From Barnesiella intestinihominis YIT 11860 (GTDB lineage: Bacteria > Bacteroidota > Bacteroidia > Bacteroidales > Barnesiellaceae), in assembly GCF_000296465.1 (NCBI RefSeq), contig NZ_JH815203.1, positions 1,099,453-1,163,452 of the forward strand: 64,000 nt of DNA, written 5' to 3'. Position 1 is the first letter of the stretch; each line of letters starts with the position of its first letter. Made by a program: the position numbers and the translations under genes. Of this stretch, positions 1-64,000 are shown piece by piece. Below the pieces are notes generated by a model. It was given only the letters and a program-made list of their open reading frames with translations, did no database searches and was not told the origin of the DNA.

Positions 1-1
1 T

Positions 2-493
2 ATAGAGGTGGCCCCTCCCATTTTATTGCCGTTCTTTATGCAAGGATTCGTGAACCGCGAGAACAAGGAAAAACTACTCTTAGAAAAGAAACGTATACCT
101 CATTTCCTATCCGACTTATTCTACCGATACATCGACAAACGGATAGCCCTGTTTAACAGAACGGCATCCACATTCCGGTATTTCACCCCCTTTACCGACA
201 TCTATGAAGAAGCGGAAGAGACGAAAAATATTGTCTCGGGTGCAGCTCAATTCGGCGAAGGCTGGCTACTACCGGCCGAAATCATAGCGTTCACCAAACA
301 GGGTATAAACAACGTCATATCGTTACAACCGTTCGGCTGCATCGCCAACCACATCGTATCGAAAGGGATAGAAAAGAAGCTGCGTATGCTGTATCCTGAA
401 TTAAATTTATTATCTTTGGATTTTGACAGTGGGGTGAGCAGCGTAAACGTAACGAACCGATTATTACTTTTCACACACAATTTAAGTGCCTAA
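2..493 (+). CDS. Acyl-CoA dehydratase activase-related protein, C-terminal end (partial)
   Basis: The reading frame is open to the left edge, so only the last ~163 residues of a longer gene are present. The sequence matches the C-terminal part of the very large (about 1400 residues) BadF/BadG/HgdC-type activase fusions that carry a DUF2229/2-hydroxyglutaryl-CoA dehydratase-like region. The telling stretches are GxAAQFGEGWLLPAEI, the block around 'QPFGCIANH', and a 'LDFDSGVSSVN' segment near the end. In the family the Cys of the PFGC motif helps hold an iron-sulfur cluster; the substrate of the Bacteroidetes fusions is not established. A TetR gene follows after 12 bases on the same strand and is probably co-transcribed. 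The family call is firm; the role is not. Confidence 0.85.
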   Translation: MEVAPPILLPFFMQGFVNRENKEKLLLEKKRIPHFLSDLFYRYIDKRIALFNRTASTFRYFTPFTDIYEEAEETKNIVSGAAQFGEGWLLPAEIIAFTKQGINNVISLQPFGCIANHIVSKGIEKKLRMLYPELNLLSLDFDSGVSSVNVTNRLLLFTHNLSA

Positions 494-505
494 AAACAAA
501 CGACT

Positions 506-1150
506 ATGAATTCAACTTCAACCATCGCTCACCAGAAGACAGAGCAAACCGAAAATATAGAATCGCGTATTATCGAGGCGGCAAAGCAAGAATTTATAAA
601 AAAAGGATTCGAGCAAACATCGATGAGCGATATTGCAGCGGTCGTAGGGATCAACCGTCCCACCCTACATTATTATTTCAGGACAAAAGATAAAATGTTT
701 CAAGCAGTTTTCGCCTCGATCGTTGCAAAATTTTTACCTCATATCGATACTATTTTTTCGACTCAGCAATCGTTCTCTGAAAAATTAGAAGATGTTATCG
801 ACGTCTATGTATCCATTTTCTCGACAAATCCTTTGCTCCCCAAATTCATCATAGGCGAAATTCAACGCGACGCCAACCATTTAATAGAAACTTTTTATAG
901 TTTAAACCTCGATCAATATTTGAAACACATCGGAGAATTTCTTGAAAAAGAAATGGAAAGCGGAAACTTTAAGAAAGTACCCCTCCCCTTTATATTCATG
1001 ACACTTTACAGCCAACTGGCTTTCCCTTTCCTCAGTAAGAACCTTACCATGAAACTCTTTTTCAATGAAGACAAAGATACATTCAATGCCTTTCTACAAG
1101 AATGGAAACAACACATTATCTCGCAAATCACCTATCTTTTGAAACCGTAA
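506..1150 (+). CDS. TetR/AcrR-family transcriptional regulator
   Basis: 214 residues, usual TetR length. The N-terminal DNA-binding domain is clear: after about 20 polar residues comes RIIEAAKQEFIKKGFEQTSM, then a helix-turn-helix (DIAAVVGINRPTLHYYFRTK, about residues 45-64). The helical C-terminal ligand-binding half is not assignable to a known effector. The start is the ATG after the 12-base gap from the activase gene, which suggests the two are one transcription unit and that the regulator may control the activase gene. A double hairpin follows the stop. The identity of the ligand and targets cannot be read from sequence. Confidence 0.9.
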   Translation: MNSTSTIAHQKTEQTENIESRIIEAAKQEFIKKGFEQTSMSDIAAVVGINRPTLHYYFRTKDKMFQAVFASIVAKFLPHIDTIFSTQQSFSEKLEDVIDVYVSIFSTNPLLPKFIIGEIQRDANHLIETFYSLNLDQYLKHIGEFLEKEMESGNFKKVPLPFIFMTLYSQLAFPFLSKNLTMKLFFNEDKDTFNAFLQEWKQHIISQITYLLKP

Positions 1151-1161
1151 AAGACAAAACG

Positions 1162-1196
1162 AAAGGGGGTGTCATAATGAATGATGCACCCTCTTT
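1162..1196 (+). terminator. Stem-loop after TetR gene
   Basis: An imperfect inverted repeat (AAAGGGGGTG...CACCCTCTTT with one bulge) sits 11 bases after the TetR stop. It is probably an intrinsic terminator, but the T-tract is short, and the next hairpin may do most of the work. Confidence 0.6.
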
Positions 1197-1206
1197 GTAC
1201 ATAAAA

Positions 1207-1238
1207 AAAGAAGGGGCGCATTGTGGCGTCCCTTCTTT
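1207..1238. terminator. Bidirectional terminator between TetR and ferritin genes
   Basis: A 13-base stem (AAAGAAGGGGCGC / GCGTCCCTTCTTT, one G-T wobble) with a short loop, flanked by A-rich and T-rich bases on both sides. It lies between two convergent genes and can serve both. Confidence 0.8.
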
Positions 1239-1257
1239 CGTATAATACAAAACCAAG

Positions 1258-1782
1258 CTATTCGGCCGATGTAGCCAACGGGGCAGGAGTCGTATAAACA
1301 CGAGCTTTCAACTCTTTGTCGAGCATATACAACCCGAAACCGTTATCTTTAATCATTTTCAGGCTATCAATTAATTCCTGAGCATTAGCCTCTTCTTCAA
1401 TTTGCTCGTCGACAAACCATTTCAGCATATTGGCAGTACCGAAATCTTTTTCCTCATCGGCAAGTACACAAAGGTCATGAATCAGGGCGGTTACTTTTCT
1501 CTCATGAGCCAACGTATCTTCAAAAGCTTCGAGAGGCGATTTCCATTCGGTCTTCACACCGGCAATAGGAGCCAACGTTACTTTACCACCACACGAGAGC
1601 ACATATTTCATAAATATAGTAGCATGAGCTTGTTCCTCTTGGAACTGTATAGAAAACCAATTAGCAAAACCCTGATTCCCAGCCGCTGCAAAATGGTTGG
1701 ACATCGAAAGATATAAATAAGCCGACCAAAACTCGGCATTCACTTGGGCATTAAGAGCCTCTTCCATTTTCTTGCTAAGCAT
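1258..1782 (-). CDS. ftnA: Ferritin (ferroxidase, iron storage)
   Basis: 174 residues, normal for bacterial non-haem ferritin. It oxidises Fe(II) and stores it as mineral inside a 24-subunit shell in the cytoplasm. The ferroxidase ligands fall at the same numbers as in E. coli FtnA: Glu17, Glu50 and His53 (in QEEQAHA), Glu94 (AHE) and Gln127 (DEQ). The gene stands alone; its stop is close to a bidirectional terminator. An unusually clean palindrome with a Bacteroidetes promoter element lies about 50-65 bases upstream (see 1824-1848). No odd features in the protein. Confidence 0.96.
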   Translation of the reverse strand: MLSKKMEEALNAQVNAEFWSAYLYLSMSNHFAAAGNQGFANWFSIQFQEEQAHATIFMKYVLSCGGKVTLAPIAGVKTEWKSPLEAFEDTLAHERKVTALIHDLCVLADEEKDFGTANMLKWFVDEQIEEEANAQELIDSLKMIKDNGFGLYMLDKELKARVYTTPAPLATSAE

Positions 1783-1823
1783 AATTCTATTGTTTTTATT
1801 TATTGTTTTACAAAAATATAATA

Positions 1824-1848
1824 TAAAATTAGAACAAATCTAATTTTA
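1824..1848 (-). promoter_or_regulatory. Palindrome over the ferritin promoter
   Basis: A perfect 10-base inverted repeat (TAAAATTAGA-acaaa-TCTAATTTTA) lies upstream of ferritin. On the minus strand it contains TAGATTTG (1842 to 1835), which matches the Bacteroidetes -7 element TAnnTTTG. A protein bound here would cover the promoter. The half-site TTAGA..TCTAA resembles Fur/PerR-type boxes, so iron or peroxide control is a fair guess, but it is only a guess. Confidence 0.6.
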
Positions 1849-1884
1849 ATATTTTTTTATATAACCGGGCTCTTATTTCTATAA

Positions 1885-1920
1885 AAACACGCCCCCGTCG
1901 AATCACTTCGCCGGAGGCGT
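1885..1920 (-). terminator. Terminator of the cobalamin locus
   Basis: Read on the minus strand, ACGCCTCCG...CGGGGGCGT forms a 9-base stem with one mismatch, followed by TGTTTTTAT. It lies about 60 bases after the DUF4465 stop and closes the leftward cobalamin operon. Confidence 0.75.
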
Positions 1921-1978
1921 AATACCCTATGGCAGTAGGGACTTAACTAATAATTTATCATATACTTCTTCTCAGAGT

Positions 1979-2947
1979 TCATTTAACAATCTTAATACTA
2001 TATCCGCCGCAACGCACTACATAAACGCCAGCGGGATAAGCAGACATGTCAATAGCACCCGATCCTTCTACGAGTTGTTTCATCACGAGAGTACCGCTCA
2101 TGTTATAAACAGCAGCTTCGACCAGCTGAGCCGACTCTACACGAACAGTCCCGTTAGAACGGTCGTAATAAACTTTCACCTGAGCAACCACACTTTCTTC
2201 AACCGACGAAGGCTCGGTCGAAACGGTAAGTTTATCGAGACAAAAATACGTCGGTGTATTGATGCCATAATCACCCACATCGCTCGACTCCATCGTAAAG
2301 TAAATTGAAGCAATCTGTCCCAATTCACTCAAATCGACCCATTCCCAAGTATCGTTCAATTTCCAGTCGTCGGCATTCTCAGAACGGAAATCGGCCAAAT
2401 AATATTCCACGGTTCCTGTCTCTGTGCCTTGCTCATCGATACCGTGAGCAACTAATTTAAACCAATCTCCCTGCTCGAATTTAGTCGAATATGGATTCCC
2501 CTTCTCAATAGCATAATAGACATAAGGGTTGTTGCATACATAACACCCTACGGCATAATATGGAGCGGAAGTGTATACCTCGCAAGTCTTCGCATCGGAG
2601 GTCGATTCGGTATAGGCATCCCAATATGCCCCTAAATAGGGAGTTCCCTCACCGGCAAAGCCTCCCTTAGCCATACAGCCCCATTGATCATCGGTACCTG
2701 CCGATGCCGATATGGCAGTTACCTTGCTGGCAAAGAATCCATTTGAATAATTGGAATAAGGAGAAGCGTGCGAAAACATAAATTCTTGTGAATAAACAAT
2801 CGCATCATTATTAAAAACATCTGCCCACAACCCAGTCTCATCATACTCGATAGGGAAGTCTCCCGGATTCGACAAATCTAAAACGATGTTTTCCGCAAAA
2901 ACCGCACTGCATACACAAACGGCAAAAACAAGTAATATTTTTCTCAT
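1979..2947 (-). CDS. DUF4465 protein with T9SS sorting domain
   Basis: 322 residues. An N-terminal signal peptide (MRKILLVFAVCVCSAVFAE) is followed by a DUF4465-type domain (about residues 20-245) rich in Tyr/Trp, with the typical YYAVGCYVCN and TPTYFCLDKLTV segments. It ends in a T9SS type A-like tail of about 70 residues (VEAAVYNMSGTLV, AYPAGVYVVRCGG, KIVK). It is therefore predicted to be exported and sent to the surface by T9SS. It is the last gene of a run under a cobalamin riboswitch. DUF4465 proteins occur near B12 transport genes in other Bacteroidetes, so a role in holding or capturing corrinoids at the surface is likely but unproven. Confidence 0.85.
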   Translation of the reverse strand: MRKILLVFAVCVCSAVFAENIVLDLSNPGDFPIEYDETGLWADVFNNDAIVYSQEFMFSHASPYSNYSNGFFASKVTAISASAGTDDQWGCMAKGGFAGEGTPYLGAYWDAYTESTSDAKTCEVYTSAPYYAVGCYVCNNPYVYYAIEKGNPYSTKFEQGDWFKLVAHGIDEQGTETGTVEYYLADFRSENADDWKLNDTWEWVDLSELGQIASIYFTMESSDVGDYGINTPTYFCLDKLTVSTEPSSVEESVVAQVKVYYDRSNGTVRVESAQLVEAAVYNMSGTLVMKQLVEGSGAIDMSAYPAGVYVVRCGGYSIKIVK

Positions 2948-2975
2948 GTCAAAAAAAAATTTAATTAGTTAATAT

Positions 2976-5159
2976 TTATTGTTTGATTATTCGAATATAC
3001 TCAGTTCTATCGTTTGCACACACCGACAACACATAAATACCTGCCGGTAAAGAAGATACATTCAAACGAGACTCCGACTCGACCATCGTATCGCGATAAA
3101 CAGCTACACCTCGAAGATCGAATACGGTCAATTCTGCGCCAACACAAGCTCTCACCGTCAGAATATCCCTGACAGGATTAGGAGAAGCTACGATTTTCAA
3201 ACTTTCTGCCTCCTCGATTCCACTAACTTCGGTTACATGTACCGAAACCATTTTTGTCTCTACCCGTCCATTCGAATTGACCGCTAACGTGAAACTCGTA
3301 TCGCCCAATTTCTCGCCGGAAAGAATCAAATCATATCCCTCGATTCGGGCAGAAAGAATAGAGGGGTCTTCTACCTTGACTGTCGAAACGATCGCCGCAG
3401 AAAGATTATCGGCATCGGAAACACTCTCTAATAGCGAAATTTTTACAGGAAAACTACCCACCGACAAATTATCGGAAATAGAGATAACCGGATATTCATT
3501 ATCGGGGAATACCGGCATAGCCGGGAACCAATAGTATTTCTCAGGAAGTAACGTATTCAACAACTCGCCATTCGTCCCGTCCACTATGTGAATCCAATTG
3601 TTCATGTAATGGGACAGATAACCCGATTCCGTAGAAGTTACCACGACATTATCGGTCTGAGGATCCACTCTCAAACCCGCACCATAGAACATCTGCACAT
3701 ACTCCCCGTCTTGATCGGGCAAAGTAAAAAATGATGCATTCAATTCATCGGTATCTATATTATAGCGTACGACTTTATTTTTACTTTCATCGGCAAAATA
3801 AAGAAGGTTAGATTTATATGCTGCGCATAAACTCCCGGCATTCCATGCCCCCCATGTATCGGCGACCCGACAACCGGAAGGTAACGACCGAGTCCAAGTT
3901 TCGAACGAAACCGGATTTATTCTAACCAACGCATTCCCATCGGCAGCCCAAATATTTCCATCTCGCCCCAACACAAGTGTCGCGATAGACGGAAGTTCGA
4001 TAGTAGTTTGTAAGGTGTGGTTTTCGGCATCGATCACCAATACTCCCTCCGATTGTTTCGCAGCAAAGACATATTTACCGGCTCGGACCATAGAACCTAT
4101 CTGACCCGAATAAAGACCTTCGTCATTCGAGGTCCCTTCTATCACATCGCCGACCTTCATGTTTTCAATATCGAAAACAAAAATTCCCGATGAACTTCCT
4201 ATATATCCCGTCTTCTCATCTACACCCAAAAAGGAACGGCCGTCACCGCCGCCTATTTGATCAAAAGCCGCTATCTTTTCCAACGACAAGGCATCGGCCA
4301 CGACCAGTCGCCCCCCTGTCGATTCTTCTTCGGTCGACTTCGCCTGTTTGGAAATCAAAAAGAATTTTTCACCGTAAATCGTTCCGAACTGCGTTGTGAC
4401 ACCCAACTTCTCATCGGGATTCTCCCGACGGAATACCCGGTAAAACATTCGGCCATCATTCGTCAGGAAATTAATGGTTCCGTTATCCCAGCCATACCAA
4501 TCTTCATTGACAAAAAATATCCCTTGCAAATAATCGACAGTTTCCTGTATATATGGTTCTACCGCTACGGCATTGGCATAATCCGGTGTATCGCTACCGG
4601 GTTTATCGTAATAAAATATATAGGTATATCGATTTTGTATCGGCATTTTATTGATTTCGGTCTCAGCCTCGTTTCCGCTTTCGCTTCGAGCCAAACAATG
4701 CCATGCTCCATCTTCCGAGACCGAAGGCGAATTCCAATGGTCCTCTTTGTCGACACACTCCCATTTTTTGTAATTGTTCGGAGTCGCTGTAAACTGCCCC
4801 GTAGCATTATACTTAGGATAGGTCGTATCGCCGCCGACAACCAATGCAATGGTATTCTCTCCATTCAGGTCGAACCCCAATCCATCGACCGTGTAACCAC
4901 CTTGCCGGCGCATCAGAGAAAACAAACGAGGGTCCGTTTTCACCACATCGTTCAACATTTCCACGATTGTAGTTTCCTCCTCCCCTTTATAGCCCCACGC
5001 CAACGTTTCGGGCGTTTTCCCGTCGTTCCAAGCGATGACTAACATGACTTCGACATTCCCTTCTCCTATCCAATAATTTATATCCGAAAAGGAAACGGCA
5101 CGAACCGACATGGACCAACTGCCGAAAAAAGCTAAAAAAAGAAGTAAATATTTTCTCAT
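2976..5159 (-). CDS. Surface beta-propeller protein (DUF5074-like) with T9SS tail, cobalamin regulon
   Basis: 727 residues. Order: signal peptide (1-21), a domain of about 170 residues shared with the upstream gene product (I..W.GEG...WN.G...L.WG...DPR.F...V.G.G.D.N), a propeller-like region (about 205-545) with blades such as VFAAKQSEGVLVIDAEN and GRDGNIWAADGNALVRINP, an Ig/cadherin-like stretch (about 550-640), and a T9SS type A tail (SPNPVRDILTV, LPAGIYVLSV, IIKQ). The propeller type recalls BtuG, the B12-binding cap of BtuB, so this may be a second corrinoid binder. It lies 28 bases before DUF4465 and 78 bases after the leucine-rich gene; the latter gap holds a strong hairpin. Substrate binding is inferred from context only. 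Confidence 0.75.
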   Translation of the reverse strand: MRKYLLLFLAFFGSWSMSVRAVSFSDINYWIGEGNVEVMLVIAWNDGKTPETLAWGYKGEEETTIVEMLNDVVKTDPRLFSLMRRQGGYTVDGLGFDLNGENTIALVVGGDTTYPKYNATGQFTATPNNYKKWECVDKEDHWNSPSVSEDGAWHCLARSESGNEAETEINKMPIQNRYTYIFYYDKPGSDTPDYANAVAVEPYIQETVDYLQGIFFVNEDWYGWDNGTINFLTNDGRMFYRVFRRENPDEKLGVTTQFGTIYGEKFFLISKQAKSTEEESTGGRLVVADALSLEKIAAFDQIGGGDGRSFLGVDEKTGYIGSSSGIFVFDIENMKVGDVIEGTSNDEGLYSGQIGSMVRAGKYVFAAKQSEGVLVIDAENHTLQTTIELPSIATLVLGRDGNIWAADGNALVRINPVSFETWTRSLPSGCRVADTWGAWNAGSLCAAYKSNLLYFADESKNKVVRYNIDTDELNASFFTLPDQDGEYVQMFYGAGLRVDPQTDNVVVTSTESGYLSHYMNNWIHIVDGTNGELLNTLLPEKYYWFPAMPVFPDNEYPVISISDNLSVGSFPVKISLLESVSDADNLSAAIVSTVKVEDPSILSARIEGYDLILSGEKLGDTSFTLAVNSNGRVETKMVSVHVTEVSGIEEAESLKIVASPNPVRDILTVRACVGAELTVFDLRGVAVYRDTMVESESRLNVSSLPAGIYVLSVCANDRTEYIRIIKQ

Positions 5160-5176
5160 CTTTCTATTTTTTTGGA

Positions 5177-5211
5177 AAGATGTCCCGGAGCCGAAACTCC
5201 GGGGACATCTT
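5177..5211 (-). other. Strong intra-operon stem-loop
   Basis: AAGATGTCCCGGAG and CTCCGGGGACATCTT form a 14-base stem with one bulged base and a 6-base loop, in the 78-base gap between the leucine-rich gene and the propeller gene. On the minus strand it is not followed by a T-run, so it is more likely an RNA processing or stability element than a full terminator. On the plus strand a short T-run (CGTTTTAC) follows. Confidence 0.65.
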
Positions 5212-5237
5212 CGTTTTACTATTTCACAATCATAGAC

Positions 5238-8200
5238 TTATCGCCTACAATCTTCTGGTTTTACATAAACTTTCGAAACTTCGATCGAACCGTCCTCATA
5301 TACAGTTTTCACAATATTGATACCTTGTACGGGTCGAGGCAAAAGTTTCCCGTCCACCGAATAATATTCACGCAAACGCACCTCCTTTTCGACAGCCGGT
5401 TCATCGATACCGGTAGCCGTCGTTACCTTGAACAATATGTTAAACTGTTTATCCGACGTTGTCAATACCAAGTAGTAATAAGGATCGTTCGGCAAATCTT
5501 CTCCTTCACGAATTACGGTCACTTCGTTACCGGAGTACGACACGGTCAACTCCTGATCTTCGACAGGAAATCCGCTACGTATCAACATGGCCGAAACGCT
5601 ATCGGTATTAACGACAGTCCTATTAAACTCTATCACGAAAGTTTTCGTATCGGGTTTAACGTCCAACGCTTCCCCGCCATCGAAACTCATCGACGGAGTA
5701 GTCGATACTATTTCCAATTCATCTAACCACGGCATGATTACGAAATCCTTCCAATAGGTGGTCTGGGCATAGAATTGACAAGTTTGGGCAGGGACATAAA
5801 TCCGGCAGGTTGTCGGCACTTTGGTAAATGTATTGGAACTTGCACCGGTCGGCGGTGTATTGTTAATATAGATACGTTCCAAAGAAGAACAACCATTAAA
5901 CGTATAAGTGGAAACCGAAGCTATTTTGCCATTGGCAACTACTTTTTTTAACTTAGCATCATTGCGGAACAAACTCGATCCCAACGTAGTTATCCCCGTT
6001 CCCAAAACAGCTTCTGTCAAACTGGAACAGCCATAGAATACCGAAGCTCCCAAAGAGGTTACTTTATCGGAAAGATTTACCGAAGTAAGACTTGTACAAC
6101 CGTAAAATGCATTCGTCCCGATAGAAGTTATCGATTCGGTAACCGGCAATGATTTCAAGCCCTTACAATTATAAAAAGCAGAATTGCCGATAGAAGTCAC
6201 TTTTTCCGAAAGTTCTACATTAACCAGATTCGTACAGCCGTGGAACATATAATTCGGCACAGAAGTAACGCCACCCCCTATTTTTGCAGATTCCAATCCC
6301 GTACAGCTTTGGAACACATAAGTTCCCAGTTTAGTAACCCGATCGGGAATAGCTACCGACGTTAATTTCGTACAGCTTTTGAAAGCATAATCTTTTATCT
6401 CGGTAATGCTTGCTGTCAGCGGTAACTCGGTAAAGGCCGTACTTTGGAAAGCATATTTGCCGATCCCAGTAATATTCTCCGGCAGAACTACCGACGTCAA
6501 AGCGGAACAGCTGCTAAACATATAATCGGGAATAGAGCTTATACCTGTACCCAAAGTCGCCGATGTCAACTTCGTGCATTTCTCAAAGGCATAACTACCA
6601 ATCGAGGTCACACTATTCGGAATAACAAGCGACTCTATCGCAGAGCAACCCGAAAACACATAATTACCGAGCGAAGTAATCTTATCGTTCAAAGGAATAT
6701 CGGACAACGATGAACAACCACTAAACGCATTTTTTCCAATCTCTGTTACTGACGGACAAGATATCTGCGTTAACGCAGAACATGTATTAAACGTATAGTC
6801 ACTTATTTTCGTCACACCTGTCCCGATAGTCACTGTTTCCAACGACTTGCAACCGCTAAATGCATAGCCGCCCAATTCGGTCACGCTATTAGGAATATTC
6901 AACGTTTGAACCGATACACCATAGAAAGCCCTGCTGCCGATCGACTGCAAGCCATCGTTAAAAGTTATGGCCGTTAAAGGATTATTATAAAAAGCCCAAT
7001 CACCTATCGTTCTCACCGTAGCAGGCAAAACAAGAGAAGAAATTTTCGCACTGGCAAACGCACGTTCTCCAATAGTTTCGAGAGCACTTCCGAATGTTAC
7101 GGATTCCAACTTCTTACAATCGCTGAAAGCATAATTACCGATAGCGGTCAAACTATTTCCCAACGAAACGGTGGCCAAAGAAGCACACTTGTTAAAGGCA
7201 TAGTTACCAAGAGTACTCACACCGTCGGGTAATACGACCGATTTCACAGCAGTCTCGGCAAAAGCATAATCGCCGATTGTTTTCAAGGAAGAAGATGAAC
7301 GCTCCTGTGTACCCAAAGTCACCGTCGCCAAAGAACTGCAACCGTAAAAAGCATAATTGCCGAGCGTTTCGACCCCATTCGGTATCGCAATTTCAGTCAA
7401 AGCGGAACAGCCGTTAAACGCGGCTTCGCCAATAGCCGAAACATTTCCTAATCCGACAGCATTCAAAGCAGAACAACCGGCAAATGTACGAGTACCCACC
7501 GAGGATACCGTAACCGGCAATTCCACCGATTGCAAAGCCGAACAGCCATAGAAAGCCGAATCGCCCAATAAAGTCAAAGAGTTCCCCAGAGCAGCCGAAG
7601 CCAACTTCGTACAGCCCTTGAAAGCCAAAGCCCCTATCGATTCCATATCTGCCGGCATACTTACACCGGTCAAAGCGATACAATTCTCAAAGGCCGAGCG
7701 ACCTATACTCTTCAATCCTTCACCCAAAGAGAGGGTTGCCAAAAGAGGACAATCGCCGAAAGCCTCATTACCGATCGAAACCGTTTGCTCAGGCAACTCC
7801 ACAGATGTCAAACGGCTGCATCCGTAAAATGCCCCTTCGCCGATTGTTTTCAAAGTCGAAGGAAAAGTAACCGAAGTCAATTTAGCACACCCCATAAAAG
7901 CCATATCGTCGATACCGACTACTGTGTAAGATTCTCCCTCTATCAGGATAGTTTGGGGGATCGTCAAAATCCCCGAAAAAGAGGCATACGAATCGTCATA
8001 CACCACGAGGGCAGTTCCCGGTTCCTCTCCCGGAGCGGCTATTACCGATTTATCGCCGACAACGAGCGTAACCGTATCGGTAGAAATCGTATCGAGCATG
8101 TTGCTCACCACACAATAATAACGCCCAGCATCGGAAGTTTCCGACGAAACGATCGAATAAGACGACGCTTCGGCATCTTGTATAGCTACTTCGTCTTTGT

Positions 8201-8993
8201 ACCACTGGAAATACAAACTATCACCTTTGAACTCAGGGGCAAAAGTTACCGATTCTCCCGGAGAAACCGTCACATCTTCGGGTTGGACTTTCACAGAAGG
8301 AGCTGTCGGCCCGTTTTTAGGAGCCGGCGCAAGAGGTTTCCACGGTTGAGACGACATGTTTACCGCAAAATTCCAACCGTCCCAACAACCGTCGGTCAAC
8401 TTACGACCCGTAATTCCGGTCCCGGAGTATCCCCAAGCATCGCTATCACTCGATTTCAACCAATAAGACCAATACCCTTGATACCAGCCCGATTGCCAAT
8501 AGTCCTCGGGATCGGTACAGGTCCAACCGTCATATCCATACGACGAAGAAAAGATTATCCCATTCTCATTAGGGGAAAGTGTTACTCCGTCCTTAGTAAT
8601 GGAAAAATCGCCACTTTTGTTAACATCGTACCCAAAACCCGATACAGTGCTACCATACGCCGTTCCTGTTTCGGTCATAATGAAAAAACGAGGGTCGGAA
8701 GCGGCGATTGCACGCGCCATCGTTTCGCCGGTAGCTTCACCGTCCCAACGGAATCCCCAAACCAACGCCGAGGTTTCACCCTCGGCATTCCATTGTACGA
8801 CGAACGCGGCGCGGTTAGCTCCTTCGCCAGACCAGTTTTCGATCATGTCCATCGTGAAAGTTCCATCGGCAATCGCCCTCGGCGATACCATCTGCGGCTT
8901 TGCCGTAGGGTGCGGACGACCTTGCACAAGGACTTGTGCAGGTAATTGTAAAACCGCAAACAGCAATACCATCAAAGCATAAATCTTTCTCAT
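5238..8993 (-). CDS. BspA-like leucine-rich repeat surface protein in the cobalamin regulon
   Basis: 1251 residues from the ATG at 8993, chosen because it starts a clean signal peptide (MRKIYALMVLLFAVLQLPAQ); an upstream in-frame ATG at 9080 would bury it. Domains: the same N-terminal domain as in the next gene (about 45-200, including WTCTDPEDYW and a Trp/Tyr-rich run), an Ig-like domain (about 220-315, ending DAGRYYCVVSN), then a long array of LRR_5/BspA repeats of 23-24 residues (FxGCSxLTSVxLPxxVTSIGxxAF; about 340-1075), and a C-terminal tail (EYYSVDGKLLPRPVQGINIV) of the kind seen in exported Bacteroidales proteins. It follows a cobalamin riboswitch and heads a three-gene run. BspA repeats usually bind host proteins or matrix; here the regulation suggests corrinoid-related binding. 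This function is inference. Confidence 0.8.
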   Translation of the reverse strand: MRKIYALMVLLFAVLQLPAQVLVQGRPHPTAKPQMVSPRAIADGTFTMDMIENWSGEGANRAAFVVQWNAEGETSALVWGFRWDGEATGETMARAIAASDPRFFIMTETGTAYGSTVSGFGYDVNKSGDFSITKDGVTLSPNENGIIFSSSYGYDGWTCTDPEDYWQSGWYQGYWSYWLKSSDSDAWGYSGTGITGRKLTDGCWDGWNFAVNMSSQPWKPLAPAPKNGPTAPSVKVQPEDVTVSPGESVTFAPEFKGDSLYFQWYKDEVAIQDAEASSYSIVSSETSDAGRYYCVVSNMLDTISTDTVTLVVGDKSVIAAPGEEPGTALVVYDDSYASFSGILTIPQTILIEGESYTVVGIDDMAFMGCAKLTSVTFPSTLKTIGEGAFYGCSRLTSVELPEQTVSIGNEAFGDCPLLATLSLGEGLKSIGRSAFENCIALTGVSMPADMESIGALAFKGCTKLASAALGNSLTLLGDSAFYGCSALQSVELPVTVSSVGTRTFAGCSALNAVGLGNVSAIGEAAFNGCSALTEIAIPNGVETLGNYAFYGCSSLATVTLGTQERSSSSLKTIGDYAFAETAVKSVVLPDGVSTLGNYAFNKCASLATVSLGNSLTAIGNYAFSDCKKLESVTFGSALETIGERAFASAKISSLVLPATVRTIGDWAFYNNPLTAITFNDGLQSIGSRAFYGVSVQTLNIPNSVTELGGYAFSGCKSLETVTIGTGVTKISDYTFNTCSALTQISCPSVTEIGKNAFSGCSSLSDIPLNDKITSLGNYVFSGCSAIESLVIPNSVTSIGSYAFEKCTKLTSATLGTGISSIPDYMFSSCSALTSVVLPENITGIGKYAFQSTAFTELPLTASITEIKDYAFKSCTKLTSVAIPDRVTKLGTYVFQSCTGLESAKIGGGVTSVPNYMFHGCTNLVNVELSEKVTSIGNSAFYNCKGLKSLPVTESITSIGTNAFYGCTSLTSVNLSDKVTSLGASVFYGCSSLTEAVLGTGITTLGSSLFRNDAKLKKVVANGKIASVSTYTFNGCSSLERIYINNTPPTGASSNTFTKVPTTCRIYVPAQTCQFYAQTTYWKDFVIMPWLDELEIVSTTPSMSFDGGEALDVKPDTKTFVIEFNRTVVNTDSVSAMLIRSGFPVEDQELTVSYSGNEVTVIREGEDLPNDPYYYLVLTTSDKQFNILFKVTTATGIDEPAVEKEVRLREYYSVDGKLLPRPVQGINIVKTVYEDGSIEVSKVYVKPEDCRR

Positions 8994-9139
8994 CTTTGTT
9001 AAACTTTTAAGTATTAAATAAAAAACAAATAGTTCTTTCTCATTCAATACTTGCAAGATACACCACTTATATGCTTCCAAAACTTTCCCGGACTTCCCGG
9101 CATTTTTTTGTCACAGCTCATACCTCGCAAGCTTTTCGG

Positions 9140-9330
9140 ACAATACACACGGCAGGTCTTCTGACTTACTCCGGTAACCGAGGCCTTCCCAATCGTCATA
9201 ATCAGTGGCTTTCAGTATTCTCGGGACCTTTTTATGGAGCTTACAGCAGCGGGACTGTTCGGGACTTACACCCGATTCCCTTTTAATCGGCGAACCTTTT
9301 TCAAGTAGCCGAACCTGTGTGCACTATATT
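9140..9330 (-). ncRNA. Cobalamin riboswitch upstream of the leucine-rich gene
   Basis: On the minus strand the region carries the cobalamin riboswitch core: AAAAGGGAATCGGGTGTAAG, then CCCGAACAGTCCCGCTGC, then the conserved CGGTTACCGGAGTAAGTCAG and GACCTGCC. ACCTGTGTGC at the 5' side can pair with GCGCACACGG-like bases at the 3' side to form P1. It ends about 145 bases before the ATG at 8993. No good promoter is visible in the 40 bases between it and the stop of the preceding gene, so it may sit inside a longer transcript. The limits are approximate. Confidence 0.93.
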
Positions 9331-9372
9331 TTTTAAGTTATTTTCCTCTCGTTTCTTTCTATTTTTTCATAG

Positions 9373-10590
9373 TCATTCTTCTATATGTAAATCGGTAACA
9401 CCCATTACTTCGGTCGAACATTCGCCCAACCAACCGTTGAATTGGTTCACTCCCGTATAAATTTTTATGAAATCGACACCCGGTAAATCGACCGGATTAC
9501 CTTCGCTATCCACCGCCCAATCGATTTTAAAATTGGACTTTTCGCTACTGTTGGGGTGATTATCCGCATAACCCCAATCGTATGCGTAAAGGACATAATA
9601 ACTCCCGTTTCCACTCTCGTCGATAGCGTTATCGGCAAGCCTGCTCCCTTTGAAAGTTATCGAACTTTCCGAAATCCATTGTGGATAATACGGTTGCTTA
9701 TGGAAAGTGAGTTGCGATATATATCCTGTATTTCCATAATTGTCGGTCCACCGGACATACGTAGAATCCGTGATATTCGGATTGGAACAAGTCACCGGCT
9801 CCTTGTTTTCATCGGGTCGATAGTAGGTTATTTCATAATTCTTCAAAGTCTCCTTTTTATAATATTCGCTACCGGCCAACTCGTACCATTCGTCATCGGG
9901 AACGCCATTCCCGTTCCTATCGACCGAGACCATCACTATCCCGGGTTCGCTACTACCTCCCAACGGGGCATCGGGACGAGGATTGTCATTGGCATAAAAT
10001 GCGTTACCCAATATTTTGAAATCGTATTCTCCCGGCCGATTGACAATCGTATGGTCGAAACCGACGACAATATATCCGCCGTAGCCTCCCAACGTGACCA
10101 TCGTACGGGCGTCGTATGCCAAACAATCTTCGACTTTCTGCCGCATAGATTCTTCGGTATCTCCCTCGGTATATCTCGGAAGCTCATTGACGAACTGTCC
10201 CGGTGCAGGGCGATATTCATAAACCTTAGTTATGTAAGGGCTATAAGCTACCTCTTCTTTGCGAACGACAATACGCATAAGATGGGTTATGGGATTAGCC
10301 GCATCATAAATCTGGAATCGCAACCGATATGTTCCCGTTTCACTTGCTACAAACGTATAATCGCGTGTCGTCGCCACAATCGAATCGGTGACAGATACCG
10401 AATCGGACTCGTAAGAAAGAGCCCATTCGTATCGTTCTCCGGTAAAACCCGGGTGTAACGTCAAGCCCTTCATGCGTTCCACTACATACGTATCGTCAAG
10501 CCCTAATGTAATCATAGAAGGATTATCGGACTGACAAGAGGCTATCAGCAAAATCAAAGCCATCGACAAAACATACCACACTTTCTTCAT
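9373..10590 (-). CDS. Surface lipoprotein of the B12 uptake operon (PKD-like)
   Basis: 405 residues with a lipoprotein signal (LLIASC, Cys about 19). An N-terminal PKD/Ig-like domain (about 30-110, 'LTLHPGFTGERYEW...SETGTYRLRFQIYD') precedes a larger domain with an acidic calcium-type loop DRNGNGVPDD and many Tyr/Trp residues, ending at LHIEE. It follows btuG by 6 bases and is under the same riboswitch. Proteins of this type are common beside BtuB/BtuG in Bacteroidetes, and the B12-binding BtuH class is a candidate family, but I cannot confirm that by eye. It is probably surface-exposed and helps corrinoid capture. Confidence 0.75.
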   Translation of the reverse strand: MKKVWYVLSMALILLIASCQSDNPSMITLGLDDTYVVERMKGLTLHPGFTGERYEWALSYESDSVSVTDSIVATTRDYTFVASETGTYRLRFQIYDAANPITHLMRIVVRKEEVAYSPYITKVYEYRPAPGQFVNELPRYTEGDTEESMRQKVEDCLAYDARTMVTLGGYGGYIVVGFDHTIVNRPGEYDFKILGNAFYANDNPRPDAPLGGSSEPGIVMVSVDRNGNGVPDDEWYELAGSEYYKKETLKNYEITYYRPDENKEPVTCSNPNITDSTYVRWTDNYGNTGYISQLTFHKQPYYPQWISESSITFKGSRLADNAIDESGNGSYYVLYAYDWGYADNHPNSSEKSNFKIDWAVDSEGNPVDLPGVDFIKIYTGVNQFNGWLGECSTEVMGVTDLHIEE

Positions 10591-10596
10591 ATCGGT

Positions 10597-11766
10597 TTAT
10601 TTATTTTTATACAAAAAAGCCATGTGCGCCGGAATATCCCCGGTACGAACGCTCCATTTTCTTATCCCGTCCCGTCCATAACAATGCAGATTTCCGCTCG
10701 ACACGTAATTCTTGGCATCCGTTACATAAACGTCTCCGGTCTCGGGATTTACTTTCAATCCATAAGGGATTTCTATATCGGTTTCCGTACCGTCCTTAAT
10801 AAAACTATTTGAAATCAATTCCCCGGTACGAACATCGATAATACCGTAAGTAACATTATTTTCTTGCGAAATATTACTCCACTCCACGCTATACAGATAA
10901 AGCGAATCGCCGCAAATATCCATCTCGCTGCAAGAGACATTCAAAGTATCTCTCACCTCCATGCGGTTTGTACGCTTATCTTTTTCCAGAACGAAAAGAC
11001 GGGAAGGAATCTTCTCATAATCACCCCGAGATGAAACCCATAATTTCCCGTATTTATCCGCCCGGATACGATGCAAGTTAATTCCTACGGGAATCTTTCG
11101 TATCTGTGTCATTGTTTCGATATCGATCACCGAAACCGTATTATCATAATTCGGTTTACGATAACCGCCTGAATTAGCCACATAAATAAGGCCGTCTTGA
11201 ATGACCAACTCATCGGGTTGATAACCCACCGTTACTTCGGCCGTAATTTCGAGAGTAGCGGTATCGACTTGAAAGACAGCTCCGAGCTGAGCATTCGGGT
11301 CTATCCCTACCGGACCTACATAAGCCGAAACATAAGCAAAACCTTTATCGAAGGCGATATACCGGCAATTAGGTATGTCCACTTGTCCCAATCGCTGACA
11401 AGAACGAGCATCGAGGACTTCGACTTTATGCGAACAGTTGATAACCGCATACATCTTGGAACCATATATCTGGACATCGTTACCCACGTCACCCAACTCC
11501 TTTACCACGTTAGGATTCTTCTCGGCATACAAGTTACGGACATAATAGCCGTTTTCGAAATCGACGAAATCGAGCGAACATTTATTCGAACCCATATTCC
11601 CCTCGTTCAACAAATAAAGTCCGGCATAATCAGACCGGCTGTTGTCTCCGAGCGGCAATCGTTCATATTCCGCCAAGATAATGACCTCGTCTTCCCGACA
11701 GGAAGTCATCAACGATATTCCCACCAGCAGGATACACGAAACAATATGTGCGACAACCGATCTCAT
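10597..11766 (-). CDS. btuG: BtuG-like surface beta-propeller lipoprotein, corrinoid capture
   Basis: 389 residues. A lipoprotein signal ends in MTSC (Cys about 23). The rest is a YncE-like seven-bladed propeller: repeats such as YGSKMYAVINCSHKVEVLDA, KGFAYVSAYVG, QDGLIYVANSGG, YGKLWVSSRGD and TGDVYVTDAKN. In Bacteroides BtuG binds cobalamin very tightly and sits on BtuB as a lid. Its start codon overlaps the btuB stop by one base (TAATG), so translation is coupled to the receptor, as expected for a stoichiometric partner. The call rests on both fold and position. Confidence 0.88.
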   Translation of the reverse strand: MRSVVAHIVSCILLVGISLMTSCREDEVIILAEYERLPLGDNSRSDYAGLYLLNEGNMGSNKCSLDFVDFENGYYVRNLYAEKNPNVVKELGDVGNDVQIYGSKMYAVINCSHKVEVLDARSCQRLGQVDIPNCRYIAFDKGFAYVSAYVGPVGIDPNAQLGAVFQVDTATLEITAEVTVGYQPDELVIQDGLIYVANSGGYRKPNYDNTVSVIDIETMTQIRKIPVGINLHRIRADKYGKLWVSSRGDYEKIPSRLFVLEKDKRTNRMEVRDTLNVSCSEMDICGDSLYLYSVEWSNISQENNVTYGIIDVRTGELISNSFIKDGTETDIEIPYGLKVNPETGDVYVTDAKNYVSSGNLHCYGRDGIRKWSVRTGDIPAHMAFLYKNK

Positions 11767-13766
11767 TACAATTCAATGGCAATTCCAAAACGATAGTTAC
11801 GCATGGGCATAGGATAATTAAGAACGACGTCGTATGCCTGATCAAACACATTATTAACCTCGGCCGTCACTTTCAGGTTCACCGATTTTATCCGAAACGA
11901 TTTCACCAAAGATATATCGCTCGTGTACCACGGCTGCACATAATTATATTCGATATTTTCTTGCTGATTGTACCGTTCCCCTACATATACGAAACTATAA
12001 TTCAAACTCCAATCGTCATAGCTCAAATTCAATATGGCCGATCCGCTATGCCAGGGTATATACGGAATCTGGTCGCGGTAATAGTTATCCCGAGGACTGG
12101 TTATATCTATCGCCTCTTGATAGGTGTATTGCACCTTCGTCATTAAACTTATTTCATACGGCAAACGGAAAGTCGCCGTAGCCTGAACGTCGACACCCCG
12201 GATATCGACTTTACCGAGATTGAGCATAGTCCACCGGAACTGCTGTCCTTTGGGATAGGCGATAATCTTGTCGGAAACGAGGTTATAATAAACGTCGGCC
12301 CCTGCATGAAACCCCGAAAGGAAACCCGTTTTCGGAGCGACAGCATAAGTAAATCCCACATTGTATTGCGTAGCGCTCTCGGGCTTCAACACCGAGTTAC
12401 CCATATCGGCATAGTACAAGTCATTGAAGGTGGGCATGCGATATATCTGTTTATAAAAAGCGCGAAACACCCAATTATATTTTTTAAACGGTTGATAAGA
12501 AAGAAATACCGCCGGAGTCACTTTACTTTTATTAGGCGCTTTTACTTGTCCCGATGCTTTCTCATCGACCAAAGTCGCCAAAACACTGGCCTGCATTTTC
12601 AAACGGTCGGCAAGAGAAAAAGCCGTTGCCGCCGAAATCCAGTGCGTGTACCGGTCGGCAGACATGTACTCCGACAAACCGTTCCACTGCATGTCGTATG
12701 CCACCGAGACATCCCAATTTCTGAATATCGAATACTTATTGGCTACCGAGACATAAACCTCTCGTTGTTTATACTGGTTGTCGACCCGCATCAGCTTATC
12801 GTCGTTATTCATATAATGGGTATAATCGAAAGCATACTTGGCATTCACCTTAATCCCATATTTGCGGGTAATATCCTGTTGATAGACACCCTGCACGAAA
12901 GAATTCCGGTCCCACAAACGCTCTCCGTTGCGCCACACGTTATTGACGATAGCCCCCGGAATCCCCCGCTCGGAACTATAATGATAAACATAGGCTTTCC
13001 AATAACCGTTGGGCAAGTAACCTTGCAATCCTCCTTCGAACCGAACGGCATCGATGTCTCCGTTTTTACGGGTAGCCGTGGTATCGTATGCCGTCTCTCC
13101 CGAAGGAGTCACCCGCCGGTAACGGAATTTATATTTCCCGCTCGAATTGATCCACTCGCTATTGAATGTCATGCTGACCGTCTCGCTAAGTTTATATTCA
13201 AACAAAACCGAAGGATTCAGCAAATCGAATGACCCGGCCTTCACAGATGCTTTCAAATGCGATTTTTCTCCCGGTTTAAATTTAGGGCGACGTGTCGTCA
13301 AATAGATAGAGCCCGCCGAACCGAACTCCCGAGCAGACTGGAATATCTCGCTTTTTTGACCGTTATACAACGATATTTCCTCTATATTTTCAAGCGAAAA
13401 CTTGCCCAAATCCACTTGTCCGTTCTGAGCATTTCCCAACTGAATTCCATTATAATAAACACCCATGTGGTTTGTACCCATGCTGCGAATGTTGACAGTT
13501 TTCAATCCTCCCACGCCACCGTAGTCCTTAATTTGCAAACCGGAAAAATAACGTATGGCATCGGCGACCGAAAAACTATTCAACGCTTTCAGTTCCTTTC
13601 CGGTGAGCTTCTGCGAAGGAATCACTTCGTTATACCGGTTGGCGGTAACCATTACCTCTCCCAATGTCTGTATCGAGTCAAGAGAAGAAGAATCGGCATT
13701 CGCTTGTCCCACACCACAAAGCAGCGACACCATCATACCCCACACACATCGATAAAAAGTCTTCAT
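11766..13766 (-). CDS. btuB: TonB-dependent cobalamin receptor
   Basis: 666 residues. A signal peptide (about 1-24) is followed by a TonB box-like segment (TLGEVMVTANRY), a plug domain (SVADAIRYFSGLQIKDYGG, SMGTNHMGVYYNGIQLGNA) and a 22-strand barrel that ends in an aromatic/hydrophobic C-terminus (YRFGIAIEL). It imports corrinoids across the outer membrane with energy from TonB. The specific call comes from the cobalamin riboswitch in its leader and the overlapping btuG. No BtuCDF inner-membrane transporter is in the window. Other TonB receptors share this fold, so the substrate call depends on context. Confidence 0.9.
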   Translation of the reverse strand: MKTFYRCVWGMMVSLLCGVGQANADSSSLDSIQTLGEVMVTANRYNEVIPSQKLTGKELKALNSFSVADAIRYFSGLQIKDYGGVGGLKTVNIRSMGTNHMGVYYNGIQLGNAQNGQVDLGKFSLENIEEISLYNGQKSEIFQSAREFGSAGSIYLTTRRPKFKPGEKSHLKASVKAGSFDLLNPSVLFEYKLSETVSMTFNSEWINSSGKYKFRYRRVTPSGETAYDTTATRKNGDIDAVRFEGGLQGYLPNGYWKAYVYHYSSERGIPGAIVNNVWRNGERLWDRNSFVQGVYQQDITRKYGIKVNAKYAFDYTHYMNNDDKLMRVDNQYKQREVYVSVANKYSIFRNWDVSVAYDMQWNGLSEYMSADRYTHWISAATAFSLADRLKMQASVLATLVDEKASGQVKAPNKSKVTPAVFLSYQPFKKYNWVFRAFYKQIYRMPTFNDLYYADMGNSVLKPESATQYNVGFTYAVAPKTGFLSGFHAGADVYYNLVSDKIIAYPKGQQFRWTMLNLGKVDIRGVDVQATATFRLPYEISLMTKVQYTYQEAIDITSPRDNYYRDQIPYIPWHSGSAILNLSYDDWSLNYSFVYVGERYNQQENIEYNYVQPWYTSDISLVKSFRIKSVNLKVTAEVNNVFDQAYDVVLNYPMPMRNYRFGIAIEL

Positions 13767-13884
13767 CGGCCTATCCTTTCATAAACAGCCTTCGGGTATA
13801 ATGCCTAAAAATCCATGCAAACAAGCGGCTTTATATTTACTCCGCAGATTCACAAGCTCTACCCCACGAAAGCTAATGACAAAC

Positions 13885-14062
13885 AGCATGGCAGGTCTTC
13901 TGACTTACTCCGGTAACCGAGGCCTTCCCAATCGTCATAATCAGTGGCTTTCAGTATTCTCGGAACCTTTTTTGGAGTTCACAGCAGCGGGACTGTTCGG
14001 GATTCACACCCGATTCCCTTTTCATTCTACACCCCGACCGGGGCTTTGAAACCAATGCGTTG
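13885..14062 (-). ncRNA. Cobalamin riboswitch upstream of btuB
   Basis: The minus strand carries the same core as the riboswitch at 9.2 kb (AAAAGGGAATCGGGTGTGAA, CCCGAACAGTCCCGCTGC, then CGGTTACCGG and GACCTGCC). The 74 bases 13890-13963 are identical to 9151-9224. It starts right after a TACCTTTG promoter element (14070 to 14063) and ends about 120 bases before the btuB ATG. The limits are approximate. Confidence 0.95.
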
Positions 14063-14070
14063 CAAAGGTA
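14063..14070 (-). promoter_or_regulatory. -7 element of the btuB promoter
   Basis: The minus strand reads TACCTTTG, a full match to TAnnTTTG, and would place the transcript start at about 14058, at the 5' edge of the riboswitch. No clear TTTG is seen 20 bases upstream. Confidence 0.55.
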
Positions 14071-14182
14071 ACATAAATTATCGACTCCTTTCTATTTTTT
14101 ATTAAAAATATTCCAAACCAAACATACAATCCAATCGTTACTTCAAAAAAATAGAAATTTATTTTATCCGAAAAATAATGTG

Positions 14183-14232
14183 TACAAATTTGTATTAATC
14201 ATAAATTTTACCGAATATTGTGAACATATTCG
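14183..14232 (+). promoter_or_regulatory. Two palindromes in the cyd leader/promoter region
   Basis: TACAAATTTGTA (14183-14194) is a perfect 12-base palindrome. CGAATAT-tgtgaac-ATATTCG (14212-14232) is a perfect 7-base inverted repeat ending 15 bases before the DUF4492 ATG. They may be binding sites for a redox or oxygen regulator; the protein is unknown. Confidence 0.45.
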
Positions 14233-14247
14233 TTGAAGATAATACGC

Positions 14248-14508
14248 ATGGAGGAAAACAAGATTTTGAAAAACAATAGTATCCCTCTGAAAATCTGGCG
14301 ATTTTATATGGAAGGATTTCGAAGCATGACCTTAGGTAAAACTCTTTGGGCAATTATCCTCATCAAGTTGTTCATCATGTTTTTTATCTTGCGGTTATTC
14401 TTTTTCCCCAATATCTTGCAACAGAAATACGATACCGACGAGGAAAGAGCCAACCAAGTCATCGAGAATCTCATTACTCCGAATAATCCTAAAAATCAAC
14501 AATCATAA
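14248..14508 (+). CDS. DUF4492 small membrane protein of the cytochrome bd operon
   Basis: 86 residues from the ATG at 14248; an in-frame TTG at 14233 is possible but less likely. It has one strong membrane helix (about residues 35-58, LWAIILIKLFIMFFILRLFFF) after a basic amphipathic N-terminus. This is the DUF4492 family, which sits just before cydA in Bacteroidetes; here the gap is 6 bases. A helper or assembly role for the oxidase is likely, perhaps like the small CydX-type subunits, though it is longer and unrelated in sequence. No experimental function is known to me. Confidence 0.85.
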   Translation: MEENKILKNNSIPLKIWRFYMEGFRSMTLGKTLWAIILIKLFIMFFILRLFFFPNILQQKYDTDEERANQVIENLITPNNPKNQQS

Positions 14509-14514
14509 GTAACC

Positions 14515-16068
14515 ATGAACGATCTTTTTTCCCTTGTAGATTGGTCGAGAGCACAATTCGCACTCACCGCCATTTACCACTGGCTATTTGTTCCCCTTAC
14601 ATTGGGACTGGGAGTAATCGTGGGTATAATGGAAACCATTTATTACCGTACCGGCGACGAACGGTGGAAAACGATTACCAAGTATTGGATGACCCTTTTC
14701 GGGGTCAATTTTGCAATCGGAGTAGCAACGGGGATTATCCTCGAATTTCAGTTCGGCACGAACTGGTCGAATTATAGCTGGTTCGTAGGCGATATTTTCG
14801 GAGCTCCCCTTGCCATAGAAGGAATCATGGCCTTTTTTATGGAAGCAACTTTCATCGCAGTCATGTTTTTCGGCTGGAACAAAGTCAGCAAAAGATTCCA
14901 TTTGGCCTCTACATGGCTCACGGCAATAGGCGCTACCATATCGGCTCTTTGGATATTGGTGGCCAATTCATGGATGCAATACCCTGTGGGTATGAAATTC
15001 GACCCGGAAACTGCACGAAACGTTATGGACGATTTCTGGGCACTGGTACTCTCACCCGTCGCTGTCAACAAATTTTTCCATGCCGTCTCGTCCGGCTGGG
15101 TATTGGGCGGTATATTCGTAGTGGGGGTAAGCGCTTGGTATCTGATTAAAAACCGGGAGAATTTCTTAGCCCGTAACAGCATTCGTGTGGGAGCATGGGT
15201 AGGATTGATAGGCACGCTCGTCGTAGCCTACACAGGCGACGGTTCCGCTTATCAGGTCGCAGACAAGCAGCCTATGAAACTGGCGGCTATGGAAGGAGTT
15301 TACAACGGTAAAAACGGACAAGAACTCATCGCTTTCGGGATACTCAATCCCGACAAGAAATACGACAACGACGAGAAAGAATTTCTTTTCGACATACCCA
15401 TACCCAAACTGTTATCCATCTTGGCGACCCGGGAAATCGACGGATTCGTTCCCGGAATCAACGATATTATTAACGGAGGTTACGTCGACAAAAATCTGAA
15501 AGGAGAGGAAATCATCGCTCTTTCCGCCCAAGAAAAGATGGAGCGAGGCCGTTTAGCCATCGCAGCTCTCGCCGACTTCAACACCGCCCGAAAGGACAAC
15601 GACACAGAGGCCATGAACGAAGCCAAAACAAGGTTAGAGGCAAACTATGAATATTTCGGTTACGGATATATCGACTCGGTAGAACAGCTCATTCCACATG
15701 TGCCGTTCGTATTCTATTCGTTCCACATCATGATTATTTTAGGAGGCTATTTCCTCTTGTTCTTTATTTTCATTTTGGTGTTATCCTATAAAGAGAAATT
15801 GCAAAAGTTGAAATGGGTGCTATGGATTGCCGTTCTAACGATTCCTCTCGGATATGTCTGCTTGGAGTCAGGCTGGATCGTAGCGGAAATGGGACGCCAA
15901 CCGTGGGTGATACAAGATATCATGCCTACCTTCGCAGCGATCTCTAACATCGAAGTGGCCTCGGTGCAAACGACATTCTGGATGTTTGCCGTACTGTTTA
16001 CCGTATTGTTGATCGCCGAAGTAGGCATCATGTTGAAACAAATAAAAAAAGGAACCGAACAAAAATAA
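14515..16068 (+). CDS. cydA: Cytochrome bd ubiquinol/menaquinol oxidase subunit I
   Basis: 517 residues, normal for CydA. It binds haems b558, b595 and d and reduces O2 to water at the inner membrane with quinol as donor. Family marks are visible: WSRAQFALTAIYHWLFVPLT with the haem-ligand His at about 22, ILEFQFGTNWSNYSW with conserved acids, FHAVSSGWVLGG (haem b558 His), and GWIVAEMGRQPWV near the C-terminus. The Q-loop (about 250-380) is long and charged. It overlaps nothing and is 6 bases from cydB. In anaerobic gut Bacteroidales this enzyme allows nanoaerobic respiration and oxygen removal. Confidence 0.97.
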   Translation: MNDLFSLVDWSRAQFALTAIYHWLFVPLTLGLGVIVGIMETIYYRTGDERWKTITKYWMTLFGVNFAIGVATGIILEFQFGTNWSNYSWFVGDIFGAPLAIEGIMAFFMEATFIAVMFFGWNKVSKRFHLASTWLTAIGATISALWILVANSWMQYPVGMKFDPETARNVMDDFWALVLSPVAVNKFFHAVSSGWVLGGIFVVGVSAWYLIKNRENFLARNSIRVGAWVGLIGTLVVAYTGDGSAYQVADKQPMKLAAMEGVYNGKNGQELIAFGILNPDKKYDNDEKEFLFDIPIPKLLSILATREIDGFVPGINDIINGGYVDKNLKGEEIIALSAQEKMERGRLAIAALADFNTARKDNDTEAMNEAKTRLEANYEYFGYGYIDSVEQLIPHVPFVFYSFHIMIILGGYFLLFFIFILVLSYKEKLQKLKWVLWIAVLTIPLGYVCLESGWIVAEMGRQPWVIQDIMPTFAAISNIEVASVQTTFWMFAVLFTVLLIAEVGIMLKQIKKGTEQK

Positions 16069-16074
16069 AAAACT

Positions 16075-17226
16075 ATGGAACTGAATGAATTATTTTACCA
16101 GAACTACTGGTGGTTTCTTATATCGCTGTTAGGTGCGTTACTGGTATTCCTGTTGTTCGTACAAGGCGGTCAATCCCTATTGGCAGTCATGGGTAAAACC
16201 GAAACAGAGAAAAGCATGATGGTGAACTCCTTAGGCCGCAAATGGGAATTTACATTCACCACCCTCGTCGTATTCGGAGGAGCGTTCTTCGCTTCGTTTC
16301 CTCTATTTTATTCGACCAGTTTCGGCGGAGCCTATTGGTTATGGATGGCCATACTGTTCAGCTTTATCATACAAGCCGTATCATACGAATACCGTTCAAA
16401 GAGCGGGAATTTCCTCGGGAAAAAGACCTACGACACCTTTCTTTTAATCAATGGTATCGTCGGTCCCGTATTATTAGGTATAGCCGTAGGCTCGTTTTTC
16501 ACAGGATCGGACTTTATCGTCGACAAAGGGAACTTGACAACCATAGGCTCTCCGGTTATCAGCAGTTGGACAAACGATTGGCACGGGTTGGAAGCTATTC
16601 TCGATGTCCGTAATCTCTTGCTCGGATTTACTGTTCTATTTCTTGCCCGTACGCAAGGAGCCTTATATTTCATGAACAATATCAAGAACGACAGCATTTT
16701 CGAGAAATCCCGGAAACAAGTATTATTCAACGGCGTTTTATTCGTTATTCTCTTCCTGTCGTTCGTTACAGCGACCCTGTTGGCCGACGGCTATGAAGTA
16801 GCTACCGATTCGGGCATTATCGCCGTTCGTCCCTACAAATATTTCTTCAATCTCGTGGAAATGCCGTGGGTGGCTATTCTGTTTTCGGCAGGAGTCGTTT
16901 TGGTGTTATACGCCCTTATCCATTCCGTTTTCGGTCAACATTTCACAAAAGGAATCTGGTTTTCGGGCATAGGAACGGTCTTAGTAGTTCTCAGTCTGTT
17001 TTTCATTGCCGGATATAACCATACGGCTTATTATCCCTCGTCCGTAGACATACAAAGTTCACTGACGATTTACAACAGTTCTTCCAGCCTATTCACCTTG
17101 AAAACCATGAGTATAGTATCGTTACTTATCCCATTTGTTCTCGCCTATATCGTTTACGTCTGGCGAGCTATGGATGCCAAGCCTATCACTGCCCAAGAAA
17201 TGGAAAGCAACGAACACAAATATTGA
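16075..17226 (+). CDS. cydB: Cytochrome bd oxidase subunit II
   Basis: 383 residues with about nine membrane helices. It is the CydB partner, needed for the haem b595/d site and stability of the complex. Visible marks include the N-terminal YQNYWWFLISLLGALLVFLL, GRKWEFTFTTLVVFGGAFFA and RSKSGNF. It follows cydA by 6 bases and is the last gene before a strong terminator. No CydX-like small ORF is seen after it. Confidence 0.96.
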   Translation: MELNELFYQNYWWFLISLLGALLVFLLFVQGGQSLLAVMGKTETEKSMMVNSLGRKWEFTFTTLVVFGGAFFASFPLFYSTSFGGAYWLWMAILFSFIIQAVSYEYRSKSGNFLGKKTYDTFLLINGIVGPVLLGIAVGSFFTGSDFIVDKGNLTTIGSPVISSWTNDWHGLEAILDVRNLLLGFTVLFLARTQGALYFMNNIKNDSIFEKSRKQVLFNGVLFVILFLSFVTATLLADGYEVATDSGIIAVRPYKYFFNLVEMPWVAILFSAGVVLVLYALIHSVFGQHFTKGIWFSGIGTVLVVLSLFFIAGYNHTAYYPSSVDIQSSLTIYNSSSSLFTLKTMSIVSLLIPFVLAYIVYVWRAMDAKPITAQEMESNEHKY

Positions 17227-17243
17227 CACTTGCGTATTCGCAG

Positions 17244-17284
17244 AAAAGAGCTTACTTTTGTTCATTAAAGTAAGCTCTTTTTTT
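17244..17284 (+). terminator. Intrinsic terminator of the cyd operon
   Basis: A perfect 15-base stem (AAAAGAGCTTACTTT / AAAGTAAGCTCTTTT) with an 8-base loop and a T-run. The T-run touches the yigZ start codon at 17285, so it either lies within the yigZ leader or limits read-through from cydB. Confidence 0.9.
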
Positions 17285-17887
17285 ATGGACGATACCTACC
17301 TCACCATATCGCGCACATCGGAAGGAATTTATAAAGAAAAGATGAGTAAATTCCTTGCATTCGCCATACCGGTTTCATCGGTGGAAGACGTCAAAAAGCA
17401 ACTCGAAAAATATCAAAAGGAGTATTACGATGCTCGTCATGTCTGCTGGGCGTATATGCTCGGGCCCCAACGAACCGATTTTCGCTCGAACGATAACGGA
17501 GAACCTTCGGGAACGGCCGGAAAACCTATCCTCGGACAAATCAATTCGGCGGGACTAACCGATATTCTCATTGTCGTCGTCCGATACTTCGGCGGAATAA
17601 AATTAGGCACGAGCGGACTAATCGTCGCCTATCGCGAAGCCGCCTCCGAAGCCATTGCCGCGAACGAAATAATCGAACGGCAAGTCGAGGACGAGGTACA
17701 TTTCGGATTCGAATACCCTCTGATGAACGAAGTTATGCGTATCGTCAAGGAAGAAGGCCCCACCATCGTGTCTCAAATATTCGATATGGATTGCGAGATG
17801 ACCCTACGCATACGCCGTTCGCTGATGGACAATTTAAAAAAACGTTTATCCAAAGTAGACGGAGTTCATTTTATAAATGAAGAATAA
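17285..17887 (+). CDS. yigZ: YigZ/IMPACT family protein
   Basis: 200 residues from the ATG at 17285. The N-terminal UPF0029 domain holds the signature YYDARHVCWAYMLG, FRSNDNGEPSGTAGKPIL and VVVRYFGGIKLGTSGLIVAYREAA, followed by a C-terminal DUF1949 domain (about 135-200). The family is cytosolic; its eukaryotic relative IMPACT acts on translation control, but the bacterial role is not settled. The start lies directly at the end of the cyd terminator. An in-frame Met at 17342 would cut into the conserved start and is less likely. The next gene follows after 6 bases. Confidence 0.93.
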   Translation: MDDTYLTISRTSEGIYKEKMSKFLAFAIPVSSVEDVKKQLEKYQKEYYDARHVCWAYMLGPQRTDFRSNDNGEPSGTAGKPILGQINSAGLTDILIVVVRYFGGIKLGTSGLIVAYREAASEAIAANEIIERQVEDEVHFGFEYPLMNEVMRIVKEEGPTIVSQIFDMDCEMTLRIRRSLMDNLKKRLSKVDGVHFINEE

Positions 17888-17893
17888 ACAAAT

Positions 17894-18514
17894 ATGACAG
17901 AAAAAGAGAAAATGGAAAAGGGGGAATTGTATGATGCCGCAATCCCCGAACTAATCGAACAATTGCTATCTACCCGAGATAAAATTTTTGAGCTCAATCA
18001 TCTGAGACCCTCTCAATTAGAAAAAAGAGAAAAACTCATTCGGGAAATCATCGGTACTACACCCGAAAAATTCATCATCATATCGCCTTTCTTTTGCGAC
18101 TATGGGCATAACATTCACTTGGGCAAAAATTTCTTTGCCAACTACAATTGCGTTATGCTCGACGAGGCTCCCATCACCATAGGCGACAACGTGTTCATCG
18201 CCCCCAACGTGAGCTTCTATACGGCAGGTCACCCCTCCGATGTCGAGCGACGAAACGAATGGCTCGAATACGCATGGCCTATTACGGTCGGGAATAACGT
18301 ATGGATCTGCGGAGGAGTTACCATCACGCCGGGCGTGACCATAGGAGACAACAGTATCATCGCTGCCGGGAGTGTCGTTACAAACGATATTCCGTCCAAC
18401 GTCATCGCCGGAGGAAATCCTTGTCGGGTTATACGCGCCATAACCGAGAAAGACAAGCTCCGGTCATTCAGTTGGGAAGAAAAAAAAGCCAAAAAACAAG
18501 TTAAACCCGCATGA
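17894..18514 (+). CDS. maa: Sugar O-acetyltransferase, Maa/LacA/NodL family
   Basis: 206 residues. An N-terminal maltose acetyltransferase helix domain (MEKGELYDAA... about 5-60) precedes a left-handed beta-helix of hexapeptide repeats (IHLGKNFFANYNC, ITIGDNVFIAPN, VTITPGVTIGDNSIIAAGSVVT). The catalytic His is in FYTAGHP. It transfers acetyl from acetyl-CoA to a sugar hydroxyl, in the cytosol. It is probably co-transcribed with yigZ. It converges on the next gene with a gap of 7 bases and no visible terminator. Confidence 0.92.
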   Translation: MTEKEKMEKGELYDAAIPELIEQLLSTRDKIFELNHLRPSQLEKREKLIREIIGTTPEKFIIISPFFCDYGHNIHLGKNFFANYNCVMLDEAPITIGDNVFIAPNVSFYTAGHPSDVERRNEWLEYAWPITVGNNVWICGGVTITPGVTIGDNSIIAAGSVVTNDIPSNVIAGGNPCRVIRAITEKDKLRSFSWEEKKAKKQVKPA

Positions 18515-18521
18515 CGGAAAC

Positions 18522-20261
18522 TCATTCGTCTTGCCCCTCGTACCGATTATTATCGCTCCACTTTAATTGAAACGAAGGACGGAGCGATAATATCCACGGC
18601 TGGTCGGTTTCAAAATCGAAATCCGTCCTATTCATATAAATAGGACAAGGAATATCGAGCTTGTCTTTCATTTCCGTATCGGGGAATAATTTATAAGGAA
18701 TCGAACGCCGTTCCAATTTATCGAGAAACGAGTAGTTCCGGGTATACAGCTTCGCCTCTCCCGGCGAAGATTCCATCTTTTCCAACACATAATCTATCGT
18801 TTCCTTATATACGATATTCTTAACCACTAAGCCAGACAAACAGATAAAAATGTCGGCAGAAAGCAACGAAAGAATCAGTATATGCAGTCCACGGGAGAAA
18901 CGGGTTTTCAACCCGAACCGTTCGGCATAAAACAGCATAACGAACGGGAATAGATAGAAAAAGGCGACATATCGAGCCCACCACCCCGACGGAAGAATAA
19001 CCAATGAAACGAGCAAACCGACAAGAACCGACAGATACCAACGTATACGACGAATATGCCCCGTACAAACGAACAAAACGATAGACAACAAAATCGCTTC
19101 GAAAAAGAATATACCGAATCCTCCGATTCGAACATCAGACGCGACCGATGATAATATGTCGATTTTAGAAATCCCAAACACATGTATGTCTTCGGACAGC
19201 ATATCGTCGGAAGGATTAGAAGCCACCGATATTAAAGCCGCCTCGGCATTAGATTTCCCTCGTATCGCTGGCAATACCTGACAATCCATAATATCGACTT
19301 TACCATTCCCCGAAAGAGGATAAACAGGAGAACCGTGCTCTTTCCAATTAGTCAGATAGGGATTGTATGCACCAACACCAATCCCTGACAAAACAACGAC
19401 CGCACATACCGCAGTCAATCGAAAGGAATGTTTATAACGGCTTTTTCTCAACAATGCAAAGAAACAGATTCCTCCCCACAACACGATCCAAAAGAAAATA
19501 TTGAATTTTATCGTCGGAATAAAGAACAATAACAATAAGTCGATATGCAAAGCCCTTTGTATCCCTTTCACAAAAAAGAGATACATGTTAATAAGAAAAA
19601 TAACCAAAAGCGTATAAAGGGTCCAATCTATATAATAGGTACACATCTGATTAATCACGACCGGATTGAGAGCAACCACCAAAGCAATCCATATGCGTAA
19701 ATATTTATTCATCGTCGGCAAACAATAACATAAGAATAAATAGATATATACTATGGAAGAAAATACGAACCATAAATTCAATACTTTACCGGCATCCAGA
19801 TTCCCCATACAGGCAACAATCGTAGCTGCGATTGTTTCGATTCCTCTCGGATAATGCTCTACCCATAAAACAGTATATCCATCGATAAGACTAGGGTTAC
19901 ACGCAGAAGAATAGATCGGGTTCCACCCGTTCACCAACTCCCGAATCGTACAAGCATGATACCATTGACCGTCGAACGACCGATCGTAAATACAAGCGGA
20001 TAACCCAAGAGTAACCGACAGTACGACAAGCACGGCAACAATCGTGGTCCACCTCACGCATCCCCGGATTCTCTTATCGGAACACTCCCATAAAACCGAT
20101 ATACATACAGCAATCGGAAAAATAAAACTATTTATTTGCAAACCTACCCATAAAGATAGCACGGCCAGCACATAACTGACCAAAGGTATCGCAATCAAGA
20201 GCCGGGCGAAAGACTCCATCGAAGTGGTTTTATCCGTTGAAAAACAGTGAAAGAATTTCAT
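18522..20261 (-). CDS. Polytopic membrane protein, GT-C glycosyltransferase-like
   Basis: 579 residues from the ATG at 20261; a TTG six codons upstream is also in frame. I count about 11-12 membrane helices. The first external loop has DGQWYHACTIRELVNGWNP, with an acidic residue in the place where GT-C enzymes (GT39/GT83-type) keep their catalytic Asp, and later loops have YYIDWTLY and HGSPVYPLSG. This architecture suggests a polyprenyl-phosphate-sugar dependent glycosyltransferase or a related envelope protein. No substrate can be named. It lies 22 bases after the yjjG stop and may be co-transcribed with it. Confidence 0.6.
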   Translation of the reverse strand: MKFFHCFSTDKTTSMESFARLLIAIPLVSYVLAVLSLWVGLQINSFIFPIAVCISVLWECSDKRIRGCVRWTTIVAVLVVLSVTLGLSACIYDRSFDGQWYHACTIRELVNGWNPIYSSACNPSLIDGYTVLWVEHYPRGIETIAATIVACMGNLDAGKVLNLWFVFSSIVYIYLFLCYCLPTMNKYLRIWIALVVALNPVVINQMCTYYIDWTLYTLLVIFLINMYLFFVKGIQRALHIDLLLLFFIPTIKFNIFFWIVLWGGICFFALLRKSRYKHSFRLTAVCAVVVLSGIGVGAYNPYLTNWKEHGSPVYPLSGNGKVDIMDCQVLPAIRGKSNAEAALISVASNPSDDMLSEDIHVFGISKIDILSSVASDVRIGGFGIFFFEAILLSIVLFVCTGHIRRIRWYLSVLVGLLVSLVILPSGWWARYVAFFYLFPFVMLFYAERFGLKTRFSRGLHILILSLLSADIFICLSGLVVKNIVYKETIDYVLEKMESSPGEAKLYTRNYSFLDKLERRSIPYKLFPDTEMKDKLDIPCPIYMNRTDFDFETDQPWILSLRPSFQLKWSDNNRYEGQDE

Positions 20262-20283
20262 CTTTATGGATTCTGGCAATCGG

Positions 20284-20997
20284 TCATAAAATTTGTTTTA
20301 TTTCAGAAAGGGAAGTAGCGATATAATCGGGGCGGGCTCCGGGAATAACGAGATTATCCCGGTTAAAATAAATAGTCTTCCAGCCGGCATTCATGGCTCC
20401 CAATATATCGGCATCGTAATTATCGCCGACAATCAATGTTTCCGAAGCCGCTGCCCCCACAATCTGCAAAGCATAGTCGAACAAACGCCGGTCGGGTTTG
20501 GTAATACCTATTTCATCGGAAAGAATCAATCGCTTGAAATAATGAGAAATACCACCCGACTCCAATTTACGGGATTGAACCTCGGCAAAACCGTTGCTCA
20601 ATATGTACAAGGGATAGCCTCTTTCCGTAAGATAATCCAACAATTCGACCGCTCCCGGAACCAATGTTTTCTGCTGAGACAATACATCGAGGTAGCGATC
20701 GTTCAAGGCCATGATAAACTCCTTATCCTCGGACATTTTACTACCTGCATGCCGAAGCGGACGAGAAAACCGCTCGACTATCAAATAATCTTTCGTTATC
20801 CGATTGTGATGATACAACTCCCACAATTCGTGATTCGTCGCCATATACAACGACTTGAACCGGTCATAATCGGGAATCTCTTTTTTCAAAGCAAACTCAT
20901 CGTAAACTTGCCGCAAAGACAACACAGAATTTGCCCTGAAATCCCATATTGTATCGTCCAAATCGATAAATAGAACCTTACATAGCAATTCAGACAT
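20284..20997 (-). CDS. yjjG: HAD-family pyrimidine nucleotidase, YjjG type
   Basis: 237 residues from the ATG at 20997; an upstream GTG is also in frame. All four HAD motifs are present: FIDLDDTIWDF (I; nucleophile Asp12), ILSNG (II), EIGITKPDRRLF with the Lys (III), and LIVGDNYDADILGA (IV). YjjG enzymes dephosphorylate (d)UMP, dTMP and odd pyrimidine nucleotides and help housecleaning. The large helical cap fits the family. The gene lies downstream of the terminator that ends the large minus-strand locus to its right, so it probably has its own promoter. Confidence 0.85.
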   Translation of the reverse strand: MSELLCKVLFIDLDDTIWDFRANSVLSLRQVYDEFALKKEIPDYDRFKSLYMATNHELWELYHHNRITKDYLIVERFSRPLRHAGSKMSEDKEFIMALNDRYLDVLSQQKTLVPGAVELLDYLTERGYPLYILSNGFAEVQSRKLESGGISHYFKRLILSDEIGITKPDRRLFDYALQIVGAAASETLIVGDNYDADILGAMNAGWKTIYFNRDNLVIPGARPDYIATSLSEIKQIL

Positions 20998-21033
20998 ACT
21001 CTTATTATTTGGCACAAAGATAGCGCAAACAAA

Positions 21034-21061
21034 AGCCGAAACAAAAAAATTTGTTTCGGCT
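21034..21061 (-). terminator. Terminator of the phosphodiester-polymer locus
   Basis: A perfect 12-base stem (AGCCGAAACAAA / TTTGTTTCGGCT) with a 4-base loop, followed on the minus strand by TTTGTTTG. It lies 80 bases after the last stop of the minus-strand run. Confidence 0.8.
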
Positions 21062-21140
21062 CACAAAATTTATTTTCACACCTCTACACACAGATATTCA
21101 AAATCTTCACATGAATCGATATTTTCATACGGTATCACAT

Positions 21141-22145
21141 TCAGTCTTTCTCTACGATAGCCAATCCATTCCCGACAGCTCTGGGAGAACCATCGGAAGG
21201 ACGATTACGAACAATAAACGAAGCCTTCGCCTTTTCATCTTCGTCCCGCAAAACCATTATCGAGGAACCTCCCCCGTCATAATTCACGGCATCATAGCTA
21301 CCTATTCCCCACATAAAATCGGCCAATTCGTAAATATCCAATCCCTCGGCATAATTCGTTCGCCGGCCATCTACCACCACGACGTACAACGTTTGTTTGT
21401 CTTCCGACAGTCCTATTGCCGTACGGGGGTGTGTATCGCACAAATATGTACCTATACTGCTGATCCCGTCATTAAATACACCTCGTTTAATCAAACAGCC
21501 CAAACCGCCCAATGCTTGATAAATATCGGCTTTATGTTTGATAACATTGCTGGCAATATCGATATCCACCTTTCCGTCCTTTGTCATATAGACCGTAAAT
21601 TCATGATTGGGATCTTGCCACCAATCGCTCAACGGATATCCGTCTTTCCAAAAAAGATGTTTCGGTTTAATTAAAGTCGTTTCACCTTTCGAGTCTTTTT
21701 CATACACCCAAAAACCACCGTTCACGGCAACATGCACCCGACGTCCCGAATTTTCGAGATACTTCGTTTGTTCGGGAATCGTATTGACTTTTGTCGGCAT
21801 GGTATTCACTTCACCGAACGGTGTAGTCGTCGCAATAGTCAATTTATTCACGTCGACTTCCGCCACATAAGCATGCTGGCGAGCCTTAGCTGTATGAAAA
21901 TCAATCTCGGAAAATACCAATCCCGGATACCGCTCCTCTGTCGTCACCCGATTTACTTTCACCACCAAATCGGTACGACTCAATATTTTCTTCACCAAGA
22001 TCGAAGTCGTATCGGTCGTAACCGGGAACGAAGGGGTATTATCCCCCTCTTTCGAAGGTTCGTCTTTCGATCCGCAAGCTACAAAACCGAATATCAAACC
22101 TATCAATAAAAGTTTGCTCCAATAATCTCTGCCTAACTTTATCAT
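21141..22145 (-). CDS. Phosphodiester glycosidase lipoprotein (NAGPA/DUF2233 family)
   Basis: 334 residues from the ATG at 22145; a TTG four codons upstream is possible. A lipoprotein signal ends at FGFVACG. The catalytic domain (about 80-330) has the family marks HVAVNGGFW, HPRTAIGLSEDKQTLYVVVVDG, the ELADFMWGIG helix and NYDGGGSSIMV. In animals the family removes GlcNAc from GlcNAc-1-phospho-6-mannose; bacterial and phage members act on sugar-1-phosphodiester bonds. It follows the EEP gene by 12 bases and ends the operon. It is likely a periplasmic or surface enzyme for the polymer imported by the SusCD pair upstream. The exact substrate is unknown. Confidence 0.88.
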   Translation of the reverse strand: MIKLGRDYWSKLLLIGLIFGFVACGSKDEPSKEGDNTPSFPVTTDTTSILVKKILSRTDLVVKVNRVTTEERYPGLVFSEIDFHTAKARQHAYVAEVDVNKLTIATTTPFGEVNTMPTKVNTIPEQTKYLENSGRRVHVAVNGGFWVYEKDSKGETTLIKPKHLFWKDGYPLSDWWQDPNHEFTVYMTKDGKVDIDIASNVIKHKADIYQALGGLGCLIKRGVFNDGISSIGTYLCDTHPRTAIGLSEDKQTLYVVVVDGRRTNYAEGLDIYELADFMWGIGSYDAVNYDGGGSSIMVLRDEDEKAKASFIVRNRPSDGSPRAVGNGLAIVEKD

Positions 22146-22157
22146 AATATACTTCAA

Positions 22158-24722
22158 TTAATTATTTTTCAACACTTTGGTAAATTCTATACCACCCGAC
22201 CTATCGTTGGTTTCCACCATATAAACACCGGCCGGCAAAATCGACACATCGACAGGTCGACCCGAAACCGCCTCTCCTTTCATTTGCAAACTACCCGACA
22301 GGTTATATATTGTATATCCAACTGTAAAACTATCAGAAATAACATAAAGGTTATCTTCCGAAACAAAAACTCTTATCGAATTCTGTTGTACATTAGGTTC
22401 CATTCCAGACTCTCCTGTATATTCATAAGCACCTATCATAGAGCCGGTAGTATTGCGGATTACGCCTCTCCCATCGACAGCCAGATTATCCGTATAAACT
22501 CCATTATCGTTTATGTCGATATAGAAAGTAGATTCCCTCAGAGCAGCAGCACTCAATACATTCAGGTTATTATTTCCGCATGCAACGGACTTCACTTTTA
22601 CAGTAGGTGCAAATCCTCCATTATCGGATAACAGCAAAGATAATTTTCCATCGACGATTTCACTATCCAACACTTTCTGCAAATCCTGCACACAACGGTC
22701 ATAATTGCGACATACCATATCGGTAGATTTTGCCGTAATATTCATTCTATCTGCTCCACCATACAAATTATACGTAGAGTTTTGCAAGGAGGCCGACTCT
22801 CCTAAATAGACTTCCCCCGCAGCGGCAGCCGAAGAAAAATTACCGGCGATTATGTTATTTACCAATCTCACCTTTCCCGAAATCACATGTACGGCAGAAC
22901 CGTTGAAATTGGCCGAAGGAATGCCGCTCGTCGTATAACACGAATCGGTATTGCCGACAATCGTATTATTCACCAAATTCAAACTTCCCGCCCCCGACTT
23001 AAAATAAATAGCGCTACCTCCATTGGTTTTATCGGAAAGCGAACTGCTTTTCGCAGTCAACCGATTATTGACGAATGTATTATTGACAAATGTACTTACC
23101 ATATACTCCGACTCGCCCATCTGCGTATAAACCCCGTTCCGACTACTGACATTATCGGCTATCGTATTCCCCGACAACAAGGAAAAAATCACACCGTCCG
23201 AATACCCCGAACTACCTTGTGTCGCTCGATTCTGCACGAAATAGGAATCAGATATATGCGACCGCCAACCCGGAGAAGCCAAATAAAATGCTCCACCCTG
23301 AGAACCGGATTGATTTCGAGCAAACATCGTCCGATTTATATTCAAATTTCCCCCGGAATATATAGCACCTCCATACGCCAAAGCATAATTATCACACAAC
23401 TCCACATCTTTCAAAATGAGGTCTATTCCTTTCGAATAAATAGCGGCTCCGCTATTGAAGCCGGTCACATCGGCATATCCCCCGGTCAACTTCAAACCGT
23501 CGAGTTCCACAAAACAAGAATCGGCAACGGTCATTATATGATAGACATTATCCTCCGCACCCGATGCAATACGACCCGACTCATCGGTCACATCGTTCCG
23601 GTTCAAATCTCCCGACAATTCCGTTTTCCCGACTACCGAAGAGAAACTCTCGTCATATCCGCCATGAATACGAACGCTCTTATACACGTTTACCGTCGCT
23701 TGCCGACCTGCATGCGACGATGTTTCCACCGGATAGAAAACGCCTTCTGTCATAAAAATAGTATCGTGTTTCGAAGCGACATCGATAGCCTCCTGCAAAT
23801 TATTGAACGGGGCGTTTTTCGAACCATCGGGAACAGCCGACGGAGTCGTGCTCACATACCACTTGCCCCGCTCCAAATTATCTTTAAATGTGCAAGTAAT
23901 CAAAATGGGTAAATGATCGGAAGGCGTAATCCCTCTCCCGAAGTCTTCTGTAATCGTCTCGTAAGAAAGCACATTCACCCGATCGCAAAACACATAGTCT
24001 ATGGGTTCCCCTCCCGTAACGGCAGGATTCCACTGTGCAAACGTAGTACCCGGTCCAACCGGAGCCGTCTGCGTCACCTTGCGACTATCGTCTAAATAAG
24101 CGTTGAATGTGTTATACATCGCTTTCTCCGCATAATAGGCATTGAAGTCACCCACGATAATAGCGGGATAACCGTCTGCTATTTCCTGCATTTTCTGCAC
24201 ATTGATCCGCGCCCCTTCGGCACGTGCAAGCACGCCCTTATGGTCGAGGTGCGTGGAGAAATAGAAAAATACATCGCCGGTCGTCTTGTCCTGTAATTTC
24301 ACCCACACGGTATTTCGGCGTACCGCCGTATCCCATGACAAATCCGGAGCCGCCGGGTTCGATGTCAAGAAATACTGACCCTTATCCAGCAAAGTAAACT
24401 TCCCGGCTTTGTATACGATTGTCGTATGCGTACCGCTTGTCTCGGAAATCGCTCCCCAAGAATGAGTCGCATAATCGTCGCCCAACAATTCCTCCAATTG
24501 AGGCAACATCTTGATGCTGTTCTCTTGCAAGCCCACCACATCGAAATCATGCTCCACAATATTTCTGACCACATATTCTTTCCGCACATTCCAATCTTTA
24601 TCTCCCGTATCGGCCGCATTCTCCCCTCGGATATTATACGACCCCATTCTATACACAGGCGAAGCCGAAAGCCCGGCTATCATGCCAAAGAATACCACCG
24701 ATAATAAAAATCTGCTTTTCAT
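22158..24722 (-). CDS. Exported EEP phosphodiesterase fused to a beta-helix and T9SS tail
   Basis: 854 residues from the ATG at 24722, chosen for its signal peptide (MKSRFLLSVVFFGMIAGLSA); upstream in-frame Met codons only add a hydrophilic leader overlapping the previous gene. Residues about 22-285 are an endonuclease/exonuclease/phosphatase domain with every key motif: GSYNIRGEN, GLQEN, FSTHLDHKG, IVGDFNAYY, DYVFCD and PSDHLPI. Residues about 290-760 form a right-handed beta-helix of the choice-of-anchor-Q type (WYVSTTPSAVPDGSKNAPFN...IHGGYDESF). A T9SS type A tail ends in KVLKNN. The EEP domain cleaves phosphoester or phosphodiester bonds with a metal; the neighbours suggest a phosphate-linked glycan or glycerol-phosphate target rather than DNA. 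Confidence 0.85.
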   Translation of the reverse strand: MKSRFLLSVVFFGMIAGLSASPVYRMGSYNIRGENAADTGDKDWNVRKEYVVRNIVEHDFDVVGLQENSIKMLPQLEELLGDDYATHSWGAISETSGTHTTIVYKAGKFTLLDKGQYFLTSNPAAPDLSWDTAVRRNTVWVKLQDKTTGDVFFYFSTHLDHKGVLARAEGARINVQKMQEIADGYPAIIVGDFNAYYAEKAMYNTFNAYLDDSRKVTQTAPVGPGTTFAQWNPAVTGGEPIDYVFCDRVNVLSYETITEDFGRGITPSDHLPILITCTFKDNLERGKWYVSTTPSAVPDGSKNAPFNNLQEAIDVASKHDTIFMTEGVFYPVETSSHAGRQATVNVYKSVRIHGGYDESFSSVVGKTELSGDLNRNDVTDESGRIASGAEDNVYHIMTVADSCFVELDGLKLTGGYADVTGFNSGAAIYSKGIDLILKDVELCDNYALAYGGAIYSGGNLNINRTMFARNQSGSQGGAFYLASPGWRSHISDSYFVQNRATQGSSGYSDGVIFSLLSGNTIADNVSSRNGVYTQMGESEYMVSTFVNNTFVNNRLTAKSSSLSDKTNGGSAIYFKSGAGSLNLVNNTIVGNTDSCYTTSGIPSANFNGSAVHVISGKVRLVNNIIAGNFSSAAAAGEVYLGESASLQNSTYNLYGGADRMNITAKSTDMVCRNYDRCVQDLQKVLDSEIVDGKLSLLLSDNGGFAPTVKVKSVACGNNNLNVLSAAALRESTFYIDINDNGVYTDNLAVDGRGVIRNTTGSMIGAYEYTGESGMEPNVQQNSIRVFVSEDNLYVISDSFTVGYTIYNLSGSLQMKGEAVSGRPVDVSILPAGVYMVETNDRSGGIEFTKVLKNN

Positions 24723-24733
24723 ATTCAAAATAA

Positions 24734-27211
24734 CTATCTGTTTATCCATATTTTTTGCGAGAACACTTTGCCGTCGGTCACTATCCTCACTATATACATA
24801 CCTATTCCCGGAGCCGATATATGATTGCTGTTTTCGGTCAAAGAGACCAAACACCCCGAAACATTATACAACTCGACCCGATCAACCGCCTTACCCAGCA
24901 ATATCGTCCGTCCCGATACAGACAAATCCAAAAACTTACCTTCTACCGTTTGAACGTCCGAAGCATTTTCATTATAATAATTATAAACCAATTCCACGGC
25001 CGGAATATCTATCCGATAATTTTGCCCCAACGTATTTATATCCATACCCAATGTAAAATGCGAGAGCACCAATGGATAATTCGCTATATCGAAAACATCG
25101 CCCAAAACATCGGGGAAAGCTATATCGCATATATTCTCTTTATTCGCTTCGGGAATCGGTAAATCGACTGCGACTGTCTTTTTCGACGGAAGTCTCAATG
25201 TGCAAGAAAACGTCTTAACCTTCGCTTCTCCCGGATTTATATGAATCCGTAATGTATCGGGCAGACTATACAGAGGGATATCTCCTGCCAAAGAAATCGT
25301 TTTCGCCGAAGTACTGTTATATAAAAACGATATTTGTAACCCCTCTTTCTCGGAATTAGTTACCGACGTATTTTTAAACCCGGCCGAGGTTGTGAAAGAA
25401 ACTTTTAGCCAATCGGGAGTTCCGTCATTTATATTCAATACATGTTTCGAGGGCTCCTGCACTTTCACTTTCAGAGTATCCGATACCTCCGATATAGAGC
25501 CACATATCTCGGCCATTCCGTTTTGCAAGCCTTTCAAAACGCCATTCTCCACAAAAGCTACATGCTCGTCCGAACTGCTCCACGAAAGCACACTCGGATT
25601 AAGAGGCACTACCTCGCCGGTACTTTTCGTCATCGACACTTCCACCGGATACTCATAATGACAATCGCTCACAACCGAATCCAATCTGAAAACAATATTA
25701 TCTATATCCTCTTTCACCACGACCTCCATTTCACAAGTATATCCGGCCGGTGTGCGAGCATAAATTTTACCCAAACCTATACCGTCGGCAACAAAAGTCT
25801 TACCATTGGCTTTTACATATCCTATCTGTTCGTCACAAGTAATCGTATAATTAGACATTTCCGTATTTATCAACAGTCCATAGGCATTATACCCGTAAAC
25901 GGTCGGACTATATTCCTCTCCTTTGGATATGACATGCGGAGGTGTCGCAAAATCTATTCCCCCGACAAACGAAGATGCAGGTGCTGTGGAAACCACGAAT
26001 ACACCATCGCCGACCTTACGCTGCACACCTTTGGAGCTGGGATAGTTCCTTACCCCCAACATACTGGTATACAATGTGCTCGAACCTCCTCCATCTAAAT
26101 TCAGTGCCTCATCGGCTCCGGCATATCGCATCAAGTCGGCCAATTCCCGGGTACGAACGCCTCGCGAAATTTCGGTACGACCATCGCAGACCAACATAAT
26201 CAATTTCTTCTTATCCTTACTGTACCCGATTGAAGTACGGGGATGCCACTCTATGGCATCAGCTCGCTCCCCTTCCGTATTCAATACCTCCCCGTTTCCC
26301 AATATCTTAGGATTACCGGTAGTCAGATGTTCCACCATAACGGTCTCGCCATCAAACGACATAGGTAAATTCACCTCTACTTCGTCCCCGTCATTCAAAC
26401 TTTGAATAAAAGGCCCTGCCAAGCCTTTTCCGCTAATTACGTACCCACCGTCGGGAATCGCCATATTGGTCCCTCTCGCCCATGCTCCTTTCACGGTCAT
26501 CTTACAAGGCTTCCCGGGAACTAAGCGTTCTCCTGCTTTCGGCATCAATGCGACCTCATAATACATCGGGAAAGAACTACCTGTCACCTGCGTCACTTGC
26601 CCCGGCATTTTATCGGTATAGAGAATAATTTTATTATTTCCGGCGTTAACATTTACTCCCGATATCTCATACGAATCGGTAACCGTAGTAATCGTCCCGG
26701 TAAAATCGACCGAAGCATTGCTAAGGTACGGTACTTTATCGGACGTAATTCCAAAATGACGGCATATCGCCGATGTAGATGTCCTATAAATTTCACCTTC
26801 GGCAACCGACGCATGATGCGGCCTACCGACAATACTGGTTTTTCCGTCGTTCGCAGTCCCCGACATCGCAAAAAAACCACCGTTGATTCCCGCAAAATAA
26901 AGACTTTCGCCCTCCACACTATGACTTTCCGCCATCTGTGTAACAGTTTGAGCACCGGCTAAATGATCCGTAGCGCACACTGTCCTTATATCCACATAAG
27001 GATCGGTAAGATCTACCGTCAAATAAAAAACCGTCAATGTCGTATCGGGTCCCGTCAATAACAATGATGTCTGCGTAGTCCCGGGACCTATTTTAGCATG
27101 AAACGTAGTATCTACCCGATAGTCCGTATTCCAAACTTTCCACGTAACGGAAGCATATGAATTGCATACCGTTAACCATAAAACCAGCCATAAATAAATT
27201 TTCAATTTCAT
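24734..27211 (-). CDS. Phosphodiester glycosidase with Ig-like domain and T9SS tail
   Basis: 825 residues with a signal peptide (about 1-20). A NAGPA/DUF2233 domain (about 90-410) has FAGINGGFFAMSG, WHPRTSIGYSKDKKKLIMLVCDG, RGVRTRELADLMRYAGA and NLDGGGSSTL. A BIG2-like domain follows (about 535-600, 'LSWSSSDEHVAFVENGVLKGLQNG'). A beta-rich region and a T9SS-like tail (ELYNVSGCLVSL, GIGMYIVRIVTDG, KIWINR) end the protein. It is a larger relative of the lipoprotein two genes downstream. Its gap to the EEP gene is 11 bases, so the two are surely co-transcribed. It is likely surface-exposed and makes the first cuts on the polymer. Confidence 0.87.
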   Translation of the reverse strand: MKLKIYLWLVLWLTVCNSYASVTWKVWNTDYRVDTTFHAKIGPGTTQTSLLLTGPDTTLTVFYLTVDLTDPYVDIRTVCATDHLAGAQTVTQMAESHSVEGESLYFAGINGGFFAMSGTANDGKTSIVGRPHHASVAEGEIYRTSTSAICRHFGITSDKVPYLSNASVDFTGTITTVTDSYEISGVNVNAGNNKIILYTDKMPGQVTQVTGSSFPMYYEVALMPKAGERLVPGKPCKMTVKGAWARGTNMAIPDGGYVISGKGLAGPFIQSLNDGDEVEVNLPMSFDGETVMVEHLTTGNPKILGNGEVLNTEGERADAIEWHPRTSIGYSKDKKKLIMLVCDGRTEISRGVRTRELADLMRYAGADEALNLDGGGSSTLYTSMLGVRNYPSSKGVQRKVGDGVFVVSTAPASSFVGGIDFATPPHVISKGEEYSPTVYGYNAYGLLINTEMSNYTITCDEQIGYVKANGKTFVADGIGLGKIYARTPAGYTCEMEVVVKEDIDNIVFRLDSVVSDCHYEYPVEVSMTKSTGEVVPLNPSVLSWSSSDEHVAFVENGVLKGLQNGMAEICGSISEVSDTLKVKVQEPSKHVLNINDGTPDWLKVSFTTSAGFKNTSVTNSEKEGLQISFLYNSTSAKTISLAGDIPLYSLPDTLRIHINPGEAKVKTFSCTLRLPSKKTVAVDLPIPEANKENICDIAFPDVLGDVFDIANYPLVLSHFTLGMDINTLGQNYRIDIPAVELVYNYYNENASDVQTVEGKFLDLSVSGRTILLGKAVDRVELYNVSGCLVSLTENSNHISAPGIGMYIVRIVTDGKVFSQKIWINR

Positions 27212-27262
27212 AGTACGACATCAAACTTATTATTAAGAAAAAAGGTAATGAGAATGTGAAAA

Positions 27263-27292
27263 TATGCTGCCGGAAAGAACTCCGGCAGCATA
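27263..27292 (-). other. Terminator-like hairpin inside the locus
   Basis: A perfect 12-base stem (TATGCTGCCGGA / TCCGGCAGCATA) with a 6-base loop in the 110-base gap after the beta-helix gene, followed on the minus strand by TTTTC. It could reduce transcription into the three enzyme genes downstream, or protect the upstream message. Confidence 0.7.
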
Positions 27293-27321
27293 CCAGATGA
27301 AAAAACTACTTAATTGAGATG

Positions 27322-29106
27322 TTATTTAATCACTTTGAATGCCTGTCCGCTCACGGTCATAATATAAACACCCTTAGCAGCAGAGGACAAATCGATTACT
27401 TCATTGGCCGGTACAACTTTCACGACATTACCGCTCAAATTATAAACCGTCACGTCGGCATCTGCCCCATTCACTTGGAATATACCGTTACCCAACGTGC
27501 TTACCGAAACCTTGCTAACATTCGTCAGGTCTGTAATACCCGATGTAGCATCACCGTCATAAGCTCCCACACAAGTAGTAGCAGCGCGTTTGTAACCGCG
27601 TTGATCGACGGTCAAATCGATATTCTCCGGCAAGCTCCATTCGGTTTTTAAAGCGTTCAGTTCATCGAGAGTCAAACTCGACATACGGGTAGCCGGAACC
27701 AGCGTTTGTGTATTGCCTCCATTATCACCGAAAGTAGTCTCTCCGAATACATCGGCATAGGTATATGTTTCTGCATCGTTATCTTTCAAATACAAAAGTG
27801 ACGTCTTTTGAATTTCGGGAGTTTGCGTACGATCTCTCGGGGTAGTCCAAGAGGTACAATACCATGCCGTACCCGAAATATTATAACCGCCACTGTTCCA
27901 TGTGCCCGGACGAGTCGCACCATTACGGCTCAACAATATAGCTGTATTCGAAGGAGCTGCTTCGCCCAAAACACCGTTTACAACGTAATTATTCGCCATA
28001 TAATTGTATCCACCATAGCTCATCACACCCAAACCGCGACCGACATCCTTAGTGCCATTGTTATTACTACCAACCGTACGAGCTTCTTGTTCAGCGGTAT
28101 AATCTTTATTAGCAATCGTATTGGAAATCATATACATCGTCGTTCCGGGATAGCCCATTACAACACCGAATCCTTCGGTATAGTTATCGGCAACCAAACT
28201 GTTCACCAAATAGAGGCGGACACGCTCGTCACTGCTACCCAAAAAGATCGCCGATCCGCGAAGTTTATTGGTATAAGCCGGTTTGCCGTCTTGATATTCC
28301 GATTCAGGATAATAGTCGGTCGTAAAATAATTATCGGTAAACTGGCAGCGTTGAACCACGGCTTGCGTCAGATATTCATCTCCGGCATAAGTCGAGCTTA
28401 TAAACAAGCCTAAGGCAGTACCCTTCTCACTAGAAAAGTTTTCTGAAAAAACACAATCAGAGACATTTGCATCAGAAGCAATAAGCGTCAAACCAGATGT
28501 TCCGATAAAGGCGGCTCCATTTTGAATAAAGTTACACCATTGCATATCCAAATCGGTATTGAAGACCATCACCGCCCCTTTATAATTACTGGCACTATCG
28601 TAGTTGCGGAAAGCGTGTTTGAATGTGAACCCTTTTACGGTAATATTCAATCTCGTTTTCGTATCTACCCCGTCTATTTCCTCACGTCTCTGTATATACC
28701 ACAAGTGAGTACGGTTACCGGGAACAGCTGCTACATCGCTCTCGATAGCCCCTGAAATGACAGTTTCATAAGGAGAAGGATACGTAATATCTGTATTCGT
28801 ACCCGTACTGGCAGGGTCAAAACCGCCCAAAAGAGTCACACTTCGATTAATAGCTAAATATTTGTCGAAATCGGGAGAGGACAATTTATACACTCCACCG
28901 GCAAAACAAAAGACATCGCCATCGGCAAAGTTTCCTTGTTCCATATTCTCGGCAAAATAGTCATAACTAATCGCTTGTTCCCACGACGAACCGTCCGTAT
29001 CGTCAGAACCGTCAACTTTTATAAAATACGTCGTGGCAAACGCACTGGGTGCTGTCGCCAACATAAACCCTGCAACAAGCAGGCAAGAAGTCAATTTTCT
29101 TTTCAT
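27322..29106 (-). CDS. Right-handed beta-helix (choice-of-anchor Q) protein with T9SS tail
   Basis: 594 residues from the ATG at 29106; a GTG two codons upstream is in frame. A signal peptide (about 1-24) is followed by the family start TTYFIKVDGSDDTDGSSWEQAI, a parallel beta-helix with many Asn/Ser-rich turns, and a closing CVGAYDG. A T9SS type A tail (TVYNLSGNVVKV, AAKGVYIMTVSG, KVIK) follows. In SusCD loci such proteins act as surface glycan binders or lyase-like scaffolds; no catalytic motif is recognised. It sits 88 bases after susD, where SusE/SusF-type binding proteins are often found. Confidence 0.82.
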   Translation of the reverse strand: MKRKLTSCLLVAGFMLATAPSAFATTYFIKVDGSDDTDGSSWEQAISYDYFAENMEQGNFADGDVFCFAGGVYKLSSPDFDKYLAINRSVTLLGGFDPASTGTNTDITYPSPYETVISGAIESDVAAVPGNRTHLWYIQRREEIDGVDTKTRLNITVKGFTFKHAFRNYDSASNYKGAVMVFNTDLDMQWCNFIQNGAAFIGTSGLTLIASDANVSDCVFSENFSSEKGTALGLFISSTYAGDEYLTQAVVQRCQFTDNYFTTDYYPESEYQDGKPAYTNKLRGSAIFLGSSDERVRLYLVNSLVADNYTEGFGVVMGYPGTTMYMISNTIANKDYTAEQEARTVGSNNNGTKDVGRGLGVMSYGGYNYMANNYVVNGVLGEAAPSNTAILLSRNGATRPGTWNSGGYNISGTAWYCTSWTTPRDRTQTPEIQKTSLLYLKDNDAETYTYADVFGETTFGDNGGNTQTLVPATRMSSLTLDELNALKTEWSLPENIDLTVDQRGYKRAATTCVGAYDGDATSGITDLTNVSKVSVSTLGNGIFQVNGADADVTVYNLSGNVVKVVPANEVIDLSSAAKGVYIMTVSGQAFKVIK

Positions 29107-29194
29107 AACCACTTTTTTTAGATTAGATTATTGGTAAATATTTATTTTTAGTGAGGAGAACAGAGATAGTCACCTCCATTCTCCCCAAAATAGC

Positions 29195-30946
29195 TTAATA
29201 AGACAAGCCGTCTTCCCAACCCGGGTTTTGAGTCAAACTATGATTCAGTGAACGTTCGTCGGTCGGTATCGGCCACAGATAATCACGTTCCTCATTCCAA
29301 GTCCGTTTCACATCTTTGTGAGGCCACATATATCCTTCGGTGTCGTTGGTCAGGAAGAAATCCACACCCAATTTATATTTGGTCAATCCCAAACCCGACG
29401 GAGCCTGATCCTTGTAAATAGCTGTTTCCATTTTTCCGTCTCCGTTCAAGTCGTACTTACCTTCTCCGGGGAAATAGACCCCATGATACTCGTTGGTAAG
29501 CTGTTTACCCTCTTTCCAACGAATCATATCGAACAAACGGAAACCTTCGAGACAAAGCTCTACCGTACGTTCGCGGCGTATTTCCAAAATCACACCGGTC
29601 ATCGCACTTTTCGTCACATTGGGATAACCGGTCACATCGGCCATCAAATAAGGATCTGGATTGGCATTCGCCTCGTCCATATCGATATGAGCATCTCCCA
29701 TTCCTGCCCGATCACGTAACAGATTGACCGAAATATCCAAATCGTCCTGCGTCAACGTTCCCAATTCGGCCTTAGCTTCGGCATAATTCAGATAAACTTC
29801 CGCCAAACGGAACAACGGGAAATACATCGGCGATTTGTTGGATTGGTCGTATTGCGGCTCCATCACATATTTGATGTATTGATAACCGGTCAAAGTAAAC
29901 TTCGACAAGGTATTGATCATCTCCTTCGTCGTACCTTTCTGTACGTAACCGGGAGTCAGAATCGTCTGAGACAAACGGGGATCGCGACCGGTCACTTCGG
30001 CTACGAACTCATTCTTTTCATGCCCGGGCTTATCGGTGTAACGAGAACCGTCGGCCATCAAATAATGATCTACGAAACGTTTGGTGAACGATACCCGTTG
30101 ATTACCCGTCATCGAATTGCACTGAGAATTATGCAAGACTGAAAGCTCCGTACTGTAACGACGTCCCAAGATGATTTCCTCGGCAGGAGCATCGAGCCGT
30201 GCGAACAAATCGCGATACGGAGTAGAACCTGTCTTATAAAGCGAGAATCCTCCTTTTTGAATCAATTCCAACGAAGCGGCAGCCGATTGTTTCAGCATTT
30301 CCTCCCAATCGCCCAAATTGTGATATTTACGGAACGTTCCTTCGAACAATGCAGCGCGGGATTTCAGTGCCAAAGCCGTCCATTTGTTCACTTCATACGG
30401 AGTCTTCGTCTCAGGCAACATAAATATCGCTTGGTCCAGATCTTCCATTACCTTTTGCATCACATATTTACGAGAATCACGGGGTTTATACAACAGTTCA
30501 TTATCCTTCGACCCGATTACTTCGTCGTAATAAGGCACATCGCCGTAACGCTGTACTTTCGTGAAATAGAAGTAAGCGCGCATAAAATGGGAGAAACCAT
30601 CGTAATGATTACGTGCGTTTACATCGTCACAATTTTTACACCATTGGAAATACGTATTTATGACACGTAAATCCTCCCAATCCCATGCTTTTTCGGTACC
30701 GGGAGTACGATTACCTAAAATCTCGTTATCCAAGATATTTTTGATGACATCGTCGGCACAGATGTCATTCAAATCATCGGCTCCGGGAAGCATACCATAA
30801 TAGGAATTCGTCCACAGACGCAGCTCCTCTTCGCTCGAAAAATAATTTTCGGGAGCCATCGTATCCTCGGGGATCAAGTCCAAATCGGTACAACCCATCA
30901 AAGCAGCCCCGGTCAACGTACAGAATATATATAAATACTTTTTCAT
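29195..30946 (-). CDS. SusD/RagB-family surface substrate-binding lipoprotein
   Basis: 583 residues. A lipoprotein signal ends in GAALMGC (Cys about 19). The SusD N-terminal motif (DLDLIPEDTMAPENYFSSEEELRLW), a TPR-rich middle (FRLAEVYLNYAEAKAELG) and the C-terminal RRERTVELCLEGFRLFDMIRWKEG and LWPIPTDE are all classic. It is the lid of the SusC porin encoded 20 bases upstream. The sequence class does not reveal the ligand; the genes downstream point to a phosphodiester-containing glycan. Confidence 0.95.
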   Translation of the reverse strand: MKKYLYIFCTLTGAALMGCTDLDLIPEDTMAPENYFSSEEELRLWTNSYYGMLPGADDLNDICADDVIKNILDNEILGNRTPGTEKAWDWEDLRVINTYFQWCKNCDDVNARNHYDGFSHFMRAYFYFTKVQRYGDVPYYDEVIGSKDNELLYKPRDSRKYVMQKVMEDLDQAIFMLPETKTPYEVNKWTALALKSRAALFEGTFRKYHNLGDWEEMLKQSAAASLELIQKGGFSLYKTGSTPYRDLFARLDAPAEEIILGRRYSTELSVLHNSQCNSMTGNQRVSFTKRFVDHYLMADGSRYTDKPGHEKNEFVAEVTGRDPRLSQTILTPGYVQKGTTKEMINTLSKFTLTGYQYIKYVMEPQYDQSNKSPMYFPLFRLAEVYLNYAEAKAELGTLTQDDLDISVNLLRDRAGMGDAHIDMDEANANPDPYLMADVTGYPNVTKSAMTGVILEIRRERTVELCLEGFRLFDMIRWKEGKQLTNEYHGVYFPGEGKYDLNGDGKMETAIYKDQAPSGLGLTKYKLGVDFFLTNDTEGYMWPHKDVKRTWNEERDYLWPIPTDERSLNHSLTQNPGWEDGLSY

Positions 30947-30966
30947 TGTTGTTCTGTTTTTAATCG

Positions 30967-33900
30967 TTAAAATGTAATGTCCACACCCACCGAGAAATTT
31001 CTCGAATAGTTATAAGCCATACCCGTGTTACCGTTTCCTCCGGCAGCTTCCGGATCGATATACTTGGTATATTTTTTCATCGGCGACCAGTACCAAAGGT
31101 TCTCACCGGTAAAATAGACACGCAGTTTGGTAAAAACCTTTTTCAAAACCGGCAATGTATAACCCACCGTCAAGTTTTTCAAACGGATATACGATGCATC
31201 CTGCAAATAACGGTCATTATTTACACCCAACTGACTATCGGCGAAAGTCTGATAACCGCGGAAACGAGGTAAATACCCACCGGGATTCTCTTCGGACCAG
31301 CATTGATCCATAAAGTTCTCGGGAATAAAGCTCGTGAATGCCCGAGCATAAGGTCCCCAGAAGCCGGTGGAGAGATGACTTGGATACCAATCTCTCTTAC
31401 CTACCCCCTGGAAGAAGATACCTAAATCGAAACCATTCCAGTCGGCCCCTAAACGAAAACTATAATTATAACGAGGTGTCTCGTTACCGATAATCTCTCT
31501 ATCACCCGGATCATATACTGTATCATCACCTTTATTGATCACATTATTATTGTCCAAATCACGGAATTTCAAATCGCCGGCACGATAATAAGGTTCCACT
31601 TTATCCGATAAAATACGGGCATTTACGAAATCTTGATTGATTTTCGATGTATATTCGGTAGCCTCCTCGTCCGAGGCAAACAACCCATCTATCCGATAGC
31701 CCCAAATTTCACCCAAAACCATACCTTCATAATAGTCGATAAGCAATTTTTCAGGATTGTTATACTTCGTAATGACCGTTTTGTTATCGCCCAAAGAGGC
31801 AGACACCGTATAATTAAACCGTTTCCCCATCAAAGCGAACGAATCGTTCCAATTCAATGAAAGTTCCCAACCCTTAGTGCGCAAATCGGCACAATTTTCT
31901 TTGGGTTCCTTAGCACCGAAAACGCTCGGCAACACATACGACTTAGCCAACATACCCTCGGTATCCCGAATAAAATAATCGCCCGTAAAATTCAATCGGC
32001 TATTGAGGAACGACATATCCAAACCTATATTCCATGTAGCGATCGTCTCCCATGTAAGATAACTGGTCTTAGGATCGCTTGGATAAGCATATTGCAATTT
32101 GCTCGTCCCATCGAGCGTATAATTCAAAGTTCCACCTGTATTGATCTCCTCTAAATAAGCATACTCATCGACACCATGCTGATTGGCCAATTTACCATAA
32201 GAAAGACGTATTTTCGTATTATCCACTACGTCTCTAATAGGTTCCCAAAAATTCTCCTCGCTGATACGCCAACCGGCAGAAGCAGAAGGGACGAACACCC
32301 AACGGTGATCGCTACGGAAACGGGAAGTGCCATCGTAACGGGCACTCACTTCCAACAGATAACGGTTCTTATAATCGTAGTTCACCCGACCGAAAAAGCC
32401 ACTGTTACGCCATTCCGAAATTGTCTGACTTCGGGTTATATCCCCTGTCGCATTGGCAAAACTCGACAAATTCTCACTCAACAGATTCAACTGTTCCAAC
32501 CTCAGATAAGTATCTCGTGCACCTCGATATTGATAACCAGCCAATGCCGTAAAATTATGCGCCTTGTTCCATGTATGAGTATAAGTTCCATACACATTCA
32601 AATTGTGCTCGTTCGTCTCATAATGATTTTCCCGATAATAATCCTTGAAGTTACCGGTAACAATTGTTTTTTCCTCACCCTGCTTATTGGAATAGTGCAA
32701 ATTATGGTTCCGAACTTTATTCAATCGCCCACGATACTTATAACTATAATCTACCGTCAATACCAAATCCTTGAAAATATCGATATCAAAACGATTTCCT
32801 ATAATTATATACTTTTGATTGTTAGCATGGCGCGCGCGATTGTCCACCAAATAGGGAGGGGTTCCATTAATGGTAGTATTGGCATGTGTCTCGGCATAAA
32901 TAGCCTTACCTTCGGGAGTCTTGGCAGGCCATGATGCCATCAAAGTTTTATCCACTTCCATCAACGTATTGTCTATGGTCGACAAACCGCTGTATTTATA
33001 CGAAGAAGAGAAAAAGTTCATATTAGTCGAATAGCGTAACCACGGCTTGATTTTCACATCGAGTTTCGCTCTTGTAGAATAAGTGTCATAAGTATCTGGG
33101 TTGATATTGAAAATACCCTCCTCGCGATTATAACGACCGCTCACATAATATTTCACCTTATCGTTACCGCCTCTCACCGAAAGGTTATATTCCTGCTGGG
33201 GACGAGTTTTACGGAACAGATAATTGTACCAGTCGAAGTTGGCATAATAGCGATATGAACCGTCGTCCTGCAAAACGATCCACGGACGATCGGGATGCTC
33301 AGTCTTGTCGTTGCGACGCTCATACAGCATTTGCATTTCCTCTTCGGTATAATTGGTAAAATTGGTCGCATATTGCGAATAATAGGCCTTATCGACCAAA
33401 CTTACCTGATCGTAGCCCGTAGTCATATAATCGGTCGATGTCGTGTTTTGCGACCAACCGAAACGCCCGTTAAAACTTATACTGGCCTTTCCGGCAGCAT
33501 CCGAGCCTGTCTTAGTGGTAATCAAAATCACACCTTTCGAAGCCGTCGCACCGTAAATAGAAGCTGCCGAAGCATCTTTCAAAATAGAAACTGACTCGAT
33601 ATCGTTGGGATTGACCATATTCAACTCGGTCACTACTCCATCGACCATAATCAGCGGTGTGTTTGATGTCGATATAGACGATTCACCACGAATATTCAAA
33701 TCATATCCACTGCTGGAACGACCGGAAGACATCTTCAAATTCATCGAAGGATCGGCTCCCTGCAACGCCATGGCAACGTTACTTACCGGACGAGCATTGA
33801 TTTCTTTGGCACTGATGGTTCCCACAGCTCCGGTCAAATTGACTTTTTTCTGCGTACCATACCCCACCACAACCACTTCATTCAGTAATTGATTGGCTTC

Positions 33901-34224
33901 TTTTAATTTAACCAGAACAAAGTTTTTTCCATTTACAGGAATACTTTGTTTTTCATAACCGACATACGAAACCTCCAACGTTGCATTAGCAGGTATGTCT
34001 TTCATAGTAAAAGCACCGTCGGCATCGGTCGAACGACCGATAGAGGTACCCGAAACTTTAACAACAGCCCCGATAATCGGTTGGTCATATTCATCTAAGA
34101 CCCTACCAGTCAACTGATTGCTGGCTCCCACGGACTGTGCGAACATCTGGAAACCAGACATAAAGGCGATAATCAAGAGTAAACAAGACCATCTCCTGTG
34201 CAGTGTGTTCGTTAGTAAATTCAT
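30967..34224 (-). CDS. SusC/RagA-family TonB-dependent transporter
   Basis: 1085 residues, normal length. A signal peptide (about 1-29) is followed by a carboxypeptidase-regulatory-like domain (LTGRVLDEYDQPIIGAVVKV...), the SusC TonB box region NEVVVVGYGTQKKVNLTGAV, the plug (NVAMALQGADPSMNLKMSSG, SSISTSNTPLIMVDGV, SILKDASAASIYGA) and a 22-strand barrel ending FSVGVDITF. It imports oligomers released at the surface. It is preceded by glpT (98 bases, with a hairpin in the gap) and followed by its SusD partner. Confidence 0.96.
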   Translation of the reverse strand: MNLLTNTLHRRWSCLLLIIAFMSGFQMFAQSVGASNQLTGRVLDEYDQPIIGAVVKVSGTSIGRSTDADGAFTMKDIPANATLEVSYVGYEKQSIPVNGKNFVLVKLKEANQLLNEVVVVGYGTQKKVNLTGAVGTISAKEINARPVSNVAMALQGADPSMNLKMSSGRSSSGYDLNIRGESSISTSNTPLIMVDGVVTELNMVNPNDIESVSILKDASAASIYGATASKGVILITTKTGSDAAGKASISFNGRFGWSQNTTSTDYMTTGYDQVSLVDKAYYSQYATNFTNYTEEEMQMLYERRNDKTEHPDRPWIVLQDDGSYRYYANFDWYNYLFRKTRPQQEYNLSVRGGNDKVKYYVSGRYNREEGIFNINPDTYDTYSTRAKLDVKIKPWLRYSTNMNFFSSSYKYSGLSTIDNTLMEVDKTLMASWPAKTPEGKAIYAETHANTTINGTPPYLVDNRARHANNQKYIIIGNRFDIDIFKDLVLTVDYSYKYRGRLNKVRNHNLHYSNKQGEEKTIVTGNFKDYYRENHYETNEHNLNVYGTYTHTWNKAHNFTALAGYQYRGARDTYLRLEQLNLLSENLSSFANATGDITRSQTISEWRNSGFFGRVNYDYKNRYLLEVSARYDGTSRFRSDHRWVFVPSASAGWRISEENFWEPIRDVVDNTKIRLSYGKLANQHGVDEYAYLEEINTGGTLNYTLDGTSKLQYAYPSDPKTSYLTWETIATWNIGLDMSFLNSRLNFTGDYFIRDTEGMLAKSYVLPSVFGAKEPKENCADLRTKGWELSLNWNDSFALMGKRFNYTVSASLGDNKTVITKYNNPEKLLIDYYEGMVLGEIWGYRIDGLFASDEEATEYTSKINQDFVNARILSDKVEPYYRAGDLKFRDLDNNNVINKGDDTVYDPGDREIIGNETPRYNYSFRLGADWNGFDLGIFFQGVGKRDWYPSHLSTGFWGPYARAFTSFIPENFMDQCWSEENPGGYLPRFRGYQTFADSQLGVNNDRYLQDASYIRLKNLTVGYTLPVLKKVFTKLRVYFTGENLWYWSPMKKYTKYIDPEAAGGNGNTGMAYNYSRNFSVGVDITF

Positions 34225-34277
34225 AATTTTTTTGATTTATGGTTCTTATTAAATTAGAAGTTTCTATATATTATTAT

Positions 34278-34300
34278 AAGGAATGAAAAATCCATTCCTT
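34278..34300 (-). other. Hairpin between glpT and susC
   Basis: A perfect 8-base stem (AAGGAATG / CATTCCTT) with a 7-base loop in the 98-base gap. No T-run follows on the minus strand. It may separate expression of glpDT and the Sus genes without stopping transcription. Confidence 0.5.
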
Positions 34301-34322
34301 TAACAAGCTATCTTTTAACTAT

Positions 34323-35648
34323 TTACAAACGATTCTCCTTACAAAACAACATTAACACAACAGTTACGGCACAAGCGGATAGCAACAGAATAAAACCTCC
34401 GTCCCAACCGAAATGCTCGAAAATATATCCCATACCGATATTGGCAAACACGGCCGATCCTAGCAAATAGCCGAACAACCCCGTGAAACCGGCAGCCGTA
34501 CCAGCCGCTTTTTTAGGAACCAAATCCAAAGCCGAGACTCCTATCAACATTACCGGACCGTAAATGAGAAATCCTATCGCAGCCATAGCTACGTTGGTTA
34601 CCATCGCCGAAGCACTATTCCAATAAATATAAACCGCCAGCATAACCAGCAACATATAAATAATAGTCACCGGACCGCGACGGCCTTTAAAAACTTTATC
34701 GGAAAGCCAACCGCAAAGTATAGTTCCGAAAATACCGGCTATTTCGAACGCAAAATACGACCAACTGCTATTCGCCAAATCCATGTGCTTCACCTGTTCG
34801 AGATACATCGGCGCCCAATCTAACACACCATAACGTACAAAATAGATAAACGCATTGGCAAAAGCGATAATCCACAAAAGCTTATTATTGAAAACATGCC
34901 CGAACAGAATTTCTTTGGTAGAGAGTTCCTTTTCCTGTTCGGCGGAATATGCCTGAGTACACTCTTCCGGCTTATATAGTTCGATAGGCGGTAATCCACA
35001 GGATTGAGGCGTATCACGCACCAGTAAATAGGCAATTACAGCAATGATTACGGCAACCATAGCCGGGAAATAGAAAGCTCCGCCCCAGACTCCGAAAATG
35101 GTAATACCGAAAACCGCCAAAGGAGCCATAAGAGCTCCACCGACATTATGAGCGATATTCCATATAGACATCTTTACGCCTCGTTCCCGGACAGAAAACC
35201 AGTGAACCATCACCCGGCCACACGGAGGCCAACCCATACCTTGCACCCAACCATTTACAAATAAGATGCAGAACATAAGCATGATAGAAAGCGAACTGAC
35301 CGTCCACGGGATAAGACCCATAACAGTCATAATCACTGCCGAAGCTATCAATCCCAAAGGTATGAACACACGAGCATTGCTATGGTCGGAAACTGTACCC
35401 ATCACGAACTTACTGATACCATAAGCTATCGAAACGGCAGACAAAGCCCAACCTAAATCGGCCTTATCGAAACCCATCTGTTCGAGTGCAGGCATGGCAA
35501 TCGAAAAATTTTTACGTACCAGATAATAACCTGCATACCCGATAAATATACCGAGAAAGACCTGTAATCTTAACTTCTTATACTCCTTGTCCACCCGTTC
35601 TTTGGGAAGCGGATCGATAACCGGAGCCGGTTGGAATAACTTCAACAT
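34323..35648 (-). CDS. glpT: Glycerol-3-phosphate transporter (MFS)
   Basis: 441 residues with 12 predicted membrane helices. It belongs to the organophosphate:phosphate antiporter group: YKKLRLQVFLGIFIGYAGYYLVRKNFS near the start, then NGWVQGMGWPPCGRVMVHWFSVRERG, and VSALDLVPKKAAGTAAGFTGLFGY. It exchanges glycerol 3-phosphate for phosphate across the inner membrane. UhpT is the main alternative, but the adjacent glpD (22 bases upstream) fits GlpT. Its position directly before susC links G3P import to the outer-membrane system. Confidence 0.9.
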   Translation of the reverse strand: MLKLFQPAPVIDPLPKERVDKEYKKLRLQVFLGIFIGYAGYYLVRKNFSIAMPALEQMGFDKADLGWALSAVSIAYGISKFVMGTVSDHSNARVFIPLGLIASAVIMTVMGLIPWTVSSLSIMLMFCILFVNGWVQGMGWPPCGRVMVHWFSVRERGVKMSIWNIAHNVGGALMAPLAVFGITIFGVWGGAFYFPAMVAVIIAVIAYLLVRDTPQSCGLPPIELYKPEECTQAYSAEQEKELSTKEILFGHVFNNKLLWIIAFANAFIYFVRYGVLDWAPMYLEQVKHMDLANSSWSYFAFEIAGIFGTILCGWLSDKVFKGRRGPVTIIYMLLVMLAVYIYWNSASAMVTNVAMAAIGFLIYGPVMLIGVSALDLVPKKAAGTAAGFTGLFGYLLGSAVFANIGMGYIFEHFGWDGGFILLLSACAVTVVLMLFCKENRL

Positions 35649-35670
35649 ACACTATCCTCTCTCTAAAAAA

Positions 35671-37239
35671 TCAGGCTAAAATATAATTTTTTGCCAGATT
35701 GGTAAAATTTTTAACTTGTTCCGTTTCCCAATTTTTATCTTTTCCCATTTCACGAGCCATAATAGCCGCTACACGAGGAGCCATTTCCATAGCAGCCCGA
35801 GCATCCATAAAGAGCGCCCGAACACGTCGTGCCAATACATCTTCCACCGTTTGAGCCATCTCCTCCCGCACAGCCCAAATAACATGAGCTACCCGGAAAG
35901 TATATCCGATATGAAGCAACTCTCCCAACGAGGCATCGTTTTCTATCAATGCTGCGATTTGGTCGGCATCGCTACCGTACACGTAATCCCAAACCGAACG
36001 GTCCACTTCTTCCCGGTAACCATGTAATTGCATTTTACGAGTCACACAGGCTCTCGGTTCCAAACCGATCAAAGCAGCCACTTTATTCACCGCTTCTTCG
36101 GCCATCTGACGATAAGTGGTCCATTTCCCTCCGGTTATCGTAAGCATTCCCGAATCGGAAACATATATTTTATGATTCCGTGAAATTTCTTTGGTCTTTT
36201 TGGAATCGCTATGCGTAGGAGCAGCCAACGGCCGCAATCCGGCGAACACAGACAATACATCGCTGCGTTTCGGTTTACGAGTCAGATACTGCCCCGCCTG
36301 ATCGAGAATAAAATCTATCTCCTCGTCCAGAGGCTTCGGTTCTAATGAATTTTCATTCAATGGCGTATCGGTAGTTCCCAATACGGCCTTTCCATGCCAC
36401 GGTACACCGAACAATACTCGTCCGTCCCTTGTCTTCGGTATCATCAAAGCCGAATTTCCTCCCAAGAAAGCGGCATCGACTACAATATGCACTCCCTGAC
36501 TGGGACGTACTTTCTTGCGACTCTCCGGCTTATCCATTTGCATGATATCGTCCACATAAACACCGGTAGCGTTCACTACCCCTTTTACATTTACTTCATA
36601 CGTTCCGCCTTCGAGAGTATCTTCCAAAACCGCCCCGCAAATCTTCCCAGAATCATTCTTAATCAAAGACGTTACTTTCATATAATTGATGCATATCGCA
36701 CCGTGGTCATGAGCACTCTGCATCAATGTAATCGCCATTCTCGAATCGTCGAATTGCCCGTCGTGGTAAACCACGCCTCCGCGCAAATGATCGTGCAGCA
36801 GTCCCGGCAGCTCCTTCAAGGTCTGTTTCTTGGACAAAGGCAAAGACCGTCCCAAGCCCAATCGCCCGGCCAACAAATCGTAACAACACAACCCGATGGT
36901 ATAAAAAGGACGTTCCCACCAACGATAGTTGCCGATAATGAAACGCATATCCTTTACCAAATGGGGGGCATTGCGCCATAAGCGACCACGCTCATGCAAC
37001 GCTTCCACAACCATAGATACATCGCCTTGTTGCAAATAGCGAACCCCTCCATGTACCAGCTTCGTGCTTCGACTCGAAGTCGCTTTTGCAAAATCGTGTT
37101 GTTCTACCAATAGGACACGGTATCCCCGACTCGAAGCATCCACCGCCACGCCCAAGCCCGTAGCACCGCCACCTATTATCAATAAATCCCATGGTCTCTT
37201 TTCTTCGGCCATCTGTTTTATCAAGCCTTCACGTTTCAT
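35671..37239 (-). CDS. glpD: FAD-dependent glycerol-3-phosphate dehydrogenase
   Basis: 522 residues. The FAD-binding start (LLIIGGGATGLGVAVDASSRG) is followed by the family signature ATSSRSTKLVHGGVRYLQ, GRVLFGVPWHGKAVLGTTDT, and the C-terminal DAO_C domain. It oxidises G3P to dihydroxyacetone phosphate and gives electrons to the quinone pool at the inner membrane. It is the first gene of the run, facing away from the DeoR-type regulator. No glycerol kinase or facilitator is present in the window, so the input appears to be G3P itself rather than free glycerol. Confidence 0.93.
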   Translation of the reverse strand: MKREGLIKQMAEEKRPWDLLIIGGGATGLGVAVDASSRGYRVLLVEQHDFAKATSSRSTKLVHGGVRYLQQGDVSMVVEALHERGRLWRNAPHLVKDMRFIIGNYRWWERPFYTIGLCCYDLLAGRLGLGRSLPLSKKQTLKELPGLLHDHLRGGVVYHDGQFDDSRMAITLMQSAHDHGAICINYMKVTSLIKNDSGKICGAVLEDTLEGGTYEVNVKGVVNATGVYVDDIMQMDKPESRKKVRPSQGVHIVVDAAFLGGNSALMIPKTRDGRVLFGVPWHGKAVLGTTDTPLNENSLEPKPLDEEIDFILDQAGQYLTRKPKRSDVLSVFAGLRPLAAPTHSDSKKTKEISRNHKIYVSDSGMLTITGGKWTTYRQMAEEAVNKVAALIGLEPRACVTRKMQLHGYREEVDRSVWDYVYGSDADQIAALIENDASLGELLHIGYTFRVAHVIWAVREEMAQTVEDVLARRVRALFMDARAAMEMAPRVAAIMAREMGKDKNWETEQVKNFTNLAKNYILA

Positions 37240-37346
37240 TTTCTTATCTTTCGATTTTTGATTTCTTATTAAATCTTGCGATTACTTTCTTTTTATGTGA
37301 CAAAGAAAATAAAAAAGCAAGTATAAACCAAGAAAAAATGTAAAAA

Positions 37347-37390
37347 TTTTTCGTTTCGTTTTCTTTTCAATAATATTTCATTTCGTTTTC
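37347..37390. promoter_or_regulatory. Direct repeats TTTCGTTTTC in the glpD/regulator gap
   Basis: TTTCGTTTTC occurs at 37354-37363 and 37381-37390, 27 bases apart, and a related TTTTTCGTTT begins at 37347. They lie just upstream of the regulator promoter and inside the divergent gap. DeoR-family repressors of this kind often bind such direct repeats. Confidence 0.5.
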
Positions 37391-37410
37391 AAAATAAATT
37401 CTCAATATTA

Positions 37411-37442
37411 TTTGTGCATTATTCAAATAAATTTTACATTTG
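37411..37442 (+). promoter_or_regulatory. Promoter of the DeoR-type regulator gene
   Basis: TTTG (37411-37414), a 20-base spacer and TACATTTG (37435-37442) match the Bacteroidetes promoter consensus fully. The transcript would begin near 37449, about 20 bases before the ATG. Confidence 0.75.
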
Positions 37443-37468
37443 TATGGAACAAATATTATAATATTATT

Positions 37469-38233
37469 ATGCTTAGTATAGCCGAAAGACACAAACACAT
37501 TCTTGACAAGCTCAATGCGCAAGGGTTCGTGAAAGTTTTAGATATCGCCCGCGAATTGGACGTGACACCTGTAACGATACGAAAAGACTTGAAATTACTG
37601 GAAGAAAAGAAATTGCTATTTCGTACACATGGAAGCGCCAGTCCGGTAAACCCTCACACGGCAGATATCAATATACATATTAAAGAGCGAATAAACAGCG
37701 ATGCCAAACGGCGTATCGCCCATACAGCCATTCGTCTACTCGATCCGAACGACTCGATTATCGTCGCCTCGGGAAGCACAGTGTATGCATTCGCCGAAGA
37801 AATTACAGACGATCTAAACCTGACAGTCGTCACGGCTTCGCTCAACGTCTCTACTTTGCTCAACCGTTTCGAGCACATTCATGTGATCCAGCTCGGCGGA
37901 ACATTGCGAAAAAGTTCTTTCTCGGTCATCGGCGATTTAGCCGCACAGGCATTCGACAATCTTACTTGTTCCAAACTATTTATGGGAGTAGACGGTATAG
38001 ACCTCGATTTCGGGCTGACGACCTCGAACATAGACGAAGCCCGGCTCAATCAACGTATGATCGCAGCCTCGCTACGAACGATCGTCCTTGCCGACTCTTC
38101 CAAATTCGGGAAAAGAGGATTCGGGAAAATCTGCACACTCGACCAAGTCGATGTCATCATCACCGACTCGGGTATTTCGCCATCGGTAGCAAAAAGCATA
38201 GAGGAAGCAGGAATAGAACTAATCATTGCATAA
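37469..38233 (+). CDS. DeoR-family transcriptional regulator, probable G3P repressor
   Basis: 254 residues from the ATG at 37469, which starts the classic MLSIAERHKHILDKLNAQG; an upstream in-frame Met at 37412 would overlap the promoter. The helix-turn-helix is VKVLDIARELDVTPVTIRKDLKLLEEKKLLFRTHG (given as positions about 20-54), and the effector domain (about 75-254) has IVASGSTVYAFAEEI, GGTLRKSSFSVIG, MGVDGIDLDFGLTT and VLADSSKFGKRGF. Such sensors bind a phosphorylated sugar or G3P. Divergence from glpD makes GlpR-like control of the neighbouring run the simplest reading. Confidence 0.88.
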   Translation: MLSIAERHKHILDKLNAQGFVKVLDIARELDVTPVTIRKDLKLLEEKKLLFRTHGSASPVNPHTADINIHIKERINSDAKRRIAHTAIRLLDPNDSIIVASGSTVYAFAEEITDDLNLTVVTASLNVSTLLNRFEHIHVIQLGGTLRKSSFSVIGDLAAQAFDNLTCSKLFMGVDGIDLDFGLTTSNIDEARLNQRMIAASLRTIVLADSSKFGKRGFGKICTLDQVDVIITDSGISPSVAKSIEEAGIELIIA

Positions 38234-38253
38234 ACCTCAAATCGAAAGGAAAC

Positions 38254-38286
38254 AAAAGGGGCGGGAATGTTATTCCCGCCCCTTTT
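38254..38286. terminator. Bidirectional terminator after the DeoR-type gene
   Basis: A perfect 15-base stem (AAAAGGGGCGGGAAT / ATTCCCGCCCCTTTT) with a 3-base loop, between the convergent regulator gene and the giant beta-helix gene. Confidence 0.92.
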
Positions 38287-38328
38287 GTTTATCTCCGAAT
38301 CTTAAATTCCATATTAACAAAGAAAAGA

Positions 38329-38352
38329 CCTGCTTCACACGACGCAAGCAGG
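38329..38352 (-). terminator. Terminator of the fimbrial/giant-protein operon
   Basis: On the minus strand CCTGCTT...AAGCAGG forms a 7-base stem followed by TCTTTTCTTTG, 36 bases after the stop of the giant gene. Confidence 0.7.
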
Positions 38353-38387
38353 CCCTTCACCAACGATAAGTGTCGCCAACTCAAAAA

Positions 38388-41300
38388 CTATTTCACTACC
38401 ACTTTCCCCTTAACTAAACTACTTCCTTCGATACGTATCATATAGACTCCCGATTCGAGTTCAAATTCCTCACTTTCCCCATAGGCTTTGCGACTCGCTC
38501 TCTGACGCCCGAGCGTATCGTAAATACCTATACTTTCGCCACCTTGCAAATTAACGATTCGCAATTGTCGTTTTCCCAGAGAATAGAATGTAGGCTGCTG
38601 CATTTCATCGGAAAGAGTTTTAAAGGATAGAGAGAAACGTCCCGTTTCCATCGCTCGATCATCTACCGTAAAACTATACGGCACATGTTTCAAGTCCACT
38701 TTCCGACCCGTCGATCTATCGGTAAGAACCACAGCATCATAACGATCATATTCCGAATCTTCGGTCAACGATATTTCATAAATTCCCGATTCGCCGGTAT
38801 AGATACCCACCGGAGTTTCCCCTTCGATATCGGCCGTTTGAGTATGAGCAAATCGGACTCCCTTTTCATTGTAGACATAAATCTGCGGAATCCTCGGGTC
38901 GAAACTCATCATTTTCAACGCATCGTTTCCCATGTCGAAATTCATGGGTTCTCCGTACACATTATCGGCAATAACCGATACATAGTCGCAACCCGCCGAT
39001 AAATTACTCCCCGAAATTTTCAACTGTACACCGTGAGGAGTCGGCAACGTATTCAACGGGATAACAGGCTTGGCAAACAGAAGTTCCTCCGATTCCTTCA
39101 CCGTAGCAGTCTGCGTGAATACCGCCGAGAAAGGAGCAATCGTGTTTCCTTCCCACGAATTTATCGAAACAAAACGGCTGGCCTCCGGGTCATAAGTATA
39201 GAGTATATGGTCGATACTCATTCTTTCGGTAGTATAAGAGCACAAATAAGGCACACCGAAAAGATTCCAACCCATATTTTCTTTATACGTAAAATGAGGA
39301 CGGCCACCGACCAAAGTCTTCAAATTATGCTGTTTCAACAAAATACTTTTCCCTTCTTCTGCCGATTCTTCATAAACAGGCAATGCCGATGAAGATTTCG
39401 AGAAACGCACAGTCACCGCATCCGAAGCAGAAGGAGTCGCCATGAGATAACCGACATTCGCGCCCATCTGGTTATTTTCAAACGCCCAATATTTACTATT
39501 CTGAGGAGCAACTACGCTATACAAATCTTCGGCTCGCTTAGCCCCGTCATACTCGTATAAATATAAACGGTTCTTGTCGTCCCCCGATTCATCTCCGGCC
39601 TGTATAGCCTCTACCGGCAAACCGTCTATCGTAATGCCGTTCAACATCGTACCGTTCCCGACTTCAAGAGAGAATGGCAGACTCACCATATCCCAAGAAG
39701 CTGTCGTATCATTAATAAGCGGTTTCAAATCACGCTCTATGGCCAGATTATAAAGCGATACGGCATGCTCTCCTGTCCACAAACCCGCAGCATGATGAAG
39801 CAACAAATAGGACGGTGCGAAATCTTTCGTAAGGGCATCGGTCAGCCGCACTTCACTTTCCTTGCCGACATAGACGACGCTTCCCGCATGAGGATAATAA
39901 TTATCGCTCACGTTGACAACCTTCTGCGGAGTCGTATTCCAAGTTTCGAAACAACCGTAATCCGGGCGAATTACTTCACCTTCCCCATGAAACTTATCGG
40001 TAAACAGCCGCACATTACCCAGCACATCGCAATCGGTAGACAGATCGATAATATCGGTATATTCCTTACCATTCCTGATCTTAGGCACTGTATATCCACC
40101 GATAGTCGTCACCGGATTTCCTTCATGGTCTACACCTGTTTCCTGTAAAGCTCCTATTCCAAACAAGACTGCATCTTTCTGGTCGGATAGCTGATAACGC
40201 AAATGTGTATCATCGGTAATATAATCCCCGACATAAAGCGGACTATACGCATTCCCCGACACCGAGGTCACCTCTCCGTTTATCGTATTGATTATCTTTC
40301 CCGTGCCGCCGATTTGTGCTCCCTCGCCAGGGGCTGTCACATGAATGGCTGCCGCATGCTCGTCCAATACGACAGCGGAGCTGCCTTCTTTCACCGTATT
40401 GTCATGCACCAAAACATTGTAGAGCAGCCCGTCCGTTTCCACCACAGCACCGTCGGGGTTCACATTATTATATATGACACTATTGACGATGGCGAACGAA
40501 TCGGCGACGATCACCGCCGAGCTGTTTTTGCTTCCCGTAATATGAAAGCCATTCAATTCCGCCCAATTCTCCACAATCGTCCCGGCGGCACGGTCATTGT
40601 CTGAACGCACGACAGGAACCCCTTCCGCCTCTACCGAAAGGATACTTTCCGGTGCATTCTTTTCCAACAAACCGGGACGTTGAGTCAGCTTCGTTTCGTT
40701 GGTTCCCCGGAATCCGCCATAAACTTTCACATTTGCCATCCACTGTAAAGTCGTAGGCAAAACGTAGTCTCCGCCGGCTACCCACACCGTACCATAAGTT
40801 CCGCTCTCTTCCGGGTCTCCCGAATAGTACGCCGAATAAATGGCTTCCTGTAAATCGCCCATAGCATCGTCCCAACTGGAACCCAATCCGAATCCGTTAA
40901 GCTTCACATATAAATTAGGATAGAACAACCGTTGGTACTCATAAGCACCTATATCTATGCTGTTACCGGCTATACGACGATTGCCTCCGGCATCCACGAA
41001 CATAACTCTCGCCAGCGAATCGCCGGGAGCCACAGGCTCTTCCACCGAACCGAACGGATAATACGCAAATAAATCGGTGTACCATTTATCGTTTTCCGCT
41101 TTATTATATGAGTCGCCCGTCATGTATCGATACCCCGTATTGATCAGTTTACGCCCCGGACGTATGTTATACTTTTTATCCAACGGAGTCGCTTCATCGG
41201 GAGCTTCGAAACGGGGACCGTACGACATATCCTCATTGTCGGAACTTAATGTTTTATTGATATTGGCAGCCTTATCGCCCAATACGACACCTGCGGAACT

Positions 41301-44300
41301 ATTCCAATAAACATACTCGGCATTCGGCTGCTCTGCCGTCGCATCGTCCACCTGAACCGCATTGCTGTACAGGGTCGCATTCTGCACATCTATCTGGTTG
41401 TTCAAATCTCCGACAGTAGGAACAGCCGAAGTATAATTCCTCCAAAATATATTGTTATAGATCTGCAAAGGTTCGGCGACAAGCGCTCCACGTGCGTACA
41501 ATCCGCCTTTGGAGTTATCGGCTATCGTGTTGCTGACAATGTTGCCCGTCCCGTTCAAAGCAAGCCCCCAAGCCTTGTTGGAATGAAGCACGGTATTATA
41601 TATATTGCCTTTATTCAGATACACAGCCGCACCTTTTTCTCCGGCAGCCGTATTATCGACAAACACGCTGTTCCGAATCGTCGTACTGCCATTGGCTGCA
41701 TACACGGCCGCACCGGTCGAACCCTCGCCTGTCGCATCGGCCGCATTTCCACCGACAAAAGTAAAGCCCTCTATGTTTACAGGAGCCAACGCCCCGTTTT
41801 CCCCGGCCGTATCCATCGACTCGTCTATATAAACGAGGTGTTTCGAATCGTTTCGATTTCCTCTGATATAAGTCGGGTACAATATAGGATCACGCAAATT
41901 ATCCATAGCGACATCGGTCCCCGTGATGTTGTTGGGATATCCGCCCCTCAATGTCAAACTCTTGGTCGAGTATTCCAGATTTCCCACATCGGGTTTCTCC
42001 AAAACGAACGAATAACCGCTTGTCCCGTCTTGCAGGAACGGCACATAGTCGCCCGAAGCAATCTTGATATATTTATCTTTTTTATTGGGGCTGAGCAACA
42101 GTACCTGAATAGCCTGATGAATGTTAGACGTAGCCCTTTCCCACGTTTCTCCGTTGTTTTCTTTATCCGAAACTGCTTCGGAACTCTTCACATACAGTAT
42201 ATTACCGCCGAAAGGAGTCAACGATACCGTTTCATATTCATAAGCCCCTATATCGATCGTCCCCTCTTTCCACTCTTTCACATCGATCATATCTACACCG
42301 TCTTTCTTAATAATGTGATATGTATCGGGCTCTTTGGTAATACGCCATTTACTGTTCAGCGTATCCGGCACATTCTCGCGTCCCGACACTTTCTGCACGG
42401 CATAATATCCCTTGCCGGAACCATCGAGTACGACAGGTTCCGTCGTAATTGTCGTACTCTTCACCGAGCCGTCGGGATTCATTTCGATAACCGTATTCAG
42501 TCGGCGTGTACCGCCATTCGTACCCCGGTTAACCAGCGTCGAGAGCGAAGGCAGAGAGAAATCGGCAGAAGCGAAATAATTTCCCGCTCCGGCATAATCG
42601 CTGGGAAATCCGAACCGAGGCCCCATAACCGCTTCATTAGCCCGATCCAGAAAGACCTCGAAATTTCCTGCATCTTCATCGACATCGGCTGCCGAAGTAA
42701 TAATTTCCCAATGATCTGCATTGATACGTTCGGCATCGTCATTCCCCCAGATAACCGTATTGGTAAGATTATTACCGGCTGTCGAAGCCGAATAAACGGT
42801 ACTACCCGATGTTACATCGCCCGACACATTCTCGGCATAGGCATTACGCACGATCGTATTGTTGATTAACTGCGATGTCGAACCGGATTCGGCATAATAG
42901 GCCGAGCCCGTCGATGCCGTATTGTTGTAAATCACCGTATTGACGATGAGCGACTTCCCACCTTCCCGCAGATAAACCGCACCTCCCGATTTACCGGAAG
43001 CCTCGTTCCCGCCCAATATAGAACCATAGATCTCTATATCGCTGGCATACACGGCTCCTCCCCCGAAATCGGCCGTATTGAGCAACAATTGGCAATTGCG
43101 CAAAGCAATCGGAGCCAAAGCACATAAAGCCCCGCCTCCATGATCGATACACGACGAGTTACCTTTTACCATCTTTATTCCATCAAGTACAACCCTGCGA
43201 GTAGCCTCCGAGTCTTCATAATAAGCCACATGCGAATTACCGGAACCGCCGCCTATATCGCCCGAAAGAATCGTTTCATTAGCGTACTCGAAATCTTCGA
43301 GCAAGCCGTTCCCGTTCCAATCTTGACGAGGTCGCTCGCTCAAAAATGCCTCCCCTTCGTAATACTGGTCCGATGAAGGCATAGCCTGAGTTTCTTCTTC
43401 CGTAACGATATTAATATCCAACTCCGAAACCGTATTCCCCGACTGATTCTTATTGTCTATCGTTATATCGCTAATTTCCACGGTATATGCAGCTTCTCCA
43501 CCGAAATAAGGATGAACAGAGACGAGCGAAAGCATATCGCCATCGGACAATGTATTTTCCTCATCACTAATCTCTACGGAGGAAGCGCCGTTATATACCA
43601 ATCCGGTCTTTAAATCCACCGTCAGGTTGTACTCTCCATTACTAACTCTTCCATTTATAAGCAAAGACTTTCTTACACCGGCTGTCGAATATAACTGTAT
43701 ACGCAACCTGCCGTCCTCGTTCCCTTTACTCAAATCGGTAATATGTATCGTTGCATGCAAATACCGATTACTCGGGTTTGTTCTTTCGTATTTCACTGCC
43801 TGTGGAAAACGGAAATAAGCACCTAATGATGGATTAAAATAATTATACCACCATAAAACACGTTCCCTCTCGTTTGTTAATACGACACCGTCGTTCCCCG
43901 AAACTGTAATAGATGCCCAATTAGAACTTGGACAATAATGCATACCGTATGCTCCTGCCGAATTTCCGGCAGCATAATAATCGGAGACATTGGAAGAATA
44001 TGTATTCGATTTTTCCGCTTGCGAAAGATTATTCAAGCTCACCGAGGCATCATAAGGAACACCCGTAGAAGTCTGATGAAGAATATCGGTATCGAGAATT
44101 TCCGTCGATACCGTTGTGGAATTCTTGCGATTATCGATCGTAGCGCTATACAACTTCACACCGGCCGGTAATCCCGAGACGCGAACAGCCTCGATGACCG
44201 GAGCTGTCGCCCAATCGGTATTTCCGATAGCCAGATAGCGCAAATCGTAAATATACTCGGTAGTGCTGTCGGTGGCGATGACCGGCAATTCCAGCTCATG

Positions 44301-47300
44301 AGGGAGTTGGAAGCCATTGACCGTCACAACAGGAGATGACGGTGACTTCTCATCGGTCGTGAAATGTAAGAACCACGAAGAGGGTTCGTCCTCCAATGCC
44401 TTTACCTCTGGATAAAAGGTAATCTCTCCATTGCCGCCCAATGTATAGGAATAGTCTCCTTTGTTCCATACACCGGTGGCATCGACACGCTTCGAGGGTT
44501 CCACTTTAAACGATTCTATCCAACTCTCGTAATAAGGCAAGTTACTGCCCCGGAATCCTCCGTATATCGATGAATATCTGTTAAGAATAAAAGAAGTTCC
44601 CCAATTATCCTCTTTCACCGAAGTTTTCGGGTTATACGTTCCCTTCGAGACCCATATCTCGCACCGGCGAGTATCCTTATTCGGATCGTGTTCGAAATTG
44701 GCATCATTCCCGAAATAATCGAGAGCTTGCTGTATATCGCCCAAAGCGTTTCGCCAACTGCGGCCGTTCGCCAACCCCTGTGCCGTTTGCGACACATACA
44801 ACCGGTAGATTCCGTCTGCCCCCTTTTCGGCTTCGGTATCTCCCGCAGGGTCGATAACAAATATCCCGTCATAAGCAAAAGCTCCTATCTCGAAATAATC
44901 CCGCAAAGAAGAATCCTCTTTATAAAAACGATTCGTTCCGAGCAAATCGAGTCGAGAAACATGCAATGCCTCCATGAGCGGAGAGCCCGGCTGCTCGGCT
45001 CCGATACCGGCACGAATCAACGCCGATACACGTTTCAAAGTAAAATCGAGGTTATCGGGGTCGGTAAAACCGGGAGCATTCAAGCCCACTATGGTCGATG
45101 TATTCTCATTCGTACTCGTCAACGCCATGTTTCCGAAACCCACGACTTTGATACCTTCGACCGCACAATGATTAAAGATATAGTTTTGATACCGCACGCC
45201 CGTAAAGGTCGTATCGACCTGCTGGGACATGTTTCCGTATATATTTTTCCCGTTACCGGAATCGTTCATCCAGAATACAGAATTGATGATAATCGGCTTC
45301 ACGCCTATCGATATACCACCACCGGAGCCATTGTTTACAGTCGTGTTATCGACTACCGTACAATTTACGACCATCGAAGAGTCGTCGGCATAAATACCTC
45401 CGCCATTGGCTCCCACGTTATTATAAACTATCGAACCGGTAATCCGGCCGCCCGGAGCTAAGTAAACTCCTCCGCCCTTATCGGAAGCGGCACAGTTGAA
45501 AACGGCACAATTCTGCAACAATCCGTTCGACGTAACCTTAACACCGCCACCCGACTGCCACTCTTCGTCAGACGGGTGATTGGCATTTCCATAAACGATA
45601 TAAACACCGTTGAGCAAAGCTATTTCGGGGTTGGGATCGTCGTAATAAGCTGCGCCCTCGGCAGGCATCGTGGCGTTGTCTTTATGCTGCTTCATGCCGA
45701 ACGTTACGACACGATAGGCGCTTTCTTCTGTCGAACTGCCGATCATACCGTTGAAAAAAGTCCTGTTCAAACGCATATTACGTCCGTCCACGGTCTCGTC
45801 GTCAGAGATTCCCGCAAACCCTCCATACACCTCTATCCCTGCCGGAATAATAAACGAAGCGGTACGAGGCTGATCGGGAAGAACGACATCGGTAGGATAA
45901 TAAGTGCCTTTCGCAATCCTCACTTGAATGCGAGTAATATCTCTATATCGACCCGATGCGTACGTCTCCTTATTGTGAATAATATAACCTGCCCAGTTGA
46001 GAGCTTTTTGTAATTTCGCTTCGCAAGCGGCATTCGCCCACGACGAACCGTCTACCGTACCGTTAGCCGCCTTCGTCACATAAATGACTCCCACCTGTTC
46101 TCCGTCGATAGTCTTGATAGCGGGCATAATCGGCTCGCTTTGGTCTATTTCGTATGCCCCTATATCGATAGAACAATCTTTGAAACGATCGGTATAATCC
46201 ATATCGGTTTCGGGTAATGTAATCCCTTCGGGACTATTATTCCCGGCATTGATACAGGGTGAAGTGCCCTGTAAACGATAGTCGTTATTTTCTTTATTTC
46301 CCGACGAACGATCCACGAATTGCGGAACTTGATTGATAATGTTGTCTTGCGTCAAGTTAGCACCAGAGACTCCCGATATAGAACCCGAGGGATAACAACA
46401 ATGCGAAGTTCTCAACACTACATTGCTATGAGCCTGCACCTGAGACGAGCCCGAATTATTATAAATAATGGTATTGTAAATATTGGCCGCACCATCGGCA
46501 AACCAATAACCGCAATAAATGGCTGCACCGCTACCGGAGTTGTCGGCAATCGTATTGTTATAAAAATCGGCTACTTCGATATAAACGGCCTGACCGTTGG
46601 AATTACCGCCAGATACGGAATTACCGGCAAACACGCAATTGTACAACGTACCGTAACGCATGTAAACACCCCCGCCGTATTGTTCTCCGTAATCGCTCCC
46701 CAATGCCGGCATATCGTTATTGAAAAACGAACAATTGGAAAATGTTCCGTCGTTACAAAATGCACCTCCGCCACGACTACGGGATGCTACATTATAATTG
46801 TTTCGGATAATACAGTTTTCGAGCCGTCCATTTTTCCGCAAGGCTACCCCTGCACCGCCATCTTTTCCGTGACGTATTCGAGTTCGACCGTTTTGTATTA
46901 TAAATCCGTCCCATATCGTCTCGATAACAAATGGATTCAACGCCACATTATTAGTCTCGGTCGAAGCCTGTCCCTGCGAACCCGCTTCCAAACGACCTCC
47001 GTCCTCATAATACGGGAAAGGCTGGGTAAGTACCCTACGAACTTTATTCGCATTATCGTATCGACTGTTCAATTCATAGAACTGACTCGTCGATCCACCG
47101 GCATCCATATCGAAATAAGGAGCATACCCATCGAGCGAAGTAACAGCATTCGCCTCGGCGGTAGTCATCGTCTGTATAATCGTATTGTAGACGCGGGGAT
47201 TGCGCTCGTCTTTCCCGGGTGTACCGGTCTTGGGAAATCCGCCGTACACTTGCACGGCATCCCGCATAAAGAATCCCCGCCGGCTGGTATATTCGCCCTC

Positions 47301-50300
47301 GGCTACCCACACTTCGACCAAAGCCGTCGTATCGACACCGACAGGTATTTGTACCGATGCACTACGACCGTTCGTTTGATTGTATGTATAATCTGTATAA
47401 TTCAATGTCTCATAAGCGATCCGACCGCTTCCGTCTTTTTTCAACGATGTCTTGTATGCCTCGTTGACAGCATACTGCAAACCGGTAATATAGTCGGTAG
47501 CATCGCGGCTATCGTATTCGATTTGATCATAAGGCAGACCGTCGTCGAATCCATACCACGCATTTCCATTGATAGCGTTCGCCCACGAAGAACCGTCTCC
47601 CGTACCGAAATAAGAGGTTTGAGGAGAAGAGGCCGTACCGGCAGGCCCGCTACGCACGTAAAGAACCGAACCGACAGGATTCAGACAAGTAGCCTCATAA
47701 GCTCCTATATCGGGGGCTCCACCCACAGCGAAATTATGCCCCGTAATATCGGCATCAAGAGCCAAATCCGGATCACCAACTATACTTTCGTCACCGGCAA
47801 TCACCAACGGTGATTCGCAAGTCGGTTCGAATCGTGCGGGACCGCCCAACGGCGTATCGTATCCGGACGAAACTGCACCGACATTTCGGGTCGGATTGAC
47901 AAAAGCCGGATATAACGGATCGCCCTGAACGACGCTTAACTGTATGTTCTCACTCCACAGATTCCATTCTTCCGGAGCATTCTGGATAGCATTGTTGCGA
48001 ATATCGAGCGTAGTGGCCTCTCCTGTAATTTGTATGTCTTCGGGAGCGATAGTCCCGGTCGAAGTATTTCCCCACAAAACCGAATTATAGAGCCTCAGCT
48101 GCCCATTCATCGCACAGATGCCCGGGGCATTGTTATGTATAATCGTGCAGTGATTGAGACGAGCATCGTTTTCGAGGGTTATCGCCGAATAAAAGGATTC
48201 GCTCGCCAATCCCGTATTGGTATTATTATTCACCACCGTATTGGTCATTACCAATTTTTTCGTCGTACCCAACATAACGATTCCGGCTCCGTTCGTTGCG
48301 ACATTATTCTCGATCATGCAATTGCGGATATACAATGTGCCATATTCGTGCAGCACACCGCCCCCTGTCTTGATAACCGAAGAACCGGTCGATGCATTTC
48401 CGTTGACGATATGAAACCCGTCGAGAATGGCTTCTCCGTCGTCAGACATAGTTACCACATGATAAAGGTTCCCTCCGGCCAACGTACCGTCGAACACCGT
48501 ACGGAAATCCACCGGATTACGCATCGGTTCGGCGACATCGCTCCCTGTCGGGACAAACGTCCGTCCGGGAACCGTAGAGCCTTCCGTACCTCTCAATTTG
48601 GAATTGAAACCGCCATACAAGGAAACGCCTCCCCGCAAAACGACCGACGAAGTGCGACGGTCACTGCCGATAGCTTTCCATACCGGATTTATCGTCCCCT
48701 CCTTCACCCATATCTCACGAGGGCAACCGGGATATTCGGTGTCCGGGAGTTCCGCCAAATATTCGATGGCCGAGTTCCCCGATATAATCGGAGATTCCCA
48801 AGACTCGCCCGAAAGATCCGTATCGACCGACGGGTCGACAAAAATAACCAGTTTCTTTACACCGTTATCTTCTATGACGCTATATTGCAAAGACGGACGA
48901 TCGGAAGCGAAAGCTCCTAAGACACGAGGCTCGACGAACGCTTTGCTGAGAATATCGGTCATCGCGACATAAAACTGTGTTTTCACCGGAGCATATCTGA
49001 CATACGGAGCCTCGGATTGGCTGCCTCCTTTTCTTTGTAGGGCAGAAAATTCGGACGGAACCCAACGCTGTACGTCATAAATAGTTCGCAACGCATTGTC
49101 GAGCGTTTGAGTGCCTTCGACATCGGCAGCTGTCGTCTGGTACACGCCGGCCTCATTGTTGATAACGTCGACATTGCCGACTCTCACATTGGTAAAATCG
49201 GGGAAACTGGAATCATAAGCGATAGAAGAACGTCCTTTTGAATTTTGATCGGACAAGGCATACGTTTTTTGAGTCACGGTATTCACGCCCCAAATCGTAT
49301 TGGAAAGATTTTGCAGCGCCGTATTATAAACCTGTATCGAAGCCGGCACATTCGACTCGGCCGTCTTTCCGTTTTTTCCGTAAAATTGCCGAGTATGTTC
49401 GAGGGTCGCATTTCCCCAAAGAACCGAATTATAGACTATGCCATATCCATCGACGATCATACCGCCCGAATTCCCTTCTTGGTCGGAAGCCACCGCCGAA
49501 CAATAGTTCTTAACCACCGTAGAGGAAGAAAGCCCTCCCAACTTATCGAAATAGACCGCTCCCGCATCGGACGAAGAGGTATTGTTGGAAACGAGCGTGT
49601 TCACCAAGACGCCCCGGTACATATCGTCTAACGATTCTTCGTATGCAGGATTGTTATACTCCGCCTCATCGACATACACACCGCCGCCCACGCGAGCCGT
49701 ATTGTTGGTTATTACCGTTCTGAAAACGGTTCCGTTCCCCAATATGTACACGCCGCCGCCCAATCCGTTGCGCACCTGCACTCCGGGCGAAGCATTGCGA
49801 AAGACCATGCTGTTCACCAACATTCCGCCGTTATTCATCATCACCCCGCCACCGCGAGTCAAGGCAAAGTTTTGATAAATGATACAATTCGACACGACTC
49901 CGTTCTCGGTCAAATAGATTCCACCGCCCATACGGGTCGATTCTCCGCGCTCGCCATAGTCGGCGCAACCGCCCGTAACCACGACACCGTCGAGAGTCGT
50001 CTCCACGGGAAGCGGCTTTGCCGTAACGGCTTCGTACTTCGTGGTTCTTTCGTTAAATCCCTCGGAAGCGAACCATACCACATGGTAGGAGTTGCGCCCG
50101 TAATATTGCTCCCATTTCTTCTCTCCGGCATTCCAACGCCAACCTTTCTGCGAATCGTCGTTCCGGTCGACATCTCCGCTGAATATCGTACGATTGGCAA
50201 ACGCCCATTGAACATCGAGATGGTCCGGGTCGCGGGGACGAGTCGTACTGTTGTTTATCCCTTCGTCGCCGGTTTGTCCCCGGAATCCTCCGTAAACCGA

Positions 50301-52067
50301 GATACCGCTACGCATGATGAAAGAACGATGCCTTTCCGTACGGCCCCTTATACCCGACTCATCGGTAAATGCTGCCGTGGGGTAATACGTTCCACCGGCG
50401 ACCCACACCTCTCCCACTACATTCCGGGCATATAGTTGATCGATCGCCATCTGCACATCTTGCACGGCCAAACGCCATGTACTTCCGTCCCGGACTTCAC
50501 CGTCGGCAAGAGGCGGTTCGTCGGGCGAAAGCTGACGAACATACAATATATTTCTGCCCGAAACCGGCTGATATTGATAAGCTCCTATATCCAGCGTCTT
50601 ACTGACTATCCTCGGCTTCCCGGCAATGTCGTAAGAAACATCGGTCCCGTAATACGTGTTCAACGTCGTCATCCAAGAACCCTCGGCTTTCGACAGGAGC
50701 ACAGAATTTTGACGCAACAAAAACGAAACGCCCAAATCGGCATACACAGGCTCCAATATAGCCCCTATCTGAGTCGTAGGATTGATAAAATTGGGCACAG
50801 AACCCGTATGGTCATTATAAGGCAACAACGAAATATTATCGTTGCCTTTCGTTTCGTCCCAATCGACGATCGCACAATTCGAGACACGGTCGACAAGAGC
50901 ATCGAATCCCTTCAATCCCGCATGGTTCAACGGGTTGATACTCCATATAACCGAGTTGGATACGCTGATCGAAGAACCCGCCACATCGGTATCGGCCGGA
51001 CGACCTATACCATACAACTGGTTGTTGACAATCGTATTATTGACAATCGAGGTCTCATCGTATACACAAATACCGCCCCCGTTATTATTGTAAACGACAT
51101 TGTCGAAAACGACTCCTGCTTCGGAATAGATACCGCCTCCATATCCGAACCCGTCGCGACGGAATGCCGAATTGGATACCAACACCGAGTTATAGACAAA
51201 ACACGGTTGGGAGTCCGAACCGCTATTCTTATGCATATAAACGGCTCCTCCTTTCGAGGCAAAATTAAAATAGAACAGGCATCGCTGTATGCCGCAACCG
51301 ATACCGTCGAGCGATACACCTCCGCCGCGCCCCGAATTACCGTCTCCATCGGCAGAGCCCCCGACAATAGTTATCCCGTCGAGCATCACGTCCACACTCG
51401 ACGGATCGAAAGTAACTACCGTATGGAGATTGTCTGTCCGGGTGGTATTCTGGGTCGGGTCGAGCGAAGAGAACATGTTATCCGTACCGACTACATCGTT
51501 TCTCAATCGGTCGCCCGATAAAATAGTCTGGTTCTTCAACGCCCACGGCTCCTGCCGGTCGCCCGAATAGACATTGCCGTATTCTCTCTCTTCGAGACTG
51601 TTCTCCCCCTCATAGACCAAAGCTCCTAAATCGTCGAACACTTGCCCGCGAAAACCGCCGTAAACAACGACCTGATTTCCTTTCAAGACAAACGAGGCAC
51701 TCTGTTCATCGCCGGGAAGGAGTGGTTCGGTCGGGACATAAGTACCCGCCGCAATCCATATCTGCAATGTAGAGTTAATAGCATTCCATGTATCGGTAGA
51801 ACGAAGAATCATTTGCAAATCGGAACCCTTAGCAGCATTCGCCCACGAAGAACCGTCGAACGTACCGGCTCCTTCGGGGGAAACATATATGCGTCGCAAA
51901 TTGAAGGCCGGTTGAGCCGGCTGGATATTCGACTGAGCCTCTACCGGTAAGCTCGTCAGCGACAACAGAAACAATAGCAGCAATCCCGCCGAATATCCCA
52001 TGCGTTTCGACACATCGGAAACACGGCCTGCAAAATCAATAATTTCTCTATTTCTTCCGTTCAACAT
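38388..52067 (-). CDS. Giant (4559-residue) modular beta-helix surface protein with T9SS tail
   Basis: An uninterrupted frame of 13.7 kb. A signal peptide (GYSAGLLLLFLLSLTSLPVEAQ) lies after 22 extra residues; the ATG at 52001 is an alternative start. Eight choice-of-anchor-Q modules follow, each opening with a form of LYVSxxGxGxxDGSSWANA, continuing with EVWVAxGTYxP and SVYGGFRG, running through an Asn/Gly-rich right-handed beta-helix, and closing with DIGAYEY. Closing motifs fall near 50.58, 48.92, 47.70, 46.15, 44.88, 42.24, 40.94 and 39.95 kb. Module 6 is the longest, with a non-helix insert at about 43.4-44.5 kb. The last ~500 residues end in a T9SS type A tail (GIYDTLGRQRASR, LESGVYMIRIEGS, KVVVK). 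It is 17 bases after the last fimbrial gene; I infer a tip or stalk adhesin. Confidence 0.88.
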   Translation of the reverse strand: MLNGRNREIIDFAGRVSDVSKRMGYSAGLLLLFLLSLTSLPVEAQSNIQPAQPAFNLRRIYVSPEGAGTFDGSSWANAAKGSDLQMILRSTDTWNAINSTLQIWIAAGTYVPTEPLLPGDEQSASFVLKGNQVVVYGGFRGQVFDDLGALVYEGENSLEEREYGNVYSGDRQEPWALKNQTILSGDRLRNDVVGTDNMFSSLDPTQNTTRTDNLHTVVTFDPSSVDVMLDGITIVGGSADGDGNSGRGGGVSLDGIGCGIQRCLFYFNFASKGGAVYMHKNSGSDSQPCFVYNSVLVSNSAFRRDGFGYGGGIYSEAGVVFDNVVYNNNGGGICVYDETSIVNNTIVNNQLYGIGRPADTDVAGSSISVSNSVIWSINPLNHAGLKGFDALVDRVSNCAIVDWDETKGNDNISLLPYNDHTGSVPNFINPTTQIGAILEPVYADLGVSFLLRQNSVLLSKAEGSWMTTLNTYYGTDVSYDIAGKPRIVSKTLDIGAYQYQPVSGRNILYVRQLSPDEPPLADGEVRDGSTWRLAVQDVQMAIDQLYARNVVGEVWVAGGTYYPTAAFTDESGIRGRTERHRSFIMRSGISVYGGFRGQTGDEGINNSTTRPRDPDHLDVQWAFANRTIFSGDVDRNDDSQKGWRWNAGEKKWEQYYGRNSYHVVWFASEGFNERTTKYEAVTAKPLPVETTLDGVVVTGGCADYGERGESTRMGGGIYLTENGVVSNCIIYQNFALTRGGGVMMNNGGMLVNSMVFRNASPGVQVRNGLGGGVYILGNGTVFRTVITNNTARVGGGVYVDEAEYNNPAYEESLDDMYRGVLVNTLVSNNTSSSDAGAVYFDKLGGLSSSTVVKNYCSAVASDQEGNSGGMIVDGYGIVYNSVLWGNATLEHTRQFYGKNGKTAESNVPASIQVYNTALQNLSNTIWGVNTVTQKTYALSDQNSKGRSSIAYDSSFPDFTNVRVGNVDVINNEAGVYQTTAADVEGTQTLDNALRTIYDVQRWVPSEFSALQRKGGSQSEAPYVRYAPVKTQFYVAMTDILSKAFVEPRVLGAFASDRPSLQYSVIEDNGVKKLVIFVDPSVDTDLSGESWESPIISGNSAIEYLAELPDTEYPGCPREIWVKEGTINPVWKAIGSDRRTSSVVLRGGVSLYGGFNSKLRGTEGSTVPGRTFVPTGSDVAEPMRNPVDFRTVFDGTLAGGNLYHVVTMSDDGEAILDGFHIVNGNASTGSSVIKTGGGVLHEYGTLYIRNCMIENNVATNGAGIVMLGTTKKLVMTNTVVNNNTNTGLASESFYSAITLENDARLNHCTIIHNNAPGICAMNGQLRLYNSVLWGNTSTGTIAPEDIQITGEATTLDIRNNAIQNAPEEWNLWSENIQLSVVQGDPLYPAFVNPTRNVGAVSSGYDTPLGGPARFEPTCESPLVIAGDESIVGDPDLALDADITGHNFAVGGAPDIGAYEATCLNPVGSVLYVRSGPAGTASSPQTSYFGTGDGSSWANAINGNAWYGFDDGLPYDQIEYDSRDATDYITGLQYAVNEAYKTSLKKDGSGRIAYETLNYTDYTYNQTNGRSASVQIPVGVDTTALVEVWVAEGEYTSRRGFFMRDAVQVYGGFPKTGTPGKDERNPRVYNTIIQTMTTAEANAVTSLDGYAPYFDMDAGGSTSQFYELNSRYDNANKVRRVLTQPFPYYEDGGRLEAGSQGQASTETNNVALNPFVIETIWDGFIIQNGRTRIRHGKDGGAGVALRKNGRLENCIIRNNYNVASRSRGGGAFCNDGTFSNCSFFNNDMPALGSDYGEQYGGGVYMRYGTLYNCVFAGNSVSGGNSNGQAVYIEVADFYNNTIADNSGSGAAIYCGYWFADGAANIYNTIIYNNSGSSQVQAHSNVVLRTSHCCYPSGSISGVSGANLTQDNIINQVPQFVDRSSGNKENNDYRLQGTSPCINAGNNSPEGITLPETDMDYTDRFKDCSIDIGAYEIDQSEPIMPAIKTIDGEQVGVIYVTKAANGTVDGSSWANAACEAKLQKALNWAGYIIHNKETYASGRYRDITRIQVRIAKGTYYPTDVVLPDQPRTASFIIPAGIEVYGGFAGISDDETVDGRNMRLNRTFFNGMIGSSTEESAYRVVTFGMKQHKDNATMPAEGAAYYDDPNPEIALLNGVYIVYGNANHPSDEEWQSGGGVKVTSNGLLQNCAVFNCAASDKGGGVYLAPGGRITGSIVYNNVGANGGGIYADDSSMVVNCTVVDNTTVNNGSGGGISIGVKPIIINSVFWMNDSGNGKNIYGNMSQQVDTTFTGVRYQNYIFNHCAVEGIKVVGFGNMALTSTNENTSTIVGLNAPGFTDPDNLDFTLKRVSALIRAGIGAEQPGSPLMEALHVSRLDLLGTNRFYKEDSSLRDYFEIGAFAYDGIFVIDPAGDTEAEKGADGIYRLYVSQTAQGLANGRSWRNALGDIQQALDYFGNDANFEHDPNKDTRRCEIWVSKGTYNPKTSVKEDNWGTSFILNRYSSIYGGFRGSNLPYYESWIESFKVEPSKRVDATGVWNKGDYSYTLGGNGEITFYPEVKALEDEPSSWFLHFTTDEKSPSSPVVTVNGFQLPHELELPVIATDSTTEYIYDLRYLAIGNTDWATAPVIEAVRVSGLPAGVKLYSATIDNRKNSTTVSTEILDTDILHQTSTGVPYDASVSLNNLSQAEKSNTYSSNVSDYYAAGNSAGAYGMHYCPSSNWASITVSGNDGVVLTNERERVLWWYNYFNPSLGAYFRFPQAVKYERTNPSNRYLHATIHITDLSKGNEDGRLRIQLYSTAGVRKSLLINGRVSNGEYNLTVDLKTGLVYNGASSVEISDEENTLSDGDMLSLVSVHPYFGGEAAYTVEISDITIDNKNQSGNTVSELDINIVTEEETQAMPSSDQYYEGEAFLSERPRQDWNGNGLLEDFEYANETILSGDIGGGSGNSHVAYYEDSEATRRVVLDGIKMVKGNSSCIDHGGGALCALAPIALRNCQLLLNTADFGGGAVYASDIEIYGSILGGNEASGKSGGAVYLREGGKSLIVNTVIYNNTASTGSAYYAESGSTSQLINNTIVRNAYAENVSGDVTSGSTVYSASTAGNNLTNTVIWGNDDAERINADHWEIITSAADVDEDAGNFEVFLDRANEAVMGPRFGFPSDYAGAGNYFASADFSLPSLSTLVNRGTNGGTRRLNTVIEMNPDGSVKSTTITTEPVVLDGSGKGYYAVQKVSGRENVPDTLNSKWRITKEPDTYHIIKKDGVDMIDVKEWKEGTIDIGAYEYETVSLTPFGGNILYVKSSEAVSDKENNGETWERATSNIHQAIQVLLLSPNKKDKYIKIASGDYVPFLQDGTSGYSFVLEKPDVGNLEYSTKSLTLRGGYPNNITGTDVAMDNLRDPILYPTYIRGNRNDSKHLVYIDESMDTAGENGALAPVNIEGFTFVGGNAADATGEGSTGAAVYAANGSTTIRNSVFVDNTAAGEKGAAVYLNKGNIYNTVLHSNKAWGLALNGTGNIVSNTIADNSKGGLYARGALVAEPLQIYNNIFWRNYTSAVPTVGDLNNQIDVQNATLYSNAVQVDDATAEQPNAEYVYWNSSAGVVLGDKAANINKTLSSDNEDMSYGPRFEAPDEATPLDKKYNIRPGRKLINTGYRYMTGDSYNKAENDKWYTDLFAYYPFGSVEEPVAPGDSLARVMFVDAGGNRRIAGNSIDIGAYEYQRLFYPNLYVKLNGFGLGSSWDDAMGDLQEAIYSAYYSGDPEESGTYGTVWVAGGDYVLPTTLQWMANVKVYGGFRGTNETKLTQRPGLLEKNAPESILSVEAEGVPVVRSDNDRAAGTIVENWAELNGFHITGSKNSSAVIVADSFAIVNSVIYNNVNPDGAVVETDGLLYNVLVHDNTVKEGSSAVVLDEHAAAIHVTAPGEGAQIGGTGKIINTINGEVTSVSGNAYSPLYVGDYITDDTHLRYQLSDQKDAVLFGIGALQETGVDHEGNPVTTIGGYTVPKIRNGKEYTDIIDLSTDCDVLGNVRLFTDKFHGEGEVIRPDYGCFETWNTTPQKVVNVSDNYYPHAGSVVYVGKESEVRLTDALTKDFAPSYLLLHHAAGLWTGEHAVSLYNLAIERDLKPLINDTTASWDMVSLPFSLEVGNGTMLNGITIDGLPVEAIQAGDESGDDKNRLYLYEYDGAKRAEDLYSVVAPQNSKYWAFENNQMGANVGYLMATPSASDAVTVRFSKSSSALPVYEESAEEGKSILLKQHNLKTLVGGRPHFTYKENMGWNLFGVPYLCSYTTERMSIDHILYTYDPEASRFVSINSWEGNTIAPFSAVFTQTATVKESEELLFAKPVIPLNTLPTPHGVQLKISGSNLSAGCDYVSVIADNVYGEPMNFDMGNDALKMMSFDPRIPQIYVYNEKGVRFAHTQTADIEGETPVGIYTGESGIYEISLTEDSEYDRYDAVVLTDRSTGRKVDLKHVPYSFTVDDRAMETGRFSLSFKTLSDEMQQPTFYSLGKRQLRIVNLQGGESIGIYDTLGRQRASRKAYGESEEFELESGVYMIRIEGSSLVKGKVVVK

Positions 52068-52084
52068 AACCTATAATTCCTTTT

Positions 52085-53062
52085 CTATATCGAAGCTGTC
52101 CATCGATAATTATATTCCGTTTGCGTAAATCCCACCACATCGAACCGCAGCAAATAATACGGCGCAACCGCCAAGTCCTCGGGGGTATCGACGTGTATGT
52201 TATAAGTAGTCATCTTTACATAAGTGTCTGCATATACGCTCTGCACGACCAGCTCTATATCGAGCGTACCGCTATCGTAGAGATAACAGTCGTATCGCCC
52301 GTTAATCCATGCCGATTGACCCGGTCCCGAACTACCGGTAAGGCTGACCACGTGATCGACGACGGGGTCATTCGACCTCACGGCAAAGAATTTTCCCTCT
52401 TTGGGTACATTTTTCAACTTCAATGAAACGACTTTCGCCGACGTACAGTCCCCATGTTCTTTCTGTCCGGCTGGCTTGGCATTGTAATTGGATATAGCCG
52501 TCCCTATATTGTACATAATATCGACCTTAGAAGCCACCAGCCCGGCATCGATAACTCCCGAATGCTTCATTTGAACCAATTCGAGGTCAAGCAAAGTACC
52601 GGCATATAAATCGCGCGAAGGCGTGGCGATCGTCGTCAACGCCATCACCTCGTCTTCCGTCGACAGGGCATCCCATTCGTAGTGACTGCCGGCATTGACG
52701 ATAGCATAAAACGAGGCGGTGCACTTCGGCACGTCTATGGCTTGAAACTCATAATAGGCCGTGCTTTCGGGCAGCTCTATATAATAATGTTCCATGTAAG
52801 CGGCAGCGCCGTTTTTAGGCTCTACATACATGAACAGGTTGATATTTTCGATGGCATCAGGCATCTCCGGCGATGTCCCGGGGTCTCCCGGAAGCCCCAC
52901 CGCTCTCGAAATTTCCCGGCCGGTGTATATACTCAACGTCACGCTCGCCGTCTCCTGCGGTTCCGACGGACTGCCGGGCTGCAACGAGTTCTCGCCTCCA
53001 CAGCCGCCGAGCAACCATGTAGCGAACAAAAGTGCCATTATCGCATATCTCTGTTTCAACAT
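52085..53062 (-). CDS. Fimbrial accessory lipoprotein
   Basis: 325 residues from the ATG at 53062, chosen because it starts a lipoprotein signal (MLKQRYAIMALLFATWLLGGC, given here as its 21-residue region in positions 1-21); a longer frame from 53131 would overlap the previous gene and hide it. The body looks like a two-domain fimbrillin: IENINLFMYV, then SFYAIVNAGSHYEW, an AGTLLDLELVQM-type strand and an aromatic-rich C-terminus. Its place after the Mfa2-type anchor gene matches the minor-subunit genes (Mfa3/Mfa4) of Porphyromonas fimbriae. The exact homology is not certain. Confidence 0.7.
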   Translation of the reverse strand: MLKQRYAIMALLFATWLLGGCGGENSLQPGSPSEPQETASVTLSIYTGREISRAVGLPGDPGTSPEMPDAIENINLFMYVEPKNGAAAYMEHYYIELPESTAYYEFQAIDVPKCTASFYAIVNAGSHYEWDALSTEDEVMALTTIATPSRDLYAGTLLDLELVQMKHSGVIDAGLVASKVDIMYNIGTAISNYNAKPAGQKEHGDCTSAKVVSLKLKNVPKEGKFFAVRSNDPVVDHVVSLTGSSGPGQSAWINGRYDCYLYDSGTLDIELVVQSVYADTYVKMTTYNIHVDTPEDLAVAPYYLLRFDVVGFTQTEYNYRWTASI

Positions 53063-53117
53063 CAAAGCTCCTATTCGATTAAACCTATATTCGACAATCT
53101 GCCCGCATGCGGGAATA

Positions 53118-54080
53118 TTATATATCCACATCGATATCTCCTCCCGGCTTCCAGTCGATAGTCACCGCCACAGTCGCCTGCACATTGTGACCGATATCTA
53201 TACTGCCGTCGTCCCTCACCACACCGTATATTTCTATACACTCTCCGGCGGGAAGCGGCTCGGTCAGATTGATCGTATTTCGTGTTATTTTATCTCCTAT
53301 GGTAACGTAAACATCGGTATTCCAGATAGCATTTTCCTCCGATGGGTTACGATTCAAAGACTTCGCTCCTGCTCTCGCCTCATTCCTCGACGGGAACGAA
53401 ACAGCTTCGAAAAGCGCCAGTCCGTTTTCATCTTTCCCCGCTTCATTCATCTGTACGACAACGGGGCGGTCGTACTCATAAAGACTGTCGTTACACAAAA
53501 AACCGGTTGCGGTTTCATTGACATATCCCTCTACCCGTTTTACCGGGACGACGGGATCGGTTCCATAACTGAGGTGTAACCTCGTCTTGGAAATACAAGG
53601 CGTCAAAACTACCTCGATAAACTGATTTCTGTCCGCTATCGTAAATCGTTCCCTCCCGACATACAGTTCCGAAACATGCGAAGATACCGTATCGGCCGCC
53701 GACTCATAAGACAATTTATAACGATCGGACGCGACACCGAGGTCGGAACATTTCACACAACTCGCCTGCGAAATATTGGCAATGGCAAAATGGTGATAAT
53801 CGTTTGCAGGCAGGGTAATAGCGTAGATATTGTTCGACGGCATTCGTTCCCGCTCTACATACTCATGATAAGCGAGCGATTTGTTACCGTCATAAAAATG
53901 CATATTGAGATTCTCCATTCTACCCGAAAATGCCTGTGTATGGGTAGACAGTTCTATTCTATATCTGACGGTGAAATTGTTGCAATCGGACATGTTGTCG
54001 TCGATGCAACCGCTCGATAACGGCAGCAACGCGAAAAAGATTCCCCCGACAACCCATCTTTGCCAATCACCTGTTTTCAT
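53118..54080 (-). CDS. FimB/Mfa2-family fimbrial anchor lipoprotein
   Basis: 320 residues. A lipoprotein signal ends in LSSGCIDD, followed by the family mark DDNMSDCNNFTVRYRIELS. Two fimbrillin-like domains follow, with MENLNMHFYDGN and YHHFAIANISQ in the first and FIEVVLTPCISKTRLHLSYG in the second. Mfa2-type proteins hold the fimbria in the outer membrane and limit its length. It lies 99 bases after the major subunit gene, and the gap holds a strong stem-loop. Confidence 0.85.
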   Translation of the reverse strand: MKTGDWQRWVVGGIFFALLPLSSGCIDDNMSDCNNFTVRYRIELSTHTQAFSGRMENLNMHFYDGNKSLAYHEYVERERMPSNNIYAITLPANDYHHFAIANISQASCVKCSDLGVASDRYKLSYESAADTVSSHVSELYVGRERFTIADRNQFIEVVLTPCISKTRLHLSYGTDPVVPVKRVEGYVNETATGFLCNDSLYEYDRPVVVQMNEAGKDENGLALFEAVSFPSRNEARAGAKSLNRNPSEENAIWNTDVYVTIGDKITRNTINLTEPLPAGECIEIYGVVRDDGSIDIGHNVQATVAVTIDWKPGGDIDVDI

Positions 54081-54110
54081 TTTCTCGATATTTATTTTTT
54101 TGAGGAAATA

Positions 54111-54147
54111 TCTCCGGCGAATCGAAACGCTCCCGATTCACCGGAGA
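54111..54147 (-). other. Stem-loop between major subunit and anchor genes
   Basis: TCTCCGGCGAATCG and CGATTCACCGGAGA form a 14-base stem with one G-U pair and a 9-base loop. It is placed where a partial terminator or RNA stabiliser would give much more major subunit than anchor. No T-run directly follows on the minus strand. Confidence 0.7.
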
Positions 54148-54179
54148 CAAATTTTACAGTTTAACTATTTTTTTCGAAA

Positions 54180-55916
54180 TCAATCGCCGATAGGTACATC
54201 GATAACCAAACCGGCTTTCCAGTCTATATCGACAGCCAATGCCAATTCCAAACGCGGGTTAATCAGGTCGGGAACCGTATTGTAGGCTTTTGCCAACGAA
54301 TTGATAGACAAGTTCGCCGTCGTATTGTAATCCTGCTGGAATACGCGAACGACTTCACTCTTACTGTTGTCCTTCTTATAAGTCAGCTTTCCTACCAAGT
54401 AGAACGTTCCGCCTTCGGGAACCAAATTGCCGTCTAAACCGTAGAATTGAGGACCGTCATTCAAGACCTCCAAAGCAATATTGGGTGTATGTCCCAAATC
54501 TTCTGCATTACCGGTAGAACAATCGGCCGTCTCGGGCAATAAGCTGTATATAAATGGAGTCATACCAGCAAAATCGGGAGTAGCGGCTTTCGTCAATTCG
54601 TAATCATTGGTATTCATTCTGTTGTCATATACAATCTTGGAATAAGTGTCGGCAGCAGAAGGATGCATTTCCCAATCCAGTTTATCGGGCAGACCACCAA
54701 TCAATATACCTTTTACAACAAAATTATGGTTGGCCAAAGTCACCTTAGTATTTTTACCGGCCGGAACTGTACCGTCGGCCGATTTGAATGCAGCTTTCAC
54801 ATCGAGACGTGCCACACCGTAATTGATCGTTTTGTTCAAAGCAATCTTCGTCGTCGCTACCGTAATCGGCGTACGAGCTCCGTTATAAACACCATTATTC
54901 CAATTAGTAAATGTCGGAAGAGTCGAATAAGCTACCGGATAGGCATTGGTCCAATAATACAAAGAAGAAGGATAGCTGTATGCCTTCGAAGAACCGCTCG
55001 TAACAATACCCGAACCGCCGGGGCCGTTCTCATCGAACACGATAATACCGTTATCCAATTTATACGCTCCTTTCGGAAGATTGGCGGGGAAATCTTTGTA
55101 AGCATCTTTTGCCAACTCTGTCGCCATATTATCGACCGATGTCTTTGCCGTATTGGCTGCTGGCGTAGAGTATTTCGTATGTAATTCGTTCAACCCGTCC
55201 GAAAGATACTGTAAAGCCAATTTCAGATTTTCCAAAGAAGCGCTATTGAACGAAAAGTAACCATTCTGCAACTCTGTTGCCTTATTCTTCTCCTCACCAT
55301 CTGTCAAACTACCGACATAAGTAGCCAATGCATCCGTAACATTCGTTTTCCACGCCTCTATCAAAGCGGCTGCGGTAGAATAGGAACCACCGGTATAAGT
55401 ACCTTCGGTAATATTCTTCAAAGTAAACGCTATGTCGGCAGGAGTCAAAGAGGTAACCGAAGCATCGGGTGTCATCTCCAAAACACCTTTGTAAGCAGCG
55501 TCATGCTTGGCTTTACCGTAAAAAAGAAAAGCGATGTCGCCGGAAGGAATAGTTACGTCGGTAAACGTTTTTACAAAATTCTTGGCCTCACCATTCGTGA
55601 TTTCAGCACCTGTCAACTGGGTAGCACCGGCCAATACCGAATTGGCTCCTACATAATCGCCGCTCAAATTTGAAAAAGGCATTAACCTCAAACTTTCTAT
55701 ACCCAAGAAATTGTCGTTGCCTTGAACATCGTCGCTGGTAGCACGGGATACCGGCGAAGGAATAGCGAACGAGAAACTCGTCTTGACAGCATCTCTTTCC
55801 CCCACAGGAGTCTCTCCCCCCGGAATAACCTCTTCGTTGGAACAAGACGACAGAACTGCGGCAGCAGCAAGGAACATAGTCCCGGCTTTTGTCCATTTTG
55901 TTTTCATTGTTTTCAT
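54180..55916 (-). CDS. Mfa1-family fimbrial major subunit
   Basis: 578 residues. A lipoprotein signal ends in AAAAVLSSCSNEE. The frame has the Mfa1/P_gingi_FimA layout: an N-terminal domain with SFSFAIPSPVSRAT and a threonine-rich strand, a long middle insertion (about 165-300, helical, Asn/Ala-rich), and a C-terminal domain ending in ELALAVDIDWKAGLVIDVPIGD, the donor-strand end. Arg56 in PVSRA is in a good place for processing of the pro-peptide before polymerisation. It would be the most abundant product of the operon. Confidence 0.85.
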   Translation of the reverse strand: MKTMKTKWTKAGTMFLAAAAVLSSCSNEEVIPGGETPVGERDAVKTSFSFAIPSPVSRATSDDVQGNDNFLGIESLRLMPFSNLSGDYVGANSVLAGATQLTGAEITNGEAKNFVKTFTDVTIPSGDIAFLFYGKAKHDAAYKGVLEMTPDASVTSLTPADIAFTLKNITEGTYTGGSYSTAAALIEAWKTNVTDALATYVGSLTDGEEKNKATELQNGYFSFNSASLENLKLALQYLSDGLNELHTKYSTPAANTAKTSVDNMATELAKDAYKDFPANLPKGAYKLDNGIIVFDENGPGGSGIVTSGSSKAYSYPSSLYYWTNAYPVAYSTLPTFTNWNNGVYNGARTPITVATTKIALNKTINYGVARLDVKAAFKSADGTVPAGKNTKVTLANHNFVVKGILIGGLPDKLDWEMHPSAADTYSKIVYDNRMNTNDYELTKAATPDFAGMTPFIYSLLPETADCSTGNAEDLGHTPNIALEVLNDGPQFYGLDGNLVPEGGTFYLVGKLTYKKDNSKSEVVRVFQQDYNTTANLSINSLAKAYNTVPDLINPRLELALAVDIDWKAGLVIDVPIGD

Positions 55917-55941
55917 CTTCGTAATTGTTTTTGTTAAAAGA

Positions 55942-57282
55942 TTAATAATCGTTTTCTATATTTTCCAAGTTTTGAATAGCTACTTTGTCACCCATAGCGG
56001 CTGCCTGCTTGAACAAGTCCAATGCCGTCGCTTTATCGCCCAAACGATAATAGGCTGTCGCGAGAGTGTTCAAACAGCGTTTGTCTTCCCGTATGGGTCG
56101 AAGCAAAGAGACAGCCCCGTCGAAATCGCCCTCGGCAATCATACCTTGTGCTTGGTTGATCTTTATAGCGTTGTAATCCGGCTCCGAAGTATAATAAACC
56201 CTCATGTATCCCGAATTACGTTGGTCGGAGAATACCGAGCGCAACAGCTCCTTGAAAGGCTCTCCACCGTCCAGCCGGCGCAACAACCACTCCCGACGGC
56301 CGAGATCGGCCGTATGGTCGATAATATCGAGCATCTCGTCCCGGCAATCGAATGTGCTTTCTTCCACCCGATCGCGCAATTCGCCCCATGCCTCGCCCCC
56401 GTTGGCTACCTCGTAGAGGCTATCCGGCAATTCGAGATAACTGTTTACATACTCCTTCAAGACCTCGGCGCGAGTGCCTGCCAAACGGGTATTCCGGCCG
56501 AGAGGACCCTCGGGCGAAGCAAACCCGACAATCAATATCTTCCCGACATCGGAACGGTCGTCGGCATAGATCTGCCTCAATATATCGACGATTCTACCGA
56601 GCGTCACATCGTTGTTTCGGTAATCGCGACGCAAGTCGGACTTATCGAGAGGGAAATAGACTTTCAATGCTCCCCGATCCCTCCACACGGTCATCGAATC
56701 GGAATAGGGCTCGTACTCTGCCATCGGGAACAAAACCTTTTCGACCTCGGCCAACCGTTCCGCCACGCTCGGTATCAATGCCACCGGCTGTACCGAAGGG
56801 ACATAAGGAGGACGCAGTTTCACATCGGAACAAAGAAAGATGCCCGGCAAAGGTTCGACCTTGCAACACCCCTCGCGCTCACATAACAGGCTGAGATCGA
56901 CAGGGGCTCTACCCATCCATTTTTCATAAGGCAGCACGCAATCGTATTGCAACTCGCCGCCATCGACGGTCTGATAAAAAGGAACTTCATACGTTTTCCC
57001 CGAAAGCACGGCTTCCCGGCGGCGTAACTTTTGTTTACGCTTGCCTATAATCTCTATTTCGTCGAGAGCCAAAGAATCCACACCGTTCTCGATAACGGGA
57101 ATAAGCCTTTGTACATAATCGGAAGCAACTGTTCCCGACGGAACCAAAATTTTGAAACTTACCCGAATACTATCTCCCGAACGGTGTATCGAAGCATTCT
57201 CGACCTTCACCTCGGCCCCGGCAAAAAATATAGCCCAGACAAAAACCGGCAGAAACACTATATATCTTTTCATCGCTCTCAT
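55942..57282 (-). CDS. DUF3868/OmpA-family protein of the fimbrial operon
   Basis: 446 residues. A signal peptide (about 1-22) is followed by a DUF3868 domain (about 24-110), then an OmpA-type C-terminal domain (about 205-320; VYFPLDKSDLRRDYRNND, ILIVGFASPEGPLGRNTRLA) that should bind peptidoglycan, and a short TPR-like end (TLATAYYRLGDKATALDLFKQAA). It is a usual neighbour of Bacteroidales fimbrillin genes. The start at 57282 is supported because it overlaps the stop of the DUF3575 fragment as ATGA (57282-57279), which couples the two genes in the intact orientation. Confidence 0.88.
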   Translation of the reverse strand: MRAMKRYIVFLPVFVWAIFFAGAEVKVENASIHRSGDSIRVSFKILVPSGTVASDYVQRLIPVIENGVDSLALDEIEIIGKRKQKLRRREAVLSGKTYEVPFYQTVDGGELQYDCVLPYEKWMGRAPVDLSLLCEREGCCKVEPLPGIFLCSDVKLRPPYVPSVQPVALIPSVAERLAEVEKVLFPMAEYEPYSDSMTVWRDRGALKVYFPLDKSDLRRDYRNNDVTLGRIVDILRQIYADDRSDVGKILIVGFASPEGPLGRNTRLAGTRAEVLKEYVNSYLELPDSLYEVANGGEAWGELRDRVEESTFDCRDEMLDIIDHTADLGRREWLLRRLDGGEPFKELLRSVFSDQRNSGYMRVYYTSEPDYNAIKINQAQGMIAEGDFDGAVSLLRPIREDKRCLNTLATAYYRLGDKATALDLFKQAAAMGDKVAIQNLENIENDY

Positions 57283-57391
57283 TTCAGTATATAGATTATA
57301 GAAATCGCGGCTTCGGTAGGAGCAAGATAGCCTTTATGGCCGTCGCCTATTTTACGCCCGCAAGTACGACACTGGTAATAATCGAACGTAT
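57279..57391 (-). pseudogene. 3' end of the split DUF3575 gene
   Basis: On the minus strand, positions 57391 to 57279 encode TFDYYQCRTCGRKIGDG, then HKGYLAPTEAAISIIYILK and TGA. This is the typical C-terminus of DUF3575 proteins, with the CxxC pair and the final hydrophobic strand. It has no start; a stop (TAG) lies upstream in frame. Its other half is on the plus strand at 57739-58208. Joining at the shared ATACGTT gives one 191-residue protein. Confidence 0.9.
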
Positions 57392-57447
57392 AAATCGGCT
57401 ATATTTTTAGCGTGTTTTCCCCGATGAATTTTATTGTTTGTAAAGGC

Positions 57448-57536
57448 TTACAATACAAATAAATTTCAAAGTTTTTATTAATAATATAAAAATCAATCTG
57501 TTAAAATAAAATATAGTCATCGTATTTGTATTGTAA
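57448..57536. repeat. 14-base perfect inverted repeat inside the switch
   Basis: TTACAATACAAATA (57448-57461) and TATTTGTATTGTAA (57523-57536) are exact inverted copies with 61 AT-rich bases between. The right arm overlaps the -33 region of the promoter at 57530-57560. This looks like a pair of regulator sites or a DNA loop; a second, nested inversion is less likely since the -7 element lies outside. Confidence 0.6.
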
Positions 57537-57560
57537 TAATTCTAAAATATTGTAACTTTG
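57530..57560 (+). promoter_or_regulatory. Promoter within the invertible segment
   Basis: ATTG (57530-57533), a 19-base spacer and TAACTTTG (57553-57560) fit the Bacteroidetes promoter form. It currently drives the truncated DUF3575 frame at 57739. After inversion it would drive the complete gene and the operon behind it. I found no comparable element pointing left between 57400 and 57740. Confidence 0.6.
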
Positions 57561-57595
57561 TCACCGTATTTCAAATGGTAGTAATGGGGAAGCGG

Positions 57596-57629
57596 GGCAA
57601 TAACAAATGATGCAAAATCTGTTATTGCC
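57596..57629 (+). other. Stem-loop in the DUF3575 leader
   Basis: GGCAATAACA and TGTTATTGCC form a perfect 10-base stem with a 14-base loop, within the roughly 170-base leader between the promoter and the ATG at 57739. It may be an RNA control element or an operator. Confidence 0.5.
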
Positions 57630-57738
57630 TAAAAATTAGAAGGTTATTATAATTGATAAAAAATATATGGGGCGAATAAAACGATTTGAGTTATAAAAAA
57701 TATATTTTGTACTAATCCTCACATAATTAGACAAATAG

Positions 57739-58215
57739 ATGAAGAGAATCCTAAATATAATTATAATAATATTATTATCGGCTATTTGTTTGACCGGTAC
57801 GGCGCAAAAGATAGCGGTAAAGAGTAATCTCCTCGGTTGGGCTACCGCCACACCGACGTTGGGAGCGGAAATAGGATTGGACGATCGTTGGACGTTGAAT
57901 ACTCATATCTACTATAATCCATTCACTTTCAGGGATAACCGAAAATGGAAGCATATCCGCGTACAACCCGAAGTGCGTTATTGGCTCTGTCAAAAGTTCA
58001 ACGGGCATTTCTTCGGGCTTCATGTATTATACACCCATTTCAATGCCGGACAAGTTCCGCTTCCTTTCGGAATTTTTCCCGATGTTAAAAAATATCGTTA
58101 TCAAGGCAACACTTACGGAGCCGGGTTATCTTACGGTTATCAATGGATTTTAACACCTCGGTGGAGTATCGAGGGAAGTATCGGTGTAGGATACAAGTAT
58201 AATACGTTGGTTTAA
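57739..58215 (+). pseudogene. 5' part of the split DUF3575 gene
   Basis: The frame starts with a signal peptide (about 1-22, ending LTGTAQ) and the DUF3575 body: AVKSNLLGWATATPTLGAEI, VQPEVRYWLCQKFNGHFFG, and GAGLSYGYQWILTPRWSIEG near the end. It then runs GVGYKYNTLV and stops, about 33 residues short of the family length of about 190. It lies on the strand opposite to the fimbrial operon it belongs to. The missing end is present at 57391-57279 on the minus strand. The protein is a small outer-membrane beta-barrel-like product; in its truncated form it lacks the last strands and probably does not function. Confidence 0.88.
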
Positions 58216-58371
58216 ACCTAATAAATATATCTATTTATTTACATTTAGAAATATTATTTAACTATTCAAATATCATTATACAATCTACATTTATTGGGTT
58301 AAATAGGGATCTTCACATATTCTAAAAATAAAAAAAAATTTGCCTACAAAAACAGAGGGATCTTAACCAAA

Positions 58372-58410
58372 AGGGATATATCGAAACCACTCGATATATC
58401 CCTCATTTTT
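58372..58410 (+). terminator. Terminator downstream of the truncated DUF3575 frame
   Basis: A perfect 13-base stem (AGGGATATATCGA / TCGATATATCCCT) with a 6-base loop, followed by CATTTTTAG. It lies outside the invertible segment and would stop transcription from the switch promoter in the present orientation. Confidence 0.8.
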
Positions 58411-58608
58411 AGATTCAGTAGAAAATTTGCGAGGTAGGAGGAAAGGGGGACGCACCACCCTGTTCCTGTATTCAAAGGTATCAACCTTCTCCCCTGCCGT
58501 CTCCCATAGCATTACGGGGAATTGCAGAGCAATATAAGGGAGACACCGAAGGAACGATAATTGCTAAGAAGAGGGGTAAAAAACTGCTGAGTAGATTTTT
58601 GATGACAT

Positions 58609-58687
58609 TCAACCCCTCCGTCACTACGTGACACTTCCCCTATATTTTGTTTGACAACAAAACACAGGGGAGGTGTTGGAGACACCC
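58609..58687. repeat. Palindromic intergenic repeat-like element
   Basis: CACTTCCCCTATATTTTGTT and AACAAAACACAGGGGAGGTG pair over 20 bases with only G-U-type differences, next to a small GTCAC-TAC-GTGAC hairpin and the phrase CAACCCCTCCGTCAC. Such GC-rich 'CCTCCGTCAC...GGGGAGG' elements look like dispersed intergenic repeats. The rest of the 58216-58727 gap shows no gene. Confidence 0.55.
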
Positions 58688-58727
58688 ACACAAAAGAGCC
58701 TTTCCCCGATGATATAAAATCAAATTT

Positions 58728-59528
58728 TCAAACCAAACGAAATGCTTTGCGAAGCTCCTCGGATTGTTCGTCGGTCAGGCCTTCGGGCTCGAATCCCATC
58801 GCACGAGCCTGCAAATAAATCTGCGCCGATTTAGACAGCGTATCGATCATATCGAAACACTCGATCACATCGCCACCGACAGCCAATGCTCCATGCTTCT
58901 CCCACATAACCACATCGTAACGGTCGAGCAACCGGATAGTGGCATCGGCCAGTTCGAGCGAACCGGGCAACTTATAAGGCACGATACCCAAACCTTTGGG
59001 TACGATAACCCGCGTTTCGGGAATCATAGACCACAACAGTTTTCCCAGTACATCGGGCTGTAAGAACGCCCGGTTATGGGTCATCGCCACCAAATCGGTG
59101 GGGTGGGTATGCAACACGACCTTATTGTCGATGCCACGGCCTTTCAAATAGTCGTGCATCGAGAGATGCGAAGGAAGTTCCGATGTAGGCCGTACCGGAT
59201 TATCGGCGATAATTTCATACCAATCTCCCGTATCGGAAATACGGATCACCGCCATATTTTCCATCGGGTGCGAAGCGACATAACGCATACGCCGGTTCGT
59301 ACCTGTCACCAAAAAGAAATTCCCTTTCAATGCATTCATCACTTTGGGTAACGGGTATCGCTCGGAAATGGCAGGCAATGCCTTCTCTTCATCGGTCAAT
59401 AGATCCGTAACGTTCACCGAAATATTTCCGCCGTTTCGTTCGGCCCACCCTCGTTGCCACAAATAACCAGCCACTTCGGCGACATCGGCGATCTGGCATT
59501 CGAGTTTATCGTTTTTAATCAGTTTCAT
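58728..59528 (-). CDS. rhaD: Rhamnulose-1-phosphate aldolase
   Basis: 266 residues, class II zinc aldolase of the RhaD/AraD/FucA fold. It splits L-rhamnulose 1-phosphate into dihydroxyacetone phosphate and L-lactaldehyde. Marks include QRGWAERNGGNISVN, GTNRRMRYVASHPMENMAVI, VVLHTHPTDLVAMTH (zinc His residues) and WEKHGALAVGGDVIECFDMID. It is the last gene of rhaBATD and lies 13 bases after rhaT. Confidence 0.96.
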   Translation of the reverse strand: MKLIKNDKLECQIADVAEVAGYLWQRGWAERNGGNISVNVTDLLTDEEKALPAISERYPLPKVMNALKGNFFLVTGTNRRMRYVASHPMENMAVIRISDTGDWYEIIADNPVRPTSELPSHLSMHDYLKGRGIDNKVVLHTHPTDLVAMTHNRAFLQPDVLGKLLWSMIPETRVIVPKGLGIVPYKLPGSLELADATIRLLDRYDVVMWEKHGALAVGGDVIECFDMIDTLSKSAQIYLQARAMGFEPEGLTDEQSEELRKAFRLV

Positions 59529-59541
59529 CTCTTTTATTTCA

Positions 59542-60579
59542 TTATAAATTACTGTTTACCAAATTGGGGAAAACCGTCGAGAAGATAAGAATCAGCAACC
59601 CGGCGATCAATACGGTTACGGTCCGCCGTCCTACCCCGTTCCACTCTTTTAACAAAATTCCCCACACGTTGCTGAAAATAACATTCAGCGACATCAATAT
59701 GCTCCACGAGAAAGCCAGCATGACCGGCGAACCGGTGAAGAAACTTTTTCCCATGCCCAACCCGAAGAATTGAGAATACCAAAGCAAACCCGCCAAAGCG
59801 CAAAACAATAAGTTATTGACTCCTGTCGATACCGATACCGAGAAATACTCCCTGCCGGTACGATTCTTGATATTCTGCCACAGGCAATACGCCGCATTGG
59901 TGCAAAAACCGCCTAATGTAACCAACAGGATCACCGGGTTAAGGGCGAACAAGTCGGACGCACCCAACGCCAATGCCGTCTGCTGCACTTCGGCTCCGGC
60001 TTCGAGTCCGAGACTGAAACAGGCACTCATCATACCGGCGAGCAAGGCGACCGAAATCCCTTTGGTAAAAGCGAAATCGCGTATAGCTTTCTGCTTCTCC
60101 TCATCGCTCATATTCCGAGCCTTCAAACTACCTGCATAACCGATCACCGCAATACCGGCCAACGTAATGCACACCCCGGCCAACAAGACGAGACCTTCGC
60201 CGCGAAACAGATTCGTTCCCGCAAACAAAGCCGGAAGCAATGTACCGAAAGCCGCACAAGTACCCAACGAAATAGACTGTCCGAGGGCGACACCGAGATA
60301 GCGCATACTCAACCCGAAAGTCAATCCGCCCACTCCCCACAGCACACCGTACAAGACAGACATGAACGGAATACCCTCGGAGTAGAGTTCCCCGAGACTA
60401 TGACCCGTCGGAACCGCCAGAAACGCACCCAACAAGGGGAACACCAACCATGCGAAAATCCCCTGCACGAGCCAGAAACTCTCCCAGCTCCAAGATTTCA
60501 CTTTCTTGATAGGCACATAAGAGCTCGACTGGCCGAAACTCCCTACGGCAATAATCAATAACCCTATGAGAATATTCAT
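59542..60579 (-). CDS. rhaT: L-rhamnose/proton symporter
   Basis: 345 residues with about ten membrane helices. RhaT family: GSFGQSSSYVPIKKVKSWSWESFWLVQGI at the start (positions 12-40), VLYGVLWGVGGLTFGLSMRYLG and GLEAGAEV in the middle. It imports L-rhamnose with H+ at the inner membrane. It lies 6 bases after rhaA, inside the rhaBATD operon. Confidence 0.95.
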   Translation of the reverse strand: MNILIGLLIIAVGSFGQSSSYVPIKKVKSWSWESFWLVQGIFAWLVFPLLGAFLAVPTGHSLGELYSEGIPFMSVLYGVLWGVGGLTFGLSMRYLGVALGQSISLGTCAAFGTLLPALFAGTNLFRGEGLVLLAGVCITLAGIAVIGYAGSLKARNMSDEEKQKAIRDFAFTKGISVALLAGMMSACFSLGLEAGAEVQQTALALGASDLFALNPVILLVTLGGFCTNAAYCLWQNIKNRTGREYFSVSVSTGVNNLLFCALAGLLWYSQFFGLGMGKSFFTGSPVMLAFSWSILMSLNVIFSNVWGILLKEWNGVGRRTVTVLIAGLLILIFSTVFPNLVNSNL

Positions 60580-60585
60580 GGCTCG

Positions 60586-61845
60586 TTACTGGCGTTTGGA
60601 AGTCACATTTTTCTCATAAGCCTCGATGTCGGCGATATAATCTTCACCCACGGGCACATCGTTCGTCAGGCAGAAATAATCCCAAACAGCATTCCACGGC
60701 AGGCTCTTGCACTCTTCGAGCAAAGCGAGACGTTCGAAGAAACGCCCTTCGGCCTCATATTTTCGCAACAGGGCAAGCGGTTCGAGCAACGCTTGCAAGA
60801 AACACTTCTGTGTAGCCCGCGACCCAATGACATAAGCCCCGATACGGTTGATAGAAGCATCGAAATAATCGAGACCGATGTGCACTCTCGAAAGGGCATC
60901 GCAACGAACCACTTCATGAGCCAAGTCGAGCGTGTCGTCGTTCATAATCGTCACGTGGTCGGAATCCCAACGAATGGGACGACTCACATGCAACATGATT
61001 TCGGGCGTAAACAACAGCAACGAGGAAATCTTGTCGGCGATACTTTCGGTCAAATGGAAGTGACCGGTATCGAGAGTCACGATCTTATTGTGCTTCACGC
61101 CGTAACCCAAATAAAAATCATACGACCCCACGGTATAACTCTCGGCTCCGATACCGAAAAGTTTGGCTTCGATACAATCTTTCATGTGCCGGTACTCGGT
61201 AGCGAAAATACGGTCGAGAGACTGTTCCAACAACTGACGATAATAGAGCCTGTTGACGGTCGTATCTTTGGAACCGTCGTGAATCCAAAGATTCATGATA
61301 CAAGGATCGTTCTGATATTTTCCCATCTCGTCGGCGATCCACCGGCAACGACGAGTATGTTCTACCCAAAATTCACGAATCGAATCGTCGGGATTGGCAA
61401 GTGTAAGCATGCCGCTTTTAGGGTGGGAAAACGAAGTGGAATTAAAATCGAGCTTCAATCCGTTCTCTTTGGCCCATTGCATCCAACTGGTAAAGTGATC
61501 GGGAGTAACCTCGTCACGATCGACCTTCTTACCGCCGAAATCGCCATACACCTCGTGCAAATTGATGCGATGCGAACCGGGCAACAAAGATTTCACTTTA
61601 AGCAAATCGGCACGCACTTCGTCGATATTGCGAGCTTTACCGGGATAATTTCCCGTAGCCTGTATTCCGCCGGTCAATTCGCCGTCGGGATTTTCAAATC
61701 CTGAAACATCGTCGGTCTGCCAGCAATGCAGCGACAAAGATATTCCCTGCATTTTTTTCAACACTTCGTTCACGTCTACGCCTATGGCGGCATAACGTTC
61801 GGCGGCATACTCGAAAGCCGCCTTCACGGCTTGTTCATTCTTCAT
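60586..61845 (-). CDS. rhaA: L-rhamnose isomerase
   Basis: 419 residues, the usual RhaA length. It converts L-rhamnose to L-rhamnulose with Mn/Zn ions in a TIM barrel. Marks: SLHCWQTDDVSGFENPDGEL near the start, GIQATGNYPGKARN, DGSKDTTVNRLYYR, GIGAESYTVGSYDFYLGYG, LDTGHFHLTES, and HIGLDYFDASINRIGAYVIG. It follows rhaB by 17 bases. Confidence 0.97.
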   Translation of the reverse strand: MKNEQAVKAAFEYAAERYAAIGVDVNEVLKKMQGISLSLHCWQTDDVSGFENPDGELTGGIQATGNYPGKARNIDEVRADLLKVKSLLPGSHRINLHEVYGDFGGKKVDRDEVTPDHFTSWMQWAKENGLKLDFNSTSFSHPKSGMLTLANPDDSIREFWVEHTRRCRWIADEMGKYQNDPCIMNLWIHDGSKDTTVNRLYYRQLLEQSLDRIFATEYRHMKDCIEAKLFGIGAESYTVGSYDFYLGYGVKHNKIVTLDTGHFHLTESIADKISSLLLFTPEIMLHVSRPIRWDSDHVTIMNDDTLDLAHEVVRCDALSRVHIGLDYFDASINRIGAYVIGSRATQKCFLQALLEPLALLRKYEAEGRFFERLALLEECKSLPWNAVWDYFCLTNDVPVGEDYIADIEAYEKNVTSKRQ

Positions 61846-61862
61846 GATATTCTCCTTTCTAT

Positions 61863-63344
61863 TTATAATAAATTACATTTCTTCTTGAAAATCACGTATT
61901 TCTCGTTCCACAGTTCGGTATCGCACGGTTCATAACGCTGTAACGAGACCGCTCCGGCAGCCAATCGACGCATGGAATCCCGATCGGCTACCACGCCCAA
62001 AGCCCGCAACTGTACCAACACATTACCCAAAGCCGTCGCCTCGGAAGGCCCGGCAATCACAGGAAGTCCGATAGCATTTGCCGTAAAACGGTTCAACAAA
62101 TCGTTTTGCGAACCGCCGCCGATAATATGCAGACATTCGATGGGAAAAGATGCCACCGTCTGCAAGCGGGTCAAAACAAAGCGATACTTCAAAGCAAGAC
62201 TCTCGAATATGCACCGCACATACTCGGCATGCGTTCGCGGTACGGCCATGTGATGAGACTTGCAATAATCCGCAATAGCCTCCGGCATGGAAACGGGATT
62301 GGAAAAGGTCGCATCATCGGGATCGACATAACTCTCGTTCGTGGCAACGGACTGTCCCATTTCCACGATTTGCGGATAGGAATAAGTCACACCCGATTTA
62401 TTTTTCCACGCTTTCAGGCACTGTTCCAAAAGCCACAATCCGGTGATATTTTTCAGAAAACGGGTAGTCCCGTCGATACCGCCCTCGTTCGTGAAATTCA
62501 TTCGATAAGCCTCGTCGGTGACAATCGGCTTTTCCGATTCTATGCCCATCAACGACCAAGTGCCGGAGCTGAGATAAGCGAAATTCCTTCCCGATGCCGG
62601 CACGGCCGCCACCGCCGATGCCGTATCGTGACCGGCAACAGCTACAACGGGAATAGCGGACAATCCGATTTCGGCCGCTACATCGGCCCGCAAGTTCCCG
62701 ATTATCCGGCCCGGCATAACGACCGGAGGAAATTTTTCTACCGGAATATGTAAAGGTTCCAACAACCGTTCTTCTATCCGGCAAGTTTCGGGATTCATCA
62801 ATTGGGAGGTCGACAATATAGTATATTCACACACCTCTTTTCCGGTGAGCAGATAAGAGATGGCATCCGGCATAAACAAAATGCTGCGTACTCCGTCTAT
62901 ATCGATACTGCCTTCGAGACGCATCGCATAAAGTTGGAACAGCGAATTGAAATTCATAAACTGTATACCGGTCAAACGATAGACCTCTTCCCGGGGAATA
63001 TGTCGGAAATATTGTTCGGGAACGCCCTCGGTATATGGGTCGCGATATGCACGGGGCAACGAAACGAACGAACCGTCGGGCCGAACACAGACAAAATCGA
63101 CGCCCCATGTGTCGACTCCGATAGAATCGATTGCAATCCGTCGGGAAGCCGCCATGTTCAGACCTTCTTTGATAGAATCGAACAGAGAATAAATATCCCA
63201 GTAACAACGTCCGTCAATCTCTTTAATCACATTGGGAAATCGGTTGAGAATTTCCGTCTCCAACCTTCCGTGTTTCATTTTTGCCAAAATGACACGACCG
63301 CTCGTAGCTCCCAAATCTATGGCTATACATGCAGTGTCTTTCAT
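61863..63344 (-). CDS. rhaB: Rhamnulokinase
   Basis: 493 residues from the ATG at 63344, which begins the FGGY fold (MKDTACIAIDLGATSGRVIL); a longer frame to 63422 reaches into the divergent promoter region. It phosphorylates L-rhamnulose. Marks: GVDTWGVDFVCV, VAGHDTASAVAAVP, LSSGTWSLMGIE, and HIIGGGSQNDLLNRFTANA. It is the first gene of the rha operon; a possible TATTTTTG element lies on the minus strand at 63383-63376, without a clear partner upstream. Confidence 0.96.
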   Translation of the reverse strand: MKDTACIAIDLGATSGRVILAKMKHGRLETEILNRFPNVIKEIDGRCYWDIYSLFDSIKEGLNMAASRRIAIDSIGVDTWGVDFVCVRPDGSFVSLPRAYRDPYTEGVPEQYFRHIPREEVYRLTGIQFMNFNSLFQLYAMRLEGSIDIDGVRSILFMPDAISYLLTGKEVCEYTILSTSQLMNPETCRIEERLLEPLHIPVEKFPPVVMPGRIIGNLRADVAAEIGLSAIPVVAVAGHDTASAVAAVPASGRNFAYLSSGTWSLMGIESEKPIVTDEAYRMNFTNEGGIDGTTRFLKNITGLWLLEQCLKAWKNKSGVTYSYPQIVEMGQSVATNESYVDPDDATFSNPVSMPEAIADYCKSHHMAVPRTHAEYVRCIFESLALKYRFVLTRLQTVASFPIECLHIIGGGSQNDLLNRFTANAIGLPVIAGPSEATALGNVLVQLRALGVVADRDSMRRLAAGAVSLQRYEPCDTELWNEKYVIFKKKCNLL

Positions 63345-63433
63345 GTAAAAACAAGATATTTTATAATTTACGAAGCAAAAATAGAATCGGAGAAATAGAT
63401 TTGACTGATGTTTTTGATACAAAAACTTTCTAT

Positions 63434-63464
63434 TTTGATATTCCGAAAAGAAATCCTATATTTG
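63434..63464 (+). promoter_or_regulatory. Promoter of the AraC-type rha regulator
   Basis: TTTG (63434-63437), a 19-base spacer and TATATTTG (63457-63464) match the Bacteroidetes consensus. The expected transcript start is only a few bases before the ATG at 63472, so the message would be almost leaderless. Confidence 0.7.
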
Positions 63465-63471
63465 GGCTACT

Positions 63472-64000
63472 ATGAATATGGAAGAGAAAAAATCGGATGC
63501 TTTAAAATATCTGAGAGTAAATGCTCGGGACGAAGAATGGGGTATCGTCATTACGACGGTAGGTTACCAATATGTTTCGCCTAATCATGCCTACCCGTTG
63601 TCGAAACACCCGGATAACTACAATTTCAAGAACGAAGGCAAACGCACCCTCAACGAATATCAATTGGTTTACATTACGAGAGGAGAAGGCTATTTTTCCA
63701 GCCGGTCCTGTCCGAAGACACACATAGAAGCCGGAACCATGCTGTTGCTCTTCCCGGGAGAATGGCACAAATATTACCCCGATGCCCGAACCGGCTGGGA
63801 CGAACATTGGGTAGGGTTCAGAGGATTCCACATCGACAATCGGGTAAAAAGCGGCTTCTTCACCCCGTCGCACTGTCTGTTCAAAATAGGAACAGACGAT
63901 AAAATCATAGACCTTTATCACGAAATCATGGACAAGGCCGAACGCGAGAAAGCAGGATTTCAACAAATCGTATCGAGCATCGTCTTACATTTGTTAGGAA
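63472..64000 (+). CDS. AraC-family regulator of rhamnose use, N-terminal part (partial)
   Basis: The frame opens at 63472 (MNMEEKKSDALKYLRVN) and runs off the right edge after 176 residues. The visible part is the cupin-type sensor domain of AraC regulators: GYQYVSPNHAYPL, LNEYQLVYITRGEGYF, IEAGTMLLLFPGEWHKYYPD and WDEHWVGFRGF. The DNA-binding helix-turn-helix pair is expected beyond the window. Divergence from rhaB makes it a RhaR/RhaS-like activator. A start at the second Met (63478) is also possible. Confidence 0.9.
   Translation, partial: MNMEEKKSDALKYLRVNARDEEWGIVITTVGYQYVSPNHAYPLSKHPDNYNFKNEGKRTLNEYQLVYITRGEGYFSSRSCPKTHIEAGTMLLLFPGEWHKYYPDARTGWDEHWVGFRGFHIDNRVKSGFFTPSHCLFKIGTDDKIIDLYHEIMDKAEREKAGFQQIVSSIVLHLLG

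Follow-up and report, generated by a model that had tools for sequence, protein, structure and literature searches.

Gene content of the locus

The window, a stretch of 64,000 nucleotides from Barnesiella intestinihominis YIT 11860, carries a run of eight genes on the minus strand (positions 21141 to 37239) that were identified from the list of open reading frames, Pfam and NCBIfam in the order glpD, glpT, susC, susD, beta-helix protein, NAGPA, EEP with beta-helix, and NAGPA (Table 1). With a DeoR-type regulator divergent from it, this run agrees in gene set and position with a previous description made from the letters and translations (the sequence-only reading).

Table 1. Genes and sequence elements at the locus, in window positions
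Feature	Position	Strand	Basis or remark
DeoR-type regulator, divergent	37469..38233	+	DeoRC and HTH_DeoR over Pfam cut-off; start inferred from orthologues
Two operator-like boxes GAAAACGAAAYGAAAW with TTTCGTTT repeats	37348..37390 (37348-37363, 37375-37390)	-	Exact matches
glpD, glycerol-3-phosphate dehydrogenase (FAD)	35671..37239	-	DAO and DAO_C (Pfam)
glpT, glycerol-3-phosphate transporter	34323..35648	-	TIGR00712 equivalog, 639.4 vs cut-off 632.55 bits
susC-like TonB-dependent outer-membrane transporter	30967..34224	-	TIGR04056, 873.9 vs 368.25 bits
susD-like surface lipoprotein	29195..30946	-	SusD_RagB PF07980, 168.5 bits
Beta-helix-like secreted protein, C-terminal sorting tail	27322..29106	-	TIGR04183 tail; helix read by eye
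Conserved hairpin, gap before enzyme genes	27261..27294	-	Possible attenuator or transcript-end stabiliser
NAGPA-family phosphodiester glycosidase, long form, C-terminal sorting tail	24734..27211	-	PF09992, 100.5 bits; TIGR04183
EEP-superfamily phosphoesterase with beta-helix-like region and sorting tail	22158..24722	-	PF03372; start inferred
NAGPA-family phosphodiester glycosidase, short lipoprotein-like form	21141..22157	-	PF09992, 104.1 bits
Terminator-like hairpin after last gene, before HAD gene	21033..21062	-	13-pair stem with T tail

GlpT, the dehydrogenase and the divergent DeoR/GlpR-type regulator give the run the composition of a glp operon. The best NCBIfam match of GlpD was NF008899 (glycerol-3-phosphate dehydrogenase) at 314.9 bits, under the curated cut-off of 360, and its Pfam domains scored over theirs. 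Genome scans, including that of the window's own genome, were limited to a few top-scoring candidates in each genome, which makes all genome counts given here lower bounds; within this scope GlpD was the only DAO_C match found in its genome. As the sequence-only reading had noted, the operon lacks a glycerol kinase, and the genome scan detected a single FGGY kinase, which is not GlpK-like, scoring best as a rhamnulokinase (495 bits, cut-off 528) and only 46 bits as GlpK. GDPD, the usual glp partner, was absent from the operon by Pfam; three matches were found in the genome, all outside the operon and one of them in another NAGPA-SusCD cluster, and a GDPD from elsewhere in the genome may possibly serve the window GlpT.

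The susC and susD genes lie 20 bp apart and both products exceed their model cut-offs (TIGR04056 and PF07980), which provides the adjacent pair expected of a SusCD-type polysaccharide utilisation locus. The claim that ordinary glycoside hydrolases, lyases and SusE/F are missing held for Pfam matches (E 0.01) among the nine proteins, and the linked hydrolase or lyase of such a locus was thus not found; a lyase may still be hidden in the beta-helix proteins, because beta-helix folds occur among some known lyases. NAGPA is by name a glycosidase of phosphodiesters. No SusR, hybrid two-component or ECF regulator was present beside the run, which is adjoined only by the DeoR-type regulator. The beta-helix-like protein encoded next to susD matched no catalytic Pfam domain and is possibly a glycan binder or an unrecognised enzyme.

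Both NAGPA proteins possess the PF09992 domain over the Pfam cut-off together with the conserved motifs, which we take to be the active site, and by family they are predicted phosphodiester glycosidases. HPRTSIG and NLDGGGSS are found in the long form, while the short form aligned with 3ohg over residues 78-337 (E 6e-42) and has a Cys following a signal-like stretch. Family and motifs are common to this pair and to the NAGPA/DUF2233 phosphodiester glycosidases (3ohg; 6pkg-type uncovering enzyme), the difference being that the window pair sits in a SusCD-glp operon. Ten NAGPA matches were detected in the genome. NAGPA genes also occur in clusters without any glp gene, a point against the reading favored below; one such cluster type combines them with GHL10 and an amidase. 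The window's genome has a further NAGPA cluster that contains GHL10, and in two other genomes Pfam confirmed the amidase that belongs to clusters of this type.

The EEP domain occupies only residues 71-314 of an 898-aa ORF, which probably starts near 24722 rather than at 24854, as judged from orthologues. The remainder reads by eye as beta-helix-like and ends in a TIGR04183 sorting tail, so the operon encodes two beta-helix-like proteins instead of the single one listed beside a free-standing EEP enzyme in the sequence-only reading. The protein carries SYN, QE, THLDH, GDFN and SDH, and its nearest solved chains were 3mpr and 4c1r (both about 4e-29). Assignment to the EEP family (PF03372) stands, but "phosphodiesterase" is too specific a name, as 4c1r, the nearest named solved relative, is a mannosyl-6-phosphatase and thus a phosphomonoesterase by name; the EEP protein may therefore be a monoesterase. 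Structure predictions from three-row alignments were of low confidence, with a mean pLDDT of 36.6 for the long NAGPA and 38.4 for the EEP/beta-helix protein.

Regulatory features

The ORF of the DeoR-type regulator opens at 37412 and spans 37412-38233, with orthologues in L180 and L181 that are 92-93% identical. Its best NCBIfam model was AgaR and not GlpR, which counts against a GlpR-like reading. When up to two mismatches were allowed, GAAAACGAAAYGAAAW had four matches in the window compared to 0.56 expected, and the two boxes were the only exact ones. The octamer TTTCGTTT, a motif picked after the window had been viewed, was present in 14 of 17 glp-upstream gaps and absent from the other three; three of these 14 belong to the window locus and its orthologues, leaving 11 of 14 gaps when they are excluded. 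Among the 14 gaps holding the octamer, at most 3 of 300 shuffles were as good in eight and 10 to 35 of 300 in six. A sigma-70 scan returned 41 promoter-like sites with 38.4 expected.

In the hairpin upstream of the enzyme genes the core stem bases are kept in three genomes, and the gap that holds it has a folding energy of -27.1 kcal/mol (z -5.35), which was matched by 0 of 200 shuffles. Its position between the SusCD part and the enzyme genes counts against a single unit with glpDT. The gap with the terminator-like hairpin gave a z of -3.10 (3 of 200 shuffles as good), and another inverted repeat with a T run is located at the equivalent place in G003 and G007. In view of the terminator-like hairpin we did not count the HAD gene that follows as part of the operon. 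The HAD gene adjoins the run in G003 and G007 as well (74-75% identity), and its conservation does not argue against membership.

Conservation and comparison with glp operons

The gene order was identical in three of the nine Barnesiella genomes searched, the window's own included, with protein identities of 68-93%. Chance juxtaposition of the glp and SusCD genes was rejected on the basis of this conserved order. In all three genomes having the block it is preceded by glpD-glpT, and the lack of co-conservation that would have spoken against the sequence-only proposal did not occur. As the three genomes with the block all belong to one genus, it may have become linked to glpDT in a single event. 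It is also conceivable that glpD-glpT serves a separate function and simply lies upstream of the SusCD block. The two loci obtained in a contig pattern search were orthologues (L033 and L034); with two seven-residue peptides as patterns this search could detect only close relatives. The susC gene had no megablast match among plasmids.

Among the nine Barnesiella genomes three have the SusCD form, five have glpABC-glpT-GDPD and one has neither. Porin_O_P was read in four of the five glpABC-glpT-GDPD operons, and the contig of the fifth ends inside the GDPD gene. Outside the three SusCD operons 28 GlpT loci (E<=1e-120) were collected, including those of four further genomes of the genus, and 27 were read (G266 was left out), with neighborhood genes named by tblastn and by eye unless Pfam or NCBIfam provided the name. 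GDPD adjoins glpT in 20 of these 27 loci, and SusCD is joined to GlpT in three (L091, L163+L177, L164+L178), there with other enzymes; some neighborhoods are cut by short contigs or contig ends (L058, L097 and others). Three features were kept out of the neighbor counts: in L093 a GDPD-like match of 168 bases, in L095 a SusC that lies about 5 kb away from glpT, and in L090 ORFs resembling SusD and SusC that were read by eye on the far side of the regulator. Two loci from another taxonomic order, with the arrangement DeoR / glpD-glpK-glpF...SusC-SusD...GDPD-glpT, are separate examples of a glp operon that includes SusCD. In G014, GlpT and SusCD share a locus with GH13, GH31 and two metallophosphoesterases.

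The window locus shares the divergent DeoR, the G3P dehydrogenase, GlpT and TTTCGTTT in the gap between regulator and operon with the Bacteroidota glp operon (DeoR / glpABC or glpD - glpT - GDPD - Porin_O_P; L057, L092). It differs in having SusC, SusD, the beta-helix protein, two NAGPA and EEP in place of GDPD and porin, and in a genome in which no GlpK was found. The comparison strengthens the G3P reading of the operon and suggests that, within a metabolic operon, a porin module can give way to a SusCD module. In the GlpT tree, which was built without L097 (cut by a contig end), the three SusCD-operon copies form a clade of their own (100/100) outside a 12-row clade (100/99) that contains the other Barnesiella GlpT, and from this placement the SusCD-glp unit looks exchanged. 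GlpT matches (E<=1e-120) were found in at least 20 of 393 genomes of the order and at least 7 of 385 of the phylum, SusC (E<=1e-250) in at least 7 of 393 and the EEP protein (E<=1e-25) in at least 129 of 393 genomes of the order, and the long NAGPA (E<=1e-50) in at least 11 of 384 genomes.

Comparison with described SusCD systems

With polysaccharide utilisation loci the run has in common the SusC-SusD pair, secreted enzymes and an EEP relative, as in the mannan SusCD locus of the 4c1r protein. Unlike these loci, it has no match to a GH or PL family, SusE/F, or a hybrid two-component or ECF regulator, and it adds a G3P-specific inner-membrane arm.

SusCD with phosphoesterases rather than CAZymes is the composition of the Flavobacterium phosphate utilisation systems (PusCD), some clusters of which include inner-membrane organophosphate transporters according to the main text of PMC8115612. 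The same text describes polygalacturonase-like lipoproteins in related clusters, a further likeness, and induction by phosphate depletion; in contrast to the window locus, those clusters are Pi-regulated. GlpT and teichoic acid are not mentioned in that main text. The statement of the sequence-only reading that no described locus has just such a set was borne out for the NAGPA/EEP/GlpT set in the open-licence literature searched, but it has to be narrowed by the three other SusCD-plus-GlpT loci listed above and the published Flavobacterium systems.

Proposed function and alternative substrates

We favor, with moderate confidence, the reading of the locus as a G3P-scavenging operon with a SusCD-based front end that would be fed by a phosphodiester-linked glycan. 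What was observed is which genes are present, how they are ordered and conserved, and their likeness to ordinary glp operons; a polymer as target is what we infer beyond this. SusD and SusC would bind a phosphodiester-linked glycan or oligomer and take it up, the NAGPA enzymes would cut the sugar-1-phosphate side of these bonds, and EEP would act on the remaining phosphodiester or phosphomonoester. One product would be sn-glycerol-3-phosphate, to be moved across the inner membrane by GlpT and oxidised to dihydroxyacetone phosphate by GlpD. Glycerol kinase would not be needed because glycerol would arrive already phosphorylated. The DeoR protein would act as a GlpR-like sensor that keeps the operon repressed as long as substrate is absent.

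The gut should be rich in teichoic acids and other phosphodiester glycans, and no SusCD locus assigned to either was found in the open-licence literature searched. The combination of a G3P uptake arm, SusCD and NAGPA makes the window locus a named candidate for phosphodiester glycan use with a clear prediction, G3P release and induction by G3P, and it offers a substrate class for bacterial NAGPA proteins.

The sharpest form of the favored reading, and not an exclusive rival, is that the target consists of wall or lipoteichoic acids of Gram-positive neighbors, with NAGPA cutting GlcNAc-1-phosphate or glucosyl-1-phosphate links and EEP trimming glycerol-phosphate units. Teichoic acid is by inference the most attractive target, which we put forward tentatively. 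Human NAGPA takes GlcNAc off a GlcNAc-1-P-6-sugar diester, and the linkage between wall teichoic acid and MurNAc is of the same bond type. The second NAGPA cluster with GHL10 in this genome and the amidase of that cluster type point the same way, and the enzymes of the G014 locus would fit glucosylated glycerol phosphate as a substrate. In passages of PMC11188070, teichoic acid is among the targets predicted for surface phosphoesterases of the calcineurin-like type that are fused to NAGPA. Against teichoic acid, no GDPD or metallophosphoesterase (PhoD-like teichoicase) was matched in the operon by Pfam. That this gut Bacteroidales operon is dedicated to Gram-positive teichoic acids, with fragments imported by SusCD, GlcNAc-1-phosphate or glycosyl-1-phosphate cut by NAGPA and the backbone used as G3P without glycerol kinase, is a more doubtful proposal; if true, Barnesiella would, with its NAGPA-GHL10 cluster, be a consumer of whole Gram-positive walls.

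A phosphate-scavenging system that takes up various organic phosphates, G3P being one product, is unlikely: the Flavobacterium clusters induced by phosphate depletion (PMC8115612, main text) provide a precedent, but the regulator beside the operon is of the DeoR type, and GlpD suggests that carbon is what is used.

We give still less weight to digestion of phosphomannan-like glycans by the SusCD-NAGPA-EEP block, in which NAGPA would take off the capping sugar-1-phosphate, EEP would remove the exposed sugar-6-phosphate and glpDT would be an unrelated neighbor. NAGPA followed by a phosphomonoesterase fits an uncover-then-dephosphorylate order, and 3mpr and the mannosyl-6-phosphatase 4c1r are the closest solved relatives of EEP. 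However, mannosidase and other GH families were absent from the run by Pfam, glpDT stands in front of the block in all three genomes, SusCD lies beside GlpT elsewhere too, and glp operons have a similar divergent regulator and octamer.

Glycerophosphodiesters, the head-groups of glycerophospholipids, are the least probable substrate, for while the window form occupies the place of the GDPD operon of other genomes in the genus and EEP might stand in for GDPD, substrates this small give little reason for SusCD and two NAGPA.

Gene content and conservation of the locus

The sequence-only reading had described a gene set comprising glpD, glpT, a SusCD pair (outer-membrane transporter and surface lipoprotein) and phosphodiester-directed enzymes. 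This set of eight genes in series, separated by gaps of 0-110 bases and accompanied by a divergent DeoR-type regulator gene, was confirmed and recurs in the same order in two other Barnesiella genomes (G003, locus L180; G007, locus L181). GlpD, GlpT and the regulator are 91-93% identical to their counterparts in these genomes, SusC and SusD 83-85%, and the remaining four proteins 68-84%. An orthologue of the long NAGPA protein (phosphodiester glycosidase family) was found in three of the nine genomes of the genus, while the remaining matches in the genus reached at most 41% identity over long stretches and at most 49% over short NAGPA-domain stretches. A terminator-like hairpin lies 3' of the last gene, which encodes the lipoprotein-like short NAGPA. 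A second hairpin, without a strong T tail and with its core stem bases kept in the three genomes, separates the beta-helix gene from the first NAGPA gene and may set the SusCD part and the enzymes at different levels. The large repeat protein beyond the regulator has a counterpart of 4583 aa in G007; only a 540-aa ORF occupies that place in G003.

Features of the window and related loci of the host genome
Feature	Position	Strand	Content
Eight-gene run	window 37239 to 21141	minus	glpD, glpT, susC, susD, beta-helix-like secreted protein, long NAGPA, EEP (phosphoesterase superfamily)+beta-helix-like fusion, short NAGPA
Repeat protein	window 38388-52067		4559 aa, beta-helix-like; faces the DeoR-type regulator
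L-rhamnose genes	window 58731-63422		class II aldolase, RhaT, RhaA, rhamnulokinase-like kinase
BspA-type protein	window 5241-9080		1280 aa, leucine-rich repeats
L023	C1:1012000-1031900		SusCD cluster with GHL10 and three consecutive NAGPA genes
L030	C1:512000-531900		second SusCD cluster, with NAGPA, GH3, DUF6259 and a GDPD-GDSL esterase-DUF4855 fusion
L032	C3:554000-573900		short NAGPA gene, one gene away from alkaline phosphatase

Relation to the standard glp operon

Five of the six other Barnesiella genomes carry a distinct GlpT, 57% identical to that of the window, in an operon of the form DeoR/glpA-glpB-glpC-glpT-GDPD (GDPD, glycerophosphodiester phosphodiesterase), with a porin next in the four whose contig runs on. 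G004, the sixth genome, lacks both forms: it has a single GlpT-like match, at 31% identity, and no match to the standard-operon GDPD. Searches with this GDPD in the three genomes with the window form gave only short, weak matches in two and none in the third. Outside the three window-type loci, 27 GlpT neighbourhoods were read, including the five Barnesiella standard operons; GDPD adjoins GlpT in 20, the pore Porin_O_P in eight and SusCD in three. In the GlpT tree, whose deep forks are not resolved, the three window-type proteins group together as a clade of their own (100/100), outside the 12-row clade (100/99) that holds the other Barnesiella GlpTs. Based on these GlpT differences, neighbourhoods and clades, the window locus seems to have taken the place of the standard module rather than to have been inserted behind it.

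Two further genomes, which belong to a different taxonomic order within this class of bacteria, carry DeoR/glpD-glpK-glpF-GDPD-SusC-SusD-metallophosphoesterase-GDPD-glpT (G518) and DeoR/glpD-glpK-glpF-SusC-SusD-GDPD-glpT with one unassigned gene after SusD (G751). A third locus (L091, G014:C43) reads GH13-SusC-SusD-GlpT-metallophosphoesterase-GH31-metallophosphoesterase, a GlpT-SusCD locus distinct from the one in the window. SusCD has therefore apparently been joined to uptake of sn-glycerol-3-phosphate (G3P) more than once, with phosphoesterases present each time.

Regulation

The gap between the DeoR-type gene and glpD holds two boxes, GAAAACGAAATGAAAT and GAAAACGAAACGAAAA. Both occur without mismatch in the window and G003; G007 retains one in exact form, and its second copy differs at two bases. 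The octamer TTTCGTTT, found inside or across these boxes, occurred in 14 of the 17 glp-upstream gaps examined (11 of 14 without the window locus and its two orthologues), and in six of the gaps holding it 10-35 of 300 shuffles were equally good. The top NCBIfam model for the regulator was AgaR, below cut-off, as for the regulators of two GDPD-type operons, and GlpR models ranked lower in all three. These features are compatible with a G3P-type sensor, though no proof of one.

Enzymes and proposed substrate

Residues 78-337 of the 338-residue short NAGPA align with 3ohg (E 6e-42), and the long one gave weaker, shorter matches to 3ohg and uncovering-enzyme chains. Both keep HPRT(S/A)IG and N(L/Y)DGGGSS, which we take to be the NAGPA active-site motifs. 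The EEP protein matched 3mpr and 4c1r (both about 4e-29) and may be a monoesterase, since 4c1r is labelled mannosyl-6-phosphatase. Its sole other near-full-length EEP+beta-helix relative among the matches listed (L138 and L146, G173:C10; 35% identity) lies next to an alkaline phosphatase gene, and SusCD-like ORFs are found roughly 8 kb off.

NAGPA is described as freeing phosphodiester-linked sugars (PMC12419801). By this family chemistry, NAGPA would remove the sugar from sugar-1-phosphate-R, leaving glycerol phosphate if R is glycerol. The host genome (3.44 Mb, 99.98% complete) yielded a single FGGY kinase, beside L-rhamnose isomerase and RhaT genes and scoring best as rhamnulokinase; the apparent absence of a glycerol kinase agrees with G3P rather than glycerol serving as the currency. 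The earlier G3P interpretation is strengthened, and teichoic acid is the most attractive candidate polymer.

A literature search confined to open-licence papers, weak evidence of absence, found no locus combining NAGPA, SusCD and GlpT. Two papers describe Flavobacterium SusCD clusters induced by phosphate depletion, with phosphoesterases, inner-membrane organophosphate transporters and polygalacturonase-like lipoproteins (PMC8115612; neither GlpT nor teichoic acid occurs in the main text), and calcineurin-like surface phosphoesterases fused to NAGPA (PMC11188070).

Other NAGPA clusters

The host genome has ten NAGPA matches. SusCD clusters with GHL10-like genes and one to three NAGPA genes recur across Bacteroidales (L024-L027, L171-L173, L175 and L176), several with an amidase-like gene; these were read by eye, with Pfam applied to the L023 GHL10 and the L025 and L171 amidases only. 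This cluster type looks cell-wall directed, and L030 is another candidate phosphodiester-glycan locus. Because NAGPA also occurs in GHL10, GH3 and alkaline-phosphatase settings, it is not by itself diagnostic of glycerol phosphate.
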